This document shows positions 1-64,000 of a DNA stretch of 64,000 nt, in pieces. Numbering within the stretch: position 1 is the first letter of the stretch; each line of letters opens with the position of its first letter. The translations under genes were made by a program, and so were the position numbers. The DNA is from Streptomyces sp. MRC013 (lineage in GTDB: Bacteria > Actinomycetota > Actinomycetes > Streptomycetales > Streptomycetaceae), in the NCBI RefSeq assembly GCF_023614235.1, contig NZ_CP094264.1, positions 4,774,001 to 4,838,000 of the forward strand, in the 5' to 3' direction. The notes beneath the pieces are model-generated. The model was not told where the DNA came from. It was given only the letters and a program-made list of their open reading frames with translations, and made no database searches.

Positions 1-327
1 GGGCCGCCGCCCGCGCCGGGCGGCGGCGGGGCCGGTGCGGGCGGCGGGGAGCCGGCGGGGGAGCGGCGGTGGGCCGCCGGAGCCGACGTGCGGCACTCCG
101 TGTACGGGCCCGGGTGGGTGCAGGGCAGCGGGCTCGGCCGGGTCACCGTGCGGTTCGAGGGCCCCGGGTCGGCGCCCGGCAGGGTGCGGACCTTCCGTAC
201 CGACGACCCGGAGCTGGAGCCTTCCGACCCGCTGCCGCTGGTGCCGGAGGGTGGTCAGCCGCTGCCCTCCGCCGGCGTGTCGGAGCCCACGTCCGGGGAG
301 GGTGCGGACGGCAGGGGCAGGTCGTAG
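1..327 (+). CDS. dinB: DNA polymerase IV (DinB), C-terminal end, cut by window edge
   Basis: The 5' part lies outside the window. DinB is the Y-family translesion polymerase that copies past damaged bases. What remains is a Gly/Ala/Pro-rich linker followed by the tail typical of actinobacterial DinB, with the motif VRHSVYGPGWVQGSG at about residues 30-44 and then GRVTVRFE, followed by a low-complexity acidic tail and a TAG stop. The catalytic palm is not visible, so the name rests on this tail only. Its 3' end overlaps the convergent PRC-barrel gene by 73 bp. Confidence 0.7.
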   Translation, partial: GPPPAPGGGGAGAGGGEPAGERRWAAGADVRHSVYGPGWVQGSGLGRVTVRFEGPGSAPGRVRTFRTDDPELEPSDPLPLVPEGGQPLPSAGVSEPTSGEGADGRGRS

Positions 328-620
328 TGCCGGTGGAGCCGGAGTTCCTGTTCCGGCGAGAGGTGCCGGCCCACCCCGAGGTCCGGTGCGTCCTTGACCA
401 GGGACTTCCCGTACGGGACGCGCAGGTGGCCGTCGACGAGCCCGCTCGGCTCCAGCGGGACGAACGCGTCACGGCCGAAGAGTCCCGTCCGCACGGCCGC
501 CCACTTCGGGACGCCCGTCGCATCGTCCAGGTACACCTCGTCCACCGTGCCGATCCTGTGGCCGTCGCGGTCGAAGGCCTTGCGCCCGATCAGGCCGCGC
601 GGGTCGATGTCGGTCTGCAC
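255..620 (-). CDS. PRC-barrel domain protein
   Basis: Small protein (121 aa) with a PRC-barrel fold from about residues 5-80; the segment DPRGLIGRKAFDRDGHRIG followed by VDEVYLDD is the classic start of the domain. PRC-barrels occur in RimM and photosynthetic reaction-centre H subunits and, in Streptomyces, in small stand-alone proteins of unknown role. The GTG at 620 is chosen because GGAGGAACT sits directly upstream; a longer form from 671 lacks such a site. The C-terminal third is Pro/Ser rich and probably disordered. It converges on dinB and overlaps its 3' end. Confidence 0.75.
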   Translation of the reverse strand: MQTDIDPRGLIGRKAFDRDGHRIGTVDEVYLDDATGVPKWAAVRTGLFGRDAFVPLEPSGLVDGHLRVPYGKSLVKDAPDLGVGRHLSPEQELRLHRHYDLPLPSAPSPDVGSDTPAEGSG

Positions 621-740
621 AGTTCCTCCGGTCGGTCGCGACTGGTCCCCGGACACCACGAAAGGGCACAACGGTGACGTCGGCCACTCGAGGAAGCGGC
701 CCGTGACCTCGCTGGTAGGCTGGCAACGGCTGCTGACCCC

Positions 741-950
741 GTGCGGGAGAGTCCTCCGGAGGAATCGTCCGGGGGCGCCGAAGGAGCAAATCCTCCCCGG
801 AATCTCTCAGGCCCCTGTACCGCACGGACGAGGTCACTCTGGAAAGCAGGGCGGGAGTCGGACGGCACCCGCCCTCACCGACGGTGAAAGCCGCGCCACC
901 CCGCCGGGATGCGCGGCGAAGCTCTCAGGTTGAGATGACAGAGGGGGAGG
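741..950 (+). promoter_or_regulatory. Tandem glycine riboswitch upstream of gcvP
   Basis: Two successive aptamer-like modules sit between the divergent PRC-barrel gene and gcvP. The first (about 741-840) has the GCGGGAGAGTC opening, the GCCGAAGGAGCAA core and AATCTCTCAGGC. The second (about 851-950) has GACGGTGAAAGC, then GCGAAGCTCTCAGG and GACAGAGGGGGAGG. These are the conserved blocks of the glycine riboswitch family, which turns on glycine-cleavage genes when glycine is abundant. The second module ends about 60 bp before the gcvP start, which fits control of gcvP alone. Exact ends were not folded. Confidence 0.9.
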
Positions 951-1012
951 CCGTCCGGGCACCCGCGCCGAGGTGCCCCTCGCAGGTCGCTACGACCAGG
1001 AGGCCCCCGTAC

Positions 1013-3898
<2,886 letters not shown>

Positions 3899-3909
3899 GA
3901 AGGGCGGTG

Positions 3910-3957
3910 GGCGCCGGGCCGGTACGGAGGCGGCTCCCTCCGTACCGGCCCGGCGCC
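3910..3957. terminator. Bidirectional terminator hairpin after gcvP
   Basis: A perfect 21-bp inverted repeat with a 6-nt loop lies 12 nt after the gcvP stop (arms 3910-3930 and 3937-3957). It also faces the 3' end of the convergent DUF5999 gene, so it can stop transcription from both sides. No U-tract follows, as is common in Streptomyces. Confidence 0.85.
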
Positions 3958-4000
3958 GTCGCGCCGTGCCCGGCTCGTACGGCCGGGGCGCCGAAGCGGG

Positions 4001-4207
4001 TTAGGCGGCCCTGGCGACCCGCGCCGCCGCCGGGGGCCGGTGCGGTGCGATGACCTGCCCGTCCGGCAGCAGCTCGCCCGTGTCCTCGAAGAGGAGGACG
4101 CCGTTGCACAGCAGGCTCCAGCCCTGCTCCGGGTGGTGCGCCACGACACGGGCGGCTTCCCGGTCGGGGGAGTCGGCGGTCGGGCAGGATGGCTGGTGCT
4201 GGCACAT
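4001..4207 (-). CDS. DUF5999 family small protein
   Basis: 68-aa protein that I recognise as the Streptomyces DUF5999 family: it starts MCQHQPSCPTAD, carries several Cys/His residues near the N-terminus (a possible metal site), and contains GWSLLCNGVLLFEDTGELLP. Function is unknown; the family is conserved and usually encoded alone. ATG at 4207 matches the family start; the upstream extension of the frame has no family resemblance. The ribosome site (AAAGAAC) is weak. It faces gcvP across the shared hairpin. Confidence 0.8.
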   Translation of the reverse strand: MCQHQPSCPTADSPDREAARVVAHHPEQGWSLLCNGVLLFEDTGELLPDGQVIAPHRPPAAARVARAA

Positions 4208-4496
4208 GGCTGGGTTCTTTCGCTGCGGTGTGGAGTCTGTTCTGCGGCTCGACGCGGTGTCCATGGCCGCCCCCCGTCTTCGATCGGTGCCTCCCAGTGT
4301 TGCCCCGCGAACCTGTTTCCGCAGGGATTTCGCGGCGCACCTCCCCTCGTCGGAGGGCGGATCACCCGCGTGGGTGGTTCGACACAACCCGCCTGTGCTT
4401 CCGGGTGGTTCGACCGGGTCACGGTGGACTAGCCCGAACGGGCCAGGAGGCGCGCGGCGGTGCCACGCGCCCCGGTGTGCGGTGTGCGGCCCGGCG

Positions 4497-5090
4497 TCAG
4501 GCCGTCGAGCCGAGCAGCGGTGGCGGCACGAGCCGGACCGCGAGCCGCGGCAGCAGGTCCGCGACGCGGTGCGGGCGGTGCGCGGCGATCCCGGGTGGCG
4601 CGGGCGCCAGCGGGATCAGCACGTCCGCCGGGTCGGGCGGCCCCCCGGCGGGGTCGGCGTCCGGATCACCGTGCAGCCACAGCGTCAGCATGTACAGCTC
4701 GGGCACCGACAGCAGGCGCGGCTGCCACGGCGACGCCGACATCTCGGCCTGGCGCAGCGCCCGTTCCGTGGAGGCGAGGTAGGGGCCCTCGAAGAAGTGC
4801 GAGAAGGACCAGCCCCCCGCCGTGCGCAGGACGTCCGCGGCGGCCAGGCTCACCTCCCCGCCGCGGATCAGGAACCTCCACCCCGCGAGCCGGGTGACGG
4901 GCGCGCCCGCCGTCCCGTCGGCCGGCGCGGTGACGCCGAGGACGTGGACGGGGAGCGGCAGTTCCGCGCTGAGCGGCCCCTGGACGGAGCGCAGCGCGGG
5001 GGTGCCGGCCTCGCGGAGGGCGGGGGATCCGAGGGCCGCGAGGACGCTGTGCAGGACAGGCGCGGGGGCCTGGGAGACGTGAAGCGGCAT
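4497..5090 (-). CDS. Hypothetical protein
   Basis: Protein of 197 aa with no family I can name. It starts MPLHVSQAPAPVLHSVLAAL; the middle (about residues 70-125) has the most conserved-looking segment, with TRLAGWRFLIRGGEVSLA and WSFSHFFEGPYLASTERA, and the C-terminus is Pro/Ala rich. No signal peptide or membrane segment is visible, so it is probably cytoplasmic. ATG at 5090 follows GAGAGGCG; a slightly longer form from 5111 is possible. A good sigma-70-like promoter lies about 160 bp upstream on the same strand. Confidence 0.6.
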   Translation of the reverse strand: MPLHVSQAPAPVLHSVLAALGSPALREAGTPALRSVQGPLSAELPLPVHVLGVTAPADGTAGAPVTRLAGWRFLIRGGEVSLAAADVLRTAGGWSFSHFFEGPYLASTERALRQAEMSASPWQPRLLSVPELYMLTLWLHGDPDADPAGGPPDPADVLIPLAPAPPGIAAHRPHRVADLLPRLAVRLVPPPLLGSTA

Positions 5091-5251
5091 GGTGGGTCGC
5101 CTCTCAATCAAGAGACAGGAGGGGTGGAGCGTTGCGTGGGTGCGGGCGGCGCTGTCGGCGGCGGGGCCGTGGAGCTCCGGGGCGCCATGCCGGGGCGCCA
5201 GGTCTCAGCCTCGTGGACGGAGTTTATACGACAACTGTTCACGCGGTGTTT

Positions 5252-5280
5252 CCGCTAACCGCTTCCAATAACTCCGTCAA
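5252..5280 (-). promoter_or_regulatory. Candidate HrdB-type promoter for the 4497-5090 gene
   Basis: On the minus strand TTGACG (5280-5275) and TAGCGG (5257-5252) are separated by exactly 17 nt, close to the Streptomyces HrdB consensus. The stretch 5221-5300 is clearly more AT-rich than its surroundings. The rest of the 5091-5575 gap shows no gene; it must also hold the promoter of the ligase-like gene at 5576. Confidence 0.5.
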
Positions 5281-5575
5281 GGCTGCAACCCGCCTTGGGT
5301 TCGGGGCATTTTCCGCTGAATCATCCCCAGGTCCGAAGCCGCTGCCTGCGATGTCGCCCTCCGATGGACGGCTGAATCCCGTCGGCTTTTTCCACCACAC
5401 CGCCCGGCGAGATCTGCTAGTCGTTCCATGCCTCCGGAATGTGCCGGACGGCCGACCGCGCCAGTCTAGTGGCGAAGCCCTCGTCGCGGGGGCGTTACGG
5501 ATCGGCCGGGCGGGGCATCATCGTCCCTGACCGAGCGGCGACGCCGCGTGCCGCCCACTCGAGAGGGATGCTTCG

Positions 5576-7096
5576 ATGGGGGAGAAGGTCGTGGCAGCCA
5601 GGTTCGACCTGGCCGATCGGCAGAGGTACCGCAGGAAACTCCGAGACTGCCTGGAGGCGCTGGGGCGACTGCTCGCGGAGAAACGGTTCGACCGCCCCAG
5701 AAACCTGATGGGGCTCGAGATAGAACTGAATCTCGCAGGCGCCGACGGACTTCCCCGGATGATGAACACGCAAGTTCTGGAGCGTATCTCCAGCCGGGAT
5801 TTCCAAACGGAACTCGGGATGTTCAACCTGGAAGTGAACGTCGCCCCCCACCGGCTCGCCGGGCACGTTTTCTCACAGCTCGCCGAGGAGCTGCGGACGG
5901 GCCTCGGATACGCCCACCGCAAGGCCGAGGAACTGGGCGCCGGCATCGTGATGATCGGCATCCTCCCCACTCTCACCCATCGAGACGTGGACCTCGTCAA
6001 CCTCTCGGACGTCGACCGCTACGTACTGCTCAACGAGCAGGTCGTCACCGCTCGCGGCGAGGACTTCTCACTGGAGATCGAGGGCGTGGAGCGGCTCGGC
6101 TGCACGGCCGCCTCCATCACGCCCGAGGCCGCCTGCACCTCGGTCCAGCTGCACCTCCAGGTCACCCCGACGCGCTTCGCCGACGTGTGGAACGCCGCGC
6201 AGGCGGTCGCCGCCGTGCAGATCGCGACCGGCGCCAACTCGCCGTTCCTCTTCGGCCGCGAGCTGTGGCGCGAGACCCGGCCGCCGCTGTTCCAGCAGGC
6301 GACGGACACCCGCCCGCCCGAGCTGCAGGCCCAGGGGGTGCGGCCGCGCACCTGGTTCGGCGAGCGGTGGGTGGAGTGCGCGTACGAGCTGTTCGAGGAG
6401 AACCTGCGCTACTTCCCGGCGCTGCTGCCGCTCTGCGACGACGAGGACCCGCTGCGCGTCCTCGACGACGGCGGCGTGCCCTCGCTGCGGGAACTCGTCC
6501 TGCACAACGGCACCGTGTACCGCTGGAACCGTCCCGTGTACGGCGTGGTGGACGGCGTTCCGCACCTGCGCGTCGAGAACCGCGTCCTGCCCGCCGGGCC
6601 CACCGTCGACGACGTCGTCGCCAACGCCGCCTTCTACTACGGGCTCGTGCGCGCCCTCGCCGAGGACCCCCGTCCGGTGTGGAGGCGGCTGTCCTTCGCC
6701 GACGCGTCCGACAACTTCGACACCGCCTGCCGGTACGGCATCGACGCCGAACTGCGCTGGCCCCGCCCGGGGCGCGGCGGCGTGGCCGCGGTGCCCGCGG
6801 TGAAGCTCGTACGGGACGAACTGCTCCCGCTCGCCGCGGCCGGACTGGACGCGTGGGGCATCGAGCCCGCCGACCGCGACCGCTGCCTCGGCATCATCGA
6901 GGAGCGCTGCCGCCGACGCTTCAACGGTGCCTCATGGCAGGTCGAAACGTTTCATCGAGCCCAGGAGGCGGGCCTCGACCGGGAGGCGGCGCTAGCCCAC
7001 ACGACGCGCCGCTACCGGGAGCTGGCGCTGGCCGGCGAGCCGGTCCACACCTGGCCCGTGGACCCCCCGGGGCCGTACGCGCGGCGCGTCCGCTGA
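5576..7096 (+). CDS. Glutamate-cysteine ligase-like (GCS2-family) protein
   Basis: 506-aa protein resembling the carboxylate-amine ligases related to glutamate-cysteine ligase (GCS2). Family features visible are GLEIELNLA near residue 45 (acidic metal-binding segment), ELGMFNLEVNVAP near residue 80, SVQLHLQV near 185 and RVENRVLPAGPT near 335, which together form the ATP/Mg and amino-acid site of the fold. Actinomycetes carry many paralogues whose substrates are unknown; mycothiol rather than glutathione is the main thiol here, so a role other than glutathione synthesis is likely. ATG at 5576 follows GAGAGGGATG. It stands alone with a 480-bp upstream gap. Confidence 0.8.
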   Translation: MGEKVVAARFDLADRQRYRRKLRDCLEALGRLLAEKRFDRPRNLMGLEIELNLAGADGLPRMMNTQVLERISSRDFQTELGMFNLEVNVAPHRLAGHVFSQLAEELRTGLGYAHRKAEELGAGIVMIGILPTLTHRDVDLVNLSDVDRYVLLNEQVVTARGEDFSLEIEGVERLGCTAASITPEAACTSVQLHLQVTPTRFADVWNAAQAVAAVQIATGANSPFLFGRELWRETRPPLFQQATDTRPPELQAQGVRPRTWFGERWVECAYELFEENLRYFPALLPLCDDEDPLRVLDDGGVPSLRELVLHNGTVYRWNRPVYGVVDGVPHLRVENRVLPAGPTVDDVVANAAFYYGLVRALAEDPRPVWRRLSFADASDNFDTACRYGIDAELRWPRPGRGGVAAVPAVKLVRDELLPLAAAGLDAWGIEPADRDRCLGIIEERCRRRFNGASWQVETFHRAQEAGLDREAALAHTTRRYRELALAGEPVHTWPVDPPGPYARRVR

Positions 7097-7187
7097 GGGC
7101 GCCGGTCCCTCCCGGGGGACCCCTCCGAGCGCCGCGCGCGGACGTCGGGCAAGCTGGACGGCGCGGGATCCACGAGGGGAGGCGCAC

Positions 7188-7994
7188 GTGCGGACGGGTG
7201 CGGAACGGACGGCCGGTGCGGCCGCGGCGCCGGCGGTGGGCGGGTCGCAGCGGATCCTGCGGGCCGAGACGCTGATCGTGCTGGCCCTGTCGCTCGGAGC
7301 GAGCGCGGTCTCGTCCCTGATCAGCTTCACCGGGGCGCTGACGAGGCCGGGCGGGCTGAAGGACCAGGCGGCCACGCTCAACGGCTCGTACGCGCCGGGC
7401 CGCCCGTGGCTCGACCTCGCCTGGCAGCTGTTCTCCCTCGCCACCGCGCTCGTGCCGGTCGTCCTCGTCGCGCACCTGCTGCTGCGCGAGGGCGCCGGCC
7501 TGCGCGCGATCGGCCTCGACCGCCGCAGGCCCTGGAGCGACCTCGGGCGCGGAGCGCTCGTCGCGGCGGCGATCGGCAGCGCCGGCCTGGTGTTCTACCT
7601 GGTGGCGCGGGGGGCCGGGATGAACCTCACGGTAGTGCCCGAGGCGCTGCCGGGGGAGTGGTGGAAGTACCCGGTCCTGATCCTCTCGGCGCTCCAGAAC
7701 TCCCTCGTGGAGGAGGTCGTCGTCCTCGGCTACCTGCTGCGCAGGCTCGGCCAGCTGGGCTGGTCGCCGGCGGCGGCGCTCGCGGCGAGCTCGGTGCTGC
7801 GCGGCTCGTACCACCTGTACCAGGGCGTCGGCGGGTTCCTGGGCAACCTGGCCATGGGGGTCGTCTTCGTCCTGCTGTACCGGCGGTGGGGGCGGGTCGG
7901 GCCGCTCGTCGCGGCGCACGCCCTGCTCGACGTCGTGGCCTTCGTCGGGTACGCGCTGCTCGCCGGCAGGGTGGGGTGGCTGCCCACGGCGTGA
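7188..7994 (+). CDS. CPBP family intramembrane metalloprotease
   Basis: 268-aa membrane protein of the CPBP/Abi (CAAX protease and bacteriocin-processing) family. About seven hydrophobic segments are visible. The signature is NSLVEEVVVLGYLLRRL (adjacent glutamates, about residues 171-187), followed by a helix with SVLRGSYHLYQG, whose His belongs to the metal site, and HALLDVVAF near the end supplies the last His. Such enzymes cleave within membranes; in actinomycetes their substrates are unknown. GTG at 7188 has a strong GGGGAGG site. The gene is 91 nt downstream of the ligase-like gene and may share its transcript. Confidence 0.85.
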   Translation: MRTGAERTAGAAAAPAVGGSQRILRAETLIVLALSLGASAVSSLISFTGALTRPGGLKDQAATLNGSYAPGRPWLDLAWQLFSLATALVPVVLVAHLLLREGAGLRAIGLDRRRPWSDLGRGALVAAAIGSAGLVFYLVARGAGMNLTVVPEALPGEWWKYPVLILSALQNSLVEEVVVLGYLLRRLGQLGWSPAAALAASSVLRGSYHLYQGVGGFLGNLAMGVVFVLLYRRWGRVGPLVAAHALLDVVAFVGYALLAGRVGWLPTA

Positions 7995-8045
7995 CCTGGG
8001 AGGAGCCCGCGCCCCGGAGCCCGGCGGCGTGCCGCCCGCCGGCAC

Positions 8046-8852
8046 TCAGACGCGCAGCTCCCCCTCGATGACGGTGACCGCCCGGCCGGTCAGCAGGGTC
8101 CGCTCGCCGCGCAGCGCGGTGCGCACGACCCCGGTGCGGCCTCCGCCCTGCAGCCCGGTCAGCTCGGAGCGGCCGAGGCGGGCCGACCAGAAGGGGGCCA
8201 GCGCGGTGTGGGCGCTGCCCGTCACCGGGTCCTCGTCGATGCCCAGGCGCGGGAAGAAGCAGCGTGAAACGAAGTCGTGGCCGCGCTCCGGGTCCGCGGC
8301 GGCGGTGGCGATGACGCCCCGCTCGGAGAGCCCGGACAGCGCGGGGAGGTCCGGCGCCAGGGTCCGTACGGCCTCCTCGTCCCGCAGCTCGACCAGCAGG
8401 TCGCCGACGTGGGCGGCCGTGTCGTGGACCGAGACAGCCTCCGTGCCGAGCGCCTCGCGGAGTCCTTCCGGAGGGTCGACCGGGGTGAGCGTGGAGGTGG
8501 GGAAGTCCATCGTGATCGTGCCGTCCCCGGCGGCCTCCGCGGTGAGGATGCCGCAGCGCGCGGCGAAGCGCACGGTGCCGGTGGCCCGGCCGGTGGCGTG
8601 CAGCACGTGGGCGGTGGCCAGCGTGGCGTGCCCGCACATGTCGACCTCGGCGACCGGGGTGAACCAGCGCAGCGCCCAGTCGGCGTCGCCACCGGACGGG
8701 AGCGGGTGCGCGAAGGCCGTCTCGGAGAGGTTGACCTCCGCGGCGACCGCCTGGAGCCACCGGTCGCCGGGGAAGGCGTCGAGGAGCAGGACACCCGCGG
8801 GGTTGCCGGAGAAGGGGCGGTCGGTGAAGGCGTCGACGATACGGATGTGCAT
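8046..8852 (-). CDS. PhzF family phenazine biosynthesis-like isomerase
   Basis: 268-aa member of the PhzF/diaminopimelate-epimerase fold. The two pseudo-symmetric halves are visible: the N-terminus has VDAFTDRPFSGNPAGV and SETAFAHP (with the conserved Glu), a centre MCGHATLATAHVL, and the second half has DEDPVTGSAHTALAPFW, the usual PhzF hallmark. PhzF proper isomerises dihydro-hydroxyanthranilate, but most single copies in genomes have unknown substrates. ATG at 8852 starts exactly at the conserved N-terminus (MHIRIVDAFTD); no clear ribosome site precedes it. No phenazine genes are nearby. Confidence 0.88.
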   Translation of the reverse strand: MHIRIVDAFTDRPFSGNPAGVLLLDAFPGDRWLQAVAAEVNLSETAFAHPLPSGGDADWALRWFTPVAEVDMCGHATLATAHVLHATGRATGTVRFAARCGILTAEAAGDGTITMDFPTSTLTPVDPPEGLREALGTEAVSVHDTAAHVGDLLVELRDEEAVRTLAPDLPALSGLSERGVIATAAADPERGHDFVSRCFFPRLGIDEDPVTGSAHTALAPFWSARLGRSELTGLQGGGRTGVVRTALRGERTLLTGRAVTVIEGELRV

Positions 8853-9316
8853 GGGCACGACCGTAGACGGCCGGGGAGGACGTGGGCCAAGGCCAATCCG
8901 CGGGGGCTGGACCGGAAACCCGCCCGGCCCGCCCGGCCCGCCGGGGACGTCCGCGGAGAGGCTCACGGAGGCGCCCCCGTGTCCCGGGGAGGCCGGGTCC
9001 CGGGTGCGGGAGCACCGGGAGCCCGCCGGGCCGGCCCGGAGCGGCGCCCCCCACGGGGGGCCCGGCGCTCCGGCTGGTCGCCCGCCGCGGCCGTGGCGCC
9101 GGAGGAGGCGCACGCCCGGGCGCGGGGACGGGGCGGACCGCGGGCCCGCCCGCTCGACCCGCTCGCCGCGCCCGCCGCCGCCCCCGGCTGCCGGGCCGCG
9201 CAGGTACCGGCCCGCGCCGGCGTCGACGGGACGCGGCTGGCCGCCCGGCTGGAACACCCGTCTCAACAGGCGTGACCGCCTTCACGCTCCTGACGGCGCC
9301 CTGTCATGATGTGGCG
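8853..9316. other. Intergenic region, no gene seen
   Basis: 464 bp of very GC-rich, Pro/Gly/Arg-coding low-complexity sequence between the divergently transcribed phzF-like and EamA genes. Open frames run through it on both strands but none resembles a protein. It must contain both promoters; I see no convincing -35/-10 pair. Confidence 0.5.
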
Positions 9317-10300
9317 ATGCACGCGTCTCAGGTGAGAAGCGCCGGCCTGGGACTGGCCCTGGCCTCGGCGTTCGCATTCGGCGGATCAGGCGTCGCGGCC
9401 AAGCCGCTCATCGAGGCGGGGCTCGACCCGCTGCACGTGGTGTGGCTGCGGGTGGCGGGCGCCGCGCTCGTCATGCTGCCCGTCGCCTGGCGCCACCGCG
9501 ACCTGCCGCGCCGCGAGCCGGCCCTCCTCGCGGGCTTCGGCCTCCTGGCCGTCGCGGGCGTCCAGGCGTTCTACTTCGCAGCCCTGTCCCGCATCCCCGT
9601 CGGCGTCGCCCTGCTCGTGGAGTACCTCGCGCCGGCGCTCCTCCTCGGCTGGGTCCGGTACGTGCAGCGCCGGCCGGTGACCCGGGCCGCCGCCCTCGGC
9701 GTCGTCCTCGCCGTCACGGGCCTCGCCTGTGTGGTCGAGGTGTGGTCCGGGCTCGGTTTCGACGTGCTCGGCCTCGTCCTCGCCCTCGCCGCCGCCTGCT
9801 GCCAGGTCGGCTACTTCGTCCTGTCCGACCGGGGCGGTGACCGGGCCCGGCCCGCCGCCCCGCTCGGCGTCATCGCGTACGGACTGCTGGCCGGTGCCGC
9901 CGTCCTCACCGTCGTGGCCCGCCCCTGGAACGCGGACTGGCGGGTGCTCGCCGGCACGGCCGACCTGGACGGCACGGCCGCGCCCGCCTGGCTGCTGGTC
10001 GGCTGGATCGTGCTCGTCGCGACCGTGGTCGCCTACGTCACCGGGGTCGTCTCCGTGCGCCGGCTCTCCCCGCAGGTCGCCGGGGTCGTGGCCTGCCTGG
10101 AGGCGGTCGTCGCCACCGTCCTCGCCTGGGTCCTGCTCGGCGAGCACCTGGCGGCACCGCAGATCGCGGGCGGCGCGCTCGTCCTGGTCGGCGCCCTCAT
10201 CGCCCAGTCGTCCGCGCCCGGGGGCGCCCCGGGCCCCGCCGGGGGCTCCGGCCCCGCGGCGGCCGGCGAGCGTCCGCCCGCCCGCGGGGCCGCCGCGTAG
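9317..10300 (+). CDS. EamA/DMT family transporter
   Basis: 327-aa membrane protein with ten predicted hydrophobic segments in two EamA repeats. The first repeat starts at GLALASAFAFGGSGVAAKPL, and the second ends with AWVLLGEHLAAPQIAGGALV, the usual closing signature of drug/metabolite transporters. The C-terminal 35 residues are a Gly/Pro/Ala tail, probably cytosolic and disordered. Substrate cannot be told; relatives export amino acids or small metabolites. ATG at 9317 starts a short basic-poor lead before the first helix; no strong ribosome site is seen, so a leaderless transcript is possible. Confidence 0.85.
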   Translation: MHASQVRSAGLGLALASAFAFGGSGVAAKPLIEAGLDPLHVVWLRVAGAALVMLPVAWRHRDLPRREPALLAGFGLLAVAGVQAFYFAALSRIPVGVALLVEYLAPALLLGWVRYVQRRPVTRAAALGVVLAVTGLACVVEVWSGLGFDVLGLVLALAAACCQVGYFVLSDRGGDRARPAAPLGVIAYGLLAGAAVLTVVARPWNADWRVLAGTADLDGTAAPAWLLVGWIVLVATVVAYVTGVVSVRRLSPQVAGVVACLEAVVATVLAWVLLGEHLAAPQIAGGALVLVGALIAQSSAPGGAPGPAGGSGPAAAGERPPARGAAA

Positions 10301-10396
10301 GGTCCGCCGGCCACCGCTCGCCGCGGGCGGCTCCTCCCCGCGGGATCCGGCCCGCCGCGCCTCCGGGGGCGCCGCGGGAGGTGGCGGGCGGCTCCC

Positions 10397-11101
10397 TCAG
10401 AGGGCGGCGAGGTAATCGGGCAGGGCGACGGACGGGTCCAGCGCCTCGTCGGGGATCGCCGTGCCGTACCGGGTGGTCAGCGGGACCACCCCGGCCCAGT
10501 GGGGGAGCGACAGGTCCTCGGGCTCCTCGTTGACACCGCCGGTGCGGACCTTCGCCGACACCTCCGCCAGGTCGAGGCGGAGGACGGCGGTCGCGGCCAG
10601 CTCCCTGGCGTTGGCGGGCCGGGAGTCCGCCGAGCGGCCGGGGACGACGTGGTCGACCAGGGCGTCCAGCGCGCCCCGCTTCTCGTCCGGGTCCGTCACC
10701 TGGCGGGCGGTGCCGTGCACCACGACCGACCGGTAGTTGACCGAGTGGTGGAACGCCGAGCGGGCCAGCACCAGTCCGTCGACGTGCGTCACCGTCAGGC
10801 AGACGGCGAGGCCCGGGTCGTCGCCGGTGCCGCCGTCCGCCATGCGCAGGGGCCGCGAGCCCGTCGAGCCGTGGACGTACAGGCGCTCGCCGACGCGCCC
10901 GTACAGCGTCGGCAGCACGACGGGGCGGCCCTCGCGGACGAACCCCAGGTGGCAGACGTACGCCTCGTCGAGTATCGCGTGGACCAGCTCCCGGTCGTAC
11001 GAGGCCCTCGGGCGGCCGCGGGTCGGGACGGTGAGGTCGGTCGGCTCGTACGCGCCCCGGGTCCCCGGCGCCCGGGCTGCGGACGTGGCGGTCTCCGGCA
11101 T
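10397..11101 (-). CDS. Pyridoxamine 5'-phosphate oxidase family protein
   Basis: 234-aa flavin-binding split-barrel protein of the PNPOx-like superfamily. The segment DEAYVCHLGFVREGRPVVLP (about residues 44-63) and then LYGRVGERLYVHGS form the flavin site, and NYRSVVVHGTAR is the matching strand later on. Such proteins act as FMN or F420-dependent oxidoreductases of unknown substrate. ATG at 11101 is chosen because GGAGG lies 7 nt upstream; the ATG at 11113 would put that site inside the gene. It diverges from a MocR regulator with only 26 bp between the starts, a common pairing in which the regulator senses PLP or a related amine. Confidence 0.85.
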   Translation of the reverse strand: MPETATSAARAPGTRGAYEPTDLTVPTRGRPRASYDRELVHAILDEAYVCHLGFVREGRPVVLPTLYGRVGERLYVHGSTGSRPLRMADGGTGDDPGLAVCLTVTHVDGLVLARSAFHHSVNYRSVVVHGTARQVTDPDEKRGALDALVDHVVPGRSADSRPANARELAATAVLRLDLAEVSAKVRTGGVNEEPEDLSLPHWAGVVPLTTRYGTAIPDEALDPSVALPDYLAAL

Positions 11102-11127
11102 TGCGGCCTCCATTGTTCTAGTACATA
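11102..11127. promoter_or_regulatory. Divergent control region of the PNPOx-like and MocR genes
   Basis: Only 26 bp separate the two starts. The strip contains TTGTTCTAGTACATAA, far more AT-rich than its surroundings, and the AT-rich stretch continues into the first codons of the regulator gene. MocR proteins usually bind such shared regions and control both genes. With so little space, one or both transcripts are probably leaderless or start inside the neighbouring gene. Confidence 0.45.
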
Positions 11128-12471
11128 ATGGTTTTTGTGCTAGGAGAATATAGGATCAGTGGGCGCCGTGCATCGGAAATCGCGGCCAGCGTGGAGCGCG
11201 GCGTCGGCTCGGGCGACCTCCGGCCGGGCCGGTCCCTGCCGCCGGTCAGGGAGTTGGCGGTGGAACTGGGGGTCAACCCGAACACCGTCGCGTCCGCCTA
11301 CCGGACCCTGCGGGAACGGGGCGTCATCGAGACCGCCGGGCGCCGGGGGAGCCGGGTGCGGCCCCGTCCGGCGACCACCGCGCGGGACGCCGTCGGAGTG
11401 GAGGCTCCCGAAGGGGTGCGGGACGTGGGCCGGGGCGACCCCGATCCGTGCCTGCTGCCGCGGCTCGGCCCGGCGCTGGCCGCCGCCGCGCGCCGCGAGG
11501 ACGCACGGCACGTGATGTACGGGGAGCCCCCGGTGGACGAGGACTTCGCCCGGCTCGTGCGCGCCGCGCTGGACGCCGAGGGGGTGCCGGCCGGGCCGGT
11601 GGGCGTGGCCGGTGGCGGGCTGGACGCCGTCGAGCGCGTCCTCGCCGCGCACCTGCGGCCCGGTGACGCGGTCGCGGTCGAGGACCCGGGATGGGGCAGC
11701 GTGCTCGACCTCGTGCCGGCGCTGGGGCTGCGGGTCGTCCCGGTCGGGGTCGACGACGACGGGCCGATGCCGGGCGACGTCGAGCGGGCGCTGCGGGACG
11801 GGGGCGCGCGGGCGGTCGTCGTCACCGCCCGGGCGCAGAACCCGACGGGCGCCGCGGTGGGCGCGGAGCGGGCCGCGCACCTGCGGGAGGTGCTGGGCCG
11901 CCACCGGGACGTGCTGGTCGTCGAGGACGACCACGGGCACGGCGTCGTCGATGTGCCGCTCCACCCGCTGGGCGGGGTCACCGACCGGTGGGCGCTCGTC
12001 CGGTCGGTCGCCAAGGCGTACGGGCCGGACCTGCGGGTCGCCGCGTTCACCGGCGACGAGACCACCGTCGACCGGGTCCTCGGCCGGCAGCGGCTCGGTC
12101 CCGGGTGGGTGAGCCGGCTGCTCCAGCGGACCGTGGTGCACCTCTGGGAGACCGGTGCCGTCGACCACGGGGCGGTGGCGCGCTCGTACGGGGAGCGGCG
12201 CGACGCGCTGGTCCGGGCGCTGGGCGAGCGGGGCGTCGGGGCGCACGGACGCAGCGGGATGAACGTCTGGGTGCCGGTGGCCGACGAGACGGGCGTGGTG
12301 ACGCGGATGCTGCAGGCCGGGTGGGCGGTCGCGCCGGGCGCGCGGTTCCGGCTGGTGTCGCCGCCCGCCGTCCGGCTGACCGTGTCCGGTCTGTCGGGCG
12401 CCGACGTCGAGCCCCTCGCCGCGGCCGTGGCGGCGGCGACGGGGCCCGCGCCGGCACGCTCCTACCGCTGA
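11128..12471 (+). CDS. MocR family transcriptional regulator (GntR HTH + aminotransferase)
   Basis: 447-aa fusion of a GntR winged helix (about residues 10-80; RELAVELGVNPNTVASAYRT is the recognition region) to a fold-type I aminotransferase-like domain (about 100-440). The PLP lysine is in RSVAKAYGPDLRVA near residue 295, and the ARAQNPTGA motif is conserved. MocR regulators bind PLP and sense vitamin B6 or amino compounds. The neighbouring divergent PNPOx-like gene suggests a B6-linked target. ATG at 11128 is used; the GTG at 11137 is an equally good start. The gene's 3' end runs antisense to an unusually long frame of the next gene. Confidence 0.9.
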   Translation: MVFVLGEYRISGRRASEIAASVERGVGSGDLRPGRSLPPVRELAVELGVNPNTVASAYRTLRERGVIETAGRRGSRVRPRPATTARDAVGVEAPEGVRDVGRGDPDPCLLPRLGPALAAAARREDARHVMYGEPPVDEDFARLVRAALDAEGVPAGPVGVAGGGLDAVERVLAAHLRPGDAVAVEDPGWGSVLDLVPALGLRVVPVGVDDDGPMPGDVERALRDGGARAVVVTARAQNPTGAAVGAERAAHLREVLGRHRDVLVVEDDHGHGVVDVPLHPLGGVTDRWALVRSVAKAYGPDLRVAAFTGDETTVDRVLGRQRLGPGWVSRLLQRTVVHLWETGAVDHGAVARSYGERRDALVRALGERGVGAHGRSGMNVWVPVADETGVVTRMLQAGWAVAPGARFRLVSPPAVRLTVSGLSGADVEPLAAAVAAATGPAPARSYR

Positions 12472-13482
12472 GCCCCCTGCCGCCCCGCGCGGGCGGCGGC
12501 GGGGCGTGCCGCGGCGGCTCTGCGTGAGGGCCGCGCCCGCCAGCACGATCACCGCGCCGACCGGGGTGTTCCAGGTGAGCCGTTCGCCCAGCAGCGTCAC
12601 CCCGGCGGCCGTGGCGATGACCGGGATGAAGTACGTGACCATCTGGCCCGTCGTCGGGCCGACCTCCGAGACGATGCCGTACTGGACGAGCATCGCGAAG
12701 CCCGTGCCCAGCGCGCCGAGCGCGACCACCGCCAGCAGCGGGCCCGGGGGGAACGCCGTCGGCAGGTCGGTGAACAGCGGCGTCACGAACGCCAGTTGCG
12801 CGGTCGCGAGCATCAACTGCGCACCGGTCAGGGACAGGTGCGACTCGTCGCGGCCGGCCAGCGTGCGGCGCACGTAGATCCAGCCGACCGGGTAGCTCAG
12901 CGAGGCGAGCAGGGCCAGCGAGGTCCCCCTCACGTCCACCCCGGAGAAGCCCTGCCAGGCGCCGAGCACCGTCAGGACGCCGACGAAGCCCAGGCCGAGG
13001 CCGGCGACCCGGCGCCGCGTCGGACGGTCCTCGGAGAGGGCCACCAGGGACAGGGCCATGCCCCACAGGGGCGAGGTGGCGTTGCAGATGCCCGCCAGGG
13101 TCGACGAGATCGTCAACTCGGCGAAGGCGAACAGCGAGAACGGCAGGGCGTTGAGGAAGAACGCCGCCACCGCCAGGTGCGCCCACGTCCGGACGCCGCG
13201 CGGCGGCCCCGTCCGGCGGACCGCCATGGCGGCGGCCAGCACCAGCGTGCCGAACAGCAGCCTCCCGAACGTCACCTGCAGCGGCGCGTAGGCCGCCGTG
13301 CCCACCTTGATCAGCAGGAAGCTGAAGCCCCACACGACGGCGAGCACCGCGAAGCGCACCCGCCAGTCGACGCGCGGCGCACGGGCGGGCACCGGGACCG
13401 GCGCGGCGGCGGCCCCGGCGTCGGGTGCCCCGGGGGTCGCGGGTGCCCGCCGAGGGGTTCGGGACGGGGTCGCTGCGTTCAT
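12462..13482 (-). CDS. EamA/DMT family transporter, stop codon lost by apparent frameshift
   Basis: Ten-helix drug/metabolite transporter. The first EamA repeat starts VRFAVLAVVWGFSFLLIKVG and the second ends TLLGERLTWNTPVGAVIVLA, then a basic tail. In the frame as read there is no stop after that tail: it stays open for another 1.3 kb, antisense to the MocR gene, to 11140. Homologues of this family end near the basic tail. A TAG at 12464-12462 lies one base out of frame, so a one-base error in the G/C-rich tail is the likely cause, and I end the feature there. ATG at 13482 faces a LysR gene, its probable regulator. Confidence 0.7.
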
Positions 13483-13556
13483 GGCGACCAGCCTGTACCG
13501 TGGAACTTCTTAGGACAAGTGAGATTTTCTTTTTCAGTTTGGTTAGCATCTCTTAC
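13483..13556. promoter_or_regulatory. Divergent promoter region between EamA transporter and LysR gene
   Basis: 74 bp with an AT-rich core (about 13505-13555, including GAGATTTTCTTTTTCAG and GGTTAGCATCTCTTAC). LysR regulators normally bind such regions and control the divergent gene. No clear T-N11-A palindrome was picked out by eye. Confidence 0.45.
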
Positions 13557-14461
13557 ATGTTGAACCTGGAGCGCCTGCGGACCCTCGACGCCCTGGCCCG
13601 GCACGGCTCCGTCAGCGGCGCCGCCGAGGCCCTGCACGTCACGACCTCCGCCGTCTCCCAGCAGCTGGCCAAGCTGGAGCGCGAGGTGGGCCAGCAGCTC
13701 GTGGCGAAGAACGGGCGGGGCGTGCGCCTCACCGATGCCGGGCGGCTGCTCGCCGACCACGCGGCGCGCATCCTGTCGCAGGTGGCGCTCGCCAAGGCGG
13801 ACATCGAGGCCCAGCGCGGCCGGGTGGTGGGGGAGGTGCGGCTGGCCGGTTTCCCGACCGCCGTCCGCGGCCTGTTCCCCCGCGCCATCACCACCCTGCG
13901 GACCCGCCACCCCGAACTGCGCGTGCGCAGCAGCGAACTGGAACCCGAACACGGCATCCGCCGCGTCCTGAGGGGGACGTGGACCTCGCCGTGGTGCTGG
14001 ACTGGAGCAACAAGCGCCTCCCCGTCCCCGGGGGGCTCGCCCACGCCGTCCTCCTGGACGACGCGGCCGACGTGGCCGTGCCCGCCGGCCACCCGCTCGC
14101 CGGACGCGCGGAGGCGGACCTGGAGGACTTCGCCGACGACGACTGGGTCTCCTGGCCGGAGGGCGAGTTCTGCCACGACTGGCTCGTGTTCACCCTGCGC
14201 TCCAAGGGGATCGAGCCGCGCATCGCCCACCTCGCCGGCGAGCACCACACGCAGCTCGCGCTGATCCGGGCCGGTCTCGGCGTGTGCGTCGCGCCCCGGC
14301 TGGGCCGCGGGCCCGTGCCCGAGGGCGTCGCGCTCGTCCCGGTGCGCCGGCAGACGCGGCGCCACATCTACGCGGTGTGGCGCACGGACGCGGACCGGCG
14401 CCCCTCCGTCAGGGCGGCGGTGGAGGCCCTGCGCGAGGCCGGCGCCGCCGTCGAGGGCTGA
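13557..14461 (+). pseudogene. LysR family transcriptional regulator, frameshifted
   Basis: N-terminal winged helix (residues 1-60: LNLERLRTLDALARHGSVSG, then TSAVSQQLAKLERE) followed by a LysR substrate-binding domain. The frame breaks after GIRRVLRG at the G run 13972-13976; adding one G continues in frame with DVDLAVVLDWSNK and gives a product of about 301 aa, the normal family length. Both halves are otherwise well conserved, so the break may be a sequence error. ATG at 13557 is the conserved start. It diverges from an EamA transporter, which it probably controls. Confidence 0.8.
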
Positions 14462-14466
14462 CGGGC

Positions 14467-14496
14467 CGTCCCGCCCCCTCCACGTGGGGCGGGACG
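14467..14496. terminator. Terminator hairpin between LysR and S9 peptidase genes
   Basis: Perfect 11-bp inverted repeat (14467-14477 and 14486-14496, CGTCCCGCCCC and its complement) in the 55-bp gap between two convergent genes. It can serve both. Confidence 0.7.
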
Positions 14497-14516
14497 GGAC
14501 GGGGACGGCGCGCCGG

Positions 14517-16691
14517 TCACCCCCCGAGCGACCTCCGGAGGAACTCCGCCTCCAGCCGCAGCTGGTTGGCGACCACCTCCTCCCGGGTGACCAGGTGCGC
14601 CGCCCCCGGCAGCGGGAGCACCGTGTGGGGCCTGCCCGCGGCGAGCAGCGCGGCGGACAGCCGGAGGGTGTGCGCCGCCACCACGTTGTCGTCCGCCAGC
14701 CCGTGGACCAGCATCAACGGCCTGGTCAGCCGGTGTGCCCGCCCCACCAGCGAGGACCGCTCGTAGTTCCCCGGCTCCACGTCCGGGTGGCCCAGGAACC
14801 GCTCCTCCCAGTGGGTGTCGTACAGCCGCCGGTCCGCGGGGGCGCCGCCGGCGACCGCGGCGTGGAACACGTCGGGGCGGTCCAGCACGGCCCCGATCGC
14901 CAGGTACCCGCCGTACGACCAGCCCCGCACCGCCACCCGCCCCAGGTCGAGGGCCGGGCACCGCTCCGCCGCCGCGTGCAGCGCGTCCACCTGGTCCTCC
15001 AGCGCGGGCCCCAGCCGGTCGCCGCGCACCGCCACCTCCCAGTCCCGGCCGCGCCCCGGCGTGCCGCGCCCGTCGGCGATCAGCACGGCGAACCCCTGCT
15101 CGGCGAACCACTGCGCCACGGCGCTCCACCAGCCGTGCGCCCGCACCGCCAGCCGCACCCCAGGCCCGCCGTAGGGGCTGAGCAGCACCGGCAGCCGCGC
15201 CCCGGACGCCGGGTCGTACCAGGACGGCAGGTGCAGGTGGGCGCGCACCGCCCGTTCGCCCAGCGACAGCGGGAGGGCGCGGGGCCGTACCGCGGGGGTC
15301 TCGGCGAGGACCGCGATCCGGCCCGCCGGCCGCCCGCCGCGCAGCACCGGCACGGAGCGGCCCCCGCACGTCAGGGCGTCCAGGACGAGCGTGTCCCCGC
15401 CGACCGCGGCCGTGTGCACCCCCGGCTCGCCGCTCAGCCGCCGGAACGCCGGGCCGCCGCCCCCGGGGTCGTACACCCACACGTGGCTCTCCGTCGGCTC
15501 CTCGCCCCCGGTGAGGTAGACGCGCTCGCCGACCGCGCCCAGCACCTCCCGCACCTGCAGGCCGGCCGGCGAGACCACCTCGCCGACGCGTACCGCGCGC
15601 GTCCCGTCCCGGACGTGCGGGACGACCACCGCCCCGGAGGCGGTGCGCAGCGGCGTGCCCGGCACGAGGGCCACCCACGCCTCGTCGTGCCTCACGTCCA
15701 GCGGCCGCACGGCGCCCGTCGCCGGGTCGGCGGCGAACAGCGCGACCGTGCGCTGGTCCCGGGTCTGGACCTCGAGGTACGGGCCGTGCGCGTCCCAGCC
15801 CGCCGCCGTGACGTACTCGAAGCGCCGGTCCGTCCAGACGCCCTCCGGGTGCTCCCCGGGGTCCGCCCCGGCCGGCGGGCGCACCGCGGTGCGGCGTCCG
15901 TCCAGGCCCACGACGTGGAGGGTCACCCCGGCGTTCGCGGTGCCCGCCGCGGGGTAGCGCAGGACGCGCGGCGGCCGGGCCGGGTCCGCCGGGTCGGCCA
16001 GGTACCAGCGGGCGACGGGCGCCTGGTCGACGCGCGCCACCAGGAGGGCGTCCCCGTCCGGCGACCACCAGTACCCGCGCCGCCGGCCCATGGACTCGGC
16101 CGCCGCGTGCTCCGCCAGCCCGTACGTCACGTCCGGCGCCTCGGGCACGGCCAGCGGCCGGTCCCCCGTGCCGTCCGTCCCGACCACGCGCAGGGCGCCG
16201 CCGGTCACGTACGCGACGAGGGAGCCGTCCGGGGAGGGGCGCGGGTCCACGGCCGGGCCCGCCGCGGGGACGGGCCACGGCTCCCCGCCGCCCGTGCGCA
16301 CCGCCCACAGGGCGCCGCCGAGGGCGAACACCGCCAGACGGGCCGCCCGGTCCGTCGCGTACGAGGTGATCCCCGAGGACGTGACGCGGGCCCGCTCCCG
16401 CCGGACCCCCTCCTCCTCCGGGAGCGACTCCTCGCCCGGCCCGCCGAGCGCGGCCGGGTCGGCCAGCAGCCGCTCCGCGCCGTCCTCGAACAGCCACAGC
16501 CGGCTCACCGGGTCGGTACCCGACCCGGTCCGCACGAAGAGCACCCGCGCGCCGTCCGGCGAGACCGTGAACCGGCCCGGCAGGCCCAGGGAGAACCGCC
16601 GGGTGCGTGCGAAGACATCGGGGAAACCGGCCACCGCCGGCGACGGCGAGGGCGCGGAAGGGGGCGCGGGCGGGGGAGGTACGGGGGTCAC
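14517..16691 (-). CDS. S9 family prolyl oligopeptidase (DPP IV-like)
   Basis: Serine peptidase with an N-terminal beta-propeller (about residues 30-470) and a C-terminal alpha/beta hydrolase domain. The nucleophile lies in GWSYGGYL (Ser about residue 592), the Asp in HGLADDNV and the His in GAAHLVTR; the double Glu that binds the free N-terminus in DPP IV appears in the propeller segment near YGLAEHAAAES. The enzyme probably removes dipeptides from peptide N-termini; no signal peptide is seen, so it is cytosolic. Start: GTG at 16691 is preferred over the GTG at 16721, which lies inside a terminator-like hairpin. About 724 aa. Confidence 0.88.
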   Translation of the reverse strand: MTPVPPPPAPPSAPSPSPAVAGFPDVFARTRRFSLGLPGRFTVSPDGARVLFVRTGSGTDPVSRLWLFEDGAERLLADPAALGGPGEESLPEEEGVRRERARVTSSGITSYATDRAARLAVFALGGALWAVRTGGGEPWPVPAAGPAVDPRPSPDGSLVAYVTGGALRVVGTDGTGDRPLAVPEAPDVTYGLAEHAAAESMGRRRGYWWSPDGDALLVARVDQAPVARWYLADPADPARPPRVLRYPAAGTANAGVTLHVVGLDGRRTAVRPPAGADPGEHPEGVWTDRRFEYVTAAGWDAHGPYLEVQTRDQRTVALFAADPATGAVRPLDVRHDEAWVALVPGTPLRTASGAVVVPHVRDGTRAVRVGEVVSPAGLQVREVLGAVGERVYLTGGEEPTESHVWVYDPGGGGPAFRRLSGEPGVHTAAVGGDTLVLDALTCGGRSVPVLRGGRPAGRIAVLAETPAVRPRALPLSLGERAVRAHLHLPSWYDPASGARLPVLLSPYGGPGVRLAVRAHGWWSAVAQWFAEQGFAVLIADGRGTPGRGRDWEVAVRGDRLGPALEDQVDALHAAAERCPALDLGRVAVRGWSYGGYLAIGAVLDRPDVFHAAVAGGAPADRRLYDTHWEERFLGHPDVEPGNYERSSLVGRAHRLTRPLMLVHGLADDNVVAAHTLRLSAALLAAGRPHTVLPLPGAAHLVTREEVVANQLRLEAEFLRRSLGG

Positions 16692-16711
16692 GCGGGGACC
16701 GCGGCAGGGCC

Positions 16712-16752
16712 GGCCGTCCACGGGCCCCCGGGCGCGCGGCCCGTGGACGGCC
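16712..16752 (-). terminator. Terminator hairpin downstream of the ATP-grasp gene
   Basis: Perfect 15-bp inverted repeat (16712-16726 and 16738-16752) with an 11-nt loop. It lies 3' of the ATP-grasp gene at 16828 and just upstream of the S9 peptidase start, separating the two transcripts on the same strand. Confidence 0.75.
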
Positions 16753-16827
16753 GGGTGGCCCGGGGGGCGACCGGCCGGAACGCCGCCGCGCGGGCGCCGC
16801 GCACCCGCCGCGGACCGGGGGCCCGCA

Positions 16828-18216
16828 TCAGCGGTCGCCGCCGTGGAAGACGCAGCCGACCAGTGCGCCGCTGCCCATGGCGACCACCCCGGCGTCCGGA
16901 TCGGCGCTGGCCCGTACGAAGCCCCCGGCGTACCCGTCGTCGCCGGCGCCGTGCGCGCCCAGGTAGACGCCCCAGTTGGGGAAGAGCTCCCGCACGCCGC
17001 CCGCGCCGTCGGGGAACGGCTCGGCGACGGGGCGGACCCGGCGCTGGACCACGAACGGCCCGTCCATCGCCGAGGCGATCCGGTGCTCCCACTCGGCCGC
17101 GTCCACCTTCCAGCCGGCGGTGATCCCGTTGCCGCCGTGCAGCAGGGTCGGCTTCAGGATCAGCTCGTCCCGGTGGGCCAGGGCGTGGGCGAGCAGGTCG
17201 ACCTCGGTGCCGCCGGGGTCCGTGACGCGCGGGCGCACGTACCGCGTCCAGGGCAGGAGCCGGTCGAGGCAGGCCAGTTCGGCGGCGTCGAACAGGTCGC
17301 GGTGCCGGTCGTCGGAGAGCATCGCCAGGGTGCCCTTGTTGCCGTACAGCTCGGCGTCCAGCCGGCTGCACAGGCCCACCCGGCCCTCCTCGACCGCGGT
17401 CAGCAGCGGCTCCAGCAGGGCCGCCGCCGCGGGGTCGGCCAGGTCCTCGGCCAGGAAGTACCGGAGGACGACGTCGACGGCCCGGCCCGAGACGGTGGGG
17501 CGGCCGTTCGGGTACGTGAACTCGCCGAGGTGGCAGGCGATCCCCTCGAACCCGTGGTCGGCCAGCTTCGCGGCGAGCACCCGCAGCCGGGGCCCCACGG
17601 CGGAGAAGTTCTCCGCGGTGTCCACCACGGCGACGACCGGCGGCCGGTCGGCGGGGACGGTCGCGGCGCACTCGGCGTGCACGGTCCGCGCCATGCTGTC
17701 CAGCGTGTCCCGGTAGCGGAGCCGGTGCCGCCGTACGAACTCCCGGAGCGGCGGGTACGCCAGCATGGCCCGGTTGATGTCGGCGTTCTCGAAGCCGCCG
17801 AGCGCGCTGGTGATGTTGAACTCCAGGAGCCTGAACCCCGTGCCGTCGTGGTAGAGGTCGGCCCGGCCGAGGGGGAGGAGCACCCCGCTCCGGGCGCTGC
17901 GCGTGACCAGCGCCGACTGCAGGGGGTCCATGCCGACCGCCGCGGCCAGCGCGGCGACGCTCCCGCCGAACACCCGCTCCGGCAGCGAGCGCAGCAGCCC
18001 GTAGACGGTGTGGAGGTCGCGCACGACGGCGCGCCGCTCGGCCTCGCCGAGGAAGGCGGGGCCGTCGAGGAGCCGGCCCCCGTACGCCAGCGCGAGCGCG
18101 GCGGACTCCCGGGCGGCGGCCGCGGGACGGCCCCCCGGCGCCTGTCCGGCGAGTTCCCCGCCGTACACGTGGCCCAGCCGCGACCTGGGCGGCACGGGCG
18201 GGTTCGTGGTCGTCAT
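16828..18216 (-). CDS. ATP-grasp-type ligase A of the pseudopeptide locus
   Basis: 462-aa protein clearly homologous to the one at 26370-27731. Shared blocks are LLEFNITSALGGFEN (versus VEFNVSGALGGVVE) and LLPWTRYVRPRVTD, followed by EVDLLAHALAHRDELILKPT, where the Lys before a Gly-rich turn (LLHGGNGI) looks like the ATP-binding segment of glutathionylspermidine-synthase-like or circularly permuted ATP-grasp enzymes. Such enzymes join carboxylates to amines through acyl phosphates, so it probably forms an amide bond in the product. Start ATG at 18216 follows GGAGAGGAC. It runs opposite to the main operon, downstream of the MFS gene. The substrate is unknown. Confidence 0.6.
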   Translation of the reverse strand: MTTTNPPVPPRSRLGHVYGGELAGQAPGGRPAAAARESAALALAYGGRLLDGPAFLGEAERRAVVRDLHTVYGLLRSLPERVFGGSVAALAAAVGMDPLQSALVTRSARSGVLLPLGRADLYHDGTGFRLLEFNITSALGGFENADINRAMLAYPPLREFVRRHRLRYRDTLDSMARTVHAECAATVPADRPPVVAVVDTAENFSAVGPRLRVLAAKLADHGFEGIACHLGEFTYPNGRPTVSGRAVDVVLRYFLAEDLADPAAAALLEPLLTAVEEGRVGLCSRLDAELYGNKGTLAMLSDDRHRDLFDAAELACLDRLLPWTRYVRPRVTDPGGTEVDLLAHALAHRDELILKPTLLHGGNGITAGWKVDAAEWEHRIASAMDGPFVVQRRVRPVAEPFPDGAGGVRELFPNWGVYLGAHGAGDDGYAGGFVRASADPDAGVVAMGSGALVGCVFHGGDR

Positions 18217-18292
18217 CGCATGTCCTCTCCGCGGCGGGCCGCACGTACGGCGCGACGCCGGCGCACTGCCGCGCGGCGCGCCGGCCGCCCGC

Positions 18293-19570
18293 TCAGTCCG
18301 TGTCGGCCGGCCCCGGGGCCGGTTCGGCGCCCCGTTCGGCGCGGGTGATCCACTGGCGGCGGGCACCCGCGAGGAGCGCCACCGCGACGACCGCCATGAC
18401 GGCCGCGCCGGCGCCGAACACGGCGCGGGTGCCGGCCTCGGCGGCGACGATGCCGCCGGCCGCCGCGCCGAGGGGCAGTCCGCCCCAGGCGACGAGCCGG
18501 TACACGCTGTTGGCCCGCCCGAGCAGGTGCTGGGGCACCAGGGTCTGCCGCAGGACGACCACGACGACGTTCCACGTCACCGTCCCGCACGCGAAGATCG
18601 CGAGGGCCGCGCCGGCCGCGTACACCGAGGGGACGGCGGCCAGCACCGTCTCGCTCACGGCGATCAGGGCGGCGGTGGCGACCAGCGCCCCCTCCCGGCC
18701 CAGGCGCCCGGTCAGGGCGGGCGCGAACCGCGAGGCCAGTACGGCTCCCACGGCCTGGCAGGCGAGCATGGCGCCGTACCCGAACGGACCCAGGTGGAGC
18801 ACCTTCCCGCTGTGCACCACGAGCACGGCGAGCATCGCGTTCCCGGCCAGGTTGATCAGGCAGGACACCAGGGCGAGGCTGCGCAGCAGGTGGTGCGAGT
18901 ACAGCCACCTGGCGCCGGCCAGCATCTCCGACAGCACGCCGGCCCTGTCGGGGGCGGGCTCGACCGGCCGGGTGCGCCGGATGCGGCTGACCAGTACGGC
19001 GGAGCACAGGAAGGTGGCCGCGTCCACCCCGAACGGCAGGACCGTCGCCACGCCGAACAGCAGCGCGCCGACGAGCGGGCCGACGAAGCCGGTGCCGGCC
19101 TCCTGGACGGCCATGACACGGGCGTTGGCGGTGGCGAGCCCGGCCTGCGGGGTGAGGAAGGGGACGAGCACCTGGGCGGCGTTGCGGCACAGGACCTCGC
19201 CGACGCCGAGCAGGAACATGCAGACGTAGAGCAGGGGCAGTCCGCCCCAGCCGCCGAGGACGCCGAGGGCGAGCACCGCGAGCAGCACGGCCCGGGCGAC
19301 GTCGACGCGCACCATCATCGCGCGGATGTCGACGCGGTCGACCAGCAGCCCGGCCGGGATGCCGAACAGGATGAACGGCGCGGTGAAGGCGACCGAGGCG
19401 GCGCCGATCAGGCGGGGGTCGTCGGTCAGCCGGGTGGCCAGCAGGGGGGCGGCGGCGATGGTGGCCCCGTCGCCGAGCGAGGAGACGGCGGCGGCCCACC
19501 ACAGCCGGGAGAAGTCGCGTCCCAGGCGCGGCTGGTGCGGGCGGGCCCGGTCAGTCGCCGACGTGCTCAT
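18293..19570 (-). CDS. MFS transporter, probable product exporter
   Basis: 425-aa protein with about eleven to twelve hydrophobic segments in the enterobactin-exporter/macrolide-efflux branch of the MFS. It starts FSRLWWAAAVSSLGDGATI, has the loop GLLVDRVDIRAMMVRVD (the family's basic motif between helices 2 and 3), and ends in a cytosolic tail. Lying 76 bp upstream of ATP-grasp A on the same strand and divergent from the biosynthetic operon, it probably exports the product and gives self-protection. ATG at 19570 fits the family start; a ribosome site is not obvious. Confidence 0.85.
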   Translation of the reverse strand: MSTSATDRARPHQPRLGRDFSRLWWAAAVSSLGDGATIAAAPLLATRLTDDPRLIGAASVAFTAPFILFGIPAGLLVDRVDIRAMMVRVDVARAVLLAVLALGVLGGWGGLPLLYVCMFLLGVGEVLCRNAAQVLVPFLTPQAGLATANARVMAVQEAGTGFVGPLVGALLFGVATVLPFGVDAATFLCSAVLVSRIRRTRPVEPAPDRAGVLSEMLAGARWLYSHHLLRSLALVSCLINLAGNAMLAVLVVHSGKVLHLGPFGYGAMLACQAVGAVLASRFAPALTGRLGREGALVATAALIAVSETVLAAVPSVYAAGAALAIFACGTVTWNVVVVVLRQTLVPQHLLGRANSVYRLVAWGGLPLGAAAGGIVAAEAGTRAVFGAGAAVMAVVAVALLAGARRQWITRAERGAEPAPGPADTD

Positions 19571-20394
19571 GACACCACGCGACAGCGACGCGGCCGGCAG
19601 TCCATCGCCTCCCCCTTCGATCCGCCGCCCCGCCGCCGACGCCCCATCAGTCCGTCGCCACCCGCCGAGGCCCGTACGGTCAGGCGTACGGGATTGCCGA
19701 GGATAGTCGGCGCCCGCGGCGGCGTCGAGGGTGAAGATCGGCTCCGCCGGCGGCCGGCCGCGGAGCCCTCGCCCGGGAGGCCGGGCCGCGCGGACGGGCG
19801 CCGGGACGCGCGCCCGAAAACCGCGGGGTCCGCTCCCCCCGCCGGGGGCCGCCGCGCCGCGCGGACCGAATCCCATTCCGTCGGGAGGGGTTTGAGCCAT
19901 ACATTCTTCTGGTATGTTCGCCGCCGCTGGGCGCTGAACGGGCAGTCAGCAGCGGTGTCCGCAGGGGGAAGGCATGCCGTCGAGGGGGGTTCGCACACTG
20001 TGCCAGGACGCTGTTCCGTGCCCGAGAAGAATCGTTTCGGCGCCACGGTTCGCGGCCGGCCGGTCCCGGTTCTCCCGTTCTCTCGTCGCACGGCCGCGCC
20101 CCGCCTCCCCCCGCACGTCGCCTCTCGGCGGTCCACCGGCGGCGACACGGCCGGCGGCCGCACCGGAGGCGCCGTGGCCGACCAGTCGGCACACGGCCCG
20201 CAACGGGCGCACATCCCGGTGAAGCCCCGGGCGCCCGCAGCCAGGGCTGCCACGAGCAGCCGCGCACATCGAAGGGTGAGGACGACGTTCATGGGAACCT
20301 GCGAACCCGACGCGGCGAGCCGTACGGCCGGCACCCGCCCACACCTCCCGCGGCCCGCGCCGGCCCGCCGCCCGCGGCGCCCCAGGGGCGCACG
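19571..20394. promoter_or_regulatory. Divergent intergenic region of the biosynthetic locus
   Basis: 824 bp between the MFS gene (minus) and the biosynthetic operon (plus), with no recognisable protein. Around 19891-19918 an AT-rich island holds TTTGAG, then 16 nt, then TATGTT, a plausible plus-strand promoter; it overlaps the inverted repeat CATAC-N9-GTATG (19899-19917), which could be an operator. If used, it gives a leader of about 470 nt, long enough for attenuation or a small peptide. No regulator gene lies inside the locus. Confidence 0.4.
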
Positions 20395-21324
20395 ATGAGT
20401 CTCGCGGCGGGCCTGGGAAGCGCCCGCCCGGACACCGCCGAACCGGCGACGGTCGCCGTCGTCGGCACCGGCGCGATCGGCCGGGACCTGGTCAGCAAGA
20501 TCGACCGGTCGCCCGCGCTGGACTGCCGGCTGGTGGCCGGCCGCAACCCGGAGTCGGAGGGCCTGCGGTACGCCGAGCGCCTCGGCTACCCCACCACCGC
20601 CGGCGGCATCCGGGCCGTCCTGGCGGCCGAGCGCCCGTTCGACATCGTCTTCGACGCCACCAGCGCCGCCTCCCACCGCGAGCACTGGCCGCTGCTGGAG
20701 CCGCTCGGGACGCTGGTGATCGACCTGACGCCCAGCAAGATCGGGCGGATGGTGGCGCCCACCGTGACCGGGGTGTCGGCGACGGCCGGGCGCAACGTCA
20801 ACCTGATCAGCTGCGGCGGACAGGCGTCCGTACCCGTCGTGCACGCGCTCGCGGCCGCGTTCCCGGTGACGTACGTCGAGGTCGTCTCGACCGTGGCCAG
20901 CGACGTCGCGGGCCGCGCCACCCGGCTGAACCTCGACGAGTACGTGGCGACCACCGGCCACGCCGTGACGGCGTTCTCCGGCGTGACCGACGTCAAGGCG
21001 ATCCTCAACATCAGCCCGGCGGTGCCGCCGGCGACCTTCCGGACGGCCGTCCACGCCCGCATCGCCGACGCCGACGCGGCGGCGGTGCGCGCGGTGGCGG
21101 ACAAGGCCGCCGAGCAGGTGCGGTCCTTCGCCCCCGGGTACGAGGTCGCCGCCTGCACCGCGGTCGGCGACCGGGTGACGATCACCCTGCAGGTCATGGC
21201 GCACAGCGACGTCCTGCCGCCGTACGCCGGAAACCTCGACATCATCAACTCCGCCGCCGTCATGGTCGCCGAGCAGTACGCGACCCGGCTGGACCGGGTG
21301 GCCGGAAGAGGAGCGACCCCGTGA
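20395..21324 (+). CDS. Acetaldehyde dehydrogenase (acylating), MhpF/DmpF family
   Basis: 309-aa NAD-dependent aldehyde:CoA oxidoreductase. The Rossmann motif [14 protein letters not shown] is at about residues 21-34 and the catalytic Cys is in [16 protein letters not shown] near residue 144. In catechol meta-cleavage pathways this enzyme forms a channelled complex with 4-hydroxy-2-oxovalerate aldolase and turns acetaldehyde into acetyl-CoA; the reaction is reversible. Here it is the first gene of a biosynthetic operon with no ring-cleavage genes, overlapping the aldolase gene by 4 nt (GTGA). I infer it makes or uses an acyl-CoA/aldehyde building block. ATG at 20395 follows AGGGG. Confidence 0.9.
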
Positions 21325-22334
21325 AGAACGTGGTGATCCACGACCCGACGCTGCGGGACGGCCAGCACGCGGTCCGCCACCGGCTGGAGTCGACCGCCCT
21401 GCGCCGCTACGCGGAGGCGGCGGACGCCGCGCGGGTCCCGGTGGTGGAGGTCGGCCACGGCAACGGCCTGGGCGCCTCCTCGCTCCAGGTCGGACCGGCC
21501 GCGGTGAGCGACGACGAGATGCTGTCGACCGTCCGGGAGGCGCTGCGCCACAGCCGGATGGGGGTCTTCATGCTCCCCGGCTGGGGCACCTCCGACGACC
21601 TCCGGCGGGCGATCGCCCACGGGGCCGACGTCGTCCGCATCGGCGTGCACGCCAGCGAGACCTCGCTGGCCGAGCGGCACCTGGACTTCCTGCGGGACGC
21701 CGGCGCCGAGGCCCACTGCGTACTGATGATGAGCCACATGCTCTCCCCGGGCGAACTGGCCGAGCAGGCCGCGCAGGCCGTCGGGTACGGGGCGCAGGCC
21801 GTGGGGATCATGGACTCCGCCGGCCACTTCCTCCCCGCGGACGTCACCGCGCGGATCGGCGCGATCGCCGGGGCGGTCGGCACCACCCCGGTGATCTTCC
21901 ACGGGCACAACAACCTCGGCATGGCCGTCGCCAACTCGGTGGCCGCCGCCGAGGCCGGCGCCCTGATCGTCGACGGCTGCGCCCGCGGCTTCGGTGCGGG
22001 GGCGGGCAACACCCAGCTGGAGGTGCTGGTCCCGGTGCTGGAGCGCAGCGGGTTCGCCACGGGCATCGACCTGTACGCGCTGCTGGACGCCGCCGACCTC
22101 GCCGAGCGCGAACTCATGCCCGCGCCGCCGGTGACCGCCTCGATGAGCATCGTCAGCGGTCTGGCGGGGGTGTTCTCCGGATTCAAGCACCGGGTCGTCG
22201 AACTCTCCGAGGCCGCCGGAGTGGACCCGCGCGACGTCTTCTTCGAACTCGGGCGGCGGCAGGCCATCGCCGGCCAGGAGGACCTGATCGTCGACGTGGT
22301 GGCGGACCTGAGCAGTTCCAGGACAGACGGCTGA
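21321..22334 (+). CDS. 4-hydroxy-2-oxovalerate aldolase family (MhpE/DmpG) protein
   Basis: 337-aa HMGL-like TIM-barrel aldolase with an MhpE-type C-terminal communication domain. The start [16 protein letters not shown] carries the metal-binding Asp and catalytic Arg; the metal-ligand histidines are in [14 protein letters not shown]; the barrel-end Gly-rich loop is [15 protein letters not shown]. It joins or splits pyruvate and an aldehyde. The partner dehydrogenase overlaps upstream, as in degradative pathways, but the neighbours here are biosynthetic. It could supply a 4-hydroxy-2-oxoacid for the downstream CitE-like lyase, or provide acyl-CoA by cleavage; direction is unknown. Confidence 0.88.
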
Positions 22335-22376
22335 CGGGGCAATCGACCCGGTCTTGCGGGAGGGAGGAGAGGTGAC

Positions 22377-23243
22377 ATGGCACTACCGGACGCTGTGACC
22401 GAGTCGGGCGGGCCGGCGGGCGTGGAGGTCGCCCGCATGTCGTTCGACGAGTTCTCGGCCGTCGGCCCCCAGGGGCTGTACCGGGCCGACCGGCCCGTGG
22501 TGATCAGGCTGCCGAGCAGTGTGCAGGGGCTCGGCCGGGACGAAGTGGCCGCACGCCTGGCCGAGATGACCGTCACCCTGTTCACCGAACCGGGCGACAA
22601 GAACCACCCGGGACGCTGGGAGACGCGGGACATCAAGCTCCGCGAGTTCTTCGCGGACGAGCGCCACCTGACCGGCACGGACACCTGGCACCGGGTGGTG
22701 TCGAACATCCGCAGCAGCCCGTCCGACGTGAACGCCGTCATCGGCTTCGACGCCGAGGAGCTCTTCGGCTACGGCAACACCCTGTACGCGGCCAACCTGT
22801 GGATCAGCCACCGCGGCGTGTTCACCAAGAACCACTTCGACGAGTTCGAGAACTTCAACATCGCGCTCGAGGGCCGCAAGCGGTTCATCATCGCCCCGCC
22901 CGGCGTGCGGGACTACTACCCGAGGTCGGTGCTGCGCGGGTTCGGCGACAAGTCCGAGGTGGTCGACCTCGGCGACGTCGACCTGGAGCGCTACCCCAGG
23001 CTGGCGGCCAGGCTCGCCCAGCGCCGCGACTTCGTCCTCGAACCGGGCCACATGCTCTACCTGCCGCTCGGCTGGTGGCACCAGGCCGAGTCGCTGGACG
23101 AGATGAACATCAACGTCAACTTCTGGCTCAAGTCGAAGAAGATCCTCCGCAGGCCGCACGTGCTGGGCGTCGCCCTGTACACGTACGCCTACCGGAGGTT
23201 CAAGGGCGTCTACAGCTACCAGCCCACCGAGGTGAACTCCTGA
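22377..23243 (+). CDS. JmjC/cupin-8-like 2-oxoglutarate Fe(II) oxygenase
   Basis: 288-aa protein with the cupin-8 (FIH-like, JmjC) fold in its second half. NHFDEFENFNIALEGRKRF (about residues 152-170) has the iron-binding His-x-Asp and the downstream Lys that usually binds 2-oxoglutarate; LYLPLGWWHQAESLD near residue 230 supplies the distal His. These enzymes hydroxylate amino-acid side chains or small molecules. In this operon it probably hydroxylates a precursor or the finished pseudopeptide. Its TGA overlaps the ATG of the next gene (TGATG), which points to translational coupling. The start at 22377 follows GGGAGGAGAGG. Confidence 0.82.
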   Translation: MALPDAVTESGGPAGVEVARMSFDEFSAVGPQGLYRADRPVVIRLPSSVQGLGRDEVAARLAEMTVTLFTEPGDKNHPGRWETRDIKLREFFADERHLTGTDTWHRVVSNIRSSPSDVNAVIGFDAEELFGYGNTLYAANLWISHRGVFTKNHFDEFENFNIALEGRKRFIIAPPGVRDYYPRSVLRGFGDKSEVVDLGDVDLERYPRLAARLAQRRDFVLEPGHMLYLPLGWWHQAESLDEMNINVNFWLKSKKILRRPHVLGVALYTYAYRRFKGVYSYQPTEVNS

Positions 23244-24496
23244 TGAGCGAGCGCAAGACCATCACCCCCACCCACCGGTACCGCAACAACGACCGGCTCG
23301 TCGGGATCGGCAACGCCTTCTGGGACATGTCCTACGAACACGGGGTCGCCGGCATCGTCGGCGACCTCCGGGACGGCGTCTTCCACATGCCCGACGGGCA
23401 CGAGTTCGTCAACTTCACGGTCTGCTCCTACCTGGACCTGGACACCCACCCCAAGGTCATCGACGGCGCCGTCGCCTCCCTGCGCCGCTTCGGCGTGCTG
23501 GACCACTGCATCCCGCGCACCCGCGTCCAGACGCCGGTGCTGCTGGAGCTGGAGGAGTCGCTGGGCGAGCTGTTCGGCGCGATGGTGATCAGCGCCGTCT
23601 CCACCGCGGCGGCCAGCACCGGCCTGCTCCCGCTGATCGCGTCGGGGCACCTCGGCAACGGCACCCGGCCGCTGATGGTCTTCGACAAGAACGCCCACGT
23701 CTCGATGGCCAACGCCAAGCCGAACTGCGCCGACGAGACCGAGGTCGTGACCTGCCGCCACCACGACCTCGACTTCCTCGAGGACATGTGCCGCGCCTAC
23801 GAGCGCGTCTGCTACGTGGTGGACGGCTCCGACAGCCTCGGGGGCTACGCGCCCGTCGACGAACTGGCCGCACTGCAGGAGAAGTACAACCTCCTCGTCT
23901 TCTACGACGACTCGCACTCGCTGTCCGCGTACGGCGAGCGCGGCATCGGCTACGTGCGCTCGCACTGCCCGGTGCTGGACGAGCGGACCATCACGGTGGC
24001 GACCCTGAGCAAGGGCTTCGGCGCCGGCGGCACGGCGATCCTGCTCGACGGCTACCCGCAGGAGACGCGCCGGCTCGTCGAGCGGTTCGCGGGTCCGCTG
24101 GGCTACTCGCAGAAGATGAACGCCGCCGCGGTCGGCGCGGCGCTCGCCTCGGCCGAGATCCACCGCACCGAGGAACTCGCCCTGCTACAGGGGCGCCTGC
24201 GGTCCAACATCGCGCTGTTCGACTCGCTGATCGCGACCGAGCAGTCCGGCAGCACGTACCCGATCCGGGTGGTGCCGATGAGCGACGAGACGGTCGTCGA
24301 CGCCGCCAAGCAGGTCTTCGCGGCCGGGTTCTACACCTCGCCGGTGTTCTTCCCGATCGTCGCCCGCGGCACCGCCGGACTGCGCGTGATGCTGCGGGCG
24401 GGGCAGACCGAGGAGCAGATCAGGCGGCTCTGCTCCGCCCTGGTCGACGCCGGGGCGCCCCGGTCGGCCGCGCTGACCGAGCCGGCGGGCCGGTGA
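23243..24496 (+). CDS. Alpha-oxoamine synthase (KBL/AONS-like, PLP)
   Basis: 417-aa PLP enzyme of the alpha-oxoamine synthase family, which condenses an acyl-CoA with an amino acid, usually glycine or alanine, with decarboxylation to give an aminoketone. Landmarks are FTVCSYLDLDTHPKV near residue 59, the PLP-stacking region, VFYDDSHSLSAYGERG near 222 with the cofactor-binding Asp and His, and TLSKGFGAGG near 256 with the Schiff-base Lys. KtmF of ketomemicin biosynthesis is the known precedent for making the carbonylmethylene unit with this fold, and the same lyase and dehydratase classes lie downstream. Start ATG 23243 overlaps the oxygenase stop. Confidence 0.88.
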   Translation: MSERKTITPTHRYRNNDRLVGIGNAFWDMSYEHGVAGIVGDLRDGVFHMPDGHEFVNFTVCSYLDLDTHPKVIDGAVASLRRFGVLDHCIPRTRVQTPVLLELEESLGELFGAMVISAVSTAAASTGLLPLIASGHLGNGTRPLMVFDKNAHVSMANAKPNCADETEVVTCRHHDLDFLEDMCRAYERVCYVVDGSDSLGGYAPVDELAALQEKYNLLVFYDDSHSLSAYGERGIGYVRSHCPVLDERTITVATLSKGFGAGGTAILLDGYPQETRRLVERFAGPLGYSQKMNAAAVGAALASAEIHRTEELALLQGRLRSNIALFDSLIATEQSGSTYPIRVVPMSDETVVDAAKQVFAAGFYTSPVFFPIVARGTAGLRVMLRAGQTEEQIRRLCSALVDAGAPRSAALTEPAGR

Positions 24497-25362
24497 CCGG
24501 CACCGCGCGGGCGGTCCCGCGCAGCATCCTGTACACGCCGGCCCTGTCGCTGGAACGGGTGGTGAAGGCCTGGTCGTACGACGCGGACGTGCACCTGATC
24601 GACCTCGAGGACTCCGTGCCGCCCGCCGACAAGCCGGCCGCCCGCGCGGTGTGCCGGGCCGCGCTGGAGAAGGCCCCCGAGCCGGCGAACGTCGCCGTCC
24701 GCATGAACGAGCTCGGCAGCCTCGCGGCGGTGCACGACGTGCTGATGATGGCCGACAGCCCGGTGAGGCCCGGCATCGTGGTGATGACGATGGTGACCTC
24801 GGCGACCGAGGTCGACCTGCTGCGGCGGACCCTGGCGTCCGCGGGCGCGCACCCGGAGATCTACGTGACCGTCGAGACGGTCGAGGCGGTCACCGGCATC
24901 GACGCCGTCGCGCGCTCGGCCGACGGCCTGGTGCTCGGCTCGGCCGACCTGGCCGCCACGCTCGGGGTCGACATCACCTGGGAGGCCATGCAGGCCGCCC
25001 GGCAGGCGATGGCGATGGCCTGCGCCCGGTACGGCACGGCGTGCATCGACACGGCCAACTTCCGGCTCGCCGAACCGGACGTCCTCACCGAGGAGACCAC
25101 CCGGGTGCGGGCGCTCGGCTTCCACGGCAAGGCGACGGTGCACCCGGGCGAACTCGAGGTCATCAACCGCATCCTGCGGCCCCGCCCCGACGAGCTGGCG
25201 CTGGCGCGCCGGGTGGCCCGGGCCGTGTCGGAGGCCGACGGCGGGATCGCCGTCCTGGACGGCAACATGGTCGGCCCGCCCTTCGCCCGGCTGGCCCGCA
25301 CCACGGTGGCGCGCGAGGACGCCTGGACGAGCCGCTTCGGCGGCGACGGCGGAACGGCATGA
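24493..25362 (+). CDS. HpcH/HpaI (CitE-like) aldolase/CoA lyase
   Basis: 289-aa TIM-barrel of the citrate-lyase-beta/malyl-CoA lyase family. The N-terminus (RSILYTPALS) is typical, followed by DVHLIDLEDSVPPADK with the Mg-binding Glu-Asp pair, VAVRMNELGS, and near the end ALGFHGKATVHPGELEVIN, a diagnostic CitE block. Members condense acyl-CoA with 2-oxo acids. The ketomemicin enzyme KtmA joins phenylpyruvate and malonyl-CoA in this way, so a similar carbon-carbon step is inferred. GTG at 24493 overlaps the upstream stop by 4 nt (GTGA), and the 3' end overlaps the next ATG in the same way. Confidence 0.88.
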   Translation: MTGTARAVPRSILYTPALSLERVVKAWSYDADVHLIDLEDSVPPADKPAARAVCRAALEKAPEPANVAVRMNELGSLAAVHDVLMMADSPVRPGIVVMTMVTSATEVDLLRRTLASAGAHPEIYVTVETVEAVTGIDAVARSADGLVLGSADLAATLGVDITWEAMQAARQAMAMACARYGTACIDTANFRLAEPDVLTEETTRVRALGFHGKATVHPGELEVINRILRPRPDELALARRVARAVSEADGGIAVLDGNMVGPPFARLARTTVAREDAWTSRFGGDGGTA

Positions 25363-26383
25363 CCGCGCCGGTGACGCTCCACGCCGCCGACATGTCCGGC
25401 GACCGGCGGATGACCCGGGTGATCGACGTGCTGGGCGAGATGTTCGCGGACCTGGCCGCCGGCCGGACGCGGTCCCCGGCCCGCACCGTCGTCGAGCACG
25501 GCGACCGGCGCGTCCTCCTGGTCAGCCCCGCCGTCTGGGAGCGTCGCGGGGCGGGCAGCGTCAAGGTCACCACCCTCACCCCGGAGAACCCGGCACGGGG
25601 CCTGCCGCTGATCCACGGGATCGTCGCGCTCACCGACCTGGAGACGGGGCGGATCACCGCCCTGCTGGACGGCGCCGAGCTCACCGCCGTCCGCACCGGC
25701 GCGGTCGCCGCCCTGGCGACCCGCTGGTGTACCCCCGGCGACGCCGACGACATGGCGGTGATCGGCGCGGGGGTGCAGGCGCGCGCCCTGGTCCGGGCGG
25801 TGGCGGCGGTACGCCCGATCCGCACCGTACGGATCCACTCGCGCACGCGCGCCGGCGCCGAGAAGCTCGCCGACCTGGTCCGCGAGACCGCCCCCGGACC
25901 GTCCGGGCGGTGGTCTGCGACACCGCGGAGGAGGCCGTCCGCGACGCGCCGATCGTCTGCACGGCCACCTCGACCGCCGACGCCGCACCCGTGGTGCAGG
26001 CGGACTGGGTGGCCGCCGGGGCGCACGTGAACGTGATCGGCGGAACCCACCCGGACGCCGTCGAACTCGAACCGTCCCTCCTGGCCGGTGCCGTGACCCT
26101 CGTCGAGGACCGGACCGCGGCGCTGGACGGCGCGGGCGAAGTCCGGGCCGCACTGGCCGCCGGACTGATCGGGGCCGAGGACCTGCACGAGCTGGGCCGG
26201 CTGGTGGGCGGCGGGGTCGCCGTCGCCGGCCGGACCTCGGTCCTGCGCACGGTCGGCATGGCCGTCGAGGACACCGCCGCCGCGGTGGCGCTGTTCGAGG
26301 AGTACCGCGCGGCCGGGCGGGAGGCCGCCGGCCCGTCCGCCGTCTCGCCGACAGGAGAAGGGGCGCCCGATGGACGCGTATGA
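25359..26383 (+). pseudogene. Ornithine cyclodeaminase/mu-crystallin family enzyme, frameshifted
   Basis: NAD(P)-dependent Rossmann enzyme of about 341 aa once the frame is repaired. The N-terminal half has GSVKVTTLTPEN and LLDGAELTAVRTGAVAALAT, then the nucleotide motif VIGAGVQARALVRAVA; the C-terminal half has VVCDTAEEAVRDAPIVCTAT and GAHVNVIGGTHPDAVEL. The break is at about 25889-25900 (C-rich run GCCCCCGGACC), where one extra base joins the halves. Family members reduce imines or form opine-like products; here it might reduce an enoyl or imine intermediate. Both halves look intact, so the break may be an error. The operon continues: ATG overlaps upstream, and the 3' end overlaps ATP-grasp B by 14 nt. 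Confidence 0.8.
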
Positions 26384-27731
26384 GGACCTCGGCGCCCGGC
26401 AGGGGCACCCGTGGTTCGGCAGCCGCCGGCTGCGGCCCGCCGCACCGGCGGACACCATCCGGCGGATGCTGCGGCACGAGCTGCGGGACACCGGCTGGCC
26501 GCACCAGCGGATCCTCCCCGCGGCGCCGATGGCGATCCCGCGCACGGCCTACGCCGAGATCTTCCGGGTGAGCGCCGCACTGGTCGAGCTGCTGCGCCGC
26601 ACCGCCCTGGAGACCGGCCCCACCACCGCCGCCAGGCTGGCCGCCTACCGCATGCCCGCCACCGAGGACCGGCTGTGGATCCGCGACCCGTTCCCGGAGG
26701 AGCGGTACGCCGACTGCGTGGTCCGCCCGGACCTGGTCATCGGGCCGGACGGACCGCGGTTCGTGGAGTTCAACGTCAGCGGCGCGCTCGGCGGCGTGGT
26801 GGAGACGCAGAGCCGCCTGGCGGTGTGGTGCAGGCTCCACGCCGACGAGGAGGGCCGGACCCCGTTCCGCTCCCCGAGCCCGTTCGCCGCGCGCGCCGAC
26901 ATGTTCCGGTCGCTCAGCCGGGAACTGGCGCTGGCGCCGCGGGTGGCCCTCGTCGGCAGCTCCCGGGTGAACGGCGTGGAGCGGCGGTACTTCGAGATGG
27001 AGGCCGACTACTACAACAGCCACGGCCTGACCGCGCGCTTCTTCGAGCCCGAGGAGCTGACGGAGGCCTGGGACTGCGCCCCGCACCTGCGCCACCCGAT
27101 CGGACTGCGGAACTTCACCATCCCCGACTGGCTCGAAGCGGGCCTCGACACCGCGCCGGTCCAGGACGCCCTGGACAACGGCTGCCTGCTGGTGGGCACC
27201 CAGACCTCGACCTTCCTGCACAGCAAGCTCACCATGGGCCTGCTGTCGGAGGGACGGCCCTGGATGACCGCGGGCGAGCGCGGGTTCGTCGAGCGGTACC
27301 TCCCGTGGACGCGGATCCTCTCGGAGCGGAAGACCGACCGCGAGGGCCGGCAGGTCGACCTGCTCCCGTTCGTCCTGGACAACCGGGACCTGCTGGTGCT
27401 CAAGGCCGGCCTCGGCGAGTGCGGGAACGAGGTCGTCATCGGCCGCGAGGTCGACCGGGCCGCGTGGGAGTCCGCCGTCGGCGAGGCCGTCGCCGGCGGC
27501 ACCAGCGTGGTGCAGGACTTCGTGCGGCCGCAGACCTGCCGGGTCGCGCTGGTCGCCGACGGCTGCGACGAGCCGTACGACGCCGAGGTCGCCCCGGTGC
27601 TCGGCCCCCTGCTGTTCGGCGGCCGCCCGGCCGGGCTGTTCTGCCGGTTCTTCGGCGACGGCTCCGCCGGGATCGTCAGCGTCCGGGGACGCGGGACGAG
27701 CAGCTCCGACAACGTGGTGGTGGCCGTCTGA
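26370..27731 (+). CDS. ATP-grasp-type ligase B of the pseudopeptide locus
   Basis: 453-aa protein homologous to ligase A at 16828-18216. Shared blocks are RFVEFNVSGALGGVVE at about residue 130, RYLPWTRILSERKTD near 310, and DLLPFVLDNRDLLVLKAG, then GNEVVIG, which matches the Lys plus Gly-rich ATP segment. The N-terminal 90 residues differ more between the two copies, suggesting different substrates. It probably forms one amide bond of the product while A forms the other. Start ATG 26370 has GAAGGGG upstream and overlaps the cyclodeaminase-family gene. A hairpin follows the stop. Confidence 0.62.
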   Translation: MDAYEDLGARQGHPWFGSRRLRPAAPADTIRRMLRHELRDTGWPHQRILPAAPMAIPRTAYAEIFRVSAALVELLRRTALETGPTTAARLAAYRMPATEDRLWIRDPFPEERYADCVVRPDLVIGPDGPRFVEFNVSGALGGVVETQSRLAVWCRLHADEEGRTPFRSPSPFAARADMFRSLSRELALAPRVALVGSSRVNGVERRYFEMEADYYNSHGLTARFFEPEELTEAWDCAPHLRHPIGLRNFTIPDWLEAGLDTAPVQDALDNGCLLVGTQTSTFLHSKLTMGLLSEGRPWMTAGERGFVERYLPWTRILSERKTDREGRQVDLLPFVLDNRDLLVLKAGLGECGNEVVIGREVDRAAWESAVGEAVAGGTSVVQDFVRPQTCRVALVADGCDEPYDAEVAPVLGPLLFGGRPAGLFCRFFGDGSAGIVSVRGRGTSSSDNVVVAV

Positions 27732-27760
27732 CGGCGGCGCCGCCCGCACCCTGCCCCCCG

Positions 27761-27785
27761 CCCCGGCGCGCCGCCCGCGCCGGGG
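27761..27785 (+). terminator. Hairpin between ATP-grasp B and MaoC genes
   Basis: 10-bp perfect inverted repeat (27761-27770 and 27776-27785, CCCCGGCGCG and its complement) with a 5-nt loop in the only sizeable gap (85 bp) of the operon. It may attenuate rather than end transcription, since the MaoC gene fits the pathway. Confidence 0.45.
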
Positions 27786-27816
27786 CCTCCCAGCGACATC
27801 ACCGGAGTGGAACCGC

Positions 27817-28380
27817 ATGACCCTGCGCCGAGTCAAGGACAACGAGTACGTCGAGGAGCACGGCGGGGACTACGAGGACTTCGAGCCCGGCATGGTGATC
27901 CGGCACTGGCCGGGCCGCACCATCTCCGAGGCCGACAACACCTGGCTGACCCTGCTGACGATGAACCAGCACCCGCTCCACTTCGACCGGCACTACGGCG
28001 CCGGGGCCGAGTACGGGAAGGTCCTGGTCAACAGCGGCATCACCCTGTGCCTCGTCGGCGGGATGACCGTGCAGGCGCTGTCGGCGCGGGCGGTGGCCAA
28101 CCTGGGCTGGGACAAGGTCCGCCTGAAGAGCCCCGTCTTCGTCGGCGACACCCTCTACGCGACCAGCCGGATCCTCGGCAAGCGGCTCTCCCGGTCCCGG
28201 CCGGGCCAGGGGATCGTCACGGTGGAGACGACCGGCACGAAGTCGACGGGGGAGACCGTCATCGTCTTCGAGCGGTCGTTCATGGTCCGCTGCCGCGAAG
28301 GCGCCGCCCCGCCGGAGGGGCGGCACCCCGGGGAGGGGGCGCCGTCCCCGGCGGAGGACCGGCCCGACGCCCCCCGATGA
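27817..28380 (+). CDS. MaoC family (hotdog) dehydratase
   Basis: 187-aa hotdog-fold hydratase/dehydratase similar to mesaconyl-CoA hydratase. The catalytic strip LLTMNQHPLHFDRHYG (about residues 48-63, with Asn/Asp and His in the hydratase-2 pattern) is followed by VLVNSGITLCLVGGMTV and FVGDTLYATSRI. It would remove water from the malyl-CoA-type adduct made by the CitE-like lyase, the role KtmB has in ketomemicin assembly. The last 35 residues are a Pro/Gly-rich tail. ATG 27817 follows GGAGTGG. It is the last gene of the locus. Confidence 0.85.
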   Translation: MTLRRVKDNEYVEEHGGDYEDFEPGMVIRHWPGRTISEADNTWLTLLTMNQHPLHFDRHYGAGAEYGKVLVNSGITLCLVGGMTVQALSARAVANLGWDKVRLKSPVFVGDTLYATSRILGKRLSRSRPGQGIVTVETTGTKSTGETVIVFERSFMVRCREGAAPPEGRHPGEGAPSPAEDRPDAPR

Positions 28381-28437
28381 CCGCCAGTCCGTTCGACAGG
28401 GGCACGGACGACGGACCGGTCTGACAGGATGTTCGGC

Positions 28438-29949
28438 ATGACGAGCGAGAATCAGCCCAAGGCAGGCCACCGCGGCACCCCCACCAACACCGCGTTCCGC
28501 GAGTTCATGGCCTCCGGATGGGCATCTTCCGACGACCGTCCGCCCACGCCCCGCACCGAGGCCGCCGACCACGCGGCCCGCCGACGGGCGGCGCTGTCCC
28601 AGCGGTTCCCCGGCGAACGGCTCGTCATCCCCGGCGGCGGCCTGAAGGTGCGCAGCAACGACACCGACTACACCTTCCGACCGCACACCGCCTTCGCCCA
28701 CCTGTCCGGGCTCGGCGCGCACGCCGAACCCGACAGCGTCCTCGTACTCCACCCCGACCCCGAGGGCGGGCACCACGCCGTCCTCTACTTCCGCCCGCCC
28801 GCCCCGCGGGACACCGAGGAGTTCTACACCGACTCCCGGTACGGGGAGTTCTGGGTAGGCTCCCGGCCCACCGTCGCGGACGTCGAGTCGCAGCTCGGCC
28901 TCACCGCCCGCCACATCGACGCCCTCGCCGACGACCTGGCCAAGGACGACGCCGCCGCCCGGCTGCGCGTGGTCCGGTCGGCCGACCCGCAGCTCGACGA
29001 ACTCGTCGACGCCGCCCGCGTCCAGGCGGGCACCTCCCTCTCCGCCGAGGAGCGGGAGGAGGCCGACCAGGAGCTGGCCCGCCACCTGTCCGGGATGCGG
29101 CTCCTCAAGGACGAGTGGGAGGTCGGCGAGATGCGCAAGGCGATCGCCGCCACCCACAAGGGGTTCGAGGCGATCATCGCCACCCTGCCGGAAGCCGTGC
29201 GCAAGGGGCGCGGCGAGCGGTGGGTCGAGGGCGTCTTCGGCCTGTACGCCCGGCACGAGGGCAACGGGGTCGGGTACGAGTCGATCTGCGCCTCCGGCGA
29301 CCACGCCAACACCATCCACTGGACGAAGAACACCGGCGAGGTCCGCGAGGGCGACCTGATCCTGATCGACGCCGGGATCGAGGTGGACTCCCTGTTCACC
29401 GCCGACATCACCCGCACCCTCCCGGTGACCGGCCGCTTCACCGACGTGCAGCGCAGGATCTACGACGCCGTCTACGAGGCGCAGCAGGCCGGCATGGCGG
29501 CGGTGAAGCCCGGCAACAGGTTCAGCGACGTCCACGCCGCCGCGAACGAGGTCATCGCCCGCCGCCTGCACGAGTGGGGGCTGCTCCCCGAGGGGGTCAC
29601 GCTCGAGCAGACCCTCGACCCGGAGGGCGGCGGCTGGCACCGCCGCTGGATGGTCCACGGGACCTCCCACCACCTGGGCATGGACGTCCACGACTGCCAG
29701 CTGCTGCTGCGCGAGGAGTACATGGACGGCGAGCTGAAGCCGGGCATGATCCTCACGGTCGAGCCGGGCCTGTACTTCAAGGCCGACGACCTGCTGGCTC
29801 CGGAGGAGTTCCGCGGCATCGGGGTGCGCATCGAGGACGACGTGCTGGTGACCGAGGACGGCTGCGAGAACCTCTCCGCCGCGATGCCGAGCGCCTCCCA
29901 CGAGGTGGAGGAGTGGATCGCGCGGGTGTCGGGCTCCGCGGGCGCCTGA
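28438..29949 (+). CDS. Xaa-Pro aminopeptidase (aminopeptidase P family)
   Basis: 503-aa metallopeptidase. An N-terminal AMP_N domain (about residues 40-180: DYTFRPHTAFAHLSGL) precedes the pita-bread catalytic domain. Metal ligands are visible as the first Asp in LILIDAGIEVDSLFTADITR, the His in VHGTSHHLGMDVHD, the Glu in ILTVEPGLYF and the Glu in GVRIEDDVLV. It removes N-terminal residues next to proline. This is a housekeeping peptidase and probably unrelated to the upstream locus, although only 57 bp separate it from the MaoC gene. ATG 28438 is the conserved start. Confidence 0.93.
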   Translation: MTSENQPKAGHRGTPTNTAFREFMASGWASSDDRPPTPRTEAADHAARRRAALSQRFPGERLVIPGGGLKVRSNDTDYTFRPHTAFAHLSGLGAHAEPDSVLVLHPDPEGGHHAVLYFRPPAPRDTEEFYTDSRYGEFWVGSRPTVADVESQLGLTARHIDALADDLAKDDAAARLRVVRSADPQLDELVDAARVQAGTSLSAEEREEADQELARHLSGMRLLKDEWEVGEMRKAIAATHKGFEAIIATLPEAVRKGRGERWVEGVFGLYARHEGNGVGYESICASGDHANTIHWTKNTGEVREGDLILIDAGIEVDSLFTADITRTLPVTGRFTDVQRRIYDAVYEAQQAGMAAVKPGNRFSDVHAAANEVIARRLHEWGLLPEGVTLEQTLDPEGGGWHRRWMVHGTSHHLGMDVHDCQLLLREEYMDGELKPGMILTVEPGLYFKADDLLAPEEFRGIGVRIEDDVLVTEDGCENLSAAMPSASHEVEEWIARVSGSAGA

Positions 29950-30127
29950 AGCTCCCGGTAGGACCCCTGCCCGGCCGTGGTCGCCCCACCCCGGCCGGGC
30001 CCGTCCCATCCCGGTCGCGCCGCCCCGTGCGACCGCACCGCCCGGCGCACCCACCGGTCCGCCGCCGTCGGCGGACCGGCCTCGCTCCGGGCTCCGCGGC
30101 GGGCCCCGGACGCAAGGAAAAGACACC

Positions 30128-30649
30128 GTGCATGACGTCTCTGCCGCGCTGAACGAGCTCGTGGCAGCCCTGACCGAGCATGCCGAGGTGATGTCCGGAC
30201 AGGGTTCCGCCGCAAAGAGCCGTGGACGTCATTGAGCGGGTGCGCGCTGCCGCAGCGCACTACTCCGACGAGACGTTCGAGGCGTCGGGTCGGGGTAGTC
30301 CGTTCTCCGACCTGTTCGACGAGGAGGACGTGGAGGAGGATGCCGAGGCCGATACCGGCCCCGTGCCCGATTCCGCCGAGCGCATCGGCATCACGGGTCG
30401 CTGGGACTTCGTCGTAGCGGACCGGGGCACGTGGTTCGCACACGTCACCCGGAAGCTGGAGGAGCTCGGTGTCGCCGACTGCGTTGTGGAACTGAACAGT
30501 ACCGCTCAGGCAGCGCACGCCCTCCTCACGCAGGATCCCCCTTCGGCGCCTGCACACTCCACGGCTTGGCCGACGGTGGTCAGGACTGGGCCGTCGAGCG
30601 GATCCCGAAGGTGCTGTCCGAGATGCCGGACGGCGAGGGCCGTGCCTGA
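30128..30649 (+). pseudogene. Hypothetical protein, frame broken twice
   Basis: Reading across two one-base breaks gives a single acidic protein of about 173 aa: a helical start (HDVSAALNELVAALTEHAEV), then IERVRAAAAHYSDETFEA, an acidic stretch (DLFDEEDVEEDAEAD), and an end GLADGGQDWAVERIPKVLSE. Breaks lie near 30220 (CC pair) and in the C run 30537-30541; the first and last thirds share one frame and the middle uses another. I do not recognise the family. GTG 30128 has AAGGAAAAG upstream. Alternatively a short 36-codon gene precedes a separate one starting at GTG 30222. Confidence 0.45.
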
Positions 30650-31548
30650 CTCGCTTTGGGGGAACGCACGTCCACGAGGAGGAATTCGGGGAACCCCGCC
30701 GGGTCGAATTCCTCGGACGATTCGAGCGGATCGGTCGCACTGGACGTCAACTCCGTCGAAGTCCAAGGCGCCAATGTGAGAACCGTGCGGTGAACATCGC
30801 GGCGGCTGGGGGATCCTGGCCGCTCCGATGCAGGTCAAAAGCGTCTTCGAACAGCGACCCGCCAGGCCCCTCCTGAGTTCGGGGCGCCGGAACACCCCGC
30901 ACTGCGGGCGCTGGCCACCGTCGGCGGATCCGTCGAATCCGCCGACGGTCGGTCCGCGGAACCAAGGGGTTCGCCGGCGGGGGCAGGGCGGTGGAATGGG
31001 CGGGTACCCGTTCCACGGATGGTGGTACGGCGAAGGCGCCCGCGGCAAGCGCAGTCGTTACGGCTTCACGCGCCGACCGGACCCTGGCGGCCCGGTGCAG
31101 TTCTCCGCGACCGGCATTGTCGGAATCGGCCACGCCGGATACCGGGGCTTTTCCATGCATAGGGTGCAGGGTTCCGGACGGCCGGGCCTGAAGGGCCCGC
31201 GCCGGTCGGTGGCAAGCCCATCGAGATGGGTGGACAGCACCACCGGGCCTTGGGAGAGGAGCCCGGTTGCTCGGGAGCGACCGGCCGGCCGGGCGTTGTC
31301 CGTGAGGGAAGGAGAAGAGGAAGACCTGCGCGAGGCCGCAGCGGACGGCAGCCGACCGGTTCGACCCTGGCGGATCCGGTGTCGACCTCCACGGGGACCG
31401 TACCGGAGAAGCCCGGGTTCCCGGAGCGGACCGGGGAGGCGCGGGCCGACGGCTCGTTTGCCGCGGGCCCCCGGCGGAGCAGCCCGTGCGGACGCGGAGC
31501 AGCCGTGTGGATGTGGTGGGGCAGCGCGGGCGTCGTCCCACCGGGAGT
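30650..31548. other. Gene-free stretch
   Basis: About 900 bp of lower coding regularity between a broken hypothetical gene and the DUF397 gene. Open frames exist on both strands, but none shows recognisable sequence or a good start. It may be decayed DNA. Confidence 0.5.
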
Positions 31549-31740
31549 TCAGGCGGGGGAGTCGGCCACCAGGGTCGTGAACGTCGACCAGGCGCCGGGG
31601 GAGACGGTGAGGGGGTGCCTCCGGATGTCCTTCGAGTCTCGGACGAGGACGGCGTGGGGGTGCAGGGCGACCTCGATGCAGTTGTCCCCGCCGCCACCGC
31701 TGTAGCTGCTCTTGAACCAGGCCAGCTCGCTGGTGCTCAT
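31549..31740 (-). CDS. DUF397 domain protein
   Basis: 63-aa protein with the DUF397 signature: LAWFKSSYSGGGGDNCIEVA near the N-terminus and VLVRDSKD followed by WSTFTTLVA. These small proteins, common in Streptomyces, are encoded with XRE regulators and act with them in developmental or antibiotic control. Its ATG overlaps the regulator's stop by 4 nt (ATGA), so the two are translationally coupled. Confidence 0.92.
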   Translation of the reverse strand: MSTSELAWFKSSYSGGGGDNCIEVALHPHAVLVRDSKDIRRHPLTVSPGAWSTFTTLVADSPA

Positions 31741-32612
31741 AGCGCTCCTCGCATCCGCTCCAGCAGGCTCGCCGTGGCTTGGTGGCTCAGAGCCTGCGAG
31801 CGCATCTTGCCATAGCGCTGAAGCATGTGACTTACCGCTTTCGGGTCGCTGATGAGCATGCTGGTGCCGTGCCCTTCGGTGTAACCGACCCAGCGGTGAT
31901 CGGCCTGCTCGGCAAGGTACATCTCGCCCTCGAAACCGGAGTGCTCTTCCTGGAGCAAGGGCATGACCTGGAGCTCCACGTTGCGGTACCGGCCGACTGC
32001 GATGAGGTGGTCGAGGAGAGCCTTCGTCACGGCAGCTTCCCCCATGCGACGCTCCAACAACGCCTGCTCGATGACGAAGCTGAACATCGTGTTGGGGCGT
32101 TCGACGAGGAGTTGCTGCCTGGCCAGTCGTGCCGTCACTTGCCGTTCGGACTGTTCCGCGGTGAGCGGAGGAAGGTATCGGTCGAAGAGAACCCGGATGT
32201 AGGGCTCAGGCTGCAACAGTCCGGGAATCACCCGGCACTCGTACGCGTACAGCGAGATCGCCTCTTCCTCGATGCCCGCCCACTGGCGGAACCACGAGGC
32301 CAGCCCCGCCTTGCGGGTCAGGCTCCGTGCCGCCGCGGCCAGGACCCGTCCCGCGACCGCTCCCAGGACCTCCTCCGAGCGGTCCAGCAGGTCCCTCGGC
32401 GGGAAGCGCTTGCCCTGTTCGATCTTGGCGACGTACGCGACCGAGTACCGCACCAGCGGTGCGAACTGCTCCTGCGTCAGGCGGGCCTCCTCGCGCAGGG
32501 CCTTGAGCACCGCGCCGAACGTCCTCAGGCTCTCCGAGAGCTCCGGTTCGCAGCTTCCGCCCCCGCCCTGGCCGGTGCCCCCGCCCGCCCCGCCGCCGTC
32601 GTCCGTCGCCAT
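31737..32612 (-). CDS. XRE family regulator with DUF5753 sensor-like domain
   Basis: 291 aa: a Gly-rich lead, a lambda-repressor-type HTH (about residues 27-85: LTQEQFAPLVRYSVAYVAKI is the recognition region) and a DUF5753 domain (about 100-285: ISLYAYECRVIPGLLQPEPY and SMLISDPKAVSHMLQRYGKM). It is the regulator half of the actinomycete XRE/DUF397 pairs. ATG 32612 is the first Met before the HTH. The divergent anti-sigma-like ATPase completes the usual trio. About 220 bp between the divergent genes should contain its operator. Confidence 0.92.
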   Translation of the reverse strand: MATDDGGGAGGGTGQGGGGSCEPELSESLRTFGAVLKALREEARLTQEQFAPLVRYSVAYVAKIEQGKRFPPRDLLDRSEEVLGAVAGRVLAAAARSLTRKAGLASWFRQWAGIEEEAISLYAYECRVIPGLLQPEPYIRVLFDRYLPPLTAEQSERQVTARLARQQLLVERPNTMFSFVIEQALLERRMGEAAVTKALLDHLIAVGRYRNVELQVMPLLQEEHSGFEGEMYLAEQADHRWVGYTEGHGTSMLISDPKAVSHMLQRYGKMRSQALSHQATASLLERMRGAL

Positions 32613-32836
32613 CGCAGCCGCCTTCCCCTGGTGCCCTGGTGCCCTCGTACGGTCGGGCCGCGTCCGCGCCGGGCCCGGGTTCTCCCGTACTGCCTGCCGA
32701 GCGCGCTGCGCCGCGCCCACCGCACCCATCGTCACGTACAGCGACCGACCCGGTCCAGCGGGTGAGCCGGTACAGCGTGATCTGTATCGGTGCCGGGCCT
32801 GCCGGCGGGCCCCCGCCCCCGGGCAGGGTGGCCGGC

Positions 32837-33277
32837 ATGCCAGCCCCTCGTACACAGAGCCCCGCCTCGAACCGGACGCTCGTGCAGCGCTTCTCCGCCA
32901 CCCGCCGCGGTGCGCGCCTCGCCCGGCTGCTCGCCGCGCACCAGCTGACCGAGTGGGGCCATCCACACGGCACCGAGGCGTACGACGCCGTCGTCCTGGT
33001 CGTCGCCGAACTCGCCGCGAACGCGGTGCTCCACGGTCGGGTCCCGGGACGGGACTTCGCCCTGGAGCTGTCCCGCGACGACGGCCGGGGCGTGGTTCGG
33101 GTCGAGGTGTCCGACACCCACCCCGCCCTGCCCGTGCGCGGGGTCCCCGGGGCGGACGAGGAAGGGGGCCGCGGTCTGGTCCTCCTCGACGCACTCACCG
33201 CCGCCTGGGGCGTCCGCGACCGTCTCGGCCCCGGGAAGACGGTCTGGGCCGAGTGCGCGGCAGCGCCCCCGGCCTGA
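32837..33277 (+). CDS. HATPase_c_2 ATP-binding protein (anti-sigma/RsbW-like)
   Basis: 146 aa single GHKL ATPase domain. The N-box is VVAELAANAVLHG (about residues 52-64), and the G-boxes appear as VSDTHP and GRGLVLLDALTAAWGV. Such stand-alone domains bind ATP and, in anti-sigma factors, phosphorylate antagonists; in XRE/DUF397 trios the exact partner is unknown. ATG 32837 is chosen over upstream candidates because it begins just before the conserved start (TLVQRFSATRRGARLAR). A hairpin follows at 33337. Confidence 0.88.
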   Translation: MPAPRTQSPASNRTLVQRFSATRRGARLARLLAAHQLTEWGHPHGTEAYDAVVLVVAELAANAVLHGRVPGRDFALELSRDDGRGVVRVEVSDTHPALPVRGVPGADEEGGRGLVLLDALTAAWGVRDRLGPGKTVWAECAAAPPA

Positions 33278-33336
33278 CGGCTCCGGCCGCAGGCGTTCCA
33301 GCCCCGGCCGGAGGCGCTCCGGGGTCGGCTCGACGG

Positions 33337-33373
33337 GGCCGTACGGCGGTGGAGTCCGCCGCTCCGTACGGCC
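33337..33373 (+). terminator. Terminator-like hairpin after the ATPase gene
   Basis: 10-bp inverted repeat (GGCCGTACGG at 33337-33346 and its complement at 33364-33373) with additional GGCGG/CCGCC pairing inside, about 60 nt after the stop. Confidence 0.5.
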
Positions 33374-33514
33374 GGCACCGGCTCGTCCGCGCGGCCGCCG
33401 CCCCAGAGGCGCCGGTCGGAGCGGAGCGGGTTCGTCCGGACCTCCCGGCACCGGGCCGAGCACCCGGGCCGGATGTCCGGGGCGGGGTCCGTACACCGCT
33501 TCGCGGGACGCGGC

Positions 33515-33574
33515 CGGCTCGGACGCCCCTCGTCCGTGATCACTCCCGGTTACTATGCTCACTTCGCGCCGGGG
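33515..33574 (+). pseudogene. Tyrosine-recombinase C-terminal remnant, left copy
   Basis: About 20 codons reading RLGRPSSVITPGYYAHFAPG. This matches the end of phage-type integrases (R-L-G-H-S-S-P-x-I-T-L-x-Y-Y-x-H), including the catalytic Tyr region, and a better copy is present at 49382-49525. It is too short and altered to work. It forms the outer part of the direct repeat bounding the CRISPR island. Confidence 0.6.
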
Positions 33575-33843
33575 CCGCGTCCGGCGGCGGGGCGCGCCGC
33601 CGCCGACGAACCGCCCGGGGGCCGGGGCGCCGGCGCCACCCGGACCCCCAGGCCCCGCCGACGGGTGACCGCCGCTGCCGCGCCCCCGCGAAGCCGACCG
33701 TTGACTGCGAGGTTCAAGAGATGGGCGACCTGCGAGAATGCTGAGAGAGGTCACGGCGACCCGCTACGTCACGCCCCTGCGTGAGGGCGGATCGCTCCCC
33801 GGGATCGTCGAGGCCGACGATCTCGGCACGTACGTCATGAAGT
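33541..33843 (+). repeat. Direct repeat, left boundary of the CRISPR island
   Basis: Degenerate direct repeat of 49427-49738. It starts in an integrase tail (GGTTACTATGCTCACTTC is identical in both) and ends in the first 35 codons of a HipA-like kinase gene. From 33760 to 33843 it differs from the right copy at only about three positions, while the centre has diverged. The island lies between the two copies. Confidence 0.7.
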
Positions 33844-33863
33844 CCTCGCCCTCAGGGCGCTGA
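33738..33863 (+). pseudogene. HipA-like kinase gene, truncated 5' fragment
   Basis: 41 codons starting at ATG 33738 and matching the start of the intact gene at 49636 (RYVTPLREGGSLPGIVEADD identical in the two), up to GTYVMK. The fragment then runs into unrelated codons and stops at TGA 33861-33863. It is a partial duplicate cut off at the left edge of the CRISPR island. Confidence 0.8.
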
Positions 33864-34205
33864 CCTGCGTCGATTGCCCCAGAAGGCCGTCTGAGCTGCG
33901 ACTTTGCATCTTTTCGGGGGTTTCACCGCGCGGCAGATTTGCGCGGTCGATTCTTCCCAGACGTTCCCCAGCAATGGTTATCCTCCCCAGATTCTGCCCG
34001 GAGATGGACTGCGCCACAGGGCAGCGGCATGGGGAGTCGCCCCTCTGGAGCGGTGTCACAGATACGCTGCGTGACCACTACAGAGCGAGGTTCTGCGAGC
34101 AGGTTCTTCGTCCGCTCTCGGATGGGAAGCGGTCGGTAAACGGTTCGCAGCCACGGTCCCCGTCCTAGCCGTCTCCTGTGGCTGCGAAGCACCCTTGTCT
34201 ACGAC
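33864..34205. other. Left end of the CRISPR island, no gene
   Basis: 340 bp without a gene. It contains CTCCCCAGATTCT at 33983-33995, repeated exactly at 49532-49544 next to the right integrase remnant. On the strand of the array this region lies just downstream of the last repeat. Confidence 0.55.
34144..34188 (-). terminator. Inverted repeat just past the distal end of the CRISPR array
   Basis: Perfect 11-bp inverted repeat TTCGCAGCCAC/GTGGCTGCGAA (34144-34154 and 34178-34188) with a 23-nt loop, 17 bp beyond the oldest repeat. It could end the pre-crRNA transcript; the loop is long, so this is tentative. Confidence 0.4.
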
Positions 34206-36736
34206 GGGACCACCCCCGCGTGCGCGGGGACCACATCGTGAACTTCGCGCAGGGCGTGCTCGCCCTGGGACCACCCCCGCGTGCGCGGGGACCACCATTC
34301 CGTTTCCGCTCACGCCGACCGCTCCCGGGGACCACCCCCGCGTGCGCGGGGACCACGTCGGCCGGCTGGAGCAGGTGCGTACCGGTCTGGGACCACCCCC
34401 GCGTGCGCGGGGACCACTCACCTTTGCCCGTTCCAAGTCCCGCCGGGCGGGGACCACCCCCGCGTGCGCGGGGACCACCGCGTACTCAAGCCCGGCGGGC
34501 ACCTCCTGGCGGGACCACCCCCCGCGTGCGCGGGGACCACGTGCGGCCTGGGCCGTGGCGCACCGCCGCGATGGGACCACCCCCGCGTGCGCGGGGACCA
34601 CTCCCGCGACCCGGTCATCCCGACGATCAGCCCGGGACCATCCCCGCGTGCGCGGGGACCACCGGCCCGGAGCTGCGAACTCTGGGCCGTCGCTGGGACC
34701 ACCCCCGCGTGCGCGGGGACCACGTGATGGAGGTGCCGTATCGGCGGATCACGGAGGGACCACCCCCGCGTGCGCGGGGACCACAAACCCTTCCGCGCGA
34801 TGGCACCAGCACCCGCGGGACCACCCCCGCGTGCGCGGGGACCACGATTGATCATCTCGACGGCAAATCGACCACCCGGGACCACCCCCGCGTGCGCGGG
34901 GACCACGGCACGAAGCTCACCGAGGCCCAGCAGAAGGCGGGACCACCCCCGCGTGCGCGGGGACCACCGCGCCGCGCGGCCCGGTGGTCCGCCATGACCG
35001 GGACCACCCCCGCGTGCGCGGGGACCACCCGGCACCGGTCGGAGCAGTAGACGCGGGGCCGGGACCACCCCCGCGTGCGCGGGGACCACACATACGCCAG
35101 ACCCGGCCGGGTGATCAGGTGGGGACCACCCCCGCGTGCGCGGGGGACCACTGGCTGGCCCGGTTCGACCCGGTCAAGCGGGAGGGACCACCCCCGCGTG
35201 CGCGGGGACCACGTGCAGGCCGGGCGGCACACGGTGCGCTGGACGGGACCACCCCCGCGTGCGCGGGGACCACGAAGGACGGCCCTGTCTTGAGCTGGGG
35301 GAGCGGGGACCACCCCCGCGTGCGCGGGGACCACGCAGGCGCCGCTGGACTGGTAACCCCCCGTACGGGACCACCCCCGCGTGCGCGGGGACCACAGGAA
35401 CGTGAAGAAGTCGGCAAGCTCGTCGTCGGGACCACCCCCGCGTGCGCGGGGACCACAGGAACGTGAAGAAGTCGGCAAGCTCGTCGTCGGGACCACCCCC
35501 GCGTGCGCGGGGACCACCTGGCTCTTGCCGCGTCCGGTCGCCACCTGAAGGGACCACCCCCGCGTGCGCGGGGACCACAGCGCGACGGCGTCGCCGGGAT
35601 CCGCGCCCTCGGGACCACCCCCGCGTGCGCGGGGACCACCGCGCCGCGCGGCCCGGTGGTCCGCCATGACCGGGACCACCCCCGCGTGCGCGGGGACCAC
35701 CTTTTCAGGAGACCGGCGGCGCGCAGTGCGTCGGGACCACCCCCGCGTGCGCGGGGACCACATGGCACGGCCCCGGTGGATGAGACCGGGGCCGGGACCA
35801 CCCCGCGTGCGCGGGGACCACGGACGGCTCCCCCGTTTGGACGGCAAGGGGACGGGACCACCCCCGCGTGCGCGGGGACCACTCGTCGGCCACCCACATC
35901 GAGACCCGGCCGGCGGGACCACCCCCGCGTGCGCGGGGACCACGGTCGGCAGCTCCCGCAGCAGCGCGAACCGGCGGGACCACCCCCGCGTGCGCGGGGA
36001 CCACAGATCCAGTGCTCGCCCCGAGTCGTCTTCACGGGGACCACCCCCGCGTGCGCGGGGACCACGGGCCGGGGGCCTCTTGGGTGGTGCGCGTCGGGGG
36101 ACCACCCCCGCGTGCGCGGGGACCACTCCGGCGGCAACGTGTCCTTCAACCGCGCGGCGGGACCACCCCCGCGTGCGCGGGGACCACAGTCCGACGAGGT
36201 GGACGACTTCCTCCGGGAGGGGACCACCCCCGCGTGCGCGGGGACCACAGATCCAGTGCTCGCCCCGAGTCGTCTTCACGGGGACCACCCCCGCGTGCGC
36301 GGGGACCACCCCTGATCGGAGCGGAGAAACACCTCAACCTCGGGACCACCCCCGCGTGCGCGGGGACCACGCCCCCGTCTCGCCAAAGCCGGGGCCGCCC
36401 TCGGGACCACCCCCGCGTGCGCGGGGACCACGTGGGGGGCGGGTCTTTGAAGAGGTGGACGACGGGACCACCCCCGCGTGCGCGGGGACCACTCCACCGC
36501 CCGCGATCGACCCTGCCGGGCGATGGGACCACCCCCGCGTGCGCGGGGACCACACCCGCCCCGACGCCGCCGACGACGAGCCGCTGGGACCACCCCCGCG
36601 TGCGCGGGGACCACGAAGGACGGCCCTGTCTTGAGCTGGGGAAGCAGGGACCACCCCCGCGTGCGCGGGGACCACGGCGACCTGAAGGGCGCCGGCGACT
36701 GGTCGATGGGACCACCCCCGCGTGCGCGGGGACCAC
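34206..36736 (-). CRISPR. Type I-E CRISPR array, 42 repeats, 41 spacers
   Basis: The 29-nt repeat, read on the minus strand, is GTGGTCCCCGCGCACGCGGG followed by GGTGGTCCC. Spacers are 32 nt, giving a 61-nt period from 34206 to 36708. The palindromic core gives the I-E crRNA hairpin. Three repeats differ by one base in a homopolymer (at 34511, 35122 and 35794) and one carries a substitution (at 34634). The orientation follows the E. coli-type repeat and places the leader at 36737-36834, beside cas2. Three spacers occur twice and one pair is nearly identical. The last repeats at the distal end are not degenerate. Confidence 0.98.
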
Positions 36737-36834
36737 AGGAGATGACCTGCATGTTTACCGGGGGCGCAGCCGGTTTTGACTCACTTCCTGAAAGATTCGC
36801 AAAAGGGCTATAAGGGATATCTCCTTTCTTGGTC
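36737..36834 (-). promoter_or_regulatory. CRISPR leader
   Basis: The 98-bp strip between the leader-proximal repeat and the cas2 stop is markedly AT-richer than the region (on the minus strand it includes GGAGATATCCCTTATAGCCC and TTTTGCGAATCTTTC). It should contain the array promoter and the integration-guiding sequences, and it lies in the usual place downstream of cas2. Confidence 0.75.
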
Positions 36835-37188
36835 TCATTTTCCAAACCTTCGCCGTTTTGCTGCCTTGCTCCATCCTTGGCACGGCGGCTCAGCCGTCGC
36901 GCGGGTCGGAGTCGGGGCAGCGGGGCGATGGAGGAGAGTGAGCCCTTCATGATCGGTGGGGTGCCAAGCATGCTCGTGAGTGCGGAAGGTGAAGCCCTGT
37001 TCGTTGTTGGTGTGGTACGCGAGCAGGGCGCGTCCCTGGCCGGAGTACTTGCGGACCTCGTCCCAGAGGACATCGCGAACGCGGGCGGATGGCGAGCCCA
37101 GGAAGACGCCGGGGGAGATCTCCAGGAGCCACCGAGTGAGGAACCCGCGCAAGCCCGCAGGGCAGTTCGTGAGGACGATGACGGTCAC
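36835..37188 (-). CDS. cas2e: CRISPR-associated endoribonuclease Cas2e
   Basis: 117-aa I-E Cas2, partner of Cas1 in spacer integration. The start VTVIVLTNCPAGLRGFLTRW and the segment SPGVFLGSPSARVRDVLWDE are characteristic of the CasCas2CT1978 subfamily. A C-terminal basic tail ends QGWSKAAKRRRFGK. The start is GTG 37188, overlapping the cas1 stop by 4 nt. It is the last cas gene before the leader. Confidence 0.95.
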   Translation of the reverse strand: MTVIVLTNCPAGLRGFLTRWLLEISPGVFLGSPSARVRDVLWDEVRKYSGQGRALLAYHTNNEQGFTFRTHEHAWHPTDHEGLTLLHRPAAPTPTRATAEPPCQGWSKAAKRRRFGK

Positions 37189-38129
37189 CAGATCGGCTCG
37201 TCCCCGTAGTTGCGTCCGCTGTCCAGCAGGCGTCCACCGTCGGACTGGAGCCCCATACGGTCCGCGTCGGTGGCCGTCTCGGCTTCCTCGTAACGGAGCA
37301 GCTTCTTGATGTCGTTCGCACAGCGCTCCAGGAGCCGTGTCTTGTTGATGCGGTCGCGCAGGGCCCGTCGCGTGCGCGTCGGGACGTCGTCCTCTCCCTC
37401 TGCCGCGGCGTCGAAGGCGGCGGGGATGGCGATCTCCGTCTTGTACAGGTCGGCGATGTCCAGGACGAAGGACCGTTCGTGACCGGAATGGACGAAGCCG
37501 AGCCCGGGGGAGCAGCCCAGCGCGGCCACTACGGAGTGGGCAACGCCGTACATGCACTGGGCCGCCGCGGTGACTCCCTGGTTGGGGGCATCGGCTGCCG
37601 AAAAGTCGTCCCGGTGGTATTCGCGGCGTTTCCAGGGCACGCCCGTACGGGTTGCTTCCCTGCGGTAGCACTCCTTCAGCCGGCGCCCTTCCATGCGCAG
37701 CAGGTCGTCGCGGGTGCGGCCTGAGGGGTCCTCGTCGGGGAAGCGCAGGCGGTACATGGCCCGTGCCACTTCGAGACGCGTGCGGCGGTTCGCCCACGCT
37801 GTGGCTTGTGCCTCGATCAGCCCTGAGGAGCGGGTCAGGGCGCGCCCGCCGGCGTAGTAGCGCACGCCGTGCTCGCCCACCCACACCACTGCGGCTCCGC
37901 TCTCACCGAGAAGGGCCATGGCTTGGTGGGTCACGCGGGTGCCGGGGCCGAGCAGCAGGGTGCCGATCGTGGCCGAGGGGATGTGGGTGACGCCGTCGGC
38001 GTCCGTGGCGGTGATGGCGTTGTCGTCGCGGTGGACAGTGCAGCGTTCCAGGTAGAGGAAGGAGACGCGGTCGCTGACGCGACTGAGTTCCCGGGGCGAG
38101 GAGAGGCTGCGCTTGCTGACGGTGCTCAT
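37185..38129 (-). CDS. cas1e: CRISPR-associated integrase Cas1e
   Basis: 314-aa I-E Cas1. The N-terminal beta domain has VSFLYLERCTVHRDDNAI, and the catalytic helical domain has the metal-binding Glu in the EGRRLKECYRREA helix, the His in FVHSGHERSFVLDIADLYK and the Asp in DIADLYK. It inserts new spacers at the leader end with Cas2. Four nt separate it from cas6e upstream and its stop overlaps cas2. Length and active-site residues look normal. Confidence 0.96.
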   Translation of the reverse strand: MSTVSKRSLSSPRELSRVSDRVSFLYLERCTVHRDDNAITATDADGVTHIPSATIGTLLLGPGTRVTHQAMALLGESGAAVVWVGEHGVRYYAGGRALTRSSGLIEAQATAWANRRTRLEVARAMYRLRFPDEDPSGRTRDDLLRMEGRRLKECYRREATRTGVPWKRREYHRDDFSAADAPNQGVTAAAQCMYGVAHSVVAALGCSPGLGFVHSGHERSFVLDIADLYKTEIAIPAAFDAAAEGEDDVPTRTRRALRDRINKTRLLERCANDIKKLLRYEEAETATDADRMGLQSDGGRLLDSGRNYGDEPIW

Positions 38130-38133
38130 GGCT

Positions 38134-38895
38134 TCACCGCACCGGGGCCAGTGTCATCAGACCGCAGCCGTACGCCTTCGCCTTGCCCAGCCCGTGGGTC
38201 AGCGTACGGCGGAAGGCCGCGAGGTCGGTGATCTGCAGCCTGCCGTCGAACGTCGCACGCGTGAAACGCACGTCCGGAGCGGCCGGAGTGTGCCTGCCCT
38301 GGCCTTGTTCCCCACGGGCCGTGACGGCCCCCGCCCCCGAGGGCTTGCCGAACCGCATCGGTGTCCGGTCGTGCACGATCACCTCGTAGTTCATGTCGGC
38401 CGTGGCGGAGTCACCCTCGGTCGGCTTCCTGACCACGGCGAACCCCCCATGCGCTTGGCGCTTCAGCAACCAGCCGATCTGATGGCCGGGTGTGACGTGG
38501 GCGGCGCGCTTGGTCGGTGCGCCCGGGGCGTCCACGTCCCTGCGGATGTGGTGTACCGGGTTGGCGGTGAGGCGGAACGCCCAGATGTCGCCCTGGCGGA
38601 GAGCGTCCAGGAACTCTCCGTAGGAGAAGGTGCTCCACCCTTTCTCCCCCAGGCTCGGCCAGCCGGCCTGTTCTGCGAGGTGGGTGAGGTCGGGTTGGCA
38701 GGGACTGGAGATGAAGAGGTCGACGCGGCCGGCCGGCGCGTGGTCGAGTCGCCACAGCACTCGGGGGCCGCCGCCCTCGCGTGCCGGAGGGTCGGGGAAC
38801 GCCATGTTCACGGCGCCGTGCAGGCGGTGCGGGGAGCCGAGGAGCCGTCGTGTCTCGGGCCGGGCGGTGTTGAAACGGAAACGGGTCAGGTACAT
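38134..38895 (-). CDS. cas6e: Cas6e (CasE/Cse3) crRNA endoribonuclease
   Basis: 253-aa RAMP endoribonuclease that cuts pre-crRNA at the base of the repeat hairpin and stays bound to the crRNA 3' end in Cascade. It starts MYLTRFRFNTARPETRRLLG; the conserved HGAVNMAFPD segment contains the catalytic His (about residue 26), and the Gly-rich loop GLGKAKAYGCGLMTLAP closes the protein as in Cas6 families. It lies 8 nt after cas5e and 4 nt before cas1. Confidence 0.95.
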   Translation of the reverse strand: MYLTRFRFNTARPETRRLLGSPHRLHGAVNMAFPDPPAREGGGPRVLWRLDHAPAGRVDLFISSPCQPDLTHLAEQAGWPSLGEKGWSTFSYGEFLDALRQGDIWAFRLTANPVHHIRRDVDAPGAPTKRAAHVTPGHQIGWLLKRQAHGGFAVVRKPTEGDSATADMNYEVIVHDRTPMRFGKPSGAGAVTARGEQGQGRHTPAAPDVRFTRATFDGRLQITDLAAFRRTLTHGLGKAKAYGCGLMTLAPVR

Positions 38896-38903
38896 CGGGG
38901 GTC

Positions 38904-39653
38904 CTAGGAGACGTCCGTGGAGAGGGTCGGGCGGCCGGGTGGCGCAGCCCGGCGCAGGTGTGCGGTCGGATCGTGCGGGGGTGCGTCGACGTGTGAGGTC
39001 CGCACGCCTCGCACCGCGTACTGCCGGTGGCGCGGGTCGAAGGTGACGGGCGTGTCGCGCAGCGAGAAGTCGGGGGGCTCACCGGGAGGGCAGTCCACGA
39101 GGACGTCCAGTTCCTCCGGGGCGGCCCGCGTCCGGCCAGGGGGCCCGCTCCGGGCGAGTTGCCTGACGTACCACCGCGACGCCTGCCAGGGCGCGCCGCG
39201 CAGCGCGTTTTCCAGGGGCTGGTCGGTCAGGGAGCCTTCGAACAGCAGCGGGCGGCCCGGTGGACAGGAACGACGCCCCAGGTAGGGGAGGAACCGGGGT
39301 GCGTCCACGGCCGCGTGCAGTTGCAGCACCACCTCTTCCTCACCCTCCACTCCGACGACGAAGACCGCGTCGGCCAGGTAGTACCGCTCCGAGAGCGGCA
39401 TCGCCCGGCCCGAGTCGGCGTGGTGCGCGGTGTGGAAGTCCCGCACCCGCGTTCCCGGCTGGTCGATGCGAACGCCGAAGCGCAGCGCGGCCAGGTCGGA
39501 GAGGTCCGCGCCCCGCGGACGCCCTTGGGCGGCGGCCAGCAGACCGAGCACGCCGCTCTTGGTCGGGGCGTTCTCCGTGGTGCGGCGCACGAACCGGGCC
39601 GCCGACCCCCAAGCCTGCAACGGTCCGGCCAGCCGCAGCAGCAGCACTGTCAT
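38904..39653 (-). CDS. cas5e: Cas5e (CasD) Cascade subunit
   Basis: 249-aa RAMP protein that caps the crRNA 5' handle in Cascade. The N-terminus VLLLRLAGPLQAWGSAARFV and the loop TENAPTKSGVLGLLAAAQG are diagnostic, followed by RFGVRIDQPGTRVRDFHT. The C-terminal 40 residues form a Pro/His/Arg-rich tail. ATG 39653 overlaps the cas7e stop (ATGA), so the two are coupled. Confidence 0.95.
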   Translation of the reverse strand: MTVLLLRLAGPLQAWGSAARFVRRTTENAPTKSGVLGLLAAAQGRPRGADLSDLAALRFGVRIDQPGTRVRDFHTAHHADSGRAMPLSERYYLADAVFVVGVEGEEEVVLQLHAAVDAPRFLPYLGRRSCPPGRPLLFEGSLTDQPLENALRGAPWQASRWYVRQLARSGPPGRTRAAPEELDVLVDCPPGEPPDFSLRDTPVTFDPRHRQYAVRGVRTSHVDAPPHDPTAHLRRAAPPGRPTLSTDVS

Positions 39654-40840
39654 GCTCCGGACTCCAGGCGTTCGGCCACCGCGCTTTTGACCTGGTCCAG
39701 CAGGGCGGGCAAGGTCACGTTGGTGCCCAGTCCCGCCAGCGCCCGCGTTTCCTCGCCGACGCGGAACACCCAGGTGGGCCGGCCCGCGATGCCGTACTGC
39801 CGCTCCAGGTCGGGTACGTACGCGGCGAGCCGGCGGCAGCTCTCCCGGAGGAACCCCCCTTCCGGGGACTTGGGGACCGGCTCCTCGAAGGCGCCGACGA
39901 AGCTGATCGGCCACCGGTCGCGGATCGTGACGATGACGGCGGAGGGCAGGGTGTGGTTGCCGAAGGAGTTGATCTTGCCGGTCGGCAGGGAGGTGACGAA
40001 CGCCTCCAGGAAGGCGGCGACGGCCTTCGACGCGGGCGTGCCCGGGGGCTCGTCCTCCTTGAGGCCGACACCCAGGTTGCGCTGGAGCTCGTCGACGTCG
40101 ACCGCCGCGTACCGGTACAGCGTCGCGGAGTGGAAGTCGACCGTGCCGATCATGCCCGCGCCCGACTCGGACTCCCCGCTGCGATCGTCCACCGCCGTGT
40201 AGTAGTCCGACTCGATGTCGGATCGGTGCACGCTCAGCGCGTGCGCGACCTGCGTCGCGGCCTCCACGTTGAGGTCGGCGGAGTCCGCCACCATCCGCCC
40301 GAAGAGCGCGATGTCCACCGAGTGGCGGGTGTCGACCGCGTTGCGTGCCCTCGACTTCTGCTCCTTGTCCTTCAAGGACTTCTTGAGCTGCTCCACGTCC
40401 CCGCCGCCGCTGGCGTCCACAGCCACTTCGGCGAGCGCGTCCAGTTGCCGCCTGCTGAGGAACATCAGGTACTTCGATTCCGAGACCGCTGCCTCGTCGC
40501 CGTCCTTGCTCTTCCGCTTCGGTACCTCGAACGACGAACCGGTGGCCGTCCGCAGGGTCTCCTCGGCGAGCTTCACGGCGGCTTCGGCCAGCGCCGGGTC
40601 GTGCGCGGTGATGCGTTCCGCCAGCGCTTCGACCACTTTCTTCGTCCGCACACCGAGGTCCTCCGGCGGCAGCAGCTCGTTGAACCGGCTCCGGGTGGCG
40701 CGCTTCCACGCCTGGCTCGACACCCGCGCCCGGCGTACACCGCCGTAGTAGGCGGACTTGGGTGTCCCGGTGTCGTCCCGGTTCATGTTGTTCGGCGGCA
40801 CGTTCTGGAGGATGTGGATGTCGAGGATGGTGCGGGTCAC
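39650..40840 (-). CDS. cas7e: Cas7e (CasC/Cse4) Cascade backbone
   Basis: 396-aa Cascade backbone subunit; six copies normally line the crRNA. Landmarks are ILDIHILQNVPPNNMNRDD at the start, GGVRRARVSSQAWKRATR near residue 40, DIALFGRMVAD near 170, and GKINSFGNHTLPSAV near 290. Start GTG 40840 follows an 87-nt gap after cse2, the widest within the Cascade genes. The reading frame and motifs are intact. Confidence 0.96.
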   Translation of the reverse strand: MTRTILDIHILQNVPPNNMNRDDTGTPKSAYYGGVRRARVSSQAWKRATRSRFNELLPPEDLGVRTKKVVEALAERITAHDPALAEAAVKLAEETLRTATGSSFEVPKRKSKDGDEAAVSESKYLMFLSRRQLDALAEVAVDASGGGDVEQLKKSLKDKEQKSRARNAVDTRHSVDIALFGRMVADSADLNVEAATQVAHALSVHRSDIESDYYTAVDDRSGESESGAGMIGTVDFHSATLYRYAAVDVDELQRNLGVGLKEDEPPGTPASKAVAAFLEAFVTSLPTGKINSFGNHTLPSAVIVTIRDRWPISFVGAFEEPVPKSPEGGFLRESCRRLAAYVPDLERQYGIAGRPTWVFRVGEETRALAGLGTNVTLPALLDQVKSAVAERLESGA

Positions 40841-40927
40841 GAGCGTTCCGTTCTCTTGTCTGACGACCGGAAAAGGGAAGGGGGAAAGGGGCGGGGCCGG
40901 TGGTTGAGGACGGCCGGGCAGCCGGGG

Positions 40928-41794
40928 TCAGGAGTCGAGGTCGGCCACATCGAGGTCCTCCGCCGATACGGCATCCGTGTCGGCCTCGTCGCTCCCGCCA
41001 CCCGTACGGGCAGGGCCGGGGTGTTCGTGGCGCCGGTGGAAGTCGCGTCCCCAGGTCCGGCGCACGTCGTCCCGGCGGTTCTCGTCCTGCCACCGCAGGA
41101 GCCGGTCGGCGAGGAGCGCGTAGTCGAGGGGGATGCGCGCGGAGCGCAGCAGCAGCACCATCTCGCGCAGCCGGGTCGCCAGGACGTCCGTGTCCGATGC
41201 GGTCCCGATGCGGACGAACCGCCGACGTACGGTCTCGCTGGCATCTTCGACCTGCTTCGCCACCGGGTCCGCGCCGGCGCTGTCGACGGCCGCGCCGCTG
41301 TCACGGACGCCGGTCCTCCCGTGGGCCAGACGGCGCACGGCACGACCGAGCGACCACCCGGCCAGGTGCATGGGCTCGTCCCGCAGGGACTGCTGGTGCA
41401 GCGCCCACAGCGTCACGGCGATGTGGACGGCCGTGTCCTCACGCCGTTCTCGCTCCTCCTGCCCGACGCGAGCCGCGGAGGAGAAGTAGGCGGGCGCGAC
41501 GCTCCCGCCATCGTGTCCCTCCCGCTCCGACATCCGCCGCTCTTCGCGGAGTTCGCTCAGGGTCTCCAGGTGGTCGAGACCCCAGGCGGTGGGGGAGGCG
41601 TGTGCGTCCCGTCCGGCTTCTCGGCGCAGCCGGGCGACGGCCGCGACCGCCCAGGGAACGTCCTGCCGGTAGCCGGTCTGCAGTCGGCCCAGGGTGCGCG
41701 AAACGGCCTCGTGAGGGAGCGAGGGGGATGGGGCGGTGGGGCCGCTTCCGTCCGCGCCCACCCTGTCCCGGAAGGCCGGAGGAGTCGGTGCCAT
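40928..41794 (-). CDS. cse2: Cse2 (CasB) small Cascade subunit
   Basis: 288-aa, long for Cse2, with an N-terminal Pro-rich extension of about 30 residues and an acidic C-terminal tail. The conserved core has RLQTGYRQDVPWAVAAVARL, TLWALHQQS, LGRAVRRLAHG, and LLRSARIPLDYALLADRLLR with the end of the domain near RRTWGRDFHR. Two copies stabilise the R-loop in Cascade. ATG 41794 has AGGAGA upstream and lies 43 nt after the Cse1 stop. Confidence 0.92.
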   Translation of the reverse strand: MAPTPPAFRDRVGADGSGPTAPSPSLPHEAVSRTLGRLQTGYRQDVPWAVAAVARLRREAGRDAHASPTAWGLDHLETLSELREERRMSEREGHDGGSVAPAYFSSAARVGQEERERREDTAVHIAVTLWALHQQSLRDEPMHLAGWSLGRAVRRLAHGRTGVRDSGAAVDSAGADPVAKQVEDASETVRRRFVRIGTASDTDVLATRLREMVLLLRSARIPLDYALLADRLLRWQDENRRDDVRRTWGRDFHRRHEHPGPARTGGGSDEADTDAVSAEDLDVADLDS

Positions 41795-41837
41795 GGGGTT
41801 TCTCCTGACGACGATGGTTCGAGGGAGGTGCTGCGGG

Positions 41838-43482
41838 TCAGGGCGTGGCCGGTGGTCCCAGGACCTGGTGCAGCCGTGCGCGGAACCAGAGTTCGGCACG
41901 CCCGGCGTCCATCAGGCGCTCGCCCCGGCCGGGAAGGTCGACCACTCTGCCGTCGCAGGCTGCCGGTCCGGCGGACCTGATCTCCTGCCGGGCCAGGCGG
42001 TGTACGTGGCGCCGGACCGTTTCCCGCCACTCCTGCCGGGCGGCTTGAAGGTCGGGTTGCCGGGCCAGATTCCGCAGCCATGCGCGGTAGGGGCCGTCCA
42101 GGGCCGCGTATCCGAGGTGTCGGGCGGCAGCATCCGCCGTGTCCGGGCGCCCGGTGCCGGCAGCGCGGGCGAGGTTGCCGGCGAGGTGCCCCAGTGCCTC
42201 GACAGCCGTTTCGGCGTCGCTGACGGCGTCCACGGCGGCGGGACCGTACACCGGGTTGGTCTCGTGCAGGGTGACGACCGGGAGCACGACGGAGTCGTCG
42301 ACGATCTCGTCGATCACCGACTGCTGCGTGCCGTAGACCACGCCGACCAGGCGGAGCCGCACCAGTTTCCCGGGGTCGATCTCGCTTTCGGTGATGATCT
42401 GCGTGTACCAGCGGGTGATGCCCGCGCGAAGCCGTACGGGCGGCTCACCACGGCCGCCTGTCTCCCCCGCCTGAGCGCGGGAGGGGAGCAGGGCACCGAG
42501 GCCCCGCCACGCCGACTTCTCCGGGTCGTGCCGGGACGGGGTGTAGACGATCGCCCGCCCCTGCTTCTTCTCCTGCGCGGGGCTGCGGCGCCATCCGCTC
42601 ATCGGCTCCAGCAGCCAGGGAGAGGACTGGACGAGAGGATCGCCGTAGCCCAGGACAACCCCCGTCACCACGCCTTGATCGGCGCACAGACGGATCCGGC
42701 GGGTCTGCCAGGTGTACAGGTCCCGGAGGCCGAGAGGCTCGGGGCCACCCGCGCGCTCACTGCGGGGGCCGGGCCCGTACGGCTCGTTCCGGCGCCAGGC
42801 CGGCCGGTCCTCGTCGATCCGCTCGGCCAGCTCGCTTCCCGCGTACGCTTCCTCGAACGCGATGAGGTTGAGCAGCAGCGTCTCGCGCAGAGTGGCCCCC
42901 CTCGGCGAAGACACCTCCCAGGTGCCCCAGCGCCCCGACACCCAAGGGGTACACCTTGCCCGCCTTGCTCCGCTCCTCGTCGCCCTTCATCGCGGGCTTG
43001 ATGCCCGAGGTGTCGAAGGCATGGGCGTGGAGCAGCCACCGAGCGGCTTCCGCGAAGGACAGTTGATCTACATGCGGCCGCCGCATGGAGAACAGAGCGG
43101 AACCGGTCGGTACGTCGGCGACGATCCGACTGAGGGGGGCCACTTCGTCCTTCGCGGTCCGCAGACCGGCCACTTGGAAGAACGGACGGTCTTCATCGAA
43201 GAGTTCGAAGCACCGGACGTGGTGATCCAGGTAGTCGAGGGCCGCCGCGAACGGCGCGGGGCTCTCCCACAGCTCTTCCCAGTCCTCCAGGTCCGCCGGT
43301 CCTTCCAGAGCGTCGTGGAGGACTGCCAACAACAGCCGTAGCAGGGCCGGCTCCTGGGTGGGGACGTCACCGACGATCCCGCGCAAGGCGTCGGCGTCCG
43401 CGAAGACCTCCCGCAGGGACAGCTCCGCGACCGTGCCGTCGAGGCGCTGCACCGGCACCCACGGCTCATTCGCGAGATTGAA
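41838..43482 (-). CDS. cse1: Cse1 (CasA) half of the Cas3-Cse1 fusion, frameshifted
   Basis: Large Cascade subunit that recognises the PAM and recruits Cas3. It begins FNLANEPWVPVQRLDGTVAE without its own start: the frame runs uninterrupted from the Cas3 half through an Ala/Gly/Asp-rich linker. The middle has LEDWEELWESPAPFAAALDY and LFDEDRPFFQVAGL. At the six-C run 42896-42901 (plus strand) one base is extra; removing it joins GVGALGHLGGVFAEG to ATLRETLLLNLIAFEE, the normal Cse1 order. The C-terminal four-helix region ends at 41838. About 547 aa after repair. Confidence 0.88.
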
Positions 43483-46400
43483 CGCCGCCGGGATGTCGTC
43501 GGCGGTACCGACCTGGCCGGCCAGAGCGGCGGTGGACCGGCTCACCGGGCCGCGGTTCCGGCTCGTGCCGCTCGCAGGGGCACCTGACTGTGCCGCGGCG
43601 TCCACGTCGGCGCCGGACGCCTCCTGCGCCCCCTGCTCCTGTGCATCCTGTCCGTCCCCTTCGTCCCGTGCGCCGCCGTGTCCGTCCGGGCTGCTCTCGG
43701 GCATGCCGGGGGCAGCCACCCGCAGCCCCTCGGCGCGGCCGTAGCTCAACGTGAAGCCTGCCAGTCGGGTCTGACAACGCTCGTCCAGAACGAGCACCAA
43801 CTCCCCTGCCAGCCACGGGCACTCCTTCACCTGCCAGGCCGGGACCAGGAACTTCTCCAGCTCCGCGATGGTGCGGTCGACCAACCACTGTCTGCTGAAC
43901 CGCCCGGGAAGAGTGAGTGCGCTGGCGGCCACCGCCTCGGCCGCCCGCCGACTCGGGGGGAAGTCGGTGGGCAGTTCCAGGCCGCCTCGCCCGCCCTCCT
44001 CGCCTCCGTCCAGCCAGGGCACGGTGGTCAACCGGCCGTCGGCCCGTCGCTGGACGACCAGGACCTCCAGGGTCTCCTCGCTGTCCCGTACCTGCGCCCG
44101 CCCGGACCGGCTGTCGTCCGCGTCCCCCGCATGGGCCTCCAACCACCCGTACACGGGCCGCCCGGGACGCCGTACCGGCCCCAGGAGAAAGCTGTCCGCC
44201 CTGCGCCGCTTCTCCGCGAGCAACGCCCGGTGGCGCGCAGCGGCCTCAGCGATGGCCTCGCTCCACGCGGCCGGCCCGAACGGTTCGTCACCGTAGGCGC
44301 TCTGCACCAGCGGGCTGATGTCGTACGGCAGACGTAAGGGAACGCCGTCGAGATGGGGCGCGAGGACGGCGAGCGAGCGCAACAGGGTCCAGTCACCCGG
44401 GTACACGGCCCGGGAACCCGTGTCGGGAAGGGGCGGCGAGACCGTCCAGTCGACTCCGGTGACCAGGCACCGGGGGTGGACAGCCGGGCCGGCCGGAACG
44501 AAGGGTGCCGGTGCAACCGCCCCATCCGCTGCAGTACGAGGTCGACCGGGGCCAGGTCGGTCACCAGCAGGTCGAAACTGACGTCGAGGGACTGCTCCAC
44601 CACCTGGCTGGCCACCACCACGTGCCGCGCGGGCCGGTCGCCGTCCGGACCGAACATCCGGAGCAGCGCGGCGTCGTTGGCGGCACGGTCGGCGGCCAGG
44701 AACCGCGAGTGAGTGACCGTCACGTGGCGGTCGTCGAACCGTTCCCGCAGCACCTCGGCCGCTTCCAGCACCCGCCCCACGGTGTTGCGTACGACCAGGG
44801 CGCAGCCGCCGTCGGCCAGCTCCGCCTCCAGCCGGTCGGCCAGCGTGGTGAGGTCGTCGTCCATGCGCTCGAGCACGACGGCCGTGCCGCGCCCGGAGGC
44901 CGCCGCGGGCTGTGCGGTCAGGGCGGTCCGGCCCGGCGACACAGCGGTCAGCAGGGGGTAGGCGTCGACGGCGGTCTCCACTGCCGCAGCGCCTTCGGCT
45001 CCCGCGTACGCGGCGGCGAGGGCCTTCCTGCGGGCGGCCGGGAGGGTGGCGGAGAGCAGCACCACCGGGACCCGGTAGGCGGCCAGCCACTCCAGCGTCC
45101 GGTCCAGATAGCGGTTCATGTAGGCGTCGTAGGCGTGCACTTCGTCGATCACCACCACCTTGCCCGCGACCGCCAGGTGCCGAAGGGCCAGGTGCCGGCT
45201 CTTGAGGGCGGCGAACAACACCTGGTCCACGGTTCCGACGGCGAACGACGCGAGGAGCTGCTTCTTCCGCCCGCGCAGCCACTGGTGGGCGTGGAGCCCG
45301 GCGGGATGCCGCGGTACGCTCCGTCCTCTCCCACCCGGCGCGGGCTCCTGCTCGTCCCCGTCCGGCTCGACGGCGGCGATGGCCCGGCTTCCCGCACGCA
45401 GCAGACCGGACCAGGTCTCGTTGAGCGCCGCCTTCGCGTGCGCCAGTACCACGGACCGCGACGGCGCCCCGTCGGCGGGCAGTGCGTCGAGCCACGACAG
45501 GAGCCGGCTGAACATGGCGTCCCCGGTCGCCCGGGTCGGAAGCGCCAGCAGCACCCCGCCGGCCCCCGAACGCGCCGCGAGGACCTCCGCCGCCGCCAGC
45601 GCGGCCTCCGTCTTTCCCTCTCCCATCGGCGCTTCGATGATGAGCAGTCCGGCCGGGTCCATGGCGCCCGCCATCCGGACCGCTTCCTGCTGGACCGGGC
45701 GCGGCGCGGCCCCCTGAAGCTCGGGGAAACGCTGTGAGAACAGCACCTGCGGCGATGCGGTGGGCAACTCCGGTTTCCAGGGCCCCGGGAGGTCCAGGCC
45801 CTCCCAGGCGGCCCGCAACCTGCGCCGTTCACCGGACGCACCCAGCGGATGCCACGACTCGGGCGCGTACGGGAACAGTTCGGGAGCGCTGGCGAGCCAG
45901 TCGGCGAGGATCACCACGGCCGTCAGCAGCACCTGAGCCGGCTGGGGCAACCGGACCCCGCGCCAGGACGGCCACAGGTCCGTCACACCGGTCAGTTCGA
46001 CACACCAGTCCAACAGCTCGTACTGGGTCCGGCGCCACAGGGCCTCACTCGGTCCAGGGTGCCGCACGAGGTGCGGGCGCAGCTGCAGGTCATGGATCTC
46101 CTGGCTTCCCGGCGGCACTCCGTGGTGCCCTCCCGCCACCACCGCGAACTGCCCTGCCACGCGGGCTCCCAGGCCGAATCGCTCCCCCAGCCATTCCTGG
46201 AGCACCACCTGACCCGCCAGTCCGTGGGGCGCCAGCTTCCTGTCCTGGCCGTATTCCTTGGCGGTGGGCATGTCCAGACCGTGATCCCGCATGCGCCCGG
46301 CCAACTGCTCGACCTGGCAGGCGAAGGCGGGGGTGCACTTGCCGATGTCGTGAGAGGACGCCAGGAAGCGCACGAGCCGCGAGGCTTCCTCCTCCCCTCC

Positions 46401-46619
46401 GGGGAAGGGCTCCGACACGAGGCGCTTGACGGACGCGGGCAGCCATTCGTCCCACAGCTTCTCCGCCACAGCACCGCTGTCGGCCATGTGCCGCCAGAGC
46501 GGCAGCCAGCCATCGGTCTTGCGGTCGTGTTTGGCCCAGGCGGAACGGGCGGCGTCCGAGAGGCGTTGGGGAGAGAGCTGTGTCTTCTGAGGGGTCGGAT
46601 CCTCGGAGGCGGGGAACAC
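43483..46619 (-). CDS. cas3: Cas3 helicase-nuclease half of the Cas3-Cse1 fusion, frameshifted
   Basis: Target-degrading HD nuclease/SF2 helicase. HD motif SSHDIGK near residue 90; Walker A EAPMGEGKTEAA near 330; DEVH in VVVIDEVHAYD near 490; motif III LLSATLP; motif VI VLQRMGRLHRH near 705. Just after motif VI the frame breaks at the GGG (plus) 44503-44505; one added base gives RLHRHPFVPAGPAVHPRCLV and the C-terminal domain. It then passes without stop through about 70 linker residues (ESSPDGHGGARDEGDGQDAQ onward) into Cse1. GTG 46619 has GGGAGGA upstream; the frame opens earlier, at 46715, without such a site. Confidence 0.9.
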
Positions 46620-46748
46620 GCCAGAGTCCTCCCATACGGCGTTTGCGCTGTGTGACTCGCGGTCGGATGATCTCGCGGCAATGAGCCGCAGACCGGTGGC
46701 CGGGCGGGCGCCCAAGTGTTCGAAGCGCCCGCCGGGCTTCCTTCGTGA

Positions 46749-46892
46749 TCAGTGCCGACGACTCAGCAACGCTCCCGCCACCACCAGCGCCACCCATACC
46801 CAGGGGCGGTAACCCGAGGCGGCGATCATGGCGATGACCAGGCCCCAGACGGGAGGCGCAAGCGACTGACCAGGGTCAATGGAGGCGCGCAT
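46749..46892 (-). CDS. Small membrane protein, hypothetical
   Basis: 47 aa starting at ATG 46892, with AAGGTGA upstream. It has a polar lead (MRASIDPGQSLAPP) and one or two hydrophobic segments (VWGLVIAMIAASGYRPWVWV and ALVVAGALL) ending SRRH. I do not recognise the family. It lies 130 bp upstream of the cas3 start on the same strand, in the position of a cas-operon lead gene, though a link to CRISPR function is unproven. Confidence 0.45.
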   Translation of the reverse strand: MRASIDPGQSLAPPVWGLVIAMIAASGYRPWVWVALVVAGALLSRRH

Positions 46893-46984
46893 TGCTAGAA
46901 TCACCTTGTTCCTGTGGCTGATACGGGCTGACAGGGACGGGCCGGGCTCGACCTGCTCCGTTGCCGCGGAGCAGGCGTCGACGA

Positions 46985-47013
46985 GTCCGGCCCTCAGCAT
47001 TCGAGGGCCGGAC
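46985..47013. terminator. Strong hairpin upstream of the cas operon
   Basis: Perfect 11-bp inverted repeat GTCCGGCCCTC/GAGGGCCGGAC with a 7-nt loop, next to a second hairpin (CCTGCTCC/GGAGCAGG) around 46950-46975. It could insulate the cas operon from outside transcription. Confidence 0.55.
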
Positions 47014-47170
47014 TGCGGCCTTGGCAAGAGCGTAGGGCGCGATGAGCGTGCCCGGGCGGTTTTCGTTGAATCACCTGTTGCCGAGTCAACTAGACAGATA
47101 GATGTACCCGGTTGGCTCTGCTTGGCGCGGAGGCCAGCATGCCTCAACCCGACAGGACACCGCCGGAGAC

Positions 47171-47261
47171 TTCCTCAGCCCCGCGTACGCGGGGAGCGAC
47201 GATCCCTGAACACTTACGGACACATGTACCCGGGGATCACCCCCGCGTGCGCGGGGACCAA
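47171..47261 (-). CRISPR. Relic two-repeat CRISPR upstream of the cas genes
   Basis: The copy at 47233-47261 matches the main repeat at 27 of 29 positions. The copy at 47171-47199 keeps only the palindromic core (CCCCGCGTACGCGGGG). They are 62 nt apart, close to the array period, with a 33-nt spacer between. This looks like the end of a second array on the far side of the cas genes, now decayed. Confidence 0.6.
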
Positions 47262-47595
47262 CACGAGCGGTACGCCTCACTACTCACCAGGGAGTGGGGA
47301 CTACCACCGGCTGTACTGTGACAACAGTACGACCCGGTCGAGCAGGGTACGCGACACCGCGGACCGTCCCCCTGGGCGCAGGAGGGCGACGGAGGCACCA
47401 CCGCCATCATGAAGGACCGAGTCGTCCTCGCGTCCGTAGGGAGAACGACTGCGGTGACAGGGCGAGCGACCAGGTGGGTTTCGGGGTTGCGGCTTCGAGG
47501 AGGTGGCTCTACTCACTCATCGCGCACTGCTCGTACGCGTGGCGGGACAGGCGCGCAGAGTTCTTTCGCTCGTCGCGTGATTGGCGCGTAGAGCG

Positions 47596-47636
47596 CGTGC
47601 TTGGAAGGCGCATGCTCTACCCGCTGAGCTGCAAGG
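47596..47636 (-). other. tRNA-Gly-like fragment (D-arm and anticodon arm)
   Basis: On the minus strand GCTCAGCGGGTAGAGC forms a D-arm, followed by an anticodon arm with loop CTTCCAA (anticodon TCC, glycine) and one stem mismatch. No T-arm or acceptor 3' end follows, so it is at most a 5' half. It may mark an old integration site within the island. Confidence 0.3.
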
Positions 47637-47863
47637 GCTGTTCTAGGAAAACGTAGCCTTTCGGATGCCCGTCCCGCGAACCCGTGGGACGTGTGTGGGA
47701 CCTGTCGATCCCTGGGAAGCGAGGGACGCTGGCGCAGCCCAGAGGTCCGGCCTGTAGCTTCTCCTATCGCTTCGCTTTCACAAGGTCGAAGCCCCTCGCG
47801 GAAACAATCTTGGCCCCGTTCGATGCTGATGATCTTCGAGTCGATGAGGGGAAGGCGTCAGGG

Positions 47864-48740
47864 CTGAGGCTGTTCCGCGAGAAGAATGGTGGGGTGACGG
47901 AGGCCGCGTCACGGATCGCTGATGTCGAGGCGGATCTGCAGGGCCTCGTCGAGGTCAACATGGAGGCGCTGCTCGAGGTCCGCTTCCTGGCGAGCGAGTA
48001 CAGCACCGGTCCCGTCCACGGCGGGCGGATCGACTCGCTGGGACTGGACGAGAACGGTGCCCCGGTGATCGTCGAGTACAAGCGCGCGACCGACCCCGGT
48101 GTGATCAACCAGGGTCTGTTCTACCTGTCGTGGCCCATGGACCACGAGGCGGAGTTCCGGCACCTGGTCCGCGACCGTCTCGGGGGCGCGGTCGCGGACC
48201 AGGTGCTGTGGAGTGCCCCAGGATGATCTGCGTCGCCGGCGACTTCACCCGCTACGACGTCCACGCCGTGCGCGAGCACCGCCACAGCATCGACCTGGTC
48301 CGCTACCGCTTCTTCGGCCCGAGCCTGATCGGCCTTGAGACCGTCGCTTCCGGCATGGGACAGGACCCGGGGGCGAAGCGGGTGCAACGGAGTGCGGCCG
48401 GGGCGCCGGCTGTCCGCGGGCGGGGTGAGGCGCTGGTGGAGTTGGCGGCGGCGGTCGACGAGACGCTGCTGGGCCTGGGGGAGGGCGTCACCCGGGTGCA
48501 GCGCAAGGCGTACACGGTCTACCAGCGGCTGCGGAACTTCCCCTGCGTCTGCCCACCGCAGAAGACCAAGCTCCTCGTCTAAAGGCCGGCCCGAAGAAGG
48601 CCGACCTTGTCCCCGGCTTCACCCGGGACGTGACGGGGCTCGGCCACCACGGCACAGGAGACCTGGAGGTACGGCTGCGCACCGAGCGGGACCTGGAACG
48701 CGCCCAGCACCTCTTCCGCGCGAGCCGCGCGGCAGCGTGA
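47864..48740 (+). pseudogene. DUF91/NucS-like (DUF5655) protein, decayed
   Basis: A gene of about 290 codons broken at least twice. Part 1 reads LRLFREKNGGVTEAASRIAD, then VHGGRIDSLGLDENGAPVIV followed by EYKRAT, the PD-(D/E)XK-like nuclease core of the DUF91 family. Part 2, in another frame from about 48222, reads RMICVAGDFTRYDVHAVREH to KTKLLV. At 48580 a four-base loss makes a TAA, and the last part (AGPKKADLVPGFTRDVTGLG) is in a third frame, ending TGA 48740. The N-terminal start codon is also missing. The four-base loss indicates real decay rather than a sequencing slip. Confidence 0.7.
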
Positions 48741-49230
48741 TCGCTCGACGGCGTGGCGGCCGTGGGCGCTTCGTGCTGGGCGGTGGTCCTCGGGAGGTTC
48801 CTTTCGATGTGCGGGCCGGTTGGGGCAGTGCTGCCGCAGGGGAGCCGGCTGCCGGTGGCCTGCTCCATCTCGCTCGGGCCCGGGCGTCGCGGTGGTCCGG
48901 GTGACGCCCCTGGGGCTTGCCGGTACGCCGTACGAGCCGTCCTGGGCGGCGTGCTGGCGTACGACCGTGTTCTGGACGTCCTCCAGCCGGTTGAGCAGGC
49001 CCGCGGCGACCGTGATGGTCGCCGTCAGGTCATCGGTGTTCGTCCCGCCGGCGTGCAGCTGCGCGAGGCCGCGCGTGACGGTGCCGAGCAGCACGGCGCG
49101 CTACCCGGCATCGTCGCCGAGCGCAGGCATCGCAGGGCGGTCAGGTGAGGATGGCGGCGAGGACGCCGGCCACGGCGACGGTGAGGGTGGGGACGGCGGC
49201 GAAGGCGGCGGCGCCACCTGCGGAAGGACC
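48741..49230. other. Gene-free stretch inside the island
   Basis: About 490 bp between the DUF91 relic and a transposase tail. No protein family or RNA is recognisable, and codon bias is weak. Confidence 0.45.
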
Positions 49231-49347
49231 GTCTTCGCCTGGCCGACCCGCTACAACACCCGCCGTCGGCACTCCGCCAACGGCCACCTCAGCCCCAACG
49301 AATACGAACGACGACACCGCACCGCCAAACTCACGCTCGCTGCGTGA
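49231..49347 (+). pseudogene. IS3-type transposase C-terminal remnant
   Basis: 39 codons ending the rve domain of an IS3-family OrfB: TRYNTRRRHSANGHLSPNEY, then a basic tail and TGA. Nothing upstream matches the rest of the transposase, and no terminal repeat is visible, so this is a fragment left by an old insertion. Confidence 0.7.
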
Positions 49348-49381
49348 TCAATGACCGCGTGTCCACCCTCACGGGGGAGGG

Positions 49382-49525
49382 GCCGTCACCCTGGCTCGGT
49401 GGCTCGGACACTCCTCGCCCGCGATCACTCTCGGTTACTATGCTCACTTCATGCCGGAGGCCGGCAGCAAGGGACGCGGCACCATCGACGGCCTGCTTGG
49501 GGAGCGCGGGGGATCAGCTTGCTAG
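49382..49525 (+). pseudogene. Tyrosine-recombinase (integrase) C-terminal remnant, right copy
   Basis: 47 codons: AVTLARWLGHSSPAITLGYY, then AHFMPEAGSKGRGTIDGLL and a TAG stop. It contains the catalytic His-x-x-[...]-Tyr end of a phage- or ICE-type integrase, but the rest is gone. It lies 110 bp upstream of the intact HipA-like gene, and a worse copy lies at the other end of the island. Confidence 0.75.
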
Positions 49526-49738
49526 CCGAAACTCCCCAGATTCTCCCCAGCGCCGTTGACCCGTGATTCCTGTCTCTACGCTCCGGAGAAGTCGTCCATG
49601 GAATATAAGGCTGAAGAGATGGGTGGCCTGGGAAAGTGTTGGAAGAGGTCGTAGTGACCCGCTACGTCACGCCCCTGCGTGAGGGTGGCTCGCTCCCGGG
49701 GATCGTCGAGGCCGACGATCTCGGCACGTACGTCATGA
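49427..49738 (+). repeat. Direct repeat, right boundary of the CRISPR island
   Basis: Partner of 33541-33843. It runs from the integrase tail through the promoter region into codon 35 of the HipA-like gene. The last 84 bp of the two copies are about 96 percent identical by eye; the centre is diverged. Confidence 0.7.
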
Positions 49739-50508
49739 AGTTCACCGGTGCGGGCCAGGGCCGCAAGACGCTCGTCGCCGAGGTGATCTGCGGCCGGCTG
49801 GGCCACCGCCTCGGCCTGCGCGTGCCCGAGCTGGTCGCCATCCAACTGGATCCGGTCATCGGCCTGGGGGAGCCCGACCAGGAGGTGCAGGAGCTGCTCA
49901 AGGCCAGCGGCGGGCTGAACCTCGGCATGGACTACCTGCCGGGCTCCATCGGCTTCGATCCCCTCGCCTACGAGATGGACCCGGTGGAGGCGGGCCGGGT
50001 GGTCTGGTTCGACGCGCTGATCAACAACGTCGACCGCTCCTGGCGCAACCCCAACATGCTGGTCTGGCACGGCGACCCCTGGCTCATCGACCACGGCGCC
50101 ACCATGATCTGGCAGCACAACTGGCCCGGCGCGTCGGCGTCCGCCGCCAAGCCGTACGACGCCTCCGACCACGTCCTGGCCGCGTACGGCCCCGACGTGG
50201 CCGCGGCGGCCGCCGAACTGGCGCCGCGGGTCACCGAGGAGCTGCTGCACGAGGTGGCCGCCGACGTGCCCGACGAGTGGCTGGTCGACGAGCCCGGCTT
50301 CGACACGCCCGACGCCGTGCGGCGCGCCTACGTCGAGGCGCTGCTCCCGAGGGCCGCGACGGTCCACGAGCGGATCACCGTGGGGGAGCGGACCGTGCGC
50401 AGGGCCTCGCGGGCGCCCGGCTGGCTGACCGACCGCCCCGCCCCCCGGCCCCGCGCCGCGGGGAGCGGCGCGGCCGGGTCCGGCGAGCGGAAGGACGGCG
50501 GCGAATGA
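49636..50508 (+). CDS. HipA family kinase
   Basis: 290-aa protein of the HipA_2-type kinase family. The N-terminal strand region is RYVTPLREGGSLPGIVEADD; then GTYVMKFTGAGQGRKTLVAE with the ATP Lys region, FDALINNVDRSWRNPNMLVW with the catalytic Asp and metal Asn, and PWLIDHGATMIWQ with the metal Asp. HipA kinases phosphorylate tRNA synthetases in toxin systems; this subfamily is paired instead with DUF3037. GTG 49636 is chosen because the left fragment starts at the equivalent ATG. Its stop overlaps the next ATG. A duplicated 5' fragment lies 15.9 kb to the left. Confidence 0.85.
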   Translation: MLEEVVVTRYVTPLREGGSLPGIVEADDLGTYVMKFTGAGQGRKTLVAEVICGRLGHRLGLRVPELVAIQLDPVIGLGEPDQEVQELLKASGGLNLGMDYLPGSIGFDPLAYEMDPVEAGRVVWFDALINNVDRSWRNPNMLVWHGDPWLIDHGATMIWQHNWPGASASAAKPYDASDHVLAAYGPDVAAAAAELAPRVTEELLHEVAADVPDEWLVDEPGFDTPDAVRRAYVEALLPRAATVHERITVGERTVRRASRAPGWLTDRPAPRPRAAGSGAAGSGERKDGGE

Positions 50509-50888
50509 CCGGGCGGAAGGTCTTCGAGTACGCCCTGCTGCGCGTCGTGCCGCGCGTCGACCGCGGCGAGTGCTTCAACGCGGGCGTGGTGGTCTACTGC
50601 CGCGCCGAGGGCTTCGTGGCCGCGCGGACGCACCTGGACGAGCGGAAGCTGGCGGTGCTCGACCCGCGGGCCGACGTCGCCGGCGTGCGGGCCGCCCTGC
50701 GCGCCGTGGAGGACGTCTGCCGCGGCGGGGACGACGCCGGACAGGCGTGCCGCGAGGACGCCGGGCGCCGCTTCCGCTGGCTGGTCGCGCCCCGTTCCAC
50801 CGTCGTCCAGCCCGGGCCCGTGCACACCGGGCTCACCGCGGATCCGGAGGCCGAGGTCGAACGGCTGCTGGACCTGCTCGTCCGCTGA
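50505..50888 (+). CDS. DUF3037 family protein
   Basis: 127-aa protein. It starts KVFEYALLRVVPRVDRGECF and NAGVVVYCRA, the DUF3037 hallmark, with an alpha-helical middle and an end AEVERLLDLLVR. Function is unknown; the family is repeatedly encoded with the HipA_2-type kinase, and here the two overlap by 4 nt (ATGA), so they probably work together, perhaps as antidote or partner of the kinase. Confidence 0.88.
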   Translation: MTGRKVFEYALLRVVPRVDRGECFNAGVVVYCRAEGFVAARTHLDERKLAVLDPRADVAGVRAALRAVEDVCRGGDDAGQACREDAGRRFRWLVAPRSTVVQPGPVHTGLTADPEAEVERLLDLLVR

Positions 50889-50925
50889 CGCCCCGCGGCG
50901 GCCCCGGCGTCCGGCCCACGAGTCG

Positions 50926-50987
50926 TTGACACCGGGGCCGCGGGCTTCTAGCGTCTCGTCCCGCGGAAGGTACTAAGCGGTTGCTCA
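50926..50987 (+). promoter_or_regulatory. Promoter and TetR-type operator for the SDR operon
   Basis: TTGACA (50926-50931), 17 nt, TAGCGT (50949-50954): an almost ideal HrdB promoter. About 20 nt downstream of the -10 is TAAGCGGTTGCTCA (50974-50987), a TNAGC-N4-GCTNA palindrome typical of TetR regulators of acyl-CoA genes in actinomycetes. The position would block elongation or initiation. Confidence 0.65.
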
Positions 50988-51096
50988 CCGGCCTGCCGGA
51001 ATCCGGCGGGGTCCTCCGGGATGTTCCGGAACCCGGCAGGGCCCGTCGGAAGCGGGACGAGCGGCTCGCAGGGACTCGAAGGCGAGGAGAACCAGC

Positions 51097-51859
51097 ATGC
51101 CCACCACCCAGCAGCGCGTGGCCGTCGTGACGGGAGGGGCGCGCGGCATCGGCGCGGCGACCGCCGTGCGGCTCGCGGCCGAGGGGCGCGCCGTGGCCGT
51201 CCTCGACCTCGACGAGGCCGCCTGCGGGGACACCGTCGCCACCGTCACCGCGGCCGGCGGCACCGCCCTCGCCGTCGGCTGCGACGTCTCCGACGCCACC
51301 CGGGTGGAGGCCGCGGTCGCCCGCGTCGCCGACGAGCTCGGACCCCCCGTCGTCCTCGTCAACAACGCGGGTGTGCTCCGTGACAACCTGCTGTTCAAGA
51401 TGGCCGAGTCCGACTGGGACACGGTGATGGACGTCCACCTCAAGGGCGCGTTCCTGATGACCAGGGCGTGCCAGCGGCACATGGTCGACGCGGGGTTCGG
51501 GCGGATCGTCAGCCTCTCCTCGTCCTCCGCCCTCGGCAACCGCGGCCAGGCCAACTACTCCGCCGCCAAGGCCGGCCTCCAGGGCTTCACCAAGACCCTC
51601 GCCAAGGAGCTCGGCAGGTTCGGCGTCACCGCCAACGCCGTGGCGCCCGGCTTCATCGCCACCGACATGACCGCGCGGACCGCCGAGCGCGTGGGGATGG
51701 GCTTCGAGGAGTTCCAGGCGGCCGCCGCCGCCCAGATCCCCGTCGGACGCGTGGGCCGCCCCGAGGACGTCGCGAACGCGATCGCCTTCCTCACGGGCGA
51801 CGACGCCGGCTTCGTCTCCGGCCAGGTCCTGTACGTGGCCGGTGGACCCCCTCCACTGA
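51097..51859 (+). CDS. SDR family oxidoreductase (FabG-like), stop shifted by an extra C
   Basis: 254-aa short-chain dehydrogenase/reductase. NAD(P) motif TGGARGIGAATAVRL near residue 9, NNAGV near 88, catalytic Ser in SLSSSSAL and Tyr/Lys in NYSAAKAGLQGF. FabG enzymes reduce 3-oxoacyl thioesters; the neighbour and operator point to acyl-CoA metabolism. As sequenced, the C run 51847-51851 has one C too many, so the frame misses the TGA at 51857 after AGGPLH and runs on out of phase through the next gene to 52305. The end at 51859 is the repaired stop. ATG 51097 has GAGGAGA upstream. Confidence 0.85.
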
Positions 51860-51878
51860 AGCACGGACGGAGGACGAC

Positions 51879-52646
51879 GTGGAGAACAGCGAACTGCCCG
51901 AGCCGACCGGCCGGGTCGCCCTGGTCACCGGCGGCAGCCGGGGCATCGGCTACGGGATCGCCGAGGCGCTCGTCGCGCGCGGCGACCGCGTCTGCATCAC
52001 CGGGCGGGGCGAGGAGGCGCTCGGGAAGGCCGTCGAACGGCTCGGTCCCGACCGCGCCGTCCACGTCGCGGGCAAGGCCCACGACGAGGCCCACCAGGCG
52101 GTCGCCGTCGAGCGGACCATGGAGGCCTTCGGCCGCGTGGACTACCTGGTCAACAACGCCGGGACCAACCCCGTCTTCGGCCCGATGGCCGACCTCGACC
52201 TCAACGTGGCCCGCAAGGTCTACGAGACCAACGTCATCTCGGCGCTCGGCTTCGCCCAGCAGACCTGGAGGGCCTGGCAGAGGGAGCACGGCGGCGCGAT
52301 CGTGAACGTCGCGTCGATCGCCGGCGTCGCCGCCTCCCCGTTCGTGGGGGCGTACGGGATGAGCAAGGCGGCGATGATCAACCTCACGCTGCAGCTCGCC
52401 CACGAGTTCGCCCCGGCCGTCCGGGTCAACGCGATCGCCCCGGCCGTCGTGAAGACCAGGTTCGCGCAGGCCCTCTACGAGGGCCGCGAGGCGGAGGCGG
52501 CGGCCGCCTACCCGCTCGGCAGGCTCGGCACGCCCTCGGACATCAGCGGCGCCGCCGCGTTCCTCACCTCGGACCAGTCGGGTTGGATGACCGGGCAGAC
52601 GCTGGTCGTGGACGGAGGTATCTTCCTCAATGCCGGAGTCGGCTGA
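51879..52646 (+). CDS. SDR family oxidoreductase
   Basis: 255-aa short-chain dehydrogenase. TGGSRGIGYGIAEALVARG holds the dinucleotide-binding motif, NNAG is near residue 92, SIAGVAASPFVGAYGMSKAA carries the catalytic Tyr/Lys, and GQTLVVDGGIFL ends the fold. The substrate is not evident; both SDR genes share one promoter. GTG 51879 follows GGAGGACGAC; it starts 19 nt after the repaired stop of the first SDR. Confidence 0.92.
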   Translation: MENSELPEPTGRVALVTGGSRGIGYGIAEALVARGDRVCITGRGEEALGKAVERLGPDRAVHVAGKAHDEAHQAVAVERTMEAFGRVDYLVNNAGTNPVFGPMADLDLNVARKVYETNVISALGFAQQTWRAWQREHGGAIVNVASIAGVAASPFVGAYGMSKAAMINLTLQLAHEFAPAVRVNAIAPAVVKTRFAQALYEGREAEAAAAYPLGRLGTPSDISGAAAFLTSDQSGWMTGQTLVVDGGIFLNAGVG

Positions 52647-52764
52647 GGGGGGCCGCCCTCGATCAGCCGCCTGACGCGTCGAGCACCCCGCCGGTTTCCC
52701 GACCGGCCCGGCGGGACGCTGCGGTATGGTCTGCCGACCATGGCTGAACGAGGAGCGTGTGCAC

Positions 52765-54342
52765 GTGTTCAACCGGACCAGCCTGCAGGCGACTGCAGCC
52801 CTCGCGTCCATATCCCTGCTGGCGGGATGCGGTCTCCTCGCGGACGATGAGGCCGAGACGGAGAGCAGGATCGTCGTGGGGACGACGAGCTCTCCGACCA
52901 CCCTCGACCCGGCGGCCGCGTGGGACAGCTCCTGGGAGTTGTACCGGAACGTCTTTCAGACATTGTTGAGCTTCCCCACGGGCAGTACGACCCCCCAGCC
53001 GGACGCGGCCGACTGCAGGTTCACCGACAGCGCCAGCAAGGTGTTCCAGTGCGACCTGCACGAAGGGCTGCGGTTCTCCTCCGGCACCGAGGTCGACGCC
53101 GGCGCCGTCAAGCACTCGATCGAGCGGATCCGCACGATCAACGCGGAGGGCGGGCCCAACGGCCTCCTCGGATCCCTCGACAGGATCGAGACGGACGGTG
53201 ACAGGAGGGTCGTCTTCCGGCTCAAGGAGCCGGACGCCACCTTCCCCTTCGTCCTCGCCACGCCCGCCATGTCGATCGTCGACCCCGCCTCCTACCCGGC
53301 GGACAGGCTCCGCGAGGACGGCGAGCTGGTCGGCTCCGGCCCGTACCTGCTCGACGCGTACACCGAGGGAGTGAAGGCCGAGCTGGTGGGCAACCCCGCG
53401 TACAAGGGGTTCGCCGACCGCAAGAACACCGCCGTCACCATCCGCTACTTCGCCGACTCCGAGGCGTTGGTCGCCGCGCTGAAGAAGAAGAGGATCGACG
53501 CCACCTACCGCGGCCTGACCGCCGAGGAAGTCGTCGAGCTGAGCGAGAAGAAGCCCGAGAACGAGGGACTCCAGGTCGTCGAGTCGACCGGCGCGACCAT
53601 CCACTACCTGGTCTTCAACCCGGAGGACCCGCAGGCCGGCAAGCCCGCGGTCCGCCAGGCCGTCGCACAGGTCATCGACCGCGGCGCCCTCGTCGGCAAG
53701 GCGTACAAGGGGACCGCCGAGCCGCTGTACTCGATGGTCCCGAAGGGCATCGCCGGGCACACCACCAAGTTCTTCGACCACTACGGCGACCCGGACGTGG
53801 CCAAGGCGAAGCGCATCCTGCGCAAGGCCGGCGTCGACGAGCCGGTGAAGCTGACCATCGGCTACACCACCGACCGGTACGGCTCCTCCACGGCGGCCGA
53901 GTTCGCCGAGATCAAACGGCAGCTGGAAGCCTCCGGGCTGTTCGAGGTGACCCTGGTCGGCAAGCCCTGGAAGGACTTCCAGACGGCCTACCAGAAGGGC
54001 GAGTACCCGGTCTTCGGCCGCGGCTGGTTCCCCGACTTCCCCGACCCGGACAACTTCATCGCGCCCTTCGTCGGCAAGAAGAACGTCCACGCCGCGCCGT
54101 ACGAGCAGTCGGAGATCACCAGGGAGCTGCTGCCCGAGTCGCGCCGCAAGAGCGACCGCGCGGCGGTCACCGAGCAGTTCGAGCGGGCCCAGCAGATCCT
54201 CGTCGAGGACGTCCGCCTGCTGCCCCTGTGGCAGGGCAAGCTGTACATCGCGGCCAGCGAGGAGATCGGCGGCGGCGAGCGCGCCCTCGACCCGCAGACC
54301 GTCATGCAGCTCTGGGAACTGCACCGCAAGACCAGTTGGTGA
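52765..54342 (+). CDS. ABC transporter solute-binding lipoprotein (SBP family 5)
   Basis: 525-aa peptide/oligopeptide-binding protein. The signal peptide is MFNRTSLQATAALASISLLA with lipobox LLAGC, so it is anchored on the outer face of the membrane. The mature part starts VVGTTSSPTTLDPAAAWDSS, as in OppA/DppA relatives, and has GSGPYLLDAY and FGRGWFPDFPDPDNFIAPFV. No permease or ATPase genes follow. GTG 52765 is preferred because GAGGAG lies about 9 nt upstream and it puts the basic residues next to the hydrophobic core; the ATG at 52726 would add 13 residues. Confidence 0.88.
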   Translation: MFNRTSLQATAALASISLLAGCGLLADDEAETESRIVVGTTSSPTTLDPAAAWDSSWELYRNVFQTLLSFPTGSTTPQPDAADCRFTDSASKVFQCDLHEGLRFSSGTEVDAGAVKHSIERIRTINAEGGPNGLLGSLDRIETDGDRRVVFRLKEPDATFPFVLATPAMSIVDPASYPADRLREDGELVGSGPYLLDAYTEGVKAELVGNPAYKGFADRKNTAVTIRYFADSEALVAALKKKRIDATYRGLTAEEVVELSEKKPENEGLQVVESTGATIHYLVFNPEDPQAGKPAVRQAVAQVIDRGALVGKAYKGTAEPLYSMVPKGIAGHTTKFFDHYGDPDVAKAKRILRKAGVDEPVKLTIGYTTDRYGSSTAAEFAEIKRQLEASGLFEVTLVGKPWKDFQTAYQKGEYPVFGRGWFPDFPDPDNFIAPFVGKKNVHAAPYEQSEITRELLPESRRKSDRAAVTEQFERAQQILVEDVRLLPLWQGKLYIAASEEIGGGERALDPQTVMQLWELHRKTSW

Positions 54343-54437
54343 CGGCGACGCACCGGACGGAGGCGGTGGGGTCGGCTGTCGGTGGCCACAGGTAGGTTCT
54401 GTGACCGACAGGCGATCCCACACCGGAGGTTGTTGAC

Positions 54438-55122
54438 GTGACCGACACCGCCATGCTGCCCGAGTCCTGGCGCGGCGTCCTCGGCGACGAGCTGCAGAAG
54501 CCGTACTTCGAGCTGCTCACCGAGTTCGTCGAGGAGGAGCGGGCCAAGGGGCCGGTCTACCCGCCGCGGGACGAGGTGTTCGCCGCGCTCGAGGCCACCC
54601 CCCTACGACAGGGTGAAGGTCCTCATCCTGGGTCAGGACCCGTACCACGGCGAGGGCCAGGGGCACGGCCTGTGCTTCTCCGTGCGGCCGGGCGTCAGGA
54701 TCCCGCCGTCCCTGCGGAACATCTACAAGGAGATGCGGGACGACCTCGGCCACCCCGTCCCGGACAACGGCTACCTCATGCCGTGGGCCGAGCAGGGCGT
54801 GCTGCTGCTCAACGCCGTGCTCACCGTGCGCGCCGGCGAGGCCAACTCCCACAAGGGCAAGGGCTGGGAGAAGTTCACCGACGCCGTCATCGGCGCGGTC
54901 GCCTCCCGTCCCGACCCGGCCGTGTTCGTCCTGTGGGGCAACTACGCGCAGAAGAAGCTGCCGCTCATCGACGAGTCGCGGCACGCCGTGGTGAAGGGCG
55001 CCCACCCGTCGCCGCTCTCCGCGAGGAAGTTCTTCGGCTCCCGCCCCTTCACGCGGATCAACGAGGCCGTCGCCGCGCAGGGCCACGAGCCGATCGACTG
55101 GCGCATCCCCGACCTCGGCTGA
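54438..55122 (+). pseudogene. ung: Uracil-DNA glycosylase, frameshifted
   Basis: Family 1 Ung, which removes uracil from DNA. All motifs are present: [20 protein letters not shown] (catalytic Asp and His-loop), LLLNAVLTV, and [18 protein letters not shown] (DNA-inserting loop His/Ser/Leu). The N-terminal 54 residues ([20 protein letters not shown]) are in another frame: the C run 54598-54603 has six C where five would read [14 protein letters not shown]. After repair the protein has 227 aa, the usual Streptomyces length. Loss of Ung would be surprising, so an assembly error is likely. GTG 54438 follows CCGGAGG. Confidence 0.9.
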
Positions 55123-55124
55123 GC

Positions 55125-55175
55125 GACGGGCCGTCCGCGGCCGCGCCGGGGCGGCGCGACCGCGGACGGCCCGTC
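55125..55175. terminator. Terminator hairpin after ung
   Basis: 23-bp inverted repeat with one mismatch and a 5-nt loop (arms 55125-55147 and 55153-55175), directly after the ung stop codon. Confidence 0.8.
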
Positions 55176-55286
55176 ACCCGGCGGGAGGAGGACCGGGCGG
55201 ACCCGTGCGCCGTGTCGGCTGCGTCTGCCCCGGATCCGCCGCCCCGGCGGTTAGCGTCGGGAGACGACCAGGAGGGAGGCCGGCCC

Positions 55287-55778
55287 ATGGCGGACGACGA
55301 CGCGGTCGGGACCGGCGCCGCGGACGACGCGGTGATGACCGGCATCGGCCAGGCGACGATGCTGCTGCACGGGGGAGACCGCGAGGAGGCCCGCAACCGG
55401 TTCCACGCCCTGTGGGAGCGGATCGGGGCCGACGGCGACCCCCTGCACCGGTGCACCCTGGCCCACTACATGGCGGACGCCCAGGACGACCCCGACGCCG
55501 AGCTCGCCTGGGACCTGCGCGCGCTGACCGCCGCCGAGACGCTCGACGGGGAGCGGCCCGCCCGCCACGACACGGCCGCCGCCCTGCGCGCCCTGTACCC
55601 GTCGCTCCACCTGAGCCTCGCCGCCGACTACCTGGGGCTGCGCCGCCCCGACGACGCGCGCGTACACCTCGACCGGGCCCGCGCCGCCTCCGCCGTCCTC
55701 GCCGACGACGGGTACGGCGCGGGTGTCCGGGCCGCCATCGACCGGCTCGACCGCCGCCTGCGCACCGGCGGCGCCTGA
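55287..55778 (+). CDS. Hypothetical TPR-like helical protein
   Basis: 163-aa acidic, helical protein. Segments such as TMLLHGGDREEARNRFHALW, ERIGADGDPLHRCTLAHYMA and ALYPSLHLSLAADYLGLRRP look like tetratricopeptide-type hairpins, which usually bind other proteins. No catalytic motif is seen. ATG 55287 has AGGGAGG upstream. It stands alone and faces a lipoprotein gene. Confidence 0.75.
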   Translation: MADDDAVGTGAADDAVMTGIGQATMLLHGGDREEARNRFHALWERIGADGDPLHRCTLAHYMADAQDDPDAELAWDLRALTAAETLDGERPARHDTAAALRALYPSLHLSLAADYLGLRRPDDARVHLDRARAASAVLADDGYGAGVRAAIDRLDRRLRTGGA

Positions 55779-55805
55779 ATCGCGCCGACACCGGCGTGCC
55801 CCGCG

Positions 55806-56267
55806 TCAGCGGCGTGTCGCCTCCCGGCACGTACGGCTCCCCGCGCCGCCCAGGCGCCACGCGCCGTGCCGCTCCACCAGCCCGCACACGTCCGGCACGG
55901 CGCCCGCCGTCCGCACCGCGACCGGCACCCGCGCCGGCGCCGGCCTCGGCGGGCGTACCGTGGCGCGCGCCCGCGGCGGCGCCTCGGCGCCCTTCTCACG
56001 GGGCACGTCCGCCCGCTCCCGCGTCGGCGTCGGGCGGGATGCCGGCGCCGACGCGGGGGTGGCGCTCTCCAGCGCCTCGCGAGGCCGCCCCTCGACCACC
56101 AGCGGTTCCGGCTTCCGCGGCGACTCCGCCGACGTCGCCGGGGGTCTCACCGGCCCGGGGCCGGGCGCCACCGACACGCAGCCCGTCAGCGCCGCCGCCA
56201 CCACGCCCACCAGGACGCACAGCGCCCCGCCGCTCCCGCCCAGCCTGCCTCTCGCTCTTTCTCGCAC
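55806..56267 (-). CDS. Putative lipoprotein, Pro/Arg-rich
   Basis: 153 aa with an N-terminal signal (LCVLVGVVAAALTGC) ending in a lipobox-like Cys, then a low-complexity Pro/Ala/Arg-rich stretch and a short C-terminal part with VPDVCGLVERHGAWRLG and one more Cys. Family unknown. GTG 56267 starts just ahead of the signal peptide; the longer frame from 56345 would put the signal inside. Confidence is limited by the low complexity. Confidence 0.55.
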   Translation of the reverse strand: MRERARGRLGGSGGALCVLVGVVAAALTGCVSVAPGPGPVRPPATSAESPRKPEPLVVEGRPREALESATPASAPASRPTPTRERADVPREKGAEAPPRARATVRPPRPAPARVPVAVRTAGAVPDVCGLVERHGAWRLGGAGSRTCREATRR

Positions 56268-56535
56268 CGGCCCACTGTGCCGCCCGGGGCGTCCCGGATA
56301 CCGCCCGTACCGGCGGTTACCGCACGCACGGGTGACGCGCGCCACACGGATGCTGCGGGGCGGGCGGCCCCGCCCGGGGACCCCGGGTTCCGGAGGCGGC
56401 CCCGGATCCCCGGGGCAGGGGACGCCGGCCCGTCGATCCGGTCGCCGGCGACCCGCGGGGACGGCCGGTCGCCGGGGACGGCCCGCGTGCGGGAGCGCGG
56501 CCCTCCACGGTGCCGTGCGGGCGGAGAGGACGCGC

Positions 56536-58134
56536 TCAGCGTCCGCGGCGTCCCACCGGCCCGCGCACCGTGCGGACGGGACGCGCGGTGCCCACGGCGA
56601 CGGGCGGCGATCCGGCCGTCCGCACCCCGGCGCCCGCCGCGCCCGCGAGGACGGCGAGCGACGCCCACAGGGGCCAGTCCCCGAACCGCACGTACGGCGT
56701 CACCGCCGTGCCGGCGAGCGGCACGTCGTAGACGGCGGCGGCGGCGCGGTCCGTGTCGAGCGGGGCCCCGATCCGGGCGCCGTCCGGCCCGTGCACGGCG
56801 CTCACGCCGGTCAGCGTCGCGTGCACCACCGGCCGTCCGGTCTCGGCCGCGCGCAGCGCCGCCAGCGACGCGTGCTGCCCGGGCGCCCAGCTGTCCTGGA
56901 ACGTCGACGTCGCCGACTGGGCGACCAGCACCTGCGCGCCCTCGCGCGCCAGGCGGCGACTCATGTCGGGGAAGGCCGACTCGAAGCACACCAGCGGACC
57001 CACCCGAAGCGGCCGCCCCCCGCCGCCCCCGACCGCCATCACGACCGGCCCGGTTCCGCGCCGCCGGTCCTCGTCCGCGGCCCGGCCCACCGACGTCGCC
57101 CACCCCAGTACGGACCGCGCCGGCACGTACTCGCCGAACGGCACCAGCCGCATCTTGTCGTACCGGTCCCCGGTCGGGCCGCCGGGGCCCACCAGGACGC
57201 TGCTCTTGTAGATGCCCGGCAGGTCCGAGCGGCGCGCGTCGACGTTCACCAGGACCTCGGCGCCGACGCGCCGCGACAGCTCCGCCAGCCGGTCGGCGAG
57301 GTCCGGCCTGGCCGCCAGGTCGGCGCCGACGCTGCTCTCGCCCCACACCACGAGGCGCACGCCCCGCCCCGCCAGCGGACGCGTCAGCTCCTCGCCGCGG
57401 GAGAACCGGGCCTCCGGCCCGCCGACCACCCCCGGCTGGACGACCGCGACCCGTACCGCGCCCACCGGCTCCGGCGGCGCCCACCACGTCCACACCGACG
57501 CCGTGGCGGAAGCGCACAGCGCGAGTACCGCGGCCGCGGCCGTACGCGCCCGGGGGACCGCCGCGAGCAGCGCCACCGCGGTGTTGACCGCCACCACCAG
57601 GAGTGTCACCAGCCACACCCCGCCCAGCGCCGCCATCCGCAGCGCGGGCGCGACCTGCCACTGGCTGGCGCCCAGCAGCCCCCACGGACCGCCCAGGCCC
57701 TCCCACGACCGGACGGCCTCGACCACCAGCCACCCCGACGGCACCACCGCGCACGCGGTGGCCGCCCGCCCGAGCGACGCCGTGGCCCCCCGCAGCGCCC
57801 ACCGCACCAGCCACCCCCACGGCGCCCACAGCGCCCCCAGGAACGCGGCCAGCACCAGGAGGAAGACGTGCAGGCTCGGCGCCAGCCAGTGGTGCACGGC
57901 CAGGACGAACCCGGTCCCGCCCAGCCACCCGTCGAGCGCCGCGCGCCGGCCGGTCGGCGCGGTGCGGAGCAGCAGCAGCCACGGCACCAGCGCCACGTAC
58001 GCCAGCCACCACAGGGACGGTGCCGGGAACGTCAGGGCGGGCGGAGCACCCGCCAGGACGGCGGCCGCGCCGCGTCGCCACCGCGGCGACCGGGGCCGCC
58101 CGGCCACCGCGCCCTGCTCGGTCGGCAACCGCAT
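56536..58134 (-). CDS. lnt: Apolipoprotein N-acyltransferase
   Basis: 532-aa membrane enzyme that adds the third acyl chain to lipoproteins. About six to eight hydrophobic segments (residues 15-230) precede a nitrilase-like domain: catalytic Glu in VVWGESSVG, Lys in YDKMRLVPFGEYVP and Cys in GPLVCFESAFPD. All three are present. A Pro/Arg-rich tail follows the last helix. ATG 58134 follows GAGGAGG; the frame is open further upstream but lacks such a site. Streptomyces often carry two lnt paralogues; which this is cannot be told. Confidence 0.92.
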   Translation of the reverse strand: MRLPTEQGAVAGRPRSPRWRRGAAAVLAGAPPALTFPAPSLWWLAYVALVPWLLLLRTAPTGRRAALDGWLGGTGFVLAVHHWLAPSLHVFLLVLAAFLGALWAPWGWLVRWALRGATASLGRAATACAVVPSGWLVVEAVRSWEGLGGPWGLLGASQWQVAPALRMAALGGVWLVTLLVVAVNTAVALLAAVPRARTAAAAVLALCASATASVWTWWAPPEPVGAVRVAVVQPGVVGGPEARFSRGEELTRPLAGRGVRLVVWGESSVGADLAARPDLADRLAELSRRVGAEVLVNVDARRSDLPGIYKSSVLVGPGGPTGDRYDKMRLVPFGEYVPARSVLGWATSVGRAADEDRRRGTGPVVMAVGGGGGRPLRVGPLVCFESAFPDMSRRLAREGAQVLVAQSATSTFQDSWAPGQHASLAALRAAETGRPVVHATLTGVSAVHGPDGARIGAPLDTDRAAAAVYDVPLAGTAVTPYVRFGDWPLWASLAVLAGAAGAGVRTAGSPPVAVGTARPVRTVRGPVGRRGR

Positions 58135-58536
58135 CCGCGCCTCCTCACCCGGGGCTCCGGGACTCCAGTGTGGCGGAGGGGCCGCTGCGCGGACAGGGGG
58201 CCGTGGCCGCCCCGCACGGGCAGGGCCGCCGGGTCCCGGCGCGGCGGGGTGCGCTCGCGGACGCGTCAGGGGCCGGGAGGGCCTTCGCGGACGGGGCGGG
58301 GGAACCGGCCGGGAGCAGGCCGCCCCGAGCACCCGCCCCCGCACGCGGCGGGGGAGGCGCTCGGGGCGGGCCGGGCCCGTGGGGCGCGGAGCCGGGGCAG
58401 CGGTCTTCCGGCGCGGAGCCGGGTCAGCGGACCCCGGGTGCCGGTGGCCGCCCCCGGGGTGCGGCTCTCCCCCGGCGAGGGGCCGGGCCGGTACGGGGCG
58501 GGTGCGGCCGGGCGGCGGGCGATGCTCTTATGGATG
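58135..58536. other. Gene-free stretch between lnt and an IS110 element
   Basis: 400 bp of low-complexity GC-rich DNA. It contains a 20-bp near-tandem repeat (GCGCGGAGCCGGGGCAGCGG at about 58384 and a copy with one change at about 58411). No gene is recognisable; the lnt promoter should be near 58150-58250. Confidence 0.5.
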
Positions 58537-59636
58537 TCAAGCAGCGGTTGCGAGGTGACTCGGGGGCGCTGTGGTGGCGTTGGTGGTGGTCAGGACGTGG
58601 TAGATCTCGCGGGCGACGAACCGTTTGAGGCAGCGGATGATCTCCTTCTTCGACAGGCCCTGTGTGGTGCGTCGCTCCATGTACTGCTTGGTGCGCTGGT
58701 CCCAGCGCAGGCGGCAGAGCACGATCCGGTGGAGGGCCGCGTTCGCGGCCCGGTCACCACCCCGGTTGAGCCGGTGGCGGTGGGTCCGACCGGATGACGC
58801 GGGCAGCGGGGCGACGCCGCAGAGCATGGCGAACGCCGCTTCCGAGCGGAGCCGGTCGGGGTTGTCGCCCGCGGTGACCAGCAGCTGGCCGGCGACGTCC
58901 GGGCCGACGCCGTTCAGCTCGGTCAGGGCAGGGTTGATCTCCTGGGTGAGCGGGGCTATCAGCTCGTCCAGCTCGTCGGTCTCCTGGCCCAGGTCGCGGT
59001 GGCGGCGGGCGAGCGAAGGGCGATCTTCGTGGCGGTGGCTGGGTCGCCGGTCTGTTCCAGGCTCGGGCGGAAGCCCGCGCAGACGGTCAGCAGGTCCTTG
59101 TCCTTCAGGTGCCGCAGCATGGTGCGGACGCCTTCCGGCGCGGTGACGATCAGGTTTTTGATCTGCCGTGTGACGTCGGACCGCTGCCGGACCGCGCTGC
59201 GGCGGGCGACCCGCAGGGCCCGTAGGGCCTCGACCCGGCCGTCACGGAACTTCGGTGTTCCGGTGCGGCGTCCGGCGAGCGCGGCCCGGGCCGCGGCCTC
59301 GGCGTCGACCGGGTCGGGCTTGCCCTGCCAGCGGCGCGTCTTGCGGTCCGGACGGTCGATCTCCACAACCGTCACCTCATGGTCGCGCAGGTAGCGGGCC
59401 AGGCCCGCGTTGTAGGCGCCGGTGCCCTCGACCCCGACCATCAGCAGGGTCCCGAAGGACCTCAGCCAGGCCAGGAGCTTGCGGTAGCCGAACGCGGAGG
59501 CGGGGAACTGGGCCGAGCCCAGGACCCGGCCCGCCGAGTCGATCGCGGCCGCGGTGTGGGTGTCCTTGTGGGTGTCGACGCCGCCGGTGACCTCGACCTG
59601 GTGCTGTGCCGTCGTTGGATGTGCCGTCCTGTCCAT
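58537..59636 (-). pseudogene. IS110 family transposase, frameshifted
   Basis: Reads MDRTAHPTTAQHQVEVTGGV with DTHKDTHTAA, the DEDD-type start of IS110 recombinases, then MVGVEGTGAYNAGLARYLRD, KTRRWQGKPDPVDAEAAARA, and, after a frame change near 59000-59020, the Transposase_20 end with NPDRLRSEAAFAMLCGVAPL, PASSGRTHRHRLNRGGDRAA and the catalytic Ser region. One added base rejoins the halves (about 367 aa). It ends HLATAA at 58537. The element is probably inactive if the break is real. Confidence 0.85.
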
Positions 59637-59845
59637 TCGACCGGGTGGGATGGCACCCGTCGGCCCGGAGGGCGGACAAGACAGTGATGGGGCCTCCGGC
59701 CAGGCTCTTGTGAAGTCACGTCCCCCGGCCCGACGGATGCAGGCGAACGTCCCCCGGACAGAGCCGACAGATCCCGTTGAGGACCCTGAGTCAGTCAGGC
59801 GGTGGATCAGACCCCGTCGGGGAACACTCACGTACATCCTCACTG
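59637..59845 (-). other. Non-coding 5' flank of the IS110 transposase, candidate bridge-RNA region
   Basis: In IS110-group elements the strip upstream of the recombinase gene encodes the bridge RNA that pairs with donor and target DNA. This 209-bp flank holds no protein and has short inverted segments. The position fits, but no structure was computed. Confidence 0.3.
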
Positions 59846-60037
59846 TCAGGCGGCGGTGCCGACGTCGCCCCGCTGCGCGGCGGCCCATTTCAGGACGAGG
59901 GCCTGGTAGATCCGCTGCTCGTCCGCCGACAGGCGTCCGTCCGCGCGCGCCCACAGTTCGCGGATGGCCCGGTTGAGGGCGTCGGCGTCGGGGACGGGCA
60001 CGGCGGGGTCGAAGGGGTCGGACGCGGGCTTGGACAT
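59846..60037 (-). CDS. Small conserved hypothetical protein
   Basis: 63 aa: MSKPASDPFDPAVPVPDADA, then LNRAIRELWARADGRLSADE and QRIYQALVLKWAAAQRG. This helical pattern is familiar from short Streptomyces proteins of unknown function. It lies between the IS110 and IS630 elements and appears intact. Confidence 0.6.
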   Translation of the reverse strand: MSKPASDPFDPAVPVPDADALNRAIRELWARADGRLSADEQRIYQALVLKWAAAQRGDVGTAA

Positions 60038-60192
60038 GCGACCAGACTAATGCGCACATCGGACGATCCGCTGTGACCCGCCACGCATCGTGACGCGTCC
60101 CACGGTGGCGTCAGTACGTCGGCCGGCCCGCGTCGGGGCTGAGGACACCCAGCCAGATCAGGGCGAACAGCACCGGTCCGAGAGCTATCCGG

Positions 60193-61302
60193 TATTGATC
60201 CGAAACGGTTTGGGTTCTGGGTCGTTGGTGGGGTGTGAGTGATCTGGTGGGGGACGCGCGGCGTCTGTCGCCGTCGGCGCAGGAGGCCCTGCGGCTGCGG
60301 GCGGTGGCTGCGTTGGTGGCGGGGCGGGGCCGTGAGGATGTGGCGGCGGTGTTCGGGGTGTCGCTGAAGGCGGTGGACGGCTGGTGGGTGAAGTGGCAGG
60401 CCGGCGGGCGGGAGGCGCTGGTCATGCGGCCGCGGGGCAAGCCGGTCGGGGTGCACCAGGTGCTCGGGGAGGCCGAGCAGGCCGCCGTGCGGCAGGCGGT
60501 GCTGGACCGTCGACCCTGCGATGTCGGCCTGAGCGGGCAGTTGTGGACGCGGCGGCTGGTCGGCGAGCTGATCGCGAAGCTGTACCGGGTGCGGCTGACC
60601 GATCCCGGGGTGGGCAAGTATCTGAGGCGGTGGGGGCTGTCCTTCCAGCGTCCGGACAAGCGGGCGGTGGAACAGGACCTGGAGTCCGTGCGCCGCTGGC
60701 ACGAGGAGGCATGGCCGGCGATCCGGGCGAAGGCGAAGAGGGACGGCGGCGAGATCCTGTTCGCCGACCAGGTCGGTATCCGCTCCGACCAGGTCACCGG
60801 CCGCACCTGGGGCGAGAAGGGCAGGACACCCGTGGTGCGGCGGAGCGGGAACCGGTTCTCGGTGAACGCGATGTCGGCGATCAGCACCAAGGGCCGGACG
60901 CACTTCATGGTCTTCACCGAGAGCTTCACCGCCGAGGTGATGTGCCGCTTCCTTCACCGGCTGGCCGGCCACTTCGACCGCAAGGTCCATCTCGTGGTCG
61001 ACGGGCACTCCGTCCACCGTTCGAAGAAGGTCCGCGACTGGCTCGCCGCCCACCCCGACGACGTCGAGCTGCACTTCCTCCCCGCCTACTCGCCCGAGCT
61101 GAACCCCGACGAGCTGGTCAACGCCGACCTCAAACACAGCCCGCCCAAACAGCACCGAGCACGGAACCAGGCCGAACTCGCCGCGGAGACCCGCCGCTTC
61201 TTCCGCAGACGCCAGCGTCAGCCGCACATCGTCCGCGGCTACTTCGGCGGCCCGCACGTCCGCTACGTCCTCGACGAGAACCCCATAAGTTTCTGATCAA
61301 TA
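60193..61302 (+). mobile_element. IS630 family insertion sequence, intact
   Basis: A 1.1-kb element with imperfect terminal inverted repeats of about 26 bp. The left end is TATTGATCCGAAACGGTTTG (60193 on); the right end, read in reverse, is TATTGATCAGAAACTTATGG. Both ends sit at TA (60193-60194 and 61301-61302), the IS630 target duplication. The single transposase gene is full length, so the element may still be mobile or recently inserted. Confidence 0.85.
60235..61296 (+). CDS. IS630 family transposase
   Basis: 353-aa DDE transposase. The N-terminal helix-turn-helix is LSPSAQEALRLRAVAALVAG, then a second HTH; the DDE residues are the Asp in ILFADQVGIRSD, the Asp in VHLVVDGHSVH and the acidic residue in PAYSPELNPDELVN. 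All are present and the frame is unbroken. GTG 60235 lies just inside the left inverted repeat. It cuts the DNA at TA sites. Confidence 0.95.
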   Translation: MSDLVGDARRLSPSAQEALRLRAVAALVAGRGREDVAAVFGVSLKAVDGWWVKWQAGGREALVMRPRGKPVGVHQVLGEAEQAAVRQAVLDRRPCDVGLSGQLWTRRLVGELIAKLYRVRLTDPGVGKYLRRWGLSFQRPDKRAVEQDLESVRRWHEEAWPAIRAKAKRDGGEILFADQVGIRSDQVTGRTWGEKGRTPVVRRSGNRFSVNAMSAISTKGRTHFMVFTESFTAEVMCRFLHRLAGHFDRKVHLVVDGHSVHRSKKVRDWLAAHPDDVELHFLPAYSPELNPDELVNADLKHSPPKQHRARNQAELAAETRRFFRRRQRQPHIVRGYFGGPHVRYVLDENPISF

Positions 61303-61701
61303 GAACGCACGATCGACCTCGACGGCTCCGGCGAAGTCGCGGAACGCGCGGTCCCGGGCGGCGGCGTCCCGGGTTGCCACGTCCGCGCGGTGGTCAAGGC
61401 CCCAGGTGGTGAGGAGGTGCTGTGCGAGGCGCTCGGGGTCCAGGTGCGCGGTGGTGTGCTGGGGGTTGTCGGCCGCGACTGCCGTGTCGATCCGGTACGC
61501 GGCGGCCACCTCCTCGCCCGTCTGGACAGATGTGTCGAGCAGTGTCTCGGCCTCCGCCAGGCTGGCCGGCCACACGTCCCACGCGCCGTCGAGGCGGGCC
61601 GAGCGGACCACGATGCGCAGCAGTGCCTCGCGCTGGGGCAAGACCTCGATCTCTTCGAGCGTGAGCCAGAAGGTTCGTTCCGGCGCTGGCGACCTCGTCA
61701 T
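61297..61701 (-). pseudogene. Downstream part of the TfuA-like gene or separate small gene, cut by IS630
   Basis: 134 codons (WLTLEEIEVLPQREALLRIV and LLDTSVQTGEEVAAAYRIDT) whose last codons lie inside the IS630 right end, so the natural C-terminus is gone. The frame starts where the TfuA-like frame breaks (DADDEVAS), and a one-base change would join the two into a protein of about 237 aa, near TfuA length. I do not see clear TfuA sequence in this part, so a separate gene is possible. Confidence 0.45.
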
Positions 61702-62014
61702 CCGCGTCCAGGCGGCCGGCGCCGAAGTCCTCGAAGATCCTGCCCACGCCGACCATCCCGTACGGGGCGAGCTCGGCGGTCCGGAGGGCTCCGACGACGG
61801 TGACGCCGTCGGCCAGGACGGCGAGGATCTCCTTGTGCCGGGTGGGGGCGCTCTGGTGCCATACGCCGTCGGTGATCAGCGCGACGTCGCCGGGACGGAG
61901 CGCGAGACGGAGCAGATCGCCGTGCTTGACCGGCGGGTGCGGGACCGCGTCGGGCACGAGTTCGCGGATGCGGTCGGCGCCGATGGTGGGGCCGGCGAAG
62001 ACGCGGACGGTCAT
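61694..62014 (-). pseudogene. TfuA-like protein, N-terminal part
   Basis: About 107 codons with the TfuA signature: VRVFAGPTIGADRIRELVPD, then HGDLLRLALRPGDVALITDG, RHKEILAVLADGVTVVGALR, and APYGMVGVGRIFEDFGAGRL with DADDEVA. TfuA proteins partner YcaO enzymes in making thioamides in peptides and proteins. ATG 62014 has GGAGG upstream and overlaps the YcaO stop, as in intact pairs. The frame is lost after DADDEVAS. Confidence 0.7.
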
Positions 62015-62229
62015 GCGGATGCCTCCAGGCGCGGACGGGGAATGGTGTGGCGGGAGCTGTAGCGCAGGTGCGGTGCGCAGACCTTGACCACGGAGAACTC
62101 CTCGCGCTCGTATGGTCCCGTGGTCAGATCCACCACGACCGGAGCGGCGCCGACCCTCGCGGTGATCACGGACGCCAGGTACGTGGCCTCGGCCTGGTGC
62201 GTCGGGGCATACGGGTGCCACAGCGTCAT
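62011..62229 (-). pseudogene. YcaO C-terminal remnant
   Basis: 72 codons matching the end of YcaO cyclodehydratase/thioamidation enzymes: HQAEATYLASVITARVGAAP, VVVDLTTGPYEREEFSVVKV and CAPHLRYSSRHTIPRPRLEA. The ATP-binding body is missing; sequence before 62230 is unrelated and begins with a GC palindrome. The stop overlaps the TfuA-like start (ATGA). Confidence 0.65.
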
Positions 62230-62321
62230 GCCACCACGTGTCCCGCGGCCGGCCGACGGGCCGTCGGCCGGCTCCGCCGGACGGTCCGCGAACCCTCTCT
62301 TCGGGGGGTGCGCGGGCGGCG

Positions 62322-62627
62322 TTACCAGGTCACCGGAAGGCGGAGGGGGAAGCGGCGGATGGTCTCGGTGTCCCAGCGCACCTCTTCCGGACAGACGCAG
62401 ATCCCAGAACCGGGTGCGGTGGCAGCAGCCGCATCGTGCACGCGCGCAGGTCCTCGCGGTCCTCCGCCGGTACGGCGAGCAGTTCGCAGATCGTCAGATG
62501 GGGTAGCAGCACCGACAGGCGTGTCCGCCACATTGACCGCCTCTGGTGACACGATCGGTTCCGGTGCCATCCTCGGATGGTCCCGGCCGACGATCGCGGC
62601 CCGGCTCAGCCGCGGATCGCGCGTCAC
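62322..62627 (-). pseudogene. Cytochrome P450 relic
   Basis: Scattered P450 pieces in different frames: TRDPRLSRAAIVGRDHPRMA with PEPIVSPEAVNVAD (the early region of bacterial P450s), LPHLTICELLAVPAEDREDL (helix D-E region), and RRFPLRLPVTW as the tail. The heme Cys and I-helix are absent. Several internal deletions have occurred. Confidence 0.5.
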
Positions 62628-62914
62628 TGTGGTCGAAGGGGCGGGACACCACCCGGGCGCCGGTGGGCATGGGGTGACTCCCGCGGGTACGAGGGGAACG
62701 GGACGCGGGCGGCGGTGTGATCATTCCGCCCGCTCGATGACTTCCCGCCTGGCTCCGCGTCCGAATACCGCCGAAGAGCTGACCGACCACGACAGCCCAC
62801 AGGGCTGTCGTGGTCGGTGCTGACCTGCAGCCGGGCGGAGAGTCGTCCAGGGCGCCTGAGTCCCCCTGGCGGTCCGACACGCGCGTCCCGACCGGCTGCT
62901 CCAGCGTGAGGCTC

Positions 62915-63455
62915 ATGTGTGCGCGTGTGTGCTGTGGCAGGCAGCCGGTCTTCGTGGGCCGGAACATGGGCTGGAAGCAGAGCCTGGACACCAACCTGTG
63001 GGTGCTATCCCGCGGGGCGGAGCGGGCGGGCATGGGAGCGGACGACCCGCTGCCGCTGCGGTGGAGCGCGTTACGGCAGGGCGGTGGCCATCGCGTACGA
63101 CTCCGCCACCACGGACGGGATCAACGAGGCGGGTCTTGGCGCGCATCTGCCGTGGCTGGCCGAACCGGACTATGGGGAGCGCGACCCGCGCCTGCCGGCC
63201 GTGAGCGCCGCACTGTGGACGCAGTACCTCCTGGACCGCTTCCCCACCGTCGCCGAGGCGGTCGACGCGCTGGAGGCCGAACTCTTCCAGGTGCGCCCAC
63301 AGGGGGACGCCCACGCGGGCACGTGGAGCACGGTGCACCTGGCGCTTGACCACGCCACGGGAGACTCGGCGGTCGTCGAGTGCCGGCATGCTCGCGACGT
63401 CACCGGCCGGTACGAGCCCCGTGAACCGTTCACTTTCGCCCTCGCGGGGGCGTGA
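62915..63455 (+). pseudogene. Linear amide C-N hydrolase (choloylglycine/penicillin V acylase type), broken
   Basis: Begins MCARVCCGRQPVFVGRNMGW, with Cys 2 as the Ntn nucleophile, then LDTNLWVLSRGAERAGMGAD and LRWSA. A frame change near 63065 leads to VAIAYDSATTDGINEAGLGA, HLPWLAEPDYGERDPRLPAV and TVHLALDHATGDSAVVE, after which the sequence loses family resemblance and stops at 63455. About half of the normal length is missing. Confidence 0.7.
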
Positions 63456-63509
63456 GGCGGCTTACGCTTCCAGCTCGCGAAGCCGTGGCCCGACGTCCGG
63501 GAGGGGCGG

Positions 63510-64000
63510 TCAGGGCACGAGGCTGTCGAGGTCGATGTCGAGGGGGATGGGGACAGAGACCTTCAACCGGTTGCGGTGGATGCCGGTGGCCACGTAGGTG
63601 CTGGTCATGGTGTCGAGTTCGTAGGTGTGGACGGTGGGGGCGCCGGTCTCGTCCTCGACGCGCCAGAAGTGGGGGATCCTGGCCTGTGCGTACTTGAAGG
63701 GCTTCAGGGAACGGTCGCGGTCCGCCGACTCCTCCGAGACGACCTCGATGACCAGGGCGACATCCTCGGGCGCGTACCACGTCCGGTCGGGGTCGTACGG
63801 GGCGGTCGTGACCAGGATGTCCGGCTCGGGGCGGCTCTTCTTGTCGAGCCTGACGGTCATCTCACGCTCGGCGTCGAACCCGACGGGGGCGGCCTGGCGC
63901 AGGGCGAAGGTCAGGTTCTCCACCAGCCGGGCGTGCCAGGACCGCTGCGGCGACATCATGAAGATCAGGGCTCCGTCGATGAGTTCGGTGTGCCGCGGTG
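63510..64000 (-). CDS. Uma2 family endonuclease (DUF820), 5' end outside the window
   Basis: The frame is open to the window edge; upstream codons read TAAHRTELIDGALIFMMSPQ, typical of the Uma2 start, so the first residues are missing. Core features are SRPEPDILV with the catalytic Asp, VALVIEVVSEESADRD with the Glu, and FKYAQARIPHFWRVE. These PD-(D/E)XK-fold proteins are very common in Streptomyces; their targets are unknown. Confidence 0.88.
   Translation of the reverse strand, partial: PRHTELIDGALIFMMSPQRSWHARLVENLTFALRQAAPVGFDAEREMTVRLDKKSRPEPDILVTTAPYDPDRTWYAPEDVALVIEVVSEESADRDRSLKPFKYAQARIPHFWRVEDETGAPTVHTYELDTMTSTYVATGIHRNRLKVSVPIPLDIDLDSLVP

Follow-up and report, generated by a model that had tools for sequence, protein, structure and literature searches.

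An extra aminopeptidase P gene accompanies a ketomemicin-related cassette in a candidate pseudopeptide gene cluster of Streptomyces

The window analyzed here, 64,000 nucleotides of the Streptomyces sp. MRC013 genome, contains ten adjoining genes at 16828-28380, and the question they raise is what they make and whether they form a ketomemicin-like cluster, as a preliminary description of this DNA had proposed. The ten genes and the one that follows them are listed below.

16828-18216, minus strand: graspA, possible circularly permuted ATP-grasp ligase (open reading frame; weak profile matches)
18293-19570, minus strand: MFS exporter (Pfam MFS_3 / MFS_1)
20395-21324, plus strand: MhpF, acylating aldehyde dehydrogenase (TIGR03215, 302 bits, above the cutoff of 282)
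21321-22334, plus strand: MhpE, 4-hydroxy-2-oxovalerate-type aldolase with DmpG communication domain (TIGR03217, 352 bits, above the cutoff of 286; PF07836)
22377-23243, plus strand: JmjC/Cupin_8 Fe/2-oxoglutarate oxygenase, FIH-related (Pfam; alignment with FIH)
23243-24496, plus strand: AONS, alpha-oxoamine synthase, KtmB-type (PRK07505 subfamily, 553 bits, above the cutoff of 342)
24493-25362, plus strand: CitE-like acyl-CoA lyase, KtmA-type (best model RipC_Ccl, below cutoff)
25359-26383, plus strand: OCD/mu-crystallin-family reductase, frame interrupted in the window (intact relative in L021: PF02423, E 1e-56)
26370-27731, plus strand: graspB, possible circularly permuted ATP-grasp ligase (weak profile matches)
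27817-28380, plus strand: MaoC dehydratase/hydratase, KtmC-type (best model RipB_Ich, below cutoff; PF19315, PF01575)
28429-29949, plus strand: PepP, extra Xaa-Pro aminopeptidase (M24), the eleventh gene

The ten genes lie where the preliminary description had placed them, and its classes agree with the Pfam matches for MFS, MhpF (acetaldehyde dehydrogenase), MhpE (HMGL/DmpG aldolase), JmjC (Cupin_8/JmjC), AONS (class I/II aminotransferase fold), CitE (HpcH/HpaI lyase) and MaoC (MaoC/mesaconyl-CoA hydratase). Its end of the cluster at 28380, however, overlooked PepP, which begins 48 bases after MaoC. From MhpF to PepP the genes run on a single strand, five of the joints overlapping by 1-14 bases and the other three leaving gaps of 42-85 bases. 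An S9 peptidase at 14517-16721 was rejected as a cluster gene, its weak 28% matches occurring in only 2 of 84 loci, and the L021 contig stops short of that region. Neither graspA nor graspB had a Pfam match, and graspB alone had no match in the PDB. With a 37-row profile of both proteins, CP_ATPgrasp_2 was matched in 7 rows (best E 2e-4), window graspB not being among them, and the same profile matched 3n6x and 9cjn in the PDB at a weak E of 0.003 each, which weakly suggests that the two are circularly permuted ATP-grasp enzymes.

Among the 67 fetched loci with AONS, CitE was present in 38 (the core loci), and OCD was present in all 38 of these. The gene set recurs in members of Streptomyces, Kitasatospora, Micromonospora, Salinispora and Pseudonocardiales, and Nostoc and Trinickia have its core; this recurrence across genera excludes a chance assembly, and the lack of conservation as a unit that the preliminary description had named as refuting its reading was not observed. 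graspB occurred in 35 of the 38 core loci, and graspA, at 71-92% identity, in 12 of them and also in L022. Within the class, AONS is rare: matches at E 1e-75 or better were found in 3 of 394 genomes, including that of the window. No description of this gene cluster appeared in titles or abstracts among the matches listed from the open-licence PMC literature.

We compared the locus with L100, a complete ktm cluster with the order A-B-C-D-E-F, whose E protein matches amidinotransferases at 5e-45 and which has KtmF and no OCD. The trio of CitE, MaoC and AONS sits within one locus in the window, in L100 and in L096, and its best NCBIfam models (RipC_Ccl, RipB_Ich and PRK07505) are the same in all three. 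Identity to the L100 proteins, the comparison that the preliminary description had recommended, was 46% for AONS, 33% for CitE and 55% for MaoC. Lys257 of AONS was invariant across 9 aligned rows, and biotin synthesis was rejected, as window AONS scored 119 bits with the bioF model against an equivalog cutoff of 426. By tblastn within the fetched loci, homologues of KtmD (PGM1-type ATP-grasp ligase), of the amidinotransferase KtmE, whose lack had been correctly noticed before, and of the dehydrogenase KtmF were found in none of the 38 core loci; KtmF was likewise found in none of the 7 type-B loci described below. The ketomemicin-like reading thus held for the carbon-carbon bond-forming cassette and failed for membership: because no homologue of KtmD, KtmE or KtmF was found in the core loci, the locus is not a ketomemicin cluster, and is better regarded as sister to, yet distinct from, it. 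The gene names also need correction, since the preliminary description took KtmB for the dehydratase and KtmF for the oxoamine synthase, whereas in PMC11943689 ktmB is a PLP acyltransferase, ktmC a dehydratase and ktmF a dehydrogenase.

The absence of KtmF directs attention to OCD, which is present in 38/38 core and 7/7 type-B loci, KtmF being found in none of these 45. Judged from this presence and absence relative to one complete ktm locus, OCD may stand in for KtmF. L159, a further locus with CitE, MaoC and AONS, showed neither OCD nor KtmF. In the window the OCD frame is broken by a single-base frameshift near 25.9 kb relative to the nearest relative, and intact copies occur in relatives such as L021. 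That OCD-family enzymes usually reduce C=N and not C=C speaks, like L159 and the broken frame in the window, against this role.

The accessory enzymes vary among loci. MhpF is absent from Salinispora-type loci, and MhpE is missing in 7 of the 38 core loci, so that a 4-hydroxy acid cannot be general. In JmjC, the HxD motif and the distal His align with those of FIH. From the presence of MhpE and JmjC, a hydroxylated side chain in the product is plausible.

Of the 38 core loci, 22 have PepP close to the cassette, as do 6 of the 7 type-B loci but none of the 29 AONS loci without CitE (Fisher p 1e-7, computed on 22/38 versus 0/28 with rows that are not independent). PepP was missing from the fetched DNA of the other 16 core loci, among them all of the 10 type-III loci from outside Streptomyces as well as Nostoc and Trinickia. 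PepP is a regular component of Streptomyces, matching at E 1e-80 or better in 148 of 150 genomes. The copy in the window is an extra one, because its genome holds a second PepP elsewhere at 54% identity and matches outside this genome stay far lower than the self-match (best 524 bits versus 1157; identity 56% or less among the matches listed). The PepP tree indicated several separate recruitments, one of them nested within the Streptomyces genomic PepP clade, and a single clade of all cluster copies was rejected by the AU test (p-AU 8e-42). This tree had 59 rows, after removal of the duplicates L130 and L088 and of L105-L115, which were cluster copies fetched a second time; it leaves out L036, L116 and L128 (short pieces, the L036 copy being split in two), L046 (partial), L098 (fragment), and L156, L160 and L162 (fetched later). 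Its HK rows are copies outside these clusters, and 2 of 4 whose neighbours were inspected by eye adjoin hydroxyproline-type genes.

All 25 cluster copies of PepP keep the metal ligands and the two active-site histidines. A change from Leu to Ile immediately before one active-site His was found in 20 of 21 copies of type A, type III and L050, which are separately placed sets, and in 0 of 34 non-cluster copies and 0 of 4 in type B plus L091. Since the change is conservative, absent from type B and L091, and possibly due to chance, resistance is not evident from the sequence. PepP shows two features of target-duplication self-resistance, namely an extra housekeeping copy within the cluster and separate recruitment in different clusters.

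Taken together, we consider, at a probability of about 0.5, that the locus encodes the biosynthesis of a pseudopeptide of the ketomethylene (alpha-aminoketone) type, with OCD acting for KtmF and PepP as a resistant copy of the target. We infer the substrates, the reaction order, the product and the target as follows. MhpF would reduce an acyl-CoA, presumably acetyl-CoA, to an aldehyde, which MhpE would join with pyruvate to give a 4-hydroxy-2-oxo acid. CitE would add acetyl-CoA onto this acid, MaoC would dehydrate the adduct to an unsaturated acyl-CoA, and AONS would condense the latter with an amino acid, with loss of CO2, to give an aminoketone. The OCD-family enzyme would then perform the reduction done by KtmF in ketomemicin, JmjC a hydroxylation, graspA and graspB the addition of amino acids, and MFS the export. 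PepP would be a spare aminopeptidase P, active while the product blocks the housekeeping copy; as a spare working copy it would therefore make aminopeptidase P the likely target of the product. A more specific proposal, which is tentative and rather doubtful as a whole, is a third natural ketomethylene class directed against aminopeptidase P, in which OCD reduces C=C by placing hydride onto the carbon beside the carboxylate as in its customary imino-acid chemistry, MhpF and MhpE provide a hydroxylated P1′ side chain able to form a five-membered lactone and thereby to mimic proline, and pepP has been captured repeatedly as a shield.

The intact catalytic residues and the separate recruitments of PepP also fit a role in maturation of the same pseudopeptide class, in which a ligase-added N-terminal residue keeps the compound inactive in the cell until PepP removes it. 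There is a precedent in PepN, which turns leucylblasticidin S into blasticidin S (PMC4664946). However, the ligases are retained in loci without PepP, and a dedicated copy would be superfluous beside the normal PepP of the genome unless its specificity differs; we regard this explanation as unlikely.

A proline-like product, either a pyrrolidine building block or a dipeptide, is in our estimate quite improbable; it would be formed by cyclization of the aminoketone with OCD as a pyrroline-type imine reductase and PepP seeing an Xaa-Pro analogue. The closest named models of OCD include pyrroline-2-carboxylate reductases, PepP cleaves before proline, and in Nostoc L085 the core adjoins an NRPS (by eye), as expected for an amino-acid building block, but OCD reaches the curated cutoff of none of the 15 models listed, no ring-forming enzyme was identified, and the ktm parallel needs no ring. 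A catabolic operon in which degradation of the itaconate type (RipB/RipC) is joined to the last enzymes of meta-cleavage (MhpE/MhpF) is very improbable, because, although CitE and MaoC have RipC and RipB as best models and MhpE and MhpF exceed their equivalog cutoffs, RipC reaches 183 of 375 bits and RipB 197 of 340 with ktm proteins scoring similarly, no CoA transferase was found among the cluster genes scanned with Pfam, the ligases, AONS and exporter are out of place, and AONS is rare in the class.

New here are PepP accompanying the cassette and OCD where KtmF is absent. The product is probably peptide-like, and its genes, common to many soil and marine bacteria, are related to those of ketomemicin but arranged differently. 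According to PMC11943689, ketomemicins and arphamenines are said to be the sole known natural ketomethylene pseudopeptides. If the preferred reading, a pseudopeptide cluster with a captured target copy, is true, a widespread sister class exists whose repeatedly captured aminopeptidase P suggests the target. Such a class would offer natural leads for inhibiting a proline-specific peptidase, and would make a role of OCD-family enzymes as ketone/enone reductases testable. A rule for searches also follows from the cluster, namely PepP adjoining CitE-MaoC-AONS-OCD.

Two known systems were considered and set aside. For a parallel with bulgecinine, nothing relevant was found among the matches listed from the open-licence PMC literature. 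The Abn core of suomilide/banyaside was suggested by Nostoc L085, where a glycosyltransferase and a carbamoyltransferase also neighbour the core; Abn is proposed to derive from prephenate, and the available main text on Abn in PMC10157211 mentions neither citrate lyase, aldolase, oxononanoate nor cyclodeaminase (see also PMC8609519). The pair of MhpF and MhpE resembles NikA and NikB of nikkomycin, an acylating aldehyde dehydrogenase and an MhpE-type aldolase serving biosynthesis; this likeness is one of enzyme type, and the product class differs.

Type-B clusters (L091-L093, L095, L096, L098 and L160), for which we found no established name, share MaoC, CitE, AONS, OCD and a graspA/B-related ligase with the window in 7 of 7 cases. 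Unlike the window, they have no MhpF/MhpE or JmjC and carry an isopropylmalate-synthase-like enzyme and an IPNS-like oxygenase (7/7) and an amidase (4/7). In an AONS tree made by a quick method, with 16 of the 42 type-A rows kept and with long-branch warnings, type B was sister to ktm, which suggests that the combination of OCD and PepP does not simply track AONS descent. Arphamenine of Chromobacterium, a ketomethylene pseudopeptide inhibiting aminopeptidase B (PMC11943689), resembles the predicted product as a ketomethylene dipeptide that inhibits an aminopeptidase. The ketomemicin cluster shares with the window a CitE-like aldolase, a MaoC dehydratase and a PLP acyltransferase in one operon, and ATP-grasp ligation without NRPS. 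The window differs from it in that its ligases are not PGM1-type, it has no amidinotransferase, OCD apparently replaces the zinc-type reductase KtmF, and MhpF/MhpE, JmjC, MFS and PepP are additional.

The gene set of ten at 16828..28380, as the preliminary description had it, was matched in full in this 5.33-Mb genome, which was placed with Streptomyces. The features of the window are as follows.

13425..14461 (13.4-14.5 kb): LysR gene, apparently split over two frames (by eye)
14517..16721, same strand as graspA, which it adjoins: S9/DPP-IV-like peptidase, with only weak matches beside the clusters of relatives
16828..28380: two candidate ATP-grasp-like ligases (graspA, graspB), MFS exporter, MhpF, MhpE, JmjC/Cupin_8 oxygenase, alpha-oxoamine synthase (AONS), CitE-like lyase, cyclodeaminase/mu-crystallin-family gene (OCD), MaoC protein
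28429..29949: Xaa-Pro aminopeptidase PepP, the next gene, 48 bases past MaoC
34852..46715: Type I-E CRISPR-Cas with Cas1e and Cas7e matches and an apparently frame-interrupted Cas3 ORF; repeat-bearing ORFs at 34.8-36.8 kb resemble a CRISPR array (candidate)
58959..61296: two transposase genes, one IS110-type (DEDD_Tnp_IS110) and one DDE_3 type, the latter presumably IS630-like

A single run of genes starts at MhpF, and its joints mostly overlap. The frame of the OCD gene is interrupted, whereas the remaining indels in the cluster genes relative to the related locus L021 are all multiples of three. Because LysR and, by eye, cas3 also appear interrupted, assembly error is possible, and together the three genes suggest either assembly frameshifts or genuine decay. 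Streptomyces somaliensis DSM 40738 showed 94.8% identity to the window across 13.4 kb.

A single scan with AONS as the query gave 67 loci, of which 38 carry CitE; all 38 of these core loci also carry OCD, and most carry MaoC (37), JmjC (37), a related ligase (35) and MhpE (31). Two layouts account for most of them, type A with 19 loci (Streptomyces, Kitasatospora, Streptacidiphilus, Micromonospora and Salinispora) and type III with 17 (7 in Streptomyces, the remainder mostly in Pseudonocardiales). The core is also kept in Trinickia (L056) and Nostoc (L085), where BLAST found no graspA/B homologue and a carbamoyltransferase lies alongside the cassette; one L056 protein gave weak permuted ATP-grasp matches. 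The Nostoc cassette is also accompanied by PhyH and Asp/Asn hydroxylase genes and, by eye, an NRPS. MhpF/MhpE were not found in the loci of Salinispora, M. echinofusca and Amycolatopsis xylanica, and a search of four such genomes found MhpE elsewhere at 39-43% only. In S. goshikiensis, a complete type-III cluster that includes PepP (L162) coexists with a second, reduced locus lacking CitE, OCD and MaoC (L022). AONS is uncommon: a scan of 295 Streptomyces genomes at E 1e-60 found it in 21 (seven with at least 70% identity, the window's own counted), and one of 394 genomes from the class at E 1e-75 found it in 3. At four loci (L059, L101, L102, L103), the neighbours of an AONS of about 45% resemble, by eye, subunits of an acyl-CoA carboxylase and an MFS protein; this distinct gene set is partly common to Streptomyces, Chromobacterium and Burkholderia loci.

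A second cluster type, type B (L091, L092, L093, L095, L096, L098 and L160), combines an isopropylmalate-synthase-like enzyme, MaoC, an IPNS-like oxygenase, CitE, AONS, OCD and a ligase, mostly with PepP and partly with an amidase; no description of it was found in the open-licence PMC literature.

PepP was found at E 1e-80 in 148 of 150 Streptomyces genomes, and the window genome has a second copy (54%). Since the window PepP scores 1157 bits against itself and at best 524 bits outside its genome, with no identity above 56% among the matches listed, the cluster copy is a gene of its own. PepP lies in 15/19 type-A, 7/17 type-III (Streptomyces 7/7, others 0/10) and 6/7 type-B loci, in neither the Nostoc nor the Trinickia locus (0/2) and in 0/29 CitE-less AONS loci, counts that are not independent of descent. 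Other extra PepP genes (L154, L155) lie by eye beside apparent hydroxyproline-use genes (DHDPS-like and GntR, with OCD in L154).

In a PepP tree of 59 rows, the type-A copies formed one clade (100/100) apart from the common genomic copies, and five type-III copies formed a clade (100/100) nested in the Streptomyces genomic clade, within which that of L050 fell elsewhere (81/89). Three type-B copies lay in a deep clade and L091 was placed separately. Constraining the 25 cluster PepPs to one clade was rejected (log-likelihood 378 lower, p-AU 8e-42). With an alignment to E. coli aminopeptidase P as reference, all 25 retain five metal-ligand residues and two active-site histidines; a third histidine is substituted in L050 and L091, and likewise in 2 of 27 genomic copies. 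The type-III clade differs at 8 of 292 columns conserved across the 27 genomic copies. One of these changes, Leu to Ile directly before an active-site histidine, recurs in type A (15/15), type III (4/5) and L050, whereas neither type B nor L091 nor any of 34 non-cluster copies shows it. The substitution is conservative, and its recurrence may be due to chance.

In these enzyme families, MhpF/MhpE lead to a 4-hydroxy-2-oxo acid, CitE couples acetyl-CoA with a 2-oxo acid, MaoC dehydrates, and AONS couples an acyl-CoA with an amino acid, releasing CO2. The 2-oxo acid would be supplied by a front end that varies among cluster types: MhpF/MhpE in most type-A and type-III loci, the isopropylmalate-synthase-like enzyme in type B, and primary metabolism in the ketomemicin (ktm) and Salinispora clusters. 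OCD would then act as a reductase and JmjC as a hydroxylase, the candidate ATP-grasp-like ligases may attach residues, and PepP could be a resistant target.

In the complete ktm cluster L100, genes for CitE, AONS and MaoC are followed by those for a PGM1-type ligase, an amidinotransferase and a zinc-type reductase, matching ktmA-F as published, with the gene roles given in PMC11943689. CitE, MaoC and AONS of the window, of L100 and of type B have identical best NCBIfam models. In an AONS tree built by a quick method, type A grouped with Nostoc and Trinickia (support 94) and included L022, type B was sister to ktm (99), and 27 of 28 rows from CitE-less loci formed a separate group (100), the remaining row being very long. 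Searches within the 38 core and seven type-B loci found no homologue of KtmD, KtmE or KtmF. A locus with CitE, MaoC and AONS and no match to OCD or KtmF (L159) counts against an exchange of OCD for KtmF; the other two ktm-like loci (L099, L161) also showed neither, and both end early at contig ends. Because OCD is present in 45/45 core and type-B loci, in which KtmF is 0/45, and is lacking from L100, the distribution suggests that OCD performs the work of KtmF.
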